DNA from: an uncultured bacterium
Lineage (GTDB): Bacteria > Myxococcota_A > Polyangia > Polyangiales > Houyiibacteriaceae
Direction of reading: 5' to 3'
DNA length: 36,916 nucleotides
Assembly (NCBI GenBank): GCA_937984275.1
Contig: CALJYC010000127.1
Coordinates: 1 to 36,916, forward strand
Shown: positions 1 through 36,916 of the stretch, in pieces
Layout: every line of letters starts with the position of its first letter
How positions within the stretch are numbered: the first letter of the stretch is position 1
The notes under the pieces: model-generated
Seen by the model: only the letters and a program-made list of their open reading frames with translations
What the model was told of the DNA's origin: nothing
Databases searched by the model: none
Translations under genes and position numbers: made by a program

Positions 1-17
1 GCTGCGATTCTGGGGGG

Positions 18-923
18 TTAGGGGGGTGGAGAGTGTCCCTGGTCGTATAGGTGGAGGATGCCGGCGGCTATGCTTTTTAGGAGGGACATGGCCATGGTGA
101 AGTGGTCTTCTAGGACTTCGAGGAGAAACTCCTGATCGATGCGGAAGGCGACTAGGTCTTCGGCGACTTCGGCTCGGAACCAGCGCCGTTCGTCGGCCAT
201 GGCATCGATGGCGCCTACAGAGTCGCTTGGGCCCAACTGGAAGTGTTGATCTGGATCGGTCGCTCGGCAGTCCACGACGCCGCGGAGCGGGAGAAGGAAG
301 TATGTGCTCCGATCGCCGACGTTCCAGAGGACTTCGCCTTTGGGAAGATGGACCTCTTGCACGTCGCGCGCGAGGTCAGCGATCGCGTCGATCTCGCTGT
401 CGCCGAACGAAAATGTCTTCCGAAGGAATGCCATTCGCTCGACGAGATCAAAAGGTCGATTGGGAAACACAAACGGTTCAGACACGGGACCGAAGCCGGC
501 GCTTTGTCCAAGCTTGCGTCGTGATTCGAGCACCTCGCGGCTGGTTCCTCGGAGCACGCGCTTGAGCAGCACGAAATGGTCTTCGAAGATCTCTTGCGAA
601 TCTTCGACCGCGATCGCGAGTGTGACCATGTCTTCGAGCGCGATGCAGTCGTAACCCAGCTCTTCACCTGCGAGCGCGCTCACCCCGCCTACCACGCTGC
701 GTGAGCCCAAGCGGCGCACCGCCCTGCCATTGCGGATGATCTCACATTCGCCGCTCACTACGTATTGAATCTCGAGTGCAGGGACTCCGCTTCGGTAGAG
801 GTATTCGCCCTTTGGAAAGGATCGTTCGCGCGTGTTCGCCGCGATGACTTGGGCGACTTCCGGCGGCACCTCGGCGAGCCCCGGCATCGTTCGCAGGAAC
901 AAAAAGCGCTGGAATCGATCCAT
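18..923 (-). CDS. Protein with two tandem cyclic-nucleotide-binding-like (cNMP/CAP_ED) domains
   Basis: ORF 18..989; internal ATG at 923 (MDRFQRFLFLRTMPGL) preferred because it avoids overlap with the upstream gene. Two repeats of FPKGEYLYRSG.../LPKGEVLWNVGD... each followed by a beta-roll-like segment and an EDHF helix. Confidence 0.75.
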   Translation of the reverse strand: MDRFQRFLFLRTMPGLAEVPPEVAQVIAANTRERSFPKGEYLYRSGVPALEIQYVVSGECEIIRNGRAVRRLGSRSVVGGVSALAGEELGYDCIALEDMVTLAIAVEDSQEIFEDHFVLLKRVLRGTSREVLESRRKLGQSAGFGPVSEPFVFPNRPFDLVERMAFLRKTFSFGDSEIDAIADLARDVQEVHLPKGEVLWNVGDRSTYFLLPLRGVVDCRATDPDQHFQLGPSDSVGAIDAMADERRWFRAEVAEDLVAFRIDQEFLLEVLEDHFTMAMSLLKSIAAGILHLYDQGHSPPP

Positions 924-945
924 TTGCCCGTGTTTTGGAGCATTT

Positions 946-3597
946 TCAGACAAGGCCCTGCACCTCCTGCGCCGCGTCCTGCGCCGCACCTTGGTCGAGC
1001 TCTCTCGTGTGGTGAGTCGCGATCCCCCGTACGACTTCGCTTCGGTCCTGCATCATCTGCGCGACCGCCTCTTCGTGAGACAACTGGCGCACGGTTGCGC
1101 CAAGTGCTGCGGCTGCAACGCGCGCACGTCGCGCCGGCGGTTCGCCGTCGTCGATGAGACTCAGCACGGCTTCGCGAAACGAACCGGGCAATGTCGCTTC
1201 CAACACCTCATGGCCTGCGGCTTGCAGCCGCGCGTTGTCACTCGTTACGCCGCGCCAAACCAGAGCGAAGTTCTCCTCAGGATACCTGAGGCCCATCAGT
1301 CCGAACGCGCGCTCGAGGGCTGCGCGCTCTTTGTCTTGGAGCGCCACTCGTAGGAGCTCGGCGTCGGTCGTTTCCGTCGTTCCGTTGCTCTCGATCGCCG
1401 CACGCCAATGAAGAAGCTGGACGACTCGCAGCAAGTTCTCCCTGAGCTGCTCCTGCAGGAGCGCATCGTCGAGGATCATCGACGGTTGCGTTGCCTGCAA
1501 GCGACCGAGTGCCCGCAAGATCTTCAGCCGCACGCCGCCTTCGCGTTCCCTTTCCAAGTGCTGGACTAGAATATCGGCAGCGTCCTGAGACCCGAACAAG
1601 ATGATCGTATGAGGAATGCGCCGGCGTACTTTTCGAGGGGTGGACCGGTCCCCGAGCGCGATATCGAGCGCGGCCAGCGCCTCAGGCCCGATGGCCACCA
1701 CGGCCTTTCGCGCTGCCGCGCGCAGGTCTGAGCTTCCCAAGAGCGGCAATAGGTACGGCAAGTAGCGTGCGTCGGGACTCGCTTCCATGGCCCGCAGCGT
1801 CTCCAGCCGCACCGAGTCGTCGTCGCTCGCGATGAGCTTAATCAGGGTCTCGTGAAAAACGGGGCCACTCTCGTGCCGAATCGCGCGCGCGAGGGACGAT
1901 TGAGTTCGCGGGTTCTGCGAGCTGGTCCACTCGTCGAGGTTTGACGCCGACACGGCGCCGCCGTTGTCTGTTCCATGATTCAGCGACAGGAGCCCTACCA
2001 GTGCCGTCGCCCGAACGATCGAGGCTTCGAGATCGAGTTTTTCTTCCAGGAGCTTTCGGCTTGGAACCACCGCCGTCAGTGCTCGGAGCGCGGCTGCGCG
2101 GATGTCGGGGTCGTCATCCGAGAGCATGCGTTGAGCGACTGGAATGAAGCGGCGGTCGGTTGCTTCGGCGAATGCCTCGAGCGCACGGCTGCGGACTGCG
2201 GTCGACGGATGGTAGAGCACCAGCACTGGGATCAGGTCGGCCTTTGCGTGCCGATCGAAGATATCGATCGCAGCGAGCACCTCCGGATCCTGGTCGCTGT
2301 TCAGCGCGTTGAGCAGAATGTCGAGCGAGTGACGGTCCAACTCCTCGAGCTCGAGCTGGGTGTCGATGGCGCCCTGACGGAGTCGCGCACGAAACTGGTC
2401 GACGTATTGGCGTCGCGTCGACATGATCGCCACGACCCATGCGGCAACGAGGAACACCAACATCACCCCAAGCTGCTGTGTGGTCAGGCCCACGCCGACC
2501 GCCGCGATGATCAGCAATGACGCGACCGCCTGCCCGACGCGGTGGCCGAAGACTTCGATGATGCCCTTGGCCCGCTCGCGCCGCCTACTGTCGAGCGGCA
2601 GATAGAGCACTTCGACCGCGCTGCGGTAGAGGGTGTGGCGCAAGCTACCGTCGACCGCTTTGAGCGCCACGGCAAAGGGCAGGACTGGTCCGAGCGCGAG
2701 GCCGATCGCGCCGCCGAAGATCAGAATCGGCAGTAAGGCAGAGGTTCGGTGGGCGCCAAACGCGCGGAGGAGCCAGCCGGCCCCGACGACCTGAACCAGC
2801 AACGCCACGGTGTTCAGACCGAGATAGAAGCGCGCAAAGAATGGGCCTAGTCCCTCGGTCGGAATGTGGTCCGCGACGGTGCTCTTGAAGACGAAGTCCA
2901 CGACCGTGAGCGCGATCGTTCCCATCAAGACAAGCGTCAGAACCCGCGAAAGGTAGCTATCCCGAAGAAGCCAATCGAGCGAACGTCCCCGCTCGGACGA
3001 AGGCTGATCGGTCGCGGCGTCGCTCGGCATTTTCCATAGAAACGGGGTCGACGACGCGAGTGCTAAAATCACCGTTGCCGCAAGCACGAGCTCGAGTGGC
3101 GACGCGACGCGAAGCAAGCCCTCCGCGAGCAACGACCCCAGGGTGGCGCCTGTCACGCCGCCCGCCGCAATGGCGGGAAAGATGCGTTTCGCCTGGGTCA
3201 CGGTCACCGCGTCGTCCAGCAACAGCCAGAACTCGATGAGGACGACGGTGATTAGGAGACCCGTCCAGACGTAGAAGCCAAACGGCGCCCAGGCGCCCAT
3301 CTCGTCGAGGAGGCCCCAGAAGCCGAGTGTGACCAGGGAGCCAAAGGCGAGCGATGCCGCCAATAGCGTTCTTCGATCACGCACGTGCCGCAGCACGCGT
3401 TCGTGGACCTTGAGCTCCAGGATTGCGAGCAGGGCGATCGCCAAGTAGGCGCGCGGCAGATGGGTCGCCGGCAAACTCGTCAGGAACAGCGTATCCCGCG
3501 CCGTCTCCATGACCGAATGCGCAGTCATGATCGCCAGCAAGCCAACGAAGCCCACGGCAAGGTTCCTGCGATCCTCTCGGCGAATGGAAAAACGCAT
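946..3597 (-). CDS. ATP/ADP-translocase-like (Npt1/Npt2-type, MFS-like) membrane transporter fused to C-terminal HEAT-repeat region
   Basis: 883 aa; N-terminal ~400 aa hydrophobic helices (AVGFVGLLAIMTAHSVMETARDTLFLTSLPATHLPRAYLAIALLAI...), then repeated alpha-helical units (DPEVLAAIDIFDRHAKADLIPVLVLYHPSTAVRSRALEAFAEATDRRFIPVAQRMLSDDDPDIRAAALRAL). Confidence 0.75.
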   Translation of the reverse strand: MRFSIRREDRRNLAVGFVGLLAIMTAHSVMETARDTLFLTSLPATHLPRAYLAIALLAILELKVHERVLRHVRDRRTLLAASLAFGSLVTLGFWGLLDEMGAWAPFGFYVWTGLLITVVLIEFWLLLDDAVTVTQAKRIFPAIAAGGVTGATLGSLLAEGLLRVASPLELVLAATVILALASSTPFLWKMPSDAATDQPSSERGRSLDWLLRDSYLSRVLTLVLMGTIALTVVDFVFKSTVADHIPTEGLGPFFARFYLGLNTVALLVQVVGAGWLLRAFGAHRTSALLPILIFGGAIGLALGPVLPFAVALKAVDGSLRHTLYRSAVEVLYLPLDSRRRERAKGIIEVFGHRVGQAVASLLIIAAVGVGLTTQQLGVMLVFLVAAWVVAIMSTRRQYVDQFRARLRQGAIDTQLELEELDRHSLDILLNALNSDQDPEVLAAIDIFDRHAKADLIPVLVLYHPSTAVRSRALEAFAEATDRRFIPVAQRMLSDDDPDIRAAALRALTAVVPSRKLLEEKLDLEASIVRATALVGLLSLNHGTDNGGAVSASNLDEWTSSQNPRTQSSLARAIRHESGPVFHETLIKLIASDDDSVRLETLRAMEASPDARYLPYLLPLLGSSDLRAAARKAVVAIGPEALAALDIALGDRSTPRKVRRRIPHTIILFGSQDAADILVQHLEREREGGVRLKILRALGRLQATQPSMILDDALLQEQLRENLLRVVQLLHWRAAIESNGTTETTDAELLRVALQDKERAALERAFGLMGLRYPEENFALVWRGVTSDNARLQAAGHEVLEATLPGSFREAVLSLIDDGEPPARRARVAAAALGATVRQLSHEEAVAQMMQDRSEVVRGIATHHTRELDQGAAQDAAQEVQGLV

Positions 3598-3670
3598 GTG
3601 TCAGACGCAACGTACCGTCAAAACCGGTACAAGCACATTTCTAGTGCGCACGAAGCTTCCTACAAGCCAG

Positions 3671-4570
3671 CTAGCTGCGGCGCAGGGACTCGAGCTCTTC
3701 GAGGGACCGTGGCCAGTCCCCCTTGAGCAACCTCGAAAGCGCGCGATCGGCAAGAAGCTTTCCGCCTGTTTGGCACGTCGCACAGTAGTTCGTTTCGCGA
3801 TCGGTGAAAACGATTCGTTGGATGGGATCCCCGCACTCCGGGCATGGTTCACCATATTTGCCGTGTGCTGCCATCTCCGGCCGAAATGCGGTCACCTTTT
3901 CGGGAAAATCATCGCCGTGTTGCTCGAGCAATCGCGCCACCCATTCCGACAGCACCGCCTGGGTTGCGTCGTGCAGACGCCGAATCTGTTCCTCAGTCAG
4001 CCGCTGAGTCCAAATCAACGGGGAGAGCTGTGCGCGGGGGAGGATTTCGTCGGAATACGCATTTCCGATCCCGCTGAAGATCCGTGGATCGGTCAGTGCG
4101 CGCTTCACCGTGTGGTTCCGCTCGACCAGCGCGTCTCGAAAGCTGACGCCCCCGATCTCCAAGGGTTCAATTCCCCCGGGGTCGTGTTCGAGCAGCGCGT
4201 TCTGCCCGCGGCACACGTGGAGCGCGGCACGTTTCTTCTTGCTTGCTTCGGTTAGCAGTAGCGTCCCGTTCTCGAAGTCGAACGCCCCGAGGCCCAGTCG
4301 GCCGGGGATCTTGTGCCCCTGTGACTTCCATCGGAGCCGGCCGGCGATCATCAGATGCAACACGATGTACAGGTCGTCTTCCAGGACGAAGACGACCCGT
4401 TTGCCGAGCCGGCGCACGTCGAGCACCCGCTTCCCCTCCACCGCGTCGATCGATGGCTCCACACTCCTCAGAACGAATGGCGACGCGAGGCGCACGCGCT
4501 CGAGCACGTTGTCGACCACGCGTGAGCGCAGCGCATGACGGTACAGCTCGATGTCGGGGAGCTCGGGCAT
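3671..4570 (-). CDS. Fpg/Nei family DNA glycosylase (formamidopyrimidine-DNA glycosylase-like)
   Basis: Starts MPELPDIE (P1/E2 catalytic N-terminus); C-terminal zinc finger CPEC-x16-CATC. Confidence 0.9.
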   Translation of the reverse strand: MPELPDIELYRHALRSRVVDNVLERVRLASPFVLRSVEPSIDAVEGKRVLDVRRLGKRVVFVLEDDLYIVLHLMIAGRLRWKSQGHKIPGRLGLGAFDFENGTLLLTEASKKKRAALHVCRGQNALLEHDPGGIEPLEIGGVSFRDALVERNHTVKRALTDPRIFSGIGNAYSDEILPRAQLSPLIWTQRLTEEQIRRLHDATQAVLSEWVARLLEQHGDDFPEKVTAFRPEMAAHGKYGEPCPECGDPIQRIVFTDRETNYCATCQTGGKLLADRALSRLLKGDWPRSLEELESLRRS

Positions 4571-4572
4571 GG

Positions 4573-5391
4573 CTATCGGAGGTGGGGGTCGAGCCTGTCT
4601 CGCAACCAGTCGCCCGTCAGATTGAAGCCCAGCACGGTCAGCGCGATCGCGCCGCCCGAGAACAGGGCGACGTGCGGGAAGCGCAGCAGTACGCTCGTGC
4701 CTTGATCGAGGAGGGCGCCCCAGGACACTGCTTTTCCGGGTCCAAGTCCGAGGAACGACAACGTCGATTCCGCCAGGATCACCACGCCCAATCCGGTCGT
4801 CGCCTGAATGACGAGTGGCCCGAGCAGGTTGGGAATCACGTGCCGGCTTAGCACCTCGTGTGTTGGTACCCCGAGCGCGCGCGCCGCTTCGACGAACTCA
4901 CGCTCTCTCAACGTCAGCGTTTCGGCGCGTGCCAGGCGTGCGTACAGCACCCATCCGTTGATCGCGAGCGCGACAATCAAGTGCATGAGACCCGGCCTAG
5001 CAACGAGGGCGAGAACAGCGATATTCAGCACGATCGCCGGAAAAGCTTGTACCAGGTCGGCGATCCCGGTGACCACGTGGTCGGTGAGCCTCCCGGCGTA
5101 CCCCGCCCACGTACCGACTAAGGTGCCAAATACGACCGACACCCCAACAACGACGATTCCCACGATCGCGGCGAGCCGCGCGCCATGCAGCAAGGCGCTC
5201 AGGATGTCGATCCCGTTGTCCCCGGTGCCGAGCAAATGCGTCCAGGAGGGGGGTTCGTACTCGTGCAAGAGGTCGATCACGAGTGGATCGTAGGGCGCAA
5301 TCCACGGACCGATGACCCCCAACACGAAGAAGCCGATCACGATCACCAAGCCGATCGGGGTCTTCCGAAGGCGGGCGCGGACCCGCTTCAC
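4573..5391 (-). CDS. ABC transporter permease, DppC/OppC type
   Basis: GTG start at 5391 overlaps the upstream stop (TCGTGA). HLLGTGDNGIDILSALLHGARLAAIVGIVVVGVSVVFGTLVG and EAARALGVPTHEVLSRHVIPNLLGPLVIQ permease loop. The longer ORF N-terminus (to 5934) is out-of-frame readthrough of dppB. Confidence 0.87.
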   Translation of the reverse strand: MKRVRARLRKTPIGLVIVIGFFVLGVIGPWIAPYDPLVIDLLHEYEPPSWTHLLGTGDNGIDILSALLHGARLAAIVGIVVVGVSVVFGTLVGTWAGYAGRLTDHVVTGIADLVQAFPAIVLNIAVLALVARPGLMHLIVALAINGWVLYARLARAETLTLREREFVEAARALGVPTHEVLSRHVIPNLLGPLVIQATTGLGVVILAESTLSFLGLGPGKAVSWGALLDQGTSVLLRFPHVALFSGGAIALTVLGFNLTGDWLRDRLDPHLR

Positions 5392-6341
5392 GACAGCCTC
5401 ACCCTCGGATCCACCACTCCGTACGCCAAGTCCACCGCGAGGTTCACGACGACGTAGATCACCGCGATGATGAGCACGCACCCCTGAACCACCGGGATGT
5501 CGCGGGCGAAGAACGCGTCGAGAAACAGCGTTCCGAGCCCGGGTCGCTCGAAGATTTTCTCTGTGACCACCGTGCCAGAGAGTAGTGCACCGAGCTGAGC
5601 AGCGCCGATCGTCATGACAGGGAGCAACGCGTTTCGAAGCGCGTGCCGGAGCAGCAGCGGCACCGAGGGAACTCCCCGGGCTCGCGCCGCGGTGATGTAC
5701 TGCTGGGCGAGCACCTCGATCATCGCTGCGCGGGTTTGCCGGGTCAGTATGGCCGCGAGCGCAGTCCCGATCGTGATCGCAGGCAGGATCAACGCCTCGG
5801 GACCGGCGAGGTCGTCGCCCGGCAAGGGCAGCCAACCAAGTTTCACCCCGAACGCGAGGATCAGTAGAGGGCCGAGCCAGATGTTTGGGATCGCCAAGCC
5901 CGCCACGGCCATCGTCGATGCGATTTTGTCCCAACCCCCGCCTGCCTTAGCTGCGGCGATAGCGCCCAGCGGAATCGCCACGAACCATGCGACGAGCAAC
6001 GCGGCGAGAGCGAGCACGATCGTGTACGGCAACACGTCGCGCATCATCGACCACACCGATCGATCGGGCTGCCGGAACGAGGTGCCCATGCTGCCGTCGG
6101 CCATGTCACCGAGGAACGACAGGTACTGCTCTGCGACGGGCTGGTCGAGGTTGAGCGCCCGTCGAAGCTCGGCTTTCTCTTCGGGACCCGCTTGATCGCC
6201 GAGGATCGCCTCCACCGGGTCGCCCGGGATCAGGCGCACGAGCAAGAAAACGATCGTCACCAGACCGACGACGGTCAGCAGTGCCCGCGAGAGGCGACTC
6301 ACTAGATACCGCAAGAGGCCCGGAGACATCATTCGGGCCAT
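5388..6341 (-). CDS. ABC transporter permease, DppB/OppB type
   Basis: LLRYLVSRLSRALLTVVGLVTIVFLLVRLIPGDPVEAILG; TAARARGVPSVPLLLRHALRNALLPVMT permease loop. Confidence 0.88.
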   Translation of the reverse strand: MARMMSPGLLRYLVSRLSRALLTVVGLVTIVFLLVRLIPGDPVEAILGDQAGPEEKAELRRALNLDQPVAEQYLSFLGDMADGSMGTSFRQPDRSVWSMMRDVLPYTIVLALAALLVAWFVAIPLGAIAAAKAGGGWDKIASTMAVAGLAIPNIWLGPLLILAFGVKLGWLPLPGDDLAGPEALILPAITIGTALAAILTRQTRAAMIEVLAQQYITAARARGVPSVPLLLRHALRNALLPVMTIGAAQLGALLSGTVVTEKIFERPGLGTLFLDAFFARDIPVVQGCVLIIAVIYVVVNLAVDLAYGVVDPRVRLS

Positions 6342-6386
6342 ACTACGCTCGATCCGCTCCGGCGTCGGTTTCCCTGCCGGATTGGG

Positions 6387-6851
6387 CTACAGACCCCCGT
6401 CGAGCTCCGCCTGCGTTAGCGCCTCCGGCTGAGGGCTGTCCGGGGACAGGGCCACGCAAATCTTGTCGTCGGCTGTGTCGGCGTCGAGGTCGATGATGCG
6501 TGCGACCCGTTCGTCCGCTGGCAGGTTCGGGTCGTAGTCCCCGCTCATCGTGATCTGACTCGGCAAGACACAGGCGTAGTCGAAGCGGCAGTTGCCGGTG
6601 TCATTGCAGGTCTTCATGCACCAGGTTTCCGCCGTGCGGCTCGGGATGAAGCGCCACTCGACACAGGCCCCCTCGGGACAGGTGTCCGGGTCGCACGAAA
6701 AGACGGTGCAATAGCCGCCTGGCTGGGCCAAATCGCACTGCCGTTCACCGGTCACCGAGCAGTCGGTGGAGCTGCCGCAGCTGTCCCCGATGTGCTGCTT
6801 GCATCCCGTCACGGCAAGGCCGGCCAGCAATAAGATAATCGCGCGTCCCAT
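6387..6851 (-). CDS. Cys-rich lipoprotein
   Basis: Start MGRAIILLLAGLAVTGC gives a signal peptide with lipobox (AVTGC); about 10 further Cys in the mature part. Internal ATG of ORF 6387..7082. Confidence 0.7.
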   Translation of the reverse strand: MGRAIILLLAGLAVTGCKQHIGDSCGSSTDCSVTGERQCDLAQPGGYCTVFSCDPDTCPEGACVEWRFIPSRTAETWCMKTCNDTGNCRFDYACVLPSQITMSGDYDPNLPADERVARIIDLDADTADDKICVALSPDSPQPEALTQAELDGGL

Positions 6852-6935
6852 TGTCAGCGGCGGAGCATACGGGACGCATCGGGCGATCGCCAATCGCTCT
6901 GCGCCAGCGCCAATGAGTGTTAGATTCCTTCCGTA

Positions 6936-9050
6936 TTGGGACGTTTTTGGCTGGGGACGGGGCTCGCATTGCTCGTCGGCGCTGGGGCGCTGGCCGAGGA
7001 AGGGCTCGAACGTGTGGCCTCCCTGGTCCGGACCGGCGACGATCGGGGCGCCCTCACGCAGATCAACCTTCTCCCGAACCACGATCGCGATTCAGATGCG
7101 CTGCGCTATCTCGAAGGTCGACTGCTTTCGAACGTTGGCCGGCCGTGCGATGCGATGGACAAGCTCGCGCGAACTCCGGCGACGCTTCCCGAGGCGATGC
7201 GTCATGATTCGATGCGCCGATGGGCAAGCGCTGCGGCGCAATGCGGCCACTGCGCCGATGCGCGACCGGTACTGCTGAGCACCCCGTCGAGTGACATTGC
7301 GGTGACTCGACGCGACCGCGCGATCGCTGCGGATTGCGCGGTTCAGCTCGGCGAGTTGGAGGTCGCCGCCGAGGAGCTTGCAAGGCTTACGCGTCGAAAA
7401 CACGGTGTCGGCAATCGCGTCGCGCTGCTCGCGATCTTGTCGGATGTCTATGTCGAGCTCGGGCGTCCCGAGGACGCCAGAGACGCCGCACTCGAAGCGT
7501 GGAAGTCGGCCGTTCAACCCGGGCAGCAGAGCGCCGCTCGCAAATTGCAGCAGCGCGCGTCGCCGAGCGCTGCGGACCGGATCTCGCGCGCTGAGGAGCT
7601 GATGGACGCGCGCCGATTCGGCAGAGCAGTCGAGGAGCTCGAGGAGCTCGACGTGGGAGATGACGGCGTGCTCGATGCGCGCTGGCGCCACGTGTACGGC
7701 ATGGCCCTCTTTCGAATGCGCACGCGTTACCTCGACGCGGCACGCGTTCTGCACCAGTCCGCCTTGCTGCGCGGCGAGCACGAGGTCGAAGATGCATTTC
7801 ATTCCGCACGTGCGTTGTCGCGCGCAGACCAAGACGCTCGCGCGATTCGCTCGTATAGGCGGTTTGCCCAACGCTACCCTCGCAGCACACGCGCCCCCGA
7901 GGCCCGATTCCTGGCCGCATGGCTGGAGATCCGACTCGGTCGCACGAACGGCGAGAAGCAGATGGTGCGTCTCGTGCGAGGAAAGTCTCAAGTACGCGGG
8001 CGGTGGCGCCGTTCGGCCCTTTGGGAGCTCGGTTTTCGCGCGTTCGAGACACGCCGCTACGCCCGAGCGGCTCACTACCTTTCTCAGTACACGACGCTGG
8101 TCACCGACTCGATGGAGGTGGCGCGCGGCCTCTATTGGCTGGGACGCTCCTATCGGCGTGGACCGAAGGCGATTGATGCCTATCGCAAGGCCATCGCTGT
8201 GGAGCCGTTGCACTGGTATGCCGTTCTGGCGGCCGGGCGGCTCAAGCGGCTGAAGGTGAAGCCACCAACCCCGTTTGAGAACGCGACCTCACCAAGCGCA
8301 GTCGAGGTGCCAAGCACTTATCTGCCGGTCCCGGATACCTTCGAGGCCTATCGACATCTGGGCTTGGACCTCGACGGTGTCGCGTGGCTCAACGCTCACG
8401 AGAACGCGCTCGTCGCCGAGCATCCCAAACCACAACGCATCCCGCTACTCACTCAGCTCTATCGAGATACGGGCGCCTATCGAGACGCGCTCCTCATCGC
8501 GCGCCGACGAATGGTGTATCTCCACAGTGATCCCTCCGAACACCGTTGGTGGTGGGACGCTGCATATCCCATGCCGTGGCGGTCCGTTGTCGACGAACAC
8601 CGCGCTGATCTTCCGCGAGCTTTGGTCTACGCGACCATGCGTCAGGAGAGCGGCTTTCGTCCTGAGGTCGTCAGTCGGGCGGGCGCTGTCGGTTTGATGC
8701 AGTTGATGCCGGAGGTCGCGACGAAGCTCGCAGGCAAGTCCGTTACTTGGTACATGCTCCGCGTCCCCGAAACCAACATTGCGCTCGGGCTCCAAGAAAT
8801 GACCGCCCTCGCCGCGGACTTCGACGACGTCTACCCCCTGAGCATCGCCGCCTACAATGCAGGAAAGAGTCGAGTCAGACGTTGGCTCAAAGAGAGCAAA
8901 AGGATGGAGCTCGACCGCTTCGTCGAGCGGATCCCGTTCAACGAAACGCGCAACTACGTGCGACGGGTGACCACGCACTACGCGCGATACTCCTATTTGG
9001 ACGACCCAGAGGCCGGTTGGCCCGAACTGCCCTCGTTCGTTAACCCCTGA
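6936..9050 (+). CDS. Soluble lytic murein transglycosylase (Slt-like) with TPR-like N-terminal region
   Basis: TTG start; signal-peptide-like GRFWLGTGLALLVGAGALAEE; catalytic MRQESGFRPEVVSRAGAVGLMQLMPEVATKLAG and AAYNAGKSRVRRWL. Confidence 0.88.
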   Translation: MGRFWLGTGLALLVGAGALAEEGLERVASLVRTGDDRGALTQINLLPNHDRDSDALRYLEGRLLSNVGRPCDAMDKLARTPATLPEAMRHDSMRRWASAAAQCGHCADARPVLLSTPSSDIAVTRRDRAIAADCAVQLGELEVAAEELARLTRRKHGVGNRVALLAILSDVYVELGRPEDARDAALEAWKSAVQPGQQSAARKLQQRASPSAADRISRAEELMDARRFGRAVEELEELDVGDDGVLDARWRHVYGMALFRMRTRYLDAARVLHQSALLRGEHEVEDAFHSARALSRADQDARAIRSYRRFAQRYPRSTRAPEARFLAAWLEIRLGRTNGEKQMVRLVRGKSQVRGRWRRSALWELGFRAFETRRYARAAHYLSQYTTLVTDSMEVARGLYWLGRSYRRGPKAIDAYRKAIAVEPLHWYAVLAAGRLKRLKVKPPTPFENATSPSAVEVPSTYLPVPDTFEAYRHLGLDLDGVAWLNAHENALVAEHPKPQRIPLLTQLYRDTGAYRDALLIARRRMVYLHSDPSEHRWWWDAAYPMPWRSVVDEHRADLPRALVYATMRQESGFRPEVVSRAGAVGLMQLMPEVATKLAGKSVTWYMLRVPETNIALGLQEMTALAADFDDVYPLSIAAYNAGKSRVRRWLKESKRMELDRFVERIPFNETRNYVRRVTTHYARYSYLDDPEAGWPELPSFVNP

Positions 9051-9180
9051 TTTGCTCCTCTTCGCTCTTTCGATAGACTGTTTCGAACGATTTGGGTTGC
9101 TCGTGATCGGGTCGAAGGCCAAGAGATCGTCCGATCCGCTGGGACCTTCGGCAATCGTCTTTTGGGGTGTGTGAACACGA

Positions 9181-9954
9181 ATGAACTTCATGGCTGCAGG
9201 GCTCTCCGACGTCGGACTTCAGCGAGAGCACAACGAAGATAGCTACTGCATCTTGTCCAAGCATCGCTTGTTCGTGGTCGCCGATGGCATGGGCGGCCAC
9301 CGCGCCGGCGACGTCGCCAGCCACATGGCAACGACAGAGATGGCAGCGTTCTTCGATGCGACCAGCATCGATGGTGACGGCGCCGAATGGCCGGCCGATG
9401 ATGACTCGCGCTTGACGCCCGAGCAGAATCGCCTGGTGTCAGCGGTGAAGCTCGCGAACCAACGCATCTTCCAAGCGTCGGTTGGCAACCGCTCGGTGCA
9501 GGGGATGGGTACGACTGTCGTCGGCGCTTTGTACGCACGCCACGACCGGAAGATCCACATCGCGCATGTCGGGGACAGCCGTGCGTATCGGGTTCGCGCG
9601 CGCGGTATCACACAGCTCACGCGCGACCATTCATTGCTGAACGACTACTTGCTCGTCATGCCAAATCTGACGGATACCCAGCGAGAACGCCTTCCGAGCA
9701 ATGTCATCACACGGGCGCTTGGGATGCAGGATGCGGTCGCCGTCGATCTGTATTTTGAAAATGTCGAGCCCGGCGACGTCTACTTGCTTTGCTCCGATGG
9801 TCTCAACGGGATGGTGGGCGACGACCGCATCCTCGACATCATCTACACTGCCGCGTCCGACGTGGAGACGGCCGCGAAAGCACTCGTTGCCCAGGCCAAC
9901 CAGAACGGCGGCGAGGACAACACCACTGTGGTCGTCGTTCGAATCACCGAGTAA
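9181..9954 (+). CDS. PP2C-family serine/threonine protein phosphatase
   Basis: SDVGLQREHNEDSY, VVADGMGGHRAGDVAS, AHVGDSRAYRVR, LLCSDGLNGMVGD, GGEDNTTVVVVRI motifs. Confidence 0.93.
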   Translation: MNFMAAGLSDVGLQREHNEDSYCILSKHRLFVVADGMGGHRAGDVASHMATTEMAAFFDATSIDGDGAEWPADDDSRLTPEQNRLVSAVKLANQRIFQASVGNRSVQGMGTTVVGALYARHDRKIHIAHVGDSRAYRVRARGITQLTRDHSLLNDYLLVMPNLTDTQRERLPSNVITRALGMQDAVAVDLYFENVEPGDVYLLCSDGLNGMVGDDRILDIIYTAASDVETAAKALVAQANQNGGEDNTTVVVVRITE

Positions 9955-9956
9955 CC

Positions 9957-10451
9957 ATGTCCAAGAGTCTCGCGATTCGGCAGTTGCTAGACTGTCCGGA
10001 AAAAGAATTCTGGGATCGAATCTTCGGCGGCGAAGATTTCAATAACTACTTGTACGAGGGCCTCGGCTTCGAGTACGAGCTTCAGGAGTGGAACCCTGAG
10101 ACCGGCTACCGGCGTGCCAAGATCTGGCCCACGCGTCAGATGCCGAGAGCCGTCGCGAACGTGCTCGGCAACAGGTTCAGTTACGTCGAAGAGGGGACGT
10201 TCGACGCTGAAGCCGCGCGCTACGACTTTCGCGTGATCCCTTCGGCGGTGACCGATCGCATTCGGGTCCGAGGTACGGTCACGGTCGAGGCGGTCTCAGA
10301 TCATCAATGTGAACGATGTGTCACACTCGAGATCGGAGCGAACATAGTGGGCCTCGGGCGACTCATCGAGGCGTACTTCGTAACTGCGACCAGAGAACAG
10401 TACGCGAAGAACGCAGCCTTGGTGAACGAATACCTGGCGAGCTCTCGCTAG
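9957..10451 (+). CDS. DUF2505-like (START-fold-like) protein
   Basis: ATG at 9957, 2 nt after the PP2C stop; MSKSLAIRQLLDCPEKEFWDRIFGGEDFNNYLYEGLGFEYELQEW... Family assignment by recall only. Confidence 0.6.
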   Translation: MSKSLAIRQLLDCPEKEFWDRIFGGEDFNNYLYEGLGFEYELQEWNPETGYRRAKIWPTRQMPRAVANVLGNRFSYVEEGTFDAEAARYDFRVIPSAVTDRIRVRGTVTVEAVSDHQCERCVTLEIGANIVGLGRLIEAYFVTATREQYAKNAALVNEYLASSR

Positions 10452-12166
10452 TGACCCGCAGGTCGGCCGCCTTTGCGGGGATCGCTCGCGGCGTGAAGGC
10501 GGCGCTCCGGCGAGTGCTCGATTTGGATTGCTTGCACATTGGCGACGTTGTGAATCGGATCGATCTGGTGGCCACGGGCGCGAAGCGCGTCTTGCAGGAC
10601 CGGGTCTAGAGGCGCGACTGTCTCGACGCGAAGCGCTTCGGGTGCGCCTTGGTGGTGAACGCGCGGGGCCGCCACGGCCTCGCCCACGTTCATGCCGTGC
10701 AACAAAACGTTCATCGCGACCTGCTGCGTGGCGGTCACGATCCGGCTTCCCCCCGACGCACCCACGCAAAGCACTGGCTTGCCGTTTTCGAGCACTATGG
10801 TGGGCGACATCGTCGACACCGGACGCTTCCAGGGTCCCGGTAGATTCCGGGCGCCCCCAACCAGCCCGAACGCGTTGGCCTTCCCGATGCCGCTCGCAAA
10901 GTCGTCCATCTCATCGTTCATCACGATGCCACCTCCGGTGAACCGTGCGCCAAAGGGAAGGTTCACCGTCGTCGTGATCGAGGCGACGTTGCCCTCCGCG
11001 TCTACTACGCAAAGGTGTGAAGTCCCGGCGTTATCTGGAGCCGGAACGCTAGTTTGGGGCCACTCGACGGGGAAAGCATAGTCGGTGCTCGGATGCGCTT
11101 CACCGTCAGCTGCGAGCTCGGCGCGCTTAGCGATGCGGGACGGGGCCATGATCTTTTCGAGCGGTAGGATCACCTGGTCCGGGTCCCCGAAATAGCGCTG
11201 GCGATCGAGGAACGGCCCTTTCCAGGATTCGGCCATCGCATGCAGGAGCGGCGCGCCATAAACTGGTTCCGATCCCGCCGCCTGTTCCAGGATCGAGAGG
11301 CTTTGAATCATCGTGAACCCGCCCGCGCTCGGGGGAGGCGCCGTCACCCAGCGATATCCGAACGCCTTCGTGTCGAGCGGCTCGCGCGTTCGTACCCGGT
11401 AGGCGTACAGATCTTGCAAGGTCATGATGCCGCCTTGCTTCTGAACGGCGGCCACCATCTCTTGGCCGATGATGCCGCCGTAAATGACCGCCGCACCCTT
11501 TTCGGCAAATGCGCGAAGCACACGTGCCAAGCGGGGACGACGCAACGTCGCCCCGGGTTGCAGGTCCCACTTCGCCATCACCGGGTCTTTGCGGAGCTGA
11601 ACCTCGAAGGCGCTTCCCATCGCGCCGAGCGCATCACTCACCACGAAGCCCTCTTCGGCCAAACGAAGGGCGGGCGCAATGACCTCACGCAAAGAGAGAT
11701 TCCCAAAACGCGTGACCAGCGCCTCGATTCCCGCGGGCTCCCCCGGGACGCCCGCGGCGAGGCCACCTAGCTGAGAGGGGGAGCTCGCTGGGCCCTCTCC
11801 GTGCTCGCTTTCGATCTCGAACATCGTCCGGGTCGCCGCCCGCGGGGCACGCTCGCGGAAGTCTAGAAACGTCAGTGAGCCGTCCTTGGCGCAATAGTAG
11901 AGTGCGAAGCCTCCGCCCCCGAGACCGCTGCTCGCCGGGTTAACCACACCGAGGGCCAGCATGGTGGCTGCAGCCGCGTCGGCCGCGTTGCCCCCTGCTC
12001 CCAAAATCTCGGCGCCTACCTTCGAGGCTTCCGCGTGGTCGGCGGCGACCGCGCCGCGCCGGAACACCGCTTCGGGCCCGGGTCGGGCGGGTGAGTTCGC
12101 ACCAACGAGGCCCGTGATGAGGAACGCCGAAACGCACCACAACACGATCAAAAACGAGCGCTTCAT
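10448..12166 (-). CDS. ggt: Gamma-glutamyltransferase
   Basis: AVAADHAEASKVGAEILGAGGNAADAAAATMLALGVVNPASSGLGGGGF; autoprocessing Thr region NAGTSHLCVVDAEGNVASITTTVN. Confidence 0.93.
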   Translation of the reverse strand: MKRSFLIVLWCVSAFLITGLVGANSPARPGPEAVFRRGAVAADHAEASKVGAEILGAGGNAADAAAATMLALGVVNPASSGLGGGGFALYYCAKDGSLTFLDFRERAPRAATRTMFEIESEHGEGPASSPSQLGGLAAGVPGEPAGIEALVTRFGNLSLREVIAPALRLAEEGFVVSDALGAMGSAFEVQLRKDPVMAKWDLQPGATLRRPRLARVLRAFAEKGAAVIYGGIIGQEMVAAVQKQGGIMTLQDLYAYRVRTREPLDTKAFGYRWVTAPPPSAGGFTMIQSLSILEQAAGSEPVYGAPLLHAMAESWKGPFLDRQRYFGDPDQVILPLEKIMAPSRIAKRAELAADGEAHPSTDYAFPVEWPQTSVPAPDNAGTSHLCVVDAEGNVASITTTVNLPFGARFTGGGIVMNDEMDDFASGIGKANAFGLVGGARNLPGPWKRPVSTMSPTIVLENGKPVLCVGASGGSRIVTATQQVAMNVLLHGMNVGEAVAAPRVHHQGAPEALRVETVAPLDPVLQDALRARGHQIDPIHNVANVQAIQIEHSPERRLHAASDPRKGGRPAGH

Positions 12167-12188
12167 CGCTCGCACCTTGCCTCCAAAC

Positions 12189-12208
12189 CTGCGGGGATGC
12201 TACCGCAG
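12189..12208. repeat. Inverted repeat CTGCGG-N8-CCGCAG in the ggt/gshB divergent region
   Basis: Perfect 6-bp arms read directly; lies just upstream of gshB start 12215. Confidence 0.6.
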
Positions 12209-12214
12209 AGTTTG

Positions 12215-13168
12215 ATGCGCTTCGTGTTCGTGATGGACCCCGTGTCGACGGTCATCGTCGACGAAGACACCAGCTTTGCTTTGATGCTGGAGGCGCAGGC
12301 CCGCGGCCATCGGGTCGAGCACTGCCTGCCGAGCGATGTGGGGCTTCGTGGCCGCCGGGTCGTTGCTCGAGTTAGCCGGGCTTCGATGCAACTCGACGTC
12401 GAAGAGCCGATCACCTTGGGCGAGCCGGAGGACATCGACTTGGTGGACGTCGATGCGGTGTTCATCCGCAAGGACCCACCGTTCGACGACGCTTACCTGT
12501 GGTTAACGCTCGTTCTCGATCACCTGGAGGGCAGCACACTGGTGGTGAACAACCCGCGCGGGCTGCGCGAAGCGAACGAGAAACTCTATGCGCATCACTT
12601 TCCGGAGATCGTGCCGCCCACGATCATGACGAGTCACAAGGACGAGATTCTTCGATTCTTGAGCGACGTTGGTGGCAAGGCTGTCATCAAACCGATCGAC
12701 GGTCACGGCGGTGAAAGCGTCTTCCTGCTCACCAACGGGGACAGCAACCTCAATGCTTTGATCGAGTCCGTCACCCATCTGGGCGCGCGGAATGCGATTG
12801 TACAGGCACTCATCCCAGAGGTGTACGACGAGGGGGACAAACGAATCCTTCTCGTGGACGGTGAGCTTCTCGGTGTCGTTGGGCGCGTTCCAAGCAAGGG
12901 CGACCTCCGGAGCAACGTGCACGTCGGAGGCTCAGCGGCACCGGCGGAGCTTGCCGATGCGGACCGGAAGATCATCGAGACGATCGGCCCTCGCTTGCTC
13001 GCCGATCAGCTCTTCTTGGTCGGCCTCGACGTCATTGGCGGCAAGCTCATCGAGGTGAACGTCACCAGCCCGACGCTTCTTCAACAGATGTCGCGGCTCT
13101 GCGGGGAGAACCTTTCCGTCACAGTCATCGATCGACTCGAAGAGAAAGTCCGCGCCTACCCCGCCTAG
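12215..13168 (+). CDS. gshB: Glutathione synthetase (ATP-grasp)
   Basis: MRFVFVMDPVSTVIVDEDTSFALMLEAQARGH; VIKPIDGHGGESVF; FLVGLDVIGGKLIEVNVTSPTLLQQM. Alternative start at 12197. Confidence 0.92.
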   Translation: MRFVFVMDPVSTVIVDEDTSFALMLEAQARGHRVEHCLPSDVGLRGRRVVARVSRASMQLDVEEPITLGEPEDIDLVDVDAVFIRKDPPFDDAYLWLTLVLDHLEGSTLVVNNPRGLREANEKLYAHHFPEIVPPTIMTSHKDEILRFLSDVGGKAVIKPIDGHGGESVFLLTNGDSNLNALIESVTHLGARNAIVQALIPEVYDEGDKRILLVDGELLGVVGRVPSKGDLRSNVHVGGSAAPAELADADRKIIETIGPRLLADQLFLVGLDVIGGKLIEVNVTSPTLLQQMSRLCGENLSVTVIDRLEEKVRAYPA

Positions 13169-13177
13169 GGTGGCGGC

Positions 13178-13531
13178 TCAGCTCGAGCCAATCCGCACCG
13201 CCGCGGAGGCCCCCGCACCGGCGATCGCACCGATCGCCACGGCCACCAGGAATGCCACCGTTGCGCTCATGACATCGAGTCCGTCTAGGACGAGTCCAGT
13301 CATGCCAAAGAACGAGACGAAGAACGTCCAGAATCTTCGTGACCGCACCGTGCGTACGAAAAAATCGCCGCCCGCCACGCCATCGAGCTGACCGAACTGG
13401 CTCGGTCTCGTCGTGTCGTCGTGCGCTCGCGTCTGGTCGTCTGCGTCGGCGCGCTTGTCCCTCAAGAAAAGCGAAGCCCCAAGGAGCACAGCTCCGAGCA
13501 CCAGGGCCACGATGTAGACATTGATCAGCAT
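13178..13531 (-). CDS. Small membrane protein, NfeD-like membrane region
   Basis: 117 aa from ATG 13531: MLINVYIVALVLGAVLLGASLFL ... SRRFWTFFVSFFGMTGLVLDGLDVMSATVAFLVAVAIGAIAGAG. Located 16 nt after the PMK stop. Confidence 0.55.
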   Translation of the reverse strand: MLINVYIVALVLGAVLLGASLFLRDKRADADDQTRAHDDTTRPSQFGQLDGVAGGDFFVRTVRSRRFWTFFVSFFGMTGLVLDGLDVMSATVAFLVAVAIGAIAGAGASAAVRIGSS

Positions 13532-13547
13532 TTGGCGCGCCCTCCCG

Positions 13548-14480
13548 TCAACAAGCCTGGACCCCTGTTGCACCCCACGAGACATCGATAGGATGAAGTC
13601 CTTCGTCTTTGCAAGCCACTTCGAAGCCTTTTGCGGCATCAGGGTCGACGAAGAAGGCGACCGCAACGTCGCCGCCACCTGCTCCGCATGGCTTGGCACT
13701 CCCTGAAAAACGGGCTGCAAGCTCGGACGCGCGTCTTAGCCGTGCATCGACGATCGGGGCCCGAGCCGCGGCCCCGAGCATGCCCATTGCATCCGAGTAT
13801 GCGGTCGCTTCCGTGATCACGTCGACGGCATCCCCCGCCGCGAACGCCAACGCGAATCGAGCTGCGAGCTCCGAGAGGCGCTCCATGCATGCGCGGTACC
13901 CCTCGGGATCATCACGCCGAAGCACGTGCACCTGCCCCACGAGCTCACTGGTTCGCGCTGCGTGGCCCGTCCACACGAGGCGAATCACGAGGTCGCCCGG
14001 ACGCTCAAGCGCGTCCGTCGTGACGTCGTCTCCGGTTCGACTGAATCGCAGAAAGCCCCCGAAGGTCGAGGCTGCGACGTCGACGCCGCTACCTTCCGGT
14101 GCGACCGAAGCGTGGCCCCGCAAGGCAAGCGCGAAGACGCGTTTCAAAATCTCAGCGTCATCGAGGTCATGGCCGTGCGTTGCGAAGCTCGCGCCGGCTG
14201 CCGCCACGGCCGCAGCGGCCGACGAGCCTAGGCCGAGCTTGACGCGATCCTGCTGGAGGTCGCTCACCTCCAAGGTCAGGCAACCAGGCACCGAGCCCAA
14301 CTCGGCTTGCGCCAGGTGAAGGGTGGCCACGACCTCCGGGGGCATGGGCAGCGAGTCTTCGGACCAGGCGACGGAGACACGGCGGCCGACGGCGGCGACG
14401 ACCGCTGGAGCCCCTTCGAGCACCGCGTACTCGCCGCACAGAAGAGCCTTTCCCGGTGCGCTTGCCCCGACTGGTGTCAT
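13548..14480 (-). CDS. GHMP kinase, probable phosphomevalonate kinase
   Basis: SAPGKALLCGEYAVLEGAPAVVAAVGRRV; KLGLGSSAAAAVAAAG; ATGA overlap with the MVD gene; pathway context. Confidence 0.8.
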   Translation of the reverse strand: MTPVGASAPGKALLCGEYAVLEGAPAVVAAVGRRVSVAWSEDSLPMPPEVVATLHLAQAELGSVPGCLTLEVSDLQQDRVKLGLGSSAAAAVAAAGASFATHGHDLDDAEILKRVFALALRGHASVAPEGSGVDVAASTFGGFLRFSRTGDDVTTDALERPGDLVIRLVWTGHAARTSELVGQVHVLRRDDPEGYRACMERLSELAARFALAFAAGDAVDVITEATAYSDAMGMLGAAARAPIVDARLRRASELAARFSGSAKPCGAGGGDVAVAFFVDPDAAKGFEVACKDEGLHPIDVSWGATGVQAC

Positions 14481-15466
14481 TGATGCACCTCGACACCCGG
14501 CCCCGGTTTGGCGACCCACGTTCGTGTCACACCAGGAGTTCGGTCGAGCGCTTGGCGGACTCGGGTCGCGTCACCGATCCCGCAAAGCGCTTTGACGTGT
14601 GGTCCGGCGTCCATCGTCGCCCACGCCGGTATGCCGCGCTCACGCAGCCCGCGAACGGTAGCGAGAGCGGCCAAGGTTGCAGGCGCCCAATAGAAGATCG
14701 GCGGATCTGAGGTCATTGCGCAGCTGTGAAAGGCTAGCGTGCTCTGCTCCATTGCGGCGCCTAGCGTGTCGAGGTCGCGCTCCTTCACCGCGCGCTTGAT
14801 CTTCCTCGACCATTTGGGCGCCTGGTCCAACCAAGCCTCGTAGTAGGGGGACGTCTTGCGCGAACGCTCCATCCCTTCAGTCGAGCCCACTTTCTTCTTG
14901 CCGGGCTCGGTCGCCGCGACGATCAGGCGAAGGTTCCAATGCTCCCGTGGCGCGATCGGCCTAGCGGCCAAATCCGAGTCGCCGTGGCTGCCCGCAGGGA
15001 GCTCGACGAACCCACCATAGATCGACCGAGCCGCCGAGGCGCTCGATGCTCGAGCCAGCGCACTCAGCCGGCGGGCGTTGAACCGAAGACCCGCCGCCGC
15101 GGACGCCGATGCAGCCAGCGCGGCGAACCCTGACGCGCTAGACGCGAGCCCGGCCGCGGTCGGGAAGTGATTGTGACTCGTGACGTGCGCGCTCAGGCGC
15201 AATCGCGCCTCGCGTCGAACCCGATCGAGCATGGTAATGACCCGCTCGGCTTCGGCCGCGGTCGCCCGTCGGCCGTCGAGCCTCACGACGTCCGACGCTA
15301 GCGAAGCGTCGAACCGGACTCGCGTTTCGGTCACGAGCTGGTCCAGGGTCAGTGAGATGCTCGGAACGGCGGGGACGTTCCGTTTCACGTCGGCCTTTCC
15401 CCAGTACTTGGCGAGCGCGATGTTCGCGCAGGCTCTGGAGCTCGCTTCCATCGACCGACCGGTCAT
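14477..15466 (-). CDS. mvaD: Diphosphomevalonate decarboxylase
   Basis: ANIALAKYWGKADVKRNVPAVPSISLTLDQLVTETRV; NHFPTAAGLASSASGFAALAAS; SAARSIYGGFVEL. Confidence 0.93.
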   Translation of the reverse strand: MTGRSMEASSRACANIALAKYWGKADVKRNVPAVPSISLTLDQLVTETRVRFDASLASDVVRLDGRRATAAEAERVITMLDRVRREARLRLSAHVTSHNHFPTAAGLASSASGFAALAASASAAAGLRFNARRLSALARASSASAARSIYGGFVELPAGSHGDSDLAARPIAPREHWNLRLIVAATEPGKKKVGSTEGMERSRKTSPYYEAWLDQAPKWSRKIKRAVKERDLDTLGAAMEQSTLAFHSCAMTSDPPIFYWAPATLAALATVRGLRERGIPAWATMDAGPHVKALCGIGDATRVRQALDRTPGVTRTWVAKPGPGVEVHQ

Positions 15467-16359
15467 GCGCTCACCTCCGCGACGAACGAATCTTCCCCGA
15501 GGACGTCCTGCAAGCGCAGCGCTTCATCGCGCTTGGGCGCCAGAGCAAACATGCAGCCTCCTCCGCCGGCGCCCGTCATCTTGGCGCCAAGCGCTCCCGC
15601 GTGTCGTGCGGCTTGGCACATGTCGTCCAGTTTGGTGGTGCATAGCATCAGCGAGCTGAGGATCGTGTGGTTCAAGTCGAGCAGTTGCCCGAGCGCGATG
15701 TGGTCGCCGGCCTCGATGGCAAGCTTGGCGTTGCGCACCAGCACCTCGATGCCTTCGAAAGCCTTGTTCACGCGCTTTCGGTCGCTCTTCAACTGCCTGC
15801 CAACGGAGGCCACCATCTGTTTCGTGCTCGAGGACTCGCCACTGTAACCGATCACCAAGTGCAACGGCTTGTTCGAGCGTAGCGGCCGAAGGGCATCCCC
15901 CTTGCGATAGAACCCAACGCCTCCGATCGCCGACATGGTGTTGTCGATTCCCGATGGATTGCCATGAAAGATCTCCTCCCAAGCAAGTGCCGCCGTCGCG
16001 AGGTCGGTCCGCGAACGCTCGATGCCGAGGGCCTCGTCGATCGCGTCCAAAACGGCTACGCCGATCGCGGCGGAGCAGCCGAGCCCCGCACCGGCCGGGA
16101 GATCGACCTGCGCGCTCACCTCGAGCGGGGGTCGCGATGGATACATCGCCAGCGCAACAGCAAACGCTCGTTCGAGGGGCTCGTCTCCTTTGGGATCGGC
16201 CCTGAGCGCCAAGTCCCAAGGTGAGAGCCGCAGGAGGTCGCGCTCGGCTGCGGCCGCGGTGGCGGTGACGCCCCGTTCGATGCCCACCGCGATCGCCGGG
16301 CAACCGTGAACCACCGCATGCTCCCCAAGCAAGATGACCTTGCCTCTTCCGAAGCCCAT
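15463..16359 (-). CDS. Mevalonate kinase
   Basis: GKVILLGEHAVVHGCPAIAVGI; LPAGAGLGCSAAIGVAVLDAI; AKMTGAGGGGCMFAL. Confidence 0.9.
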   Translation of the reverse strand: MGFGRGKVILLGEHAVVHGCPAIAVGIERGVTATAAAAERDLLRLSPWDLALRADPKGDEPLERAFAVALAMYPSRPPLEVSAQVDLPAGAGLGCSAAIGVAVLDAIDEALGIERSRTDLATAALAWEEIFHGNPSGIDNTMSAIGGVGFYRKGDALRPLRSNKPLHLVIGYSGESSSTKQMVASVGRQLKSDRKRVNKAFEGIEVLVRNAKLAIEAGDHIALGQLLDLNHTILSSLMLCTTKLDDMCQAARHAGALGAKMTGAGGGGCMFALAPKRDEALRLQDVLGEDSFVAEVSA

Positions 16360-17381
16360 CAGGTCCCTCGGTCCGTGAGCCGCCCTGTCACTTCCTCGAG
16401 CAACTGCTTGGCTTCTTCGTCGAATGGGCTCGTCGCCAGGGCGCTACGCGCCTCGTCGGCCAAGAACCCGAGCCGCGTCTTGACCTCCCGTTCCGCCGCG
16501 GACAGAACCTTGGTGGCAGCGAGGACCTCGTCGTCTGTCGCATCGGCGCGTCCCCAGACGCCCTCGAGCACTGCTCGTTCCGCGTCGCCGTGACCGAGCC
16601 TACCAAACGCTGCCACGACGGCGTTGTGCTTGCCGTGCCGCAGGTCATCCCCCGGCTTTCCGGTCTGCTCGGCGTGCCCGAACGTTCCGAGGAGATCGTC
16701 CCGGAGCTGAAACGCGACCCCGAGGGGCGTGGCCCAACGGCGCAGTGATTGCATGCCCGCCTCGTCCGCATCGGCGAGGATGCCCCCAAGCTCCGCCGGC
16801 CCGCGAGTCGTGTAACTCCCGGTCTTCAGGTCGTGCATTCGCTCGACATCTCCGTCGGTCATCAGGTCGAGTTGCTGTCCCGCAAACACTTCCTTCTGGA
16901 TTCTCACGAAGAGCGCCAAGCCTTCCTCCCGCCGGCCCTCAGGAAAGTTGCCGCTGAGCAGAAGCTCCCAACCAAAGGTCGAAGCCAAATCCCCAGCGAG
17001 GATTCCGAGGCTCGCGCCCAAATGATCGTTCCTGTGCTTCTTTTGGAACGCGTAGTGTACCGCAGGCCCTCCACGGCGTTCGTCGTCCTCGTCCATCCAG
17101 TCGTCGTGAATCAGCAGGTACGTCTGCAGAAGCTCCAAAGCGGCGCCGACCTCGAAGGTCGGGCTGAGGTCACTGGCTCCACTGGCGGCCCTATAGGCGG
17201 CCGCGGTGACGATCGGCCGGAGCCGTTTACCCCCACGCATCGTCAGGTCGCGAACCTCGGTGACCAGCTCGATGGCCTGTGGCGACAGGCGACTGGCTTC
17301 CTCGCACTTCGACTCGAAAAATCGATCCAGGATGTCGTCGACGTCCCGACGGATGCCTCCCATCCAAGACTCGAGATCCAT
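16359..17381 (-). CDS. Polyprenyl (probably geranylgeranyl) diphosphate synthase
   Basis: LLIHDDWMDEDDERRGGP first Asp-rich motif; GGKRLRP; FQLRDDLLGTFG second motif. ATG 17381 preceded by AAGGG; upstream alternative ATG at 17471. Confidence 0.88.
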   Translation of the reverse strand: MDLESWMGGIRRDVDDILDRFFESKCEEASRLSPQAIELVTEVRDLTMRGGKRLRPIVTAAAYRAASGASDLSPTFEVGAALELLQTYLLIHDDWMDEDDERRGGPAVHYAFQKKHRNDHLGASLGILAGDLASTFGWELLLSGNFPEGRREEGLALFVRIQKEVFAGQQLDLMTDGDVERMHDLKTGSYTTRGPAELGGILADADEAGMQSLRRWATPLGVAFQLRDDLLGTFGHAEQTGKPGDDLRHGKHNAVVAAFGRLGHGDAERAVLEGVWGRADATDDEVLAATKVLSAAEREVKTRLGFLADEARSALATSPFDEEAKQLLEEVTGRLTDRGT

Positions 17382-17457
17382 TTGCCCTTGCGCCACGGTG
17401 TCAGTGTCCTTATTCCGAGCTACGTACACGGCAGGACGCTGCCGAGCAAGCAACGCG

Positions 17458-18498
17458 ATGACCTCAGACATTGAGCAGAGAAAGGCCGACCATCTCGATC
17501 TGTGCGCGACCGACGATGTCGCGTTTCGGCAGCGCACCACCCTTCTCGAATGCGTACGGCTGGTACATCAGGCGCTTCCCGAGGCCGACTTCGACTCGAT
17601 CGACACCCGTGTTCGGCTGCTAGGCAAGGAGCTCCGCGCGCCGTTGTTGATCGCCGCGATGACCGGCGGGCACGAGCGCGCCGCCGAAATCAACCAAGCC
17701 CTAGCCTCAGTCGCCAATGAGCTTGGCTACGCGTTCGGCTTGGGAAGTCAGCGCGCGATGCAAAAGCGCCCAGAGACGAGTTGGACGTACCAGGTTCGCA
17801 AGCGCGCGCCTCACGCCCTGCTCTTCGGCAACGTTGGCGTGGTGCAGGCGCGCGACCTGTCCACCGACACCATCGCACAGATGTTGGCAGAAGTTGGCGC
17901 CGACGCCCTGTGCGTGCACATGAACCCTGCCATGGAGCTGGTTCAACCCGAGGGCGATCGCAATTTCAGCGGTTGTCTCCAGACCTTCCAACGACTCTGG
18001 GCGGAGCTCGATGTGCCGGTCATTGCGAAAGAGACCGGGAACGGGATCAGCCGTGAGGTCGCGGCCCAACTTCGTGCGATCGGGATCCGGCACGCCGACA
18101 CCTCGGGTGCGGGCGGCACCTCGTGGGTCGGCGTCGAAACCTTGCGCGCCGACGGCGACGGGCAAGCGCTCGGCGAGGCGCTATGGGATTGGGGTATCCC
18201 CACGGCAGCGTCGGTTCGATATTGCGTCGAAGCGGGGATGACAACGATCGCGACTGGTGGCATCCAAACCGGCATGGACGTGGCCCGGGCAATCGCCCTC
18301 GGGGCGAGTTGTGCCGGCATCGCGCGCCACGTCTATCAGGCGTTTCTCGGAGGCGGCACCGACGGCGCGCGCTCGTTCTTGCTGCGAATCGAGCGTGAGC
18401 TTCGCTCGGTCATGCTGCTCTGTGGCGCCAAGACGATCGAAGAGCTTCAGCAGGCACCACGCATCGTAACAGGCGAGCTCCGCGACTGGCTCGCCTAG
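17458..18498 (+). CDS. fni: Type 2 isopentenyl-diphosphate delta-isomerase
   Basis: MTSDIEQRKADHLDLC; LLIAAMTGGHERAAEINQALASVANELGYAFGLGSQRAM; VIAKETGNGISREVA; DTSGAGGTSWVGVE. Confidence 0.93.
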   Translation: MTSDIEQRKADHLDLCATDDVAFRQRTTLLECVRLVHQALPEADFDSIDTRVRLLGKELRAPLLIAAMTGGHERAAEINQALASVANELGYAFGLGSQRAMQKRPETSWTYQVRKRAPHALLFGNVGVVQARDLSTDTIAQMLAEVGADALCVHMNPAMELVQPEGDRNFSGCLQTFQRLWAELDVPVIAKETGNGISREVAAQLRAIGIRHADTSGAGGTSWVGVETLRADGDGQALGEALWDWGIPTAASVRYCVEAGMTTIATGGIQTGMDVARAIALGASCAGIARHVYQAFLGGGTDGARSFLLRIERELRSVMLLCGAKTIEELQQAPRIVTGELRDWLA

Positions 18499-19545
18499 TT
18501 AGCTTTCGGCGGGGGCTTCGCTCGGGACGGTTTCGCGCTCTTCAGGCGCGTAGCGCAGCAAGTCTTCGACACGCTCGAGGAGCTCTCCCTCAAAATGCAC
18601 CGAAAAGCGCGGCTCGAGGAGTTTTGTTCGAACGCGCCAGACGACCGGGTCGGCGGGGTCGCGGAGCACTACCGGCGTGGCTCCGGCCAGCACCCAAGGT
18701 GAGCTGAGGATCGCGTCGGTGAGGGCCATACGCACCTTGCCTGCGTCGTTGTAGCCTTCGAGGCGCACCACCACCTCGTGCTCGGCTTCCGCGCCCGCGT
18801 CGTACACCATCGGCGCGCCGACCATCGCGCGATTGGGTACCGTCAACCGATGGCCTTGTCCGTCACGTAGCCAAGTCGCCCGGAGCGACCGTCCTTCGAC
18901 GGTACCTTGGAAACCATCGCCCGAAACCCACATGCCCCTCTTCACGCGGCGCTCAGCTGCCAAGATTCCACCCGCAACTAGATCGGCGAACAGATCGCGC
19001 ACGGACCATCCCACGACCAATGCGAGAACGAGCAGCGTCCAGAGAATCCAGTCCTGACCGGCAGGGACCAATTGGAGGACAATCGCCAGAAGAAGCCCGA
19101 AGCCGGCCAACCGCAAAGCGAAGACCAGGACGCCCAAGACGCGCCGCAACGGAATATTGGTCGTGATCCAACTGCGGGCGCGCTCGGCGAGGAACAGCGC
19201 GACCCCCACGCCCAGGAGTGAAAGGAACAGGATTAGAAGCTGGTTGCGGTCGTCAGACGGCGGAGGTTCCTGCTCCAGTGGGAGTGCTGGAGGCGCCTTC
19301 GCGATCCAGTGTGGCGGCTCCAGAGAAGGCTCACTCGGTCGCGTCTCCGGTTTGACGGGAGCCGCCGGCGTGGGCGCAGGCTTGCTCTGCGGGACCGGCT
19401 CGGGTGCGGGCGGCGCAGGCGGTTCCGCTTGCTCCTCGGGTCGATTTGATTGCCACGCGGACGGGTCGAGCAGCTGGGCTCCGGCGGGGGCCGCGATCGA
19501 CGCGACCAGGAGCACCGACAAGCAGGAACGGCGAAGTGTGCTCAT
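18499..19545 (-). CDS. MscS-family mechanosensitive ion channel with signal peptide and Pro-rich segment
   Basis: Signal peptide MSTLRRSCLSVLLVASIAAPAGA; Pro/Ala-rich linker; four hydrophobic helices; WSVRDLFADLVAGGILAAERRVKRGMWVSGDGFQGTVEGRSLRATWLRDGQGHRLTVPN. Confidence 0.85.
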   Translation of the reverse strand: MSTLRRSCLSVLLVASIAAPAGAQLLDPSAWQSNRPEEQAEPPAPPAPEPVPQSKPAPTPAAPVKPETRPSEPSLEPPHWIAKAPPALPLEQEPPPSDDRNQLLILFLSLLGVGVALFLAERARSWITTNIPLRRVLGVLVFALRLAGFGLLLAIVLQLVPAGQDWILWTLLVLALVVGWSVRDLFADLVAGGILAAERRVKRGMWVSGDGFQGTVEGRSLRATWLRDGQGHRLTVPNRAMVGAPMVYDAGAEAEHEVVVRLEGYNDAGKVRMALTDAILSSPWVLAGATPVVLRDPADPVVWRVRTKLLEPRFSVHFEGELLERVEDLLRYAPEERETVPSEAPAES

Positions 19546-22500
19546 CACAGCACCCACCCTCGCTCCGCGAATACGCGGCCCAACACCCCTCGCAAGTGGA
19601 CCGCGATCACGAACGCTCCCTCGCGCTCGTCGAGCAAGCCGAGGTGTGCGAGCCGGCTCAACTGCGCCTGCGCGGTGTTGACGTCGAGCCGGAACAGCCT
19701 CGATTGGCCTGCCGCGTCGATCCAACCTTCACGCGCGATCTGATAGAGGTTGACCAAGATATCGTCCGGAAGGCGCCGCACGCGCGCGTAAGACGAAGCC
19801 GGAATCGGCCCAACGTGCACGATGTCATCTTGGATGCCCCGGATCGAAGCGAGCCATAGTCGGAGCGCATCGCGCACGAGACCACCGGTCGCTTCGTGAA
19901 GCTCGTGGAAGTATTGATCGTACGGCCGGCGAATGCGGGTGGCGCTCCGCGCAAACAAGCCTTCGATTGGCGAGCCCTCTCCGCGATCGAACGAGTGTTC
20001 AAAACCGCTCAACCGGTGCCTGGCGATGACCGCAGCTTGAAGCTCCTGCTCGTTCAACGGGTCGAGCCGGATCGTCTCTGGGAACGCGTCTCGCAATGGC
20101 GCGACCGTCGAGGCGAAGTTCCAGAACAGCACGGCGCCATGTGCCAACCAACGGCGCCGGCCCCCTTCCTCGATGATGCCTTTGACGAATCGGCGAAGTG
20201 GGGCGAACCCTCCCGGCGCCATCGAGAGCATCCAATGAAGGCCGTCTACGACGACGAGCTGCCCTTCCGGGGCGTCCTGGAAAATCGCGTCGACGTCCTC
20301 GACGCTCACTGGAGCGGTGAACACGACTCGCTTCACGTTCTTCCAACGGCGGCTTCGCACGATCGCGCTCGAAACCGCCGCCTTGCCGACGCCGTCGACG
20401 CCGATCAGCGCGACCGACCGCAACCGTCCCTTGACCTCGCTCGAAAGCACGGCCTCGGCGCGGCGGATCTCTTGGTCACGGCCGGTGAGCACGTCTCCGG
20501 CCTCCATCGTGTCGGCAGCGAAGAGCCGGCGGTAGACCAGCGGCAGGTCAGCCGCCACATCAGGAGCGGCGAACGTTCCCGCAGACAGCTCCTCAGTCGG
20601 CAACGCTCCAGTGAGGCCGAGACGCTCGCTCCAACGCTCCAGCTGCTCCTCGCCGAACAAGGCACGAAGTCCGCCGCGCAACTGGGCCTTGAGCCGCTTG
20701 CTGCGAGGCACGCGCTCCGCCTTTTCGATCATTCGAAGGCCGCTGGCGGCGCGGCGCATGGCCTCTAGCCGCGACTTACTGAACGAGCCCTCGGCCAGTT
20801 CGCCGCGAAGCGTTTCGAGTGTGCCGAGCGCCGCGTCACGCATCTCGGTTTCGATCATTGCGGGCCAGCCCTTGGCTTCGGCGCGGATCTCCTCGAGCGA
20901 ATTGTAGCTCCGCTCGAGTTGGCCATAGACCATGTCGCGGAGCAGCGTGTGCATCTCTTCTGGGATCGCCTCGTCGTGGACGATTTCCAGCTCCGCGGTA
21001 GCCAGCTCCACGTTGAAGGCGACAACACGTTCGAGCTCTTGCAGCACGTTCGCCAACGGCTGGATGCGCTCCGCGAGCTCACGGCGGCTTGCGAGCAACT
21101 TCGGCGCCACACGGCTGTCGATGTAGGTGAGCACCACTTCTCGAAAGGGCACCTCGACCTCGGGCAGCGAAGTTGGCAGGCGCCACTCGCCGGTTTGGCG
21201 TTGCCCCACGGTCACCCGGTAGCGTGGGGTGAGGCTGCGGCAGGCATCGACCAAGGTATCGAGCAGGGGCGCGATCTTCGTGTCGTCGCTCAGGTCTTGA
21301 TAGAGCTCGGTGGTCACACGGGCGGCTTCGCCTGTGGCCTTGCTCGTCGCCTCCGTAGCCTGGCGCAGCGCGGCGGCAAGCTCATCACCGGAGTAGTCGC
21401 TCTCAAGCTCGGTATTGAGCTCCCCGAGCGCGTTGTGAAGCGTGTCACTCACGCGTTCCACCTGCGAGATCGCGCGCCGCTTGACCGTGTTGGTGAGCCG
21501 CAAGACGTACTCGGCAACGTTATCTTTGATGCGCGCTTCGAGCCCCAGCAGCTCCAGCTCCATCGCGAGTGAGGAGTACTCGGCCGAGCTCGCCTTTCGA
21601 AGGTTGGACACGTCCTTCGTGAGCGTCTCCATAGCGCGCATGCGGTTTGCGAAACGCCGGCTGGTACGGCGCTCGCTCGTCCGCAGGTCCAGTGTCCCGA
21701 AAATCGGGAGGTCTTCCTTCATTTGGACGAAGCCAGAGGCAAGCGCACTGGCCGCGCGATGAGTCCCGTCGCCCGTGATCCGAACGATTTCGTCGAGCGC
21801 TAGAGCAAGCTCCTCTTCCACGTCATGTCGCAGTTGAACGAGCTGCGCCTCGAGGTCGGCGTCGGGTGCGGCGGCTTCGTCTACGATGTCGTCGTAGCCT
21901 GCAATCACCCCATCAAAGAGGCTTCGCGTCCGTGCTGCGAGGTGCCTGTCGGCTTCAACGAAAAGTGCAGCCAAACCCTCGAGCCGCGCCGGCGCGTCAT
22001 ACGAGAGATGGAATCGGCCCAAAGCACGCAGCCGAACGTCGCGCGTCGGGGCGCCTTGCCCGAAGGCTTTGCGCCAGGCCGCTCTCACACGAAGAACCTG
22101 GCGCCGAAACGCTTTCCCAATTGAATCGCTTTCCTTCGACTGGAACGACACCGCTTCGTACGGAGCGGTGACGATCTCTGGCAGCTCGTCGACCAACCCG
22201 TCGACGTTGTCCAGCATGGTTTCCGGAGTCCATGTCAGCTTGGCGAGCGTCACCGACCGTCCGAGCACGATCCCCCGCCAGTGTGCTGCCAAATCGGATT
22301 GTGCGGAGCGCAGCATCGTCACCAGCTCATCGCGCTCGGTACCCTCCCCTGCGCGCGCTTGCACCGTCAAACGTCGATGGTGACGCAGAAACTCGCGTCG
22401 CAAGTCGCGCAAGTACTTCCCGGCGTCGAGCTGGAAATCCCGAAGCGGCCCTGTCGATACCTCGCGAACGATGCTTTGAAGATCGCCCGCGAGATCCTGC

Positions 22501-24059
22501 ATGCGATTGTTGAGCTCCGCGCTCTTGGTGTGCAATGGGGAGCCCCACAGATCCTTCTTGCCAACGTGCTCGGGCCAGGGCTCGAGTTGTTTGACCGCGC
22601 CCTCCTCGCCTAGGGGTCGCATAGAAGGAGGTTTCACCGACAAGTGCCTTGCCGGAGTGAGCGACGCGCGACTGGTGCTCGTCTCCCCCGAGAGAGTCAG
22701 GCCCATCTTGAACATCACCGGCCCGATCAGCTCGTTGATCGCGACACCCCCGATGATCAACGTCTCGAGCGACCGCCCGAGCTCACCGAATGTGTTTCCG
22801 ATGATCGCGGCAAGCAGGATCGACACCCCCGCCTGTGAAACGAACCCCATCCACCCGAAGTTCTGTGTCGCCTCGTCCGCCTTGGCGAGCCGGGCGCCCA
22901 CCTTGGTGCCGGAGTAGATCGCGAATGCGCGGACGCCAACCAGGGCCACCGCGAACAACGCGACCTGTTGGAGCTCCTCCAGATGGAGCTTTGCGCCGGC
23001 GAGCGTAAAGAAGACGACGTAGACCGGCAGCGACAGGCGCTCCACAGTCTCGATGAGTCGGTGCCCCGTCTTCGAGAAGTTGGAGACGCCGAAGCCGGCG
23101 GCGAGGAACACCAGCACCGGGTCCCAACCAAGCTCCGCGGCGATAAAGGCGACGAGGTATACGACGCCAACGACGAAGATCAGAAGCTCCTGGTTGACGT
23201 ACCGAATGTAGAGGGCCATCAGGCCGCCCACGACGACCGCCCCAAAAATGATCGAGAAAACGATGTGCTGCAGGAGGTAAGCCACGATGCCGCCCTCCAT
23301 CGTGGTCACGCCGACTTGCTGCGCGAGGACCACTTGGGCGACCGCAAACGCCACCACGACGATCACGTCCTTGAGGACCACCACCGACAGGACGTTCCTC
23401 GTCATCGTGCCCGCGGCCCGCGATTCCATGATCACGGCGATGGTGGCGGCTGGAGAGGTTGCCAAGGCCACCGAAGCGACCATCGCGCCCACCGCCAACG
23501 CAGCCGCCATCGGCAAACCCTCGATACCCGGCAAGCCGATGAAAGGCACCGCGCCCGAAATCAACCAGAAGAATGCGGTGACCAACACACCGATGGACAC
23601 GATCTGCGCTGCGAGAATGGAGCTGATCGCGCGAAACCCCTTCTTGAGCCCTTCGATCTTGAGCTCGCCACCGGCAGTGAGCGCAATCAAAGCAACTGCG
23701 AGCGAGTCGAACAAACTGAGTTGCTCGATCACGTCTGCGTTGAGAATGCCCTGGTCGAAAGGCGCGGGGAGCCCCAAGCCAGTCAGCGCTTTCGCCAGCG
23801 AAGGGCCGAACACGAGACCCGCGATCAAGTAGCCGGTGATGTGGGGTAGGCGGATCTGGGCGACGAGCCCACCGATCGTGTAGCTCGCCAAAACAACGAA
23901 GCCGAAGGCGAGCATTCCGCTCGGGTCGAAGCCGTCTTGAGCGAACTGCTCGAACTGATACAGCGCCACCATGCCGAACAGCAGCAGAATGATGACGGTG
24001 ATCTGCCGGCGCGCGTGGGTCTCTTCGCCGGGCGGAGGCATGCTGTATGCGCCCGTCAT
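19545..24059 (-). CDS. 1504-aa fusion: CPA-type cation:proton antiporter membrane domain, long alpha-helical cytoplasmic region, P-loop NTPase-like domain, winged-helix-like C-terminus
   Basis: Residues ~25-440 antiporter (LPHITGYLIAGLVFGPSL; VALATSPAATIAVIMESRAAGTMTRNVLSVVVLKDVIVVVAFA); Walker A-like GVDGVGKA at 1220-1227; Walker B-like QLVVVDGLHW; C-terminal LNVTAQAQLSRLAHLGLLDEREGAFVI-type segment (sequence reads LDVNTAQAQLSRLAHLGLLDEREGAFVI). Confidence 0.85.
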   Translation of the reverse strand: MTGAYSMPPPGEETHARRQITVIILLLFGMVALYQFEQFAQDGFDPSGMLAFGFVVLASYTIGGLVAQIRLPHITGYLIAGLVFGPSLAKALTGLGLPAPFDQGILNADVIEQLSLFDSLAVALIALTAGGELKIEGLKKGFRAISSILAAQIVSIGVLVTAFFWLISGAVPFIGLPGIEGLPMAAALAVGAMVASVALATSPAATIAVIMESRAAGTMTRNVLSVVVLKDVIVVVAFAVAQVVLAQQVGVTTMEGGIVAYLLQHIVFSIIFGAVVVGGLMALYIRYVNQELLIFVVGVVYLVAFIAAELGWDPVLVFLAAGFGVSNFSKTGHRLIETVERLSLPVYVVFFTLAGAKLHLEELQQVALFAVALVGVRAFAIYSGTKVGARLAKADEATQNFGWMGFVSQAGVSILLAAIIGNTFGELGRSLETLIIGGVAINELIGPVMFKMGLTLSGETSTSRASLTPARHLSVKPPSMRPLGEEGAVKQLEPWPEHVGKKDLWGSPLHTKSAELNNRMQDLAGDLQSIVREVSTGPLRDFQLDAGKYLRDLRREFLRHHRRLTVQARAGEGTERDELVTMLRSAQSDLAAHWRGIVLGRSVTLAKLTWTPETMLDNVDGLVDELPEIVTAPYEAVSFQSKESDSIGKAFRRQVLRVRAAWRKAFGQGAPTRDVRLRALGRFHLSYDAPARLEGLAALFVEADRHLAARTRSLFDGVIAGYDDIVDEAAAPDADLEAQLVQLRHDVEEELALALDEIVRITGDGTHRAASALASGFVQMKEDLPIFGTLDLRTSERRTSRRFANRMRAMETLTKDVSNLRKASSAEYSSLAMELELLGLEARIKDNVAEYVLRLTNTVKRRAISQVERVSDTLHNALGELNTELESDYSGDELAAALRQATEATSKATGEAARVTTELYQDLSDDTKIAPLLDTLVDACRSLTPRYRVTVGQRQTGEWRLPTSLPEVEVPFREVVLTYIDSRVAPKLLASRRELAERIQPLANVLQELERVVAFNVELATAELEIVHDEAIPEEMHTLLRDMVYGQLERSYNSLEEIRAEAKGWPAMIETEMRDAALGTLETLRGELAEGSFSKSRLEAMRRAASGLRMIEKAERVPRSKRLKAQLRGGLRALFGEEQLERWSERLGLTGALPTEELSAGTFAAPDVAADLPLVYRRLFAADTMEAGDVLTGRDQEIRRAEAVLSSEVKGRLRSVALIGVDGVGKAAVSSAIVRSRRWKNVKRVVFTAPVSVEDVDAIFQDAPEGQLVVVDGLHWMLSMAPGGFAPLRRFVKGIIEEGGRRRWLAHGAVLFWNFASTVAPLRDAFPETIRLDPLNEQELQAAVIARHRLSGFEHSFDRGEGSPIEGLFARSATRIRRPYDQYFHELHEATGGLVRDALRLWLASIRGIQDDIVHVGPIPASSYARVRRLPDDILVNLYQIAREGWIDAAGQSRLFRLDVNTAQAQLSRLAHLGLLDEREGAFVIAVHLRGVLGRVFAERGWVL

Positions 24060-25549
24060 CAGCGTCTCCAGAACCCAGGCAGGATCAGTGCGAACAGCGT
24101 GAAGAACTCGAGTCGTCCGAGCAGCATGGCGATCGCAAAGAACACCTTACTTCCCGCCGAATAGGAAGAGAAGTTGTCCGGCCCCACGTGGAAGGGTGCG
24201 GGGCCCATGTTGGACAGGCAAGTCAGCATCGTTCCAAACGCGGTGGGTGCCGGAACACCCTCGACCAGCGTCACGAAGAGCAGGCCAAAGCCGATGCATC
24301 CCATGTAGATCAAGAAGAACGATGCGACGTCAGCGAGGACTTGGTTGCTGATCGCGACCTTGCCCATGCGAACCAGCTGCACGGTAGCGGGCCGGAAGCT
24401 CTTCTGAATCTGAGAAACGGCCTGCTTGCCCATCAGCACCGCCCGCTCGACCTTGATGCCGCCCGCGGTAGAGCCGGAGCATCCGCCGACGAACATCAAC
24501 AAGATCACGATGGTAAGCGCGGTGGAGCTGTAAACGCTGTAGTCGTCGGTACCATACCCGGTGGAGGAGATCGTCGTCGCCACCATGAAGAACGAGTAGC
24601 GGAAAGAGGTAAGGAACTCTTCATGCACGCTGAGATTCAGGACCGTCAGCACGAGCACCGCGAGGAGCACGATGCCGACGTACCAGCGAAACTCGATGTT
24701 TCGCACGAGCGTCCTCCAGCTGCCGGTCCGCAGCAGGCCGTAGTAGAGGCCGTAGTTCACGCTGCCGATCAACATGAAGCAGGCGATCACGTACTCGACC
24801 GCGGCGCTGTCGAATCCTCCCACCGAGCTATCGAGCGTCGAGAACCCGCCCGTCGACATCGTCGTGAACGCGTGGCACACGGCGTCGAAAAGGTCGAGGC
24901 CGAGGACCTTGAGCAAGGCGACCTCGAGGATGGTGAAGGCGCCGTAGAGCTTCCAGAGGGTGAACGACGTCTCGGCGATGCGAGGCCTCAACCCTTCGGC
25001 CGTCGTTCCGGGCACCTCTCCGCGGAACAGGTGCTTACCGCCCGCGCCCAAGTTCGGGAAGACGGCAACGAACAACACGACGATGCCCATGCCGCCAAGC
25101 CACTGAATCAAGGAACGCCAAAGCAACAGCGGGCGCGACAAGCGCCCTTCAATGTCCGATATGACCGTGGCGCCTGTGGTCGTGAGACCGCTGACCGATT
25201 CGAAGAACGCATCAGCAACCGACATGCCCGCCCCGAGCATGAAGGGGACGGCTCCACACGCGCCCGCCGCGATCCAAATCAGGCTCACGGCCAGCAGGGC
25301 CTCCCGGCGCGAGATACGCTCGGACACGAAGCGGTTGCCGTAGAGGAACGCCGCCATGCCAATGGTCGACACGATGATGGCAGACAGAGCCAACTCCGCG
25401 GCGCCGCCTTGGGGCCGACTCGGGTCAGGCGCGAACTGGTCCCAGAGCATCCCGACCCCAGCGCACAGCGCGATCATGACGCCGATCCCCAGGACAACGG
25501 CCCCGACTGGTCGGATCACCCCGCGAAAATCTCTCGACTGTGTGGTCAC
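24059..25549 (-). CDS. trkH: TrkH-family potassium transporter subunit
   Basis: FFESVSGLTTTGATVISDIE; AFTTMSTGGFSTLDSSVGGF; GGCSGSTAGGIKVERAVLMGK; LSNMGPAPFHVGPDNFSSYS. Confidence 0.93.
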   Translation of the reverse strand: MTTQSRDFRGVIRPVGAVVLGIGVMIALCAGVGMLWDQFAPDPSRPQGGAAELALSAIIVSTIGMAAFLYGNRFVSERISRREALLAVSLIWIAAGACGAVPFMLGAGMSVADAFFESVSGLTTTGATVISDIEGRLSRPLLLWRSLIQWLGGMGIVVLFVAVFPNLGAGGKHLFRGEVPGTTAEGLRPRIAETSFTLWKLYGAFTILEVALLKVLGLDLFDAVCHAFTTMSTGGFSTLDSSVGGFDSAAVEYVIACFMLIGSVNYGLYYGLLRTGSWRTLVRNIEFRWYVGIVLLAVLVLTVLNLSVHEEFLTSFRYSFFMVATTISSTGYGTDDYSVYSSTALTIVILLMFVGGCSGSTAGGIKVERAVLMGKQAVSQIQKSFRPATVQLVRMGKVAISNQVLADVASFFLIYMGCIGFGLLFVTLVEGVPAPTAFGTMLTCLSNMGPAPFHVGPDNFSSYSAGSKVFFAIAMLLGRLEFFTLFALILPGFWRR

Positions 25550-26886
25550 TCACCCCTCGGTCGAAAGAGCCGCTCGACGGTTGCCCGCGCTTCTTTGGTC
25601 GTCATCAGGATGACCCGATCACCTGGCCGCACGACGTCTTTGCCGTGTGGAATGATCACGTCGTCGCCGTGTACGATCGCCGCAAGGAGGGAGCCTCGGG
25701 GCAGGTTCATTCGGTGCAGCGGTTTGTTGACCGCGCGGCACTTCGGGCTCGCCGTGAGCTCGACGACCTCGGCCTGACCGTCTTCGAGTACCGTCAGGCT
25801 GTGGAGACCTCCGCCTCGGGAGAAGCGCAGGATTTGGTCCGATGCCACGGTGCGCGGGGAAAGAACGATGTCGACACCGAGTTGGCGGTAGATCGACGTG
25901 TAGTCGGCGCGCTGCACGATCGTTGCGGTTCGCTTGCACCCCGCGCGCTGTGCGAGGAGGGCCGCCATGAGGTTGATCTCGTCCTGCTTCGTGACCGCAG
26001 CAAACAGATCATAGGTGCCGACCTCTTCTTCTGCGAGGAGCGCCCCATCGGTGCCGTCGCCATGCACGACCTCGATCCCCTGGAACTCGCCGCTGACCTC
26101 CTCGGCGGTGGCGAGGTCGCTTTCGATCATCATGACTGTCGCCTGCTGTTGCAACAGCTCCCGCGCGAGCGCCTTGCCGACGACGCCGCCACCGACGATG
26201 CAGACTCGGCGCGCCTCGCGTTCCTTGCTGAAGAGGCGCTCTGCGGCGAGCACACCCTCGGGGCGTCCGATCAAATACACGCGGTCGCCTTTGACCAACA
26301 CGTCTGCGCCGCCGGGAACGAACAGCTCTCCGTCACGGACGACCGCGCTCACCAGCGTGTGTGGCGGGAGCTCGACCGCAGAGAGCGGTTTGTTGAGGGC
26401 GCGCGACTCATCGAGGTCGATTTGCACGAGCTCGACCCGATCCTGCGCGAGATCCACGACATCTGAGGCACCATATGACCGAGCGATGCGGCTGAGCTCT
26501 TGAGCGACTAGCACGCGCGGATTGATCACGACGTCGACCCCGAGCAGCCCGTAGCGTATGCCGTCGGTCCACTCGGACCATGCGGTGCCCTGGACGCGCG
26601 CCACGACGTGCTTCGCTCCCAGCTGCTTGGCGGCAAGTGCGGCGATCAGGTTCATCTCGTCGTGGTTCGTTACAGCGACGACCAGGTCCGCGCGGGCCAC
26701 ACCCGCAATCTTGAGCAGGGTTTCACTCGCCCCATATCCAACGATCGATGCGACGTCATAGTGCTCTTCGGCGTACTGCACCGCCTTGGCGTTCGCATCG
26801 ACGGCGACGATATCGTGTCCTTCTTTGTCGAGGACGCTCAACAAGTGCCGCCCGACTTCGCCCAAACCTATGACGACAATGTTCAT
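25546..26886 (-). CDS. trkA: TrkA, two-RCK-domain potassium transporter regulator
   Basis: MNIVVIGLGEVGRHLLSVLDKEGHDIVAVDANAKAV and second Rossmann motif VCIVGGGVVGKALARELLQQQATVMMIESD, each followed by a TrkA_C-like segment. Confidence 0.94.
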   Translation of the reverse strand: MNIVVIGLGEVGRHLLSVLDKEGHDIVAVDANAKAVQYAEEHYDVASIVGYGASETLLKIAGVARADLVVAVTNHDEMNLIAALAAKQLGAKHVVARVQGTAWSEWTDGIRYGLLGVDVVINPRVLVAQELSRIARSYGASDVVDLAQDRVELVQIDLDESRALNKPLSAVELPPHTLVSAVVRDGELFVPGGADVLVKGDRVYLIGRPEGVLAAERLFSKEREARRVCIVGGGVVGKALARELLQQQATVMMIESDLATAEEVSGEFQGIEVVHGDGTDGALLAEEEVGTYDLFAAVTKQDEINLMAALLAQRAGCKRTATIVQRADYTSIYRQLGVDIVLSPRTVASDQILRFSRGGGLHSLTVLEDGQAEVVELTASPKCRAVNKPLHRMNLPRGSLLAAIVHGDDVIIPHGKDVVRPGDRVILMTTKEARATVERLFRPRGE

Positions 26887-28223
26887 CTGCTAGTTACCTC
26901 GATCGATGTTCGGGAATCGGAATCCTTGAGCTCGCGCTGGATCTCGCCCTCATCGACCAGCAAGCCTCTCAGCAATCGCGGTGCCATCAGGTCATTCAAG
27001 ATGATGGAACCCAGAACGACGGAGTACGCGATCTTTGCGGCCTCTCCCTCGTAGACCAGGCGAAAAGAGACGGCCATCGCAAGCGTGACGTCACCGTGCG
27101 CCAACAACCCACGGAACAAGTCCTTACGCAGGCTGGTACCCCAGCCGGCGATCACGCTCGCGAGCCATTTAGCACCCGTGCGGGCGACGAGGAATCCTCC
27201 CAACGCGAGTAGGGTCGGCACCAGCTCCGTGCGCTCCCACAGCGCGCCGGCAAAGATCAGCAGCACGATCGCCATCGGACGTTCGGTCGACTCGAGCGTG
27301 GTATGCAAGAGCTGGCCACCTCGCGCAAAGTTCACCAGCACGAACCCCATCGAGAGGTTCACGGCCAACGGCGAAAGCTCGAGGAAATACGCCCCGCCGG
27401 ACGCGAAGGCGATGATGCCGACCAATGCTAAGAATCGCGAGTTGTCCGACTCATCGCCGGCTAGGAAGAGTGAAAACAAGAACCCCAGCGCGCCGCCGAG
27501 CAACACCGTGACCCATGCCCACAGTGCAGGGGAGTAGTCCTGGGCTTGCGGGGCGTTCTCGTGGAAAACGCAGAAGATCAAGCCAAACGCGAGGATGACC
27601 GCGATGTCCCCGAGGCGTGTTCCGTTTCGCAACAGTGAAGCGAGGCGTCCGCTGACCTCGTAGCGCCTCGCGAGCAGGTCGAATGGCTCCGCCGAGTCAG
27701 CCGCCGCAAAACAGGCCAGCGCCGAAGCGCTCAACGCAGCGTCACGAGGGGAGGTGAAGACCCACCCCGTCTTCGTGAAAAAGTAATAAGACCCGATGCC
27801 GACCGCTACACCCGGCAGAAGGTGATGCAGGAACACGACGCGCCACGTGGCAGGGTCGAGCTTCTGAAGACTAGCGAAGTCGAAGTCCGTACCGCGCAGC
27901 AACCCGACCCACCCAGCTGCGAGCGCGATGATCGGCAGCAACCCGGCGACGTTGTCGAGCGCGTGGATTGCGGGGAAGGCCGGGCCCAGCAAGAACCCCA
28001 ACAACAGATACTCGGCACCGCTGACGACGAGAAACCGACGCTGCAATCGCTCGACGACGTTATGCGCGAGAACGTACGCAACGCCGATCACGATCACGAG
28101 CAAGACGACCGTCCCCAGATCATCCGCGCTGTCGCTTGGACCCGACCCGCTCGCCGCGTGTGCGACGCCCGGCAGTGCCGCCCAGACGAGCGGCACCACG
28201 GTCACCATCAGCCTCCCCAGCAT
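26883..28223 (-). CDS. Cation:proton antiporter-like membrane protein with N-terminal signal-peptide-like sequence
   Basis: 446 aa; many hydrophobic helices; VVSGAEYLLLGFLLGPAFPAIHALDNVAGLLPIIALAAGWVGLLRGTDFDF; HGDVTLAMAVSFRLVYEG; ATGA overlap with trkA. Confidence 0.75.
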   Translation of the reverse strand: MLGRLMVTVVPLVWAALPGVAHAASGSGPSDSADDLGTVVLLVIVIGVAYVLAHNVVERLQRRFLVVSGAEYLLLGFLLGPAFPAIHALDNVAGLLPIIALAAGWVGLLRGTDFDFASLQKLDPATWRVVFLHHLLPGVAVGIGSYYFFTKTGWVFTSPRDAALSASALACFAAADSAEPFDLLARRYEVSGRLASLLRNGTRLGDIAVILAFGLIFCVFHENAPQAQDYSPALWAWVTVLLGGALGFLFSLFLAGDESDNSRFLALVGIIAFASGGAYFLELSPLAVNLSMGFVLVNFARGGQLLHTTLESTERPMAIVLLIFAGALWERTELVPTLLALGGFLVARTGAKWLASVIAGWGTSLRKDLFRGLLAHGDVTLAMAVSFRLVYEGEAAKIAYSVVLGSIILNDLMAPRLLRGLLVDEGEIQRELKDSDSRTSIEVTSR

Positions 28224-28310
28224 ATCCGCCTAATTGTGAAGAAGAAGCTCCGGGAGCGGTAGTTTCGGGCTGGACAGGTGTTTAGCGTGCCTCAATGGCC
28301 CACCAGGACG

Positions 28311-28976
28311 CTACTTTCGCAGCCCCTCGAGCACAATCGAGATGAGACTCTTCGTGGTTTCGATGGGATCCATTTGGATCTGGTTGCGTACCGAGGCCAG
28401 TGCGAGCGCCTCCACGGCGCCGAGCACGGCAACGGCACTCACGCGCGGGTCGGAGACGACGACCAGTTGACGATCCACCGCGACTTGGCTGAGCGTCATC
28501 GCGCGCTCGTCCAGGTCGGTTGCTAGATCCGAGATCGCCTGCCGCGCTGTGGTCGCCGGGGCTCGACGCTCTTGCAGATACAGGCACATGGCGTCGGGGT
28601 GCATCGCGAGCGCGCCGACGAGCCTATTGCCGAGTTGCGCGTATGCAGCGACCGCATCCCCACGGCTGCCCGCTTCCCGCAGCGCGTCGTCGCATTCCCT
28701 GACCGCTTGCCGGGTCGTACTGGCCACCGGCTCGATGACGGCTTCGACCAGGTCTGCTTTGTCCCGGAAATACCGGTAGAAGTTACCTTTTGCCATGCCG
28801 GCTTCACGAGCGACGTCGTCGATCGTCACCGCTTCGATCCCCCGCTCCAAAAAGAGCAAAAGCCCAGCGTTTATCAGGTCTTGGACGCGCTTGCGCCGGT
28901 TGATGTCTCGCTTGCCCCCAAACGCGCCGGGCCGCTCCACGGGGCCCGCGCGCCTGGGCCGTCTTTCGTCATCCAT
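28311..28976 (-). CDS. TetR/AcrR-family transcriptional regulator
   Basis: RVQDLINAGLLLFLERGIEAVTIDDVAREAGMAKGNFYRYFRDKADLVEAV HTH motif; start ATG 28976. Confidence 0.92.
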   Translation of the reverse strand: MDDERRPRRAGPVERPGAFGGKRDINRRKRVQDLINAGLLLFLERGIEAVTIDDVAREAGMAKGNFYRYFRDKADLVEAVIEPVASTTRQAVRECDDALREAGSRGDAVAAYAQLGNRLVGALAMHPDAMCLYLQERRAPATTARQAISDLATDLDERAMTLSQVAVDRQLVVVSDPRVSAVAVLGAVEALALASVRNQIQMDPIETTKSLISIVLEGLRK

Positions 28977-29013
28977 CGAGGTGCTCCTAACGGGGATCGA
29001 GCCGCTGCGATGG

Positions 29014-29059
29014 CCCATTATGGGGCACGCCTGCCCCACGTAAAGTGGGTTTCGCGAAA
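29014..29059. promoter_or_regulatory. Nested inverted-repeat cluster upstream of tetR and lipA
   Basis: CCCA-TTA-TGGG (29014-29024), TGGGGCA-CGCC-TGCCCCA (29021-29038), CCCAC-GTAAA-GTGGG (29035-29049), TTTCGCGAAA (29050-29059), all read directly. Confidence 0.6.
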
Positions 29060-29139
29060 ATATTGCGCCTGGGCGGCCCGCTTTTCAAAACATTGCGGAA
29101 AATCAAGGAAACCGCCACAATTCGTAGCGTTAGACACGA

Positions 29140-29168
29140 TTGACACGGAAGGTGCGGCCCCCTAAGAG
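29140..29168 (+). promoter_or_regulatory. Candidate sigma70-like promoter for lipA
   Basis: TTGACA (29140-29145), 17-nt spacer, TAAGAG (29163-29168); lipA ATG at 29197. Confidence 0.35.
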
Positions 29169-29196
29169 CTTGGCTTAGGACTCATCGGAGCAACGG

Positions 29197-30153
29197 ATGA
29201 CCTTACCCGCTCGCAAACCTGAATGGCTTCGGGTTCGGCTCCCCACTGGGCCGCAGCAGGACGAATTTCAGGGTCTGAAGTCCCGATTTCGTGGCCGCGG
29301 CCTGCACACCGTGTGCGAAGAGGCCCGCTGCCCGAACATCTTCGAGTGCTGGGGGCAGGGGACCGCCACCGTGATGATCCTCGGGGACACCTGCACCCGC
29401 GGCTGCCGGTTCTGCTCGGTCAACACCGGGAAGCCGGGCGGGGTGGTCGATCCAGACGAGCCCGAGAAGACCGCCTTGTCGCTCGCCGAGATGGGGCTCG
29501 CCTACGTGGTGCTGACGATGGTCGATCGGGACGACCTCAACGACGGCGGCGCTGCACACGTTGCGAAGACGGTTCGGCGCATCAAGCATCACAGCCCGGA
29601 GCTTCGCGTCGAGACGCTGGTTGGCGATTTCCGGGGCCAACGCGAGGACGTTCGAACCGTCGTGAGAGAAGGAAGCCCCGATGTCTTTGCGCACAATGTA
29701 GAGGTCGTACCGCGCTTGCAGCGACCCATTCGGGATGCGCGCTGTTCGTGGGACCGTTCGGTCGAGGCGCTGATCGCGGCCAAGGATCTCGGCTCTTCCA
29801 TCACCAAGTCGTCGCTGATGGTAGGCCTCGGCGAAGAGCGCGATGAAGTGCTCGAAGCGATGCAACTCCTGCGGGACGCTGATGTCGACGTGCTGACCAT
29901 CGGTCAGTACCTGCGGCCCACCAAGCGTCACGCGGCGGTCGAACGCTACGTCGAGCCCGGGGAATTCGCACAATACGAGCGGGCCGGCGCCGACATGGGT
30001 TTCCGCTTCGTCGCGTCTGGGCCGCTGGTTCGATCGAGTTATCGCGCGGCGGAGATCTTTCTTACGGGAGCGCTTGCGGCAGAGACGAATGCGGGTGAGG
30101 TGCCGCCGATGGATCGCTACGGCAAGAAGAAGAAACTCGCCGTTCTGACCTGA
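29197..30153 (+). CDS. lipA: Lipoyl synthase (radical SAM)
   Basis: CEEARCPNIFECWG auxiliary cluster; GDTCTRGCRFCSV radical SAM cluster; HNVEVVPRLQRPIRD. Confidence 0.96.
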   Translation: MTLPARKPEWLRVRLPTGPQQDEFQGLKSRFRGRGLHTVCEEARCPNIFECWGQGTATVMILGDTCTRGCRFCSVNTGKPGGVVDPDEPEKTALSLAEMGLAYVVLTMVDRDDLNDGGAAHVAKTVRRIKHHSPELRVETLVGDFRGQREDVRTVVREGSPDVFAHNVEVVPRLQRPIRDARCSWDRSVEALIAAKDLGSSITKSSLMVGLGEERDEVLEAMQLLRDADVDVLTIGQYLRPTKRHAAVERYVEPGEFAQYERAGADMGFRFVASGPLVRSSYRAAEIFLTGALAAETNAGEVPPMDRYGKKKKLAVLT

Positions 30154-30161
30154 GGGGGAAC

Positions 30162-31244
30162 ATGCACGTGATTCGCGACGATGGAAGCCTCGACCCAACG
30201 CGCGACCCGGGCCTGTCGATCGACGAGGTGGTCGCCCTCTACAAAGCGATGGTCCGAACTCGGATCGTCGACGATCGCCTAGAGAAGATCCAGCGGCAGG
30301 GCCGCATCGCGTTTCACGTTGGCTCGCTCGGAGAAGAGGCCGCCATCATCGGCGCCGCAGGAGCGCTCCGCGATCGAGATTGGATCGTTCCCTGCTACCG
30401 GGAGGTGGGCGCCCTGCTTTGGCGAGGTTACCCACTTCAGCAGTACGTCGACCACATGTACGGCAACGCAGACGACCCGCTGCTAGGCCGCCAGATGCCA
30501 GACCACACATTCAGCCGCGCGCATCGCTACCTTTCTGTGAGCGCGCCGATAGGCACCCAGATTCCGCACGCCGTCGGTGTCGCGATGGCGGCAAAAAAGC
30601 GCGGCCTCGACGAGTGCGTCGGCGTGTTTTTCGGCGACGGTGCGACGAGCTCGAACGACTTCCACGCAGCGATGAACTTCGCGGGGGTGTATCAGGCGCC
30701 GGTGTTGTTCTTGTGCCGGAACAACGGCTACGCGATCAGTCTGCCGGCGGAGCAGCAAACCGCGACGCGCACCATGGCGGAAAAGGCAGCGGCCTACCGA
30801 GTGCCGGCAGCTCGGGTCGATGGCAACGATGTCCTAGCGGTCTGGCGGGCCGTGCGCGACGGGGTGCAGCGGGCCGCCGATGGGGGCGGACCGACGTTCA
30901 TCGAGCTGATGACATATCGCCTCGGCGGTCATTCGACCTCGGACGACCCGCGAATCTACCGGAGCGAGGAAGAGACCGACTCCTGGCGGAAGGCCGACCC
31001 GATGTTGCGGCTCCGAAAGCACATCGAGCAGCGCGGCGTCTGGAACGACGACCTCGACGGCGATTGGCGCGCGGTCTGCGATGGGGAGGTCAAGGAGTGT
31101 GTGCGGCGTGCAGAAGAAAAACCGGCGCCCGCGCTCGTCGAGATGTTCACCGATGTGTACGAAGAGCAACCGTGGCATCTTCGTGAGCAGCAGGCGCAAT
31201 GCATCGACGGTCCACGTGCGACTGCCGAGGAGGATGAGTCATGA
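30162..31244 (+). CDS. 2-oxoacid (probably branched-chain) dehydrogenase E1 alpha subunit
   Basis: FHVGSLGEEAAIIGAAGAL; GDGATSSNDFHAAMNFAGVYQAPVLFLCRNNGYAISLP; YRLGGHSTSDDP. Confidence 0.92.
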   Translation: MHVIRDDGSLDPTRDPGLSIDEVVALYKAMVRTRIVDDRLEKIQRQGRIAFHVGSLGEEAAIIGAAGALRDRDWIVPCYREVGALLWRGYPLQQYVDHMYGNADDPLLGRQMPDHTFSRAHRYLSVSAPIGTQIPHAVGVAMAAKKRGLDECVGVFFGDGATSSNDFHAAMNFAGVYQAPVLFLCRNNGYAISLPAEQQTATRTMAEKAAAYRVPAARVDGNDVLAVWRAVRDGVQRAADGGGPTFIELMTYRLGGHSTSDDPRIYRSEEETDSWRKADPMLRLRKHIEQRGVWNDDLDGDWRAVCDGEVKECVRRAEEKPAPALVEMFTDVYEEQPWHLREQQAQCIDGPRATAEEDES

Positions 31245-32215
31245 CTCAGATGAATCTCGTCCAGGCGATCAACAGCGGGCTTCGAGGTGCGCTCCAGGAG
31301 GACGACAACGTCTTGGTGATGGGCGAGGATGTCGGGCGGCTGGGCGGTGTCTTTCGCGTCACCCAGGGGCTTCAAGAGGAGTTCGGCGCGGACCGCGTCC
31401 TCGATACGCCGCTATCGGAAACTGGAATCTTGGGGACGGCCATCGGAATGGCTCTTCATGGACTGAGGCCAGTTTCGGAGATTCAGTTCGCCGATTTCAT
31501 CTATCCGGGCTTCGACCAGTTGGTGAGCGAAGCAGCGAAGTACCGCTATCGAACGGCCGGGGAGTTTCACGTGCCTATGGTGGTACGCACGCCTTACGGT
31601 GGCGGCATTCGCGGCGGGCAGTATCACTCGCAGTCGCCCGAGGCTCTGTTCATCCACACCCCGGGGCTCAAGGTCGTGTGTCCGTCGAACCCATACGACG
31701 CGAAAGGGCTCTTACTCGAGGCGATTCGCGACGAGGATCCAGTCCTTTTCTTGGAGCCAAAGCGTGTATATCGCGCGGTGAAGATGGACGTGCCCGACAC
31801 GCCGTACACCGTCCCGCTCGGGGAGGCGAAGGTTGTTCGGCCTGGGGAGCAAGTCACCTGCGTCGCGTGGGGGGCGATGCTCTATGAAGCGTTCACTGCG
31901 GCGGAAGAGGTAGCGAAGCAGGGCATCGACGTCGAAGTGATCGACCTGCGCACGTTGTGGCCTCTCGATATCGACGCGATCGTCTCCAGCGTCGAGAAGA
32001 CCGGCCGTGTCGTCATCGTGCACGAAGCGCCGCGGACCTGTGGCTTTGGGAGCGAGCTCGTCGCGCTGATCACCGAGCGCGCGTTCCTGAATCTCGAGGC
32101 GCCGCCGGTCCGCGTAACCGGCTGGGACACCCCATTCCCTTTGACCCACGAGCGCGAGTATCTTCCCCTGGCTCACCGCATCGCTCCCGCGTTGCTCGAT
32201 ACGGCGAGGTACTGA
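31241..32215 (+). CDS. 2-oxoacid dehydrogenase E1 beta subunit
   Basis: VMGEDVGRLGGVFRVTQGLQEEFGADRVLDTPLSETGILGTAIGMALHGLRPVSEIQFADFIYPGFDQ; HEAPRTCGFGSE. Confidence 0.94.
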   Translation: MTQMNLVQAINSGLRGALQEDDNVLVMGEDVGRLGGVFRVTQGLQEEFGADRVLDTPLSETGILGTAIGMALHGLRPVSEIQFADFIYPGFDQLVSEAAKYRYRTAGEFHVPMVVRTPYGGGIRGGQYHSQSPEALFIHTPGLKVVCPSNPYDAKGLLLEAIRDEDPVLFLEPKRVYRAVKMDVPDTPYTVPLGEAKVVRPGEQVTCVAWGAMLYEAFTAAEEVAKQGIDVEVIDLRTLWPLDIDAIVSSVEKTGRVVIVHEAPRTCGFGSELVALITERAFLNLEAPPVRVTGWDTPFPLTHEREYLPLAHRIAPALLDTARY

Positions 32216-32218
32216 CCG

Positions 32219-33433
32219 ATGGCACGGCTCGACTTCAAGCTCCCCGACATTGGTGAGGGCGTGGCCGAAGGCGAAATCGTCCAGTGGTTCGTCGGAGCTG
32301 GTGACACGGTTGGCGAGGATGATCCGATGGTGGAGATCATGACCGACAAGGCGACAGTGACGATCGGCGCGCCGTGCGATGCTCGGGTCGAGAGAATCTG
32401 CTTCGAGGTCGGGGCGATTGCGCAGGTTGGGGAGGTGATTTTGACGTTGGAGTCGGATGCGGCTTCGAACGTTGAGGCGGCGCAGCGGTCTTCGAGGCCG
32501 CCCGCGACTGCGGTGGGGGAGATTCGGGACCAGCTGCCGGGCGCCGCGTTGTTTGGCGGTGACCGTTTCCAAGCGAAGCCTCTTGCGACGCCCGCTACCC
32601 GGCGTCTCGCAAAAGACATGGGGGTCGACCTTCGGCTAGTTCGGCCGAGTGGCCATGGCGGGCGGGTGACTCGCGATGACGTGCATGGGGCGCTGCGCCG
32701 GGAGGTGGCCGAAGACCGGCCGAATGCGCCGCTGGAGGAGCGGCAGCCGATCATCGGGATGCGACGGAAGATCGCCGAGCGGATGCATCAAGCGAAGGCG
32801 ACGGCCGCGCATTTCACGTTCGTCGAGGAGTGTGATGCGTCTCGTTTGGTCGATTTCCGACAGCAGCTGTTGCCAGAAGCGGAACGCCGCGGGGCTCGGC
32901 TTACGTTCTTGCCGTTCATCATCAAGGCGGTCACCGACGCGCTGCGCAAGCACCCTGTCCTGAACAGCGCGGTGGATGAGCGCACCAACGAGCTCGTCTA
33001 CAAAAAGTACTACAACATCGGGGTAGCGACCGCGACGGCGGCGGGGCTGATGGTTCCCGTCGTGCACAACGCCGACCGCCTCCGGATCTTCGAGCTCGCC
33101 GAAAGGATCGAAAGGCTCTCGCGCGCGGCGCAAGACGGAACCCTGGCCCCCGAAGACCTACGAAACTCGACATTCACGGTGACCTCGCTCGGAAAACAAG
33201 GCGGCCTGCTTGCGACGCCAATCCTGAATCACCCTGAGGTCGGCATTCTCGGGGTTCATCGGATCAAGGAAAAGCCAGTCGTTCGTGATGGCAACATCGT
33301 AGTCGGCAAGGTGATGTTGCTGTCTCTCTCGCTCGACCACCGCATCGTCGACGGGCATGTGGGCGCTGCCTTCGCCTACGACGTCATCGAAGCGCTCGAG
33401 AACCCGGAGCGGTCGTTCCGCGAGTATCTTTGA
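32219..33433 (+). CDS. 2-oxoacid dehydrogenase E2 (dihydrolipoamide acyltransferase)
   Basis: Lipoyl domain LPDIGEGVAEGEIVQW...EIMTDKATVTI; E3-binding-like domain ATPATRRLAKDMGVDLRLVRPSGHGGRVTRDDV; catalytic SLDHRIVDG. Confidence 0.94.
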   Translation: MARLDFKLPDIGEGVAEGEIVQWFVGAGDTVGEDDPMVEIMTDKATVTIGAPCDARVERICFEVGAIAQVGEVILTLESDAASNVEAAQRSSRPPATAVGEIRDQLPGAALFGGDRFQAKPLATPATRRLAKDMGVDLRLVRPSGHGGRVTRDDVHGALRREVAEDRPNAPLEERQPIIGMRRKIAERMHQAKATAAHFTFVEECDASRLVDFRQQLLPEAERRGARLTFLPFIIKAVTDALRKHPVLNSAVDERTNELVYKKYYNIGVATATAAGLMVPVVHNADRLRIFELAERIERLSRAAQDGTLAPEDLRNSTFTVTSLGKQGGLLATPILNHPEVGILGVHRIKEKPVVRDGNIVVGKVMLLSLSLDHRIVDGHVGAAFAYDVIEALENPERSFREYL

Positions 33434-34464
33434 TGCCTCCGATTCGGCAGAAGCTGCTCGGCTGGTACGACCAAGCAGCCCGCGATCTCCCCTGGCGCCA
33501 CACCCGCGACCCGTATGCGGTCTGGGTCTCCGAAGTGATGCTTCAGCAGACGCGCGTCGAAACCGTCATCCCCTACTACGAGCGCTTTTTGGAGAGCTTT
33601 CCGACCCCGCACGCCTTGGCCGAAGCCGACGAAGACACTGTGCTGTCCCGATGGAGCGGGCTCGGTTACTACCGGCGTGCGCGGCTATTGCACGCAGGTG
33701 TTCGAGAAGTCGTCGCGCAGTACGGTGGAACGGTTCCCGAAGATGAAGAAGCTCGACGCTCGCTCCCCGGTGTCGGTCGCTATACGGCAGGCGCAATCGG
33801 CAGCATCGCCTTCGACAAGGAGGAGCCGATCGTCGATGGAAACGTGACTCGCGTGTTGGCGCGCTTGCTGCGAATCAGGACACCCGTCGGGACGTCCGCC
33901 ACGACCAATAGGCTGTGGGAGGAAGCCGCGCGGTTGGTTCCGGGCGAGCGCCCCGGTGACCTCAACCAGGCGTTGATGGAGCTCGGCGCGACCGTCTGCA
34001 CGCCCAAGCAACCACGGTGCGAGTCTTGCCCCGTGGCTCAAGAATGCGAGGCCTTCGCGCATGGTGAGGTGGATACGCTTCCGGTTCCGCGAGCGCGGAA
34101 GGCTCCGATGGAGGTATCACTTTGCGCGGTCGTAGCGACCCGGGGCCGAGGTGCCGACCGGAAGGTCTGGCTCGTCAAAGGAGATCAGGCGTTGTTCGGT
34201 GGGTTGTGGAGTGTGCCGATGCACGAGGGAAGCGCGCGTGGTGTCCTCACCGCTGCAGGGCTCCACGCACGGCTTGGCTCGGAACCGGTTGGAGAAGTCG
34301 CGCACGTGCTCACGCATCGGCGTCTGCGGATCGATGTCTACCGCGCGTCGGCGGCGCGGGGGAGTGAGTCGGGGACCCGGCGTTCGTTTACGGCCAACGA
34401 CCTCGAGCGGGTAGGCGTCTCGACGCTGACCAGGAAACTTCTAGCCTCCGCCCTTCGGGGCTGA
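33433..34464 (+). CDS. mutY: A/G-specific adenine glycosylase
   Basis: DPYAVWVSEVMLQQTRVETVIPYYERF; LPGVGRYTAGAIGSIAF; VDGNVTRVLAR; CTPKQPRCESCPVAQEC Fe-S loop; C-terminal NUDIX-like domain. ATG overlaps E2 stop (TGATG). Confidence 0.94.
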   Translation: MPPIRQKLLGWYDQAARDLPWRHTRDPYAVWVSEVMLQQTRVETVIPYYERFLESFPTPHALAEADEDTVLSRWSGLGYYRRARLLHAGVREVVAQYGGTVPEDEEARRSLPGVGRYTAGAIGSIAFDKEEPIVDGNVTRVLARLLRIRTPVGTSATTNRLWEEAARLVPGERPGDLNQALMELGATVCTPKQPRCESCPVAQECEAFAHGEVDTLPVPRARKAPMEVSLCAVVATRGRGADRKVWLVKGDQALFGGLWSVPMHEGSARGVLTAAGLHARLGSEPVGEVAHVLTHRRLRIDVYRASAARGSESGTRRSFTANDLERVGVSTLTRKLLASALRG

Positions 34465-34525
34465 CATGGGCACTGACGCCGTCACGGATTAGCCCCCGCT
34501 TCCCCCACCCGATACACTAGCGGAC

Positions 34526-35416
34526 GTGGGGATCCTTGCGTATCGGGGCGTGTCCAAGCGCTTTGGGCAGCACACGGCGCTCGAGGGGGTGTCGCTGGAA
34601 GTGGCGCCCGGCGAGGTATTTGGTCTCCTCGGTCCGAATGGTGCGGGGAAGACCACATTGATTCGGATCGGGCTCGACATTCTTCGCGCCGACGAGGGGG
34701 AAGTATTGCTGTTTGGTGCAGCGCCCAGTCCGACGGCACTCGATCGCACGGCGTATCTTCCCGAGGAGCGTGGGGTCTACCGCCGGGCCAAGGTGCGTGA
34801 GCTGCTCACGTACCTCGGGCGGCTCAAGGGGTTGAAGCGCGCTGCGGCTCGCAAGGCTGGGGACCATTGGCTCGAACGCGTGGGGTTGAGCCGCGTTGCG
34901 GACCAGCGGGTCGAGAGCCTTTCGAAAGGGATGACGCAGAAGGTTCAGATTGCCGCCTGCCTAATGACCGACCCGGAGCTCTGCGTTCTCGACGAGCCGT
35001 TTTCCGGCTTGGACCCGGTCAACGTGGCGCTCGTGACTGATCTGATCGAAGAGCGACGCGCCGGCGGGCGCACGACCGTGCTGTCCACCCACATGATGCA
35101 CCAAGTCGAAGCGCTTTGTGATCGCGTGGCGCTCATTCACCGAGGCAACCTGGTGGTCTACGGACCGCTCGACGAGATTCGCCGGCGATACTCTCCGCAC
35201 GAGGTGATCGTGTGGACGGCGATGGATTTGGCCGCGCACGGCGTTCGAGCCACGCAATACAAGGCAGGGGGCTGGCGCGTGGAGCTACCGCCGAACGCCA
35301 CGCCCGCGGGATATCTCCACGAGCTCGTCCAAAACGGAGTGCTGATCGATCGCTATGAACCGTTGGTGGCGCGTATGGAAGAGATCTTCGTCAGCTTGGT
35401 GGGCGGGGGCCGCTGA
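34526..35416 (+). CDS. ABC transporter ATP-binding protein (NatA-like)
   Basis: GTG start; Walker A LLGPNGAGKTTLIR, signature LSKGMTQKVQIAACL, Walker B LCVLDEPFSGLDP. Confidence 0.93.
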   Translation: MGILAYRGVSKRFGQHTALEGVSLEVAPGEVFGLLGPNGAGKTTLIRIGLDILRADEGEVLLFGAAPSPTALDRTAYLPEERGVYRRAKVRELLTYLGRLKGLKRAAARKAGDHWLERVGLSRVADQRVESLSKGMTQKVQIAACLMTDPELCVLDEPFSGLDPVNVALVTDLIEERRAGGRTTVLSTHMMHQVEALCDRVALIHRGNLVVYGPLDEIRRRYSPHEVIVWTAMDLAAHGVRATQYKAGGWRVELPPNATPAGYLHELVQNGVLIDRYEPLVARMEEIFVSLVGGGR

Positions 35417-35418
35417 GC

Positions 35419-36687
35419 GTGCGTATCCGACGCATTGCTGCCGTAGCGCGCTTCGAGCTTCTGTCGGTCGTCAAACGCTGGTCGTACTTGATCGCGACGT
35501 TCGGGTTGCCCGTTTTCTTGGCGGTCGTTTCGGGCACCGTCCTTGGCGTGCAGACGTACTTCCTCAGCCAGCGCGCGGCAGAAAGTTCCGAGTTCGGTCT
35601 GGTCGATGAGGCCGGGATCGTCGACCGGTCGGCGTTTGAAGATCGTGATGGCGCGAAGGTTTGGACGGCGAACGCCAACGACGTCGTGCTCTACGACAAT
35701 CGTGATGCCGCGACGAAAGACCTCGAGTCGGGTCGCCTTCGCGCGGTCTACGTCGTCGGAAAGGACTATCTCTCGAGCGGCGAAGTGCGCGCGATCCAGT
35801 CCGAGAAGACTCCGCTCTTGAGCATGCGCGGAACGACAATCGAGCCGTTGCTTCGCTCGCTGTTGAGAAAGTCGCTCGTCGAAGGACACCTCGATGCCGA
35901 CGTGCAGGAACGGGTGCTCTCCCCCGCGTATTTCGTCCGCAGCCGCCTCGGTCCCGAAGGCGACCAAGTCATCGAGCTCGACGAGGCGCTCGACCTCCTC
36001 GTGCGAACGACGATCCCACTCTTCCTTGGGATTCTCTTGCTCACCGCGCTTCTGAGCGCCTCGGGCTACCTGGTCCAGACCGTCTCGACCGACAAGGAGA
36101 GCAAGATCGTAGAGGTGCTCCTGTCATCGGTGACCCCGGAAGAAATCCTGGCCGGCAAGCTCTTTGGCCTCGGCGCTGCGGGTCTGGTCCAGTTTGCGGT
36201 GTGGTCCTCGATGGTCGTCTTCGTGGCGCTCACGGCCTCGGCTGCTTTTGCATCCGTCGTGTCCATCCCATGGCAAGCCCTGGGCGTTGCGCCACTGTTG
36301 TTCATCCTCGGCTACCTGTTCCTCGGCAGCCTGATGCTCGCAACCGCCGCGCTCGGCGCCAATGCCGCCGAAAGTCAGAAGCTCACGATGGGCTGGGCGA
36401 TGCTCGCGATCCTACCGCTCATGGTCCTCGTGATCTTGCTCGATGAGCCCAACGGAATCCTCGGCCAGGTGATGACCTGGATTCCGTTCACTTCGCCGCT
36501 CACCGTGATCATCCGCTTGGCGGTCGACTCTTCAGGCATCGCCTGGTGGGAAGTGGTCGGGTCGATGGCGGTGCTGGTGGTGTCGACATGGGTGTCAATC
36601 CGGATCGGGGCGCGGTTGTTTCGAGTTGGATTCTTGCTGACGGGATCTAGACCATCGCTTGGCGAGCTGTGGCGCCAGGCGCGGTAA
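35419..36687 (+). CDS. ABC transporter permease (ABC-2/NatB-like)
   Basis: N-terminal TM, extracytoplasmic domain, then SGYLVQTVSTDKESKIVEVLLSSVTPEEILAGKLFGLGAAGLVQ characteristic region and TM helices; 2 nt after the ATPase stop. Confidence 0.9.
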   Translation: MRIRRIAAVARFELLSVVKRWSYLIATFGLPVFLAVVSGTVLGVQTYFLSQRAAESSEFGLVDEAGIVDRSAFEDRDGAKVWTANANDVVLYDNRDAATKDLESGRLRAVYVVGKDYLSSGEVRAIQSEKTPLLSMRGTTIEPLLRSLLRKSLVEGHLDADVQERVLSPAYFVRSRLGPEGDQVIELDEALDLLVRTTIPLFLGILLLTALLSASGYLVQTVSTDKESKIVEVLLSSVTPEEILAGKLFGLGAAGLVQFAVWSSMVVFVALTASAAFASVVSIPWQALGVAPLLFILGYLFLGSLMLATAALGANAAESQKLTMGWAMLAILPLMVLVILLDEPNGILGQVMTWIPFTSPLTVIIRLAVDSSGIAWWEVVGSMAVLVVSTWVSIRIGARLFRVGFLLTGSRPSLGELWRQAR

Positions 36688-36799
36688 CCACGAGCCACCG
36701 GGGCCTTCACAGAACTGAGTCACCGGAGAACGGCACGCGACGCACGTGCTCACAGGTTCACCGGGGCTCGGACAAACACGACACGAGGTTGCGCCGGAC

Positions 36800-36858
36800 G
36801 GGGCGGCTTGCAAAGGTGGCCGGATGGACTGGGGGGCGTGGGCCACGCAAGCCGCCCC
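36800..36858. repeat. Long imperfect inverted repeat / hairpin
   Basis: GGGGCGGCTTGC (36800-36811) pairs with GCAAGCCGCCCC (36847-36858); inner GTGGCC (36816-36821) pairs with GGCCAC (36841-36846). Confidence 0.75.
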
Positions 36859-36916
36859 TCGGAGGTTTCAGGCACAACGTCACGCTGGTAGGTTTTACGC
36901 ATGGTAGCTTCCCGGG

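Follow-up and report, generated by a model that had tools for sequence, protein, structure and literature searches.

To what end is an ion antiporter fused to a tail of 1035 aa, and what does this tail work with? The question is raised by a gene for a 1504-aa protein in the window, by which we mean the whole stretch of 36,916 nucleotides analysed here (contig CALJYC010000127.1, from an uncultured bacterium of the Houyiibacteriaceae, Myxococcota_A). Known antiporters are regulated through RCK, CNBD, USP or calmodulin-type tails. The gene and its domains lie as follows.

19545–24059, minus strand: whole gene (CPA antiporter, helical linker and AAA+/winged-helix tail), 1504 aa
22695–23927, minus strand: CPA antiporter membrane domain, residues ~45–455 (PF00999 and invariant columns)
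20640–22652, minus strand: long charged helical region of no known family, residues ~470–1140 (AlphaFold)
20064–20477, minus strand: predicted AAA+ nucleotide-binding core, residues ~1195–1332, after a STAND/AAA_16-like ‘TGRDQE’ motif (model mc4b0ead39b44, Foldseek, alignment A5)
20004–20021, minus strand: conserved lid-entry motif RHRLSG, residues 1347–1352
19563–19790, minus strand: predicted C-terminal winged-helix domain, residues ~1424–1499 (AlphaFold model)

An earlier note, made from the letters alone, had read the gene as one unbroken ORF and a genuine fusion, and both points hold, though the frame, which runs from ATG to TGA, is on the minus strand, the plus-strand reading being full of stops. 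Relatives of the protein and of its tail were searched for within Myxococcota. A match to the giant antiporter was present in 45 of 58 relatives, and in about 28 of the 58 it was full length, free of internal stops and 43–93% identical. A profile of the tail brought in further full-length relatives from other Myxococcota families, and the weaker profile matches proved on inspection to be mostly antiporter–helical–AAA+ proteins as well, of 1400–1700 aa. Two of the loci with relatives, L005 and L012, are on chromosome-level MAG contigs; L005 is a damaged locus, at which the match ends at residue 1479 and there is no intact gene end. The source genome of the window is fragmented (397 contigs), as might be expected if an assembly or annotation error had fused two genes, but the stop-free full-length frame recurs in dozens of independent genomes at the identities given above, chromosome-level MAG contigs included. 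We therefore rejected an artefact, the probability of which we consider negligible.

The front of the protein is a CPA-type antiporter, as had been proposed: PF00999 (Na_H_Exchanger) matched residues 59–450 with an E-value of 4e-22 and 79 bits against a gathering cut-off of 26.2. A TSP motif and Asp231 (VVLKD231) are invariant in 19 homologues. By motif alone, Asp231 matches D156 of KefC, a K+-site residue (PMC11150392), and lies where the ion-binding Asp of a CPA exchanger would be expected. The absence of an RCK or USP tail was likewise confirmed, since within the 1504-aa chain no RCK domain (TrkA_N/TrkA_C) was matched by Pfam at E-values up to 1 or by NCBIfam, and no USP domain by either. 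Among solved structures, a phmmer search with the whole protein returned no match, and the antiporter profile A3 returned none even at an E-value of 10.

Behind the antiporter comes a predicted helical bundle of ~650 aa and then an AAA+ fold with a terminal winged helix. The helical part answers to the ~700 aa without a recognised family that had been described from the sequence: no Pfam or NCBIfam family covers residues 451–1190, and AlphaFold (alignment of 19 homologues) predicted mainly long helical bundles with short strands over residues ~500–1100, with pLDDT mostly 85–95. Because a Foldseek search with all 1035 aa of the tail found nothing at E ≤ 0.001, the last 396 residues were remodelled with 42 sequences. 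In the resulting model (pLDDT 86.7, pTM 0.82), the AAA+ core and its helical lid are followed in the final ~75 aa by three helices and a beta hairpin that make up a winged helix. Foldseek matched it to RuvB (E 7e-9, probability 1.00), Orc1/Cdc6 (E 1e-8 to 5e-8, Orc1 at 5e-8) and NLR proteins, with modest TM-scores (0.33–0.41 of the query). When the sequences of the PDB were searched with a profile, the tail matched Cdc6/Orc, ClpC and RuvB, and its end matched MarR/ArsR-type winged helices. The NTPase-type fold and the C-terminal winged helix suspected in the earlier note are thus borne out, the former as AAA+. Pfam AAA_16 is sub-threshold on the window protein (E 0.0055); at E ≤ 0.1, AAA_16 was found in 32 of 42 tail members and nSTAND1 in 13 of 42, the window protein itself being below the cut-off. 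The window protein has GRDQE, similar to GR-x-x-E, upstream of the P-loop, as well as the winged helix, which in homologues gives sub-threshold or marginal MarR_2/TrmB/ArsR-type matches. With this winged helix the chain terminates, and the C-terminal repeat superstructure of classical STAND proteins is absent.

The tail is found behind three kinds of membrane protein, namely CPA antiporters, SLC12-like cation-chloride cotransporters, and proteins in which a signal peptide is followed by a periplasmic coiled stretch and five to six TMs. This occurrence on several kinds of membrane protein had been missed in the earlier reading. The SLC12-like front ends match AA_permease (PF00324, E 1e-40 to 1e-45) and, in the PDB, NKCC1 and KCC structures (E ~1e-67); for three of them (L093, L095 and L160) the best NCBIfam model is that of the K-Cl cotransporter, TIGR00930 (E 1e-102 to 1e-115), at 345–388 bits, below its cut-off of 953. 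The signal-peptide-type front ends were matched by neither Pfam nor NCBIfam. In the tail tree, the SLC12-type, signal-peptide-type and window-type tails each form a clade with support of 0.98–1.0. Conservation of the helical stalk across the tail classes is weak; in the RHRLSG motif, the Gly is nearly invariant and Ser/Thr usual across CPA- and SLC12-type tails. One locus (L088) has a tail without an antiporter, directly after TrkA–TrkH, and another (L118) has an antiporter without a tail. Plasmid-borne relatives of the tail were looked for and none was found.

The three classes differ in the state of the nucleotide site, the motifs of which in the window protein are the following.

20379–20402, minus strand: degenerate Walker A GVDGVGKA, residues 1220–1227 (G1220–A1227), with Ala for the canonical Ser/Thr
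20241–20258, minus strand: degenerate Walker B LVVVDG, residues 1268–1273, with Gly for the catalytic acid (D1272–G1273 instead of D–E)

The P-loop and the Walker B strand (L1268–D1272) noticed earlier are therefore real and belong to an AAA+ fold, but both are degenerate. A strict Walker A (GxxxxGK[ST]) is kept by only 2 of 33 members of the window's clade, and only 1 of 34 has an acidic residue at the catalytic place of Walker B, counts that are not independent, as ~15 of the 33 Walker-scored members are near-identical and of one genus. Several members lack even the Walker A Lys; Walker A is retained in the homologues L113, L117 and L048. Given how rarely this clade retains the Walker A Ser/Thr and the Walker B catalytic acid, its tail looks like a pseudo-ATPase. 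The residues of the fold (LP-x-VYRR-LF, RH-x-x-SG, GG-x-x-x-x-AL and the winged helix) stay conserved while the catalytic ones are lost, which suggests that the window-type tail descended from a working ATPase and became a binding-only or structural module. Both Walker motifs are intact in 5/5 SLC12-type tails, and in the signal-peptide-type tails Walker A is intact in 8/11 and Walker B in 6/11, which argues that the ancestral module used nucleotide. Of the STAND/AAA switch put forward in the earlier note, the AAA+, possibly STAND-like, fold stands; a hydrolysing switch is not what these motifs indicate for the window's clade.

The next gene in the operon encodes an MscS-like protein, a partner that the earlier reading had also missed.

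18499–19545, minus strand: predicted MscS-like channel gene, ~348 aa, ATG at 19545–19543 (PF00924)

The listed ORF for this gene (18499–19725, TTG start) is over-extended. The stop codon of the giant antiporter shares one base with the start codon of the MscS-like gene (TGATG), and the product of the latter has a signal-peptide-like start, a proline-rich stretch, TMs and an MscS beta domain. It matched PF00924 with an E-value of 3e-9 and 37 bits (cut-off 20.2), and its structure matches were MscK (7uw5, E 9e-8, the best) and MscS (2vv5, E 2e-5). Among the 69 tails with enough downstream sequence to be testable, an MscS-like frame came next in 65 under a strict rule and in 67 once L113 and L162, with their long stop-to-stop frames, were counted as well, with no downstream MscS-like gene found for L086 or for the damaged locus L005. 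Further MscS-like frames numbered only two in 1.2 Mb. Since the MscS profile had been trained on the downstream set, the partners were checked independently with Pfam, and PF00924 scored above its cut-off in 8 of the 9 tested, drawn from all three front-end classes. The tree of MscS-like proteins also recovers the window-type, SLC12-type and signal-peptide-type clades (support 0.98–1.0). Tail and MscS tree distances are correlated (Mantel r 0.77, 51 non-redundant pairs, 0/2000 shuffles); shuffling within classes only likewise gave 0/2000, a result that a common history of the species could in part explain by itself. Adjacency and co-divergence show a functional linkage of the tail and the MscS-like gene, as distinct from contact.

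In the window, five genes overlapping in series on the minus strand form the operon, in the order CPA2b, TrkA, TrkH, giant antiporter and MscS-like gene; the first three are these.

26883–28223, minus strand: second exchanger-like membrane protein (CPA2b), first gene of the operon (homologues score to profile A3)
25546–26886, minus strand: TrkA with two RCK (TrkA_N/TrkA_C) units (PF02254, E 2e-46; NF007039 above cut-off)
24059–25549, minus strand: TrkH K+ uptake channel (PF02386, E 5e-50)

CPA2b has no Pfam match. TrkA overlaps the start of TrkH, and the TrkH stop overlaps the antiporter ATG by one base (TGATG). The operon, with the RCK protein TrkA as a separate gene, was a further feature overlooked in the earlier reading. 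At 37 of 38 inspected loci (10 of the 38 being from the window's own genus) a CPA-like exchanger gene lies upstream, with TrkA and TrkH as well in 27, and nine loci have an exchanger-like gene upstream without TrkAH. As some loci lack TrkAH (L105, L114 and L083–L087 among them), TrkAH is a usual but optional companion; the MscS-like gene is nearly obligatory. The context suggests that the substrate of the antiporter is K+ rather than Na+.

Taking these results together, we propose that the giant antiporter and its neighbour are a two-gene ion- and volume-control unit in which transporter and MscS-like pore are coupled through the AAA+/winged-helix tail, the ATPase having degenerated in the window's clade, and we give this reading an even chance of being right. 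The anatomy of the unit is well supported, and the results above also show its predicted fold, its conservation, the operon, the pairing and co-divergence with the MscS-like gene and the loss of catalytic residues; we infer the coupling of transporter and pore, as well as a physical complex, the direction of control, the cue and K+ as substrate. In this Myxococcota unit, the tail is the common part and is borne by an interchangeable membrane front end, and an MscS-like channel subunit is encoded by the gene that follows, in most cases with overlapping stop and start. We propose that the transporter is produced together with the MscS-like protein and that the two form one complex. The tail would sense nucleotide, ionic strength, crowding or volume as its cytoplasmic cue, or else the state of transport, and relay this to both transporter and channel; K+/H+ exchange and the release of solutes or ions would then be adjusted in concert with the uptake by TrkAH, which the operon also encodes. 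MscS channels are generally regarded as gated chiefly by membrane tension. Because the ATPase site has decayed in the window's clade, the tail there would most likely be a binding-only or purely structural allosteric arm. A broader version, which we put forward tentatively and think somewhat improbable as a whole, is a general Myxococcota system in which the tail directly gates both the attached transporter (CPA antiporter, SLC12-like cotransporter or MscK-like sensor) and an MscS-type pore encoded separately; the switch would be driven or set by ATP in the SLC12 and sensor branches, and the window's branch would have a pseudo-ATPase version.

Other readings of the tail have to be weighed against the coupled unit. 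The tail may be an assembly scaffold, the AAA+/winged-helix end docking the MscS-like subunit beside the transporter without any signal and the decayed ATPase merely keeping its fold. This would agree with a clade in which the active site is gone and the fold residues persist, with genes that overlap by one base, and with the stand-alone tail of L088, which has no antiporter yet is still paired with TrkAH and an MscS-like gene. A tail of 1000 aa would, however, be costly for docking alone, and the intact Walker motifs of the SLC12-type and most signal-peptide-type tails speak for ancestral nucleotide use; we consider a pure scaffold unlikely, though a serious candidate. The earlier note proposed a STAND/AAA-like switch in place of RCK; taken as one that hydrolyses nucleotide and acts only on the antiporter, this reading is more doubtful still. 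It can draw on the AAA_16/nSTAND-like sequence with its GR-x-x-E motif, on the AAA+ fold found by Foldseek and on the three homologues that retain Walker A, but it conflicts with the near-complete loss of strict Walker A (2/33) and of the catalytic acid (1/34) in the window's clade, lacks the C-terminal repeats of classical STAND proteins and leaves the MscS partner unaccounted for.

Orc/Cdc6 winged helices bind DNA, and the winged helix here is at the extreme end of the chain and has marginal MarR_2/TrmB-type matches in homologues, so the protein could conceivably be a membrane-tethered transcription factor with the transporter as sensor, a logic like that of CadC. Such a winged helix nevertheless belongs to the core of RuvB, Orc, NB-ARC and other AAA+/STAND proteins and often has no regulatory role, and the constant genomic partner of the tail is a channel gene; this makes a tethered transcription factor very improbable in our view. 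The coupled two-gene unit thus remains our preferred reading.

Each part of the unit has a known fold, and what appears to be new is its layout, as distinct from the mechanism that we propose for it. The earlier note knew of no transporter class with the antiporter–AAA+ layout, and our search of the open-access literature agreed, finding neither a described STAND/AAA-antiporter class or MscS pairing nor a system in which an AAA+/winged-helix tail is common to unrelated ion transporters and has an MscS-like neighbour. The tail and its MscS-like neighbour point to an undescribed bacterial route to the control of ion balance and cell volume. If this is true, it would constitute a new regulatory logic for K+ and turgor control, in which one tail is swapped among unrelated transporters and travels with an MscS-like pore. 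With its ATPase present in active as well as decayed versions, the unit lends itself to comparison; it also yields directly testable predictions on transporter–channel complexes, and it places bacterial relatives of the SLC12 transporters, which regulate volume, in the same context.

Among known systems, the end of the tail resembles STAND, AAA_16 and Orc1/Cdc6-type ATPases in its GR-x-x-E-like motif, AAA+ core, lid and winged helix, but here the module is joined to transporters through a helical stalk on its N-terminal side, it has no C-terminal repeats, and in the window's clade its active site is degenerate. The link to the SLC12 cation-chloride cotransporters is that, in other Myxococcota, relatives of the tail stand behind SLC12-like front ends; eukaryotic SLC12 proteins, by contrast, have a C-terminal domain that is not known to be related to the tail. 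Like TrkA with TrkH, encoded in the same operon, the tail would be a cytoplasmic regulator of K+ flux, although TrkA is a separate RCK protein and the tail of the giant antiporter is covalently fused and of AAA+ fold. With KefB/KefC, CPA2 K+/H+ exchangers with an RCK tail (PMC11150392), the protein shares a CPA membrane domain in which the Asp of the ion site is conserved, a large cytoplasmic tail of nucleotide-binding fold and a K+ context. It differs in that its tail is an AAA+/winged helix on a ~650-aa helical stalk instead of a Rossmann RCK domain, its nucleotide site is degenerate, and its partner is an MscS-like channel gene instead of KefF/KefG. MscK/MscM are large, K+-responsive MscS-type channels (PMC9653487), and MscK is the best match of the MscS-like partner. 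The signal-peptide-type front ends resemble the periplasmic and TM part of MscK in topology only, and homology between them, which we had considered, was not established. In contrast to MscK/MscM, the pore and the large membrane part are here encoded by separate genes, and it is the large part that bears the AAA+/winged-helix tail.

The exchanger-like gene at the head of the ion operon is conserved throughout the phylum in the loci inspected, and searches of Pfam and NCBIfam with its product gave no significant match. This gene and other features of the window are listed here.

Genes and clusters in the window
946-3597, minus strand: protein of 883 aa in which residues 92-398 match the TLC ATP/ADP transporter domain (PF03219), with HEAT repeats after it
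10448-13168: gamma-glutamyltranspeptidase and glutathione synthetase genes, near the ion operon
13548-18498: gene cluster for the mevalonate pathway, encoding GHMP kinases, diphosphomevalonate decarboxylase, polyprenyl synthase and an IDI-2-like enzyme that depends on FMN
18499-19725, minus strand: MscS-like ORF as listed, with a TTG start
26883-28223, minus strand: exchanger-like membrane protein, first gene of the ion operon

The TTG-start listing of the MscS-like ORF is over-extended; the true start is likely the ATG at 19545, which overlaps the antiporter stop. The mevalonate-pathway cluster adjoins the ion operon in same-genus loci as well, and the glutathione genes may be tied to glutathione-gated K+ efflux. 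The PF03219/HEAT protein is another transporter with a big fused tail of regulatory appearance.

At locus L005 (CP070650.1, a MAG chromosome), an in-frame stop splits TrkH, and the end of the giant ORF and the MscS partner are also damaged, probably through sequencing error or decay. Locus L088 carries a stand-alone tail of 958 aa (6190-9063) without an antiporter, placed immediately behind TrkA-TrkH and ahead of an MscS-like gene, suggesting that the tail either can work without a front end or is decaying. At L153, L155, L156, L162-L165 and L169-L171, the AAA+/winged-helix tail follows a signal peptide, a periplasmic coil and five to six TM segments, with an MscS-like gene adjoining in most. 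These signal-peptide-type proteins resemble MscK without its pore, the likeness being one of topology.
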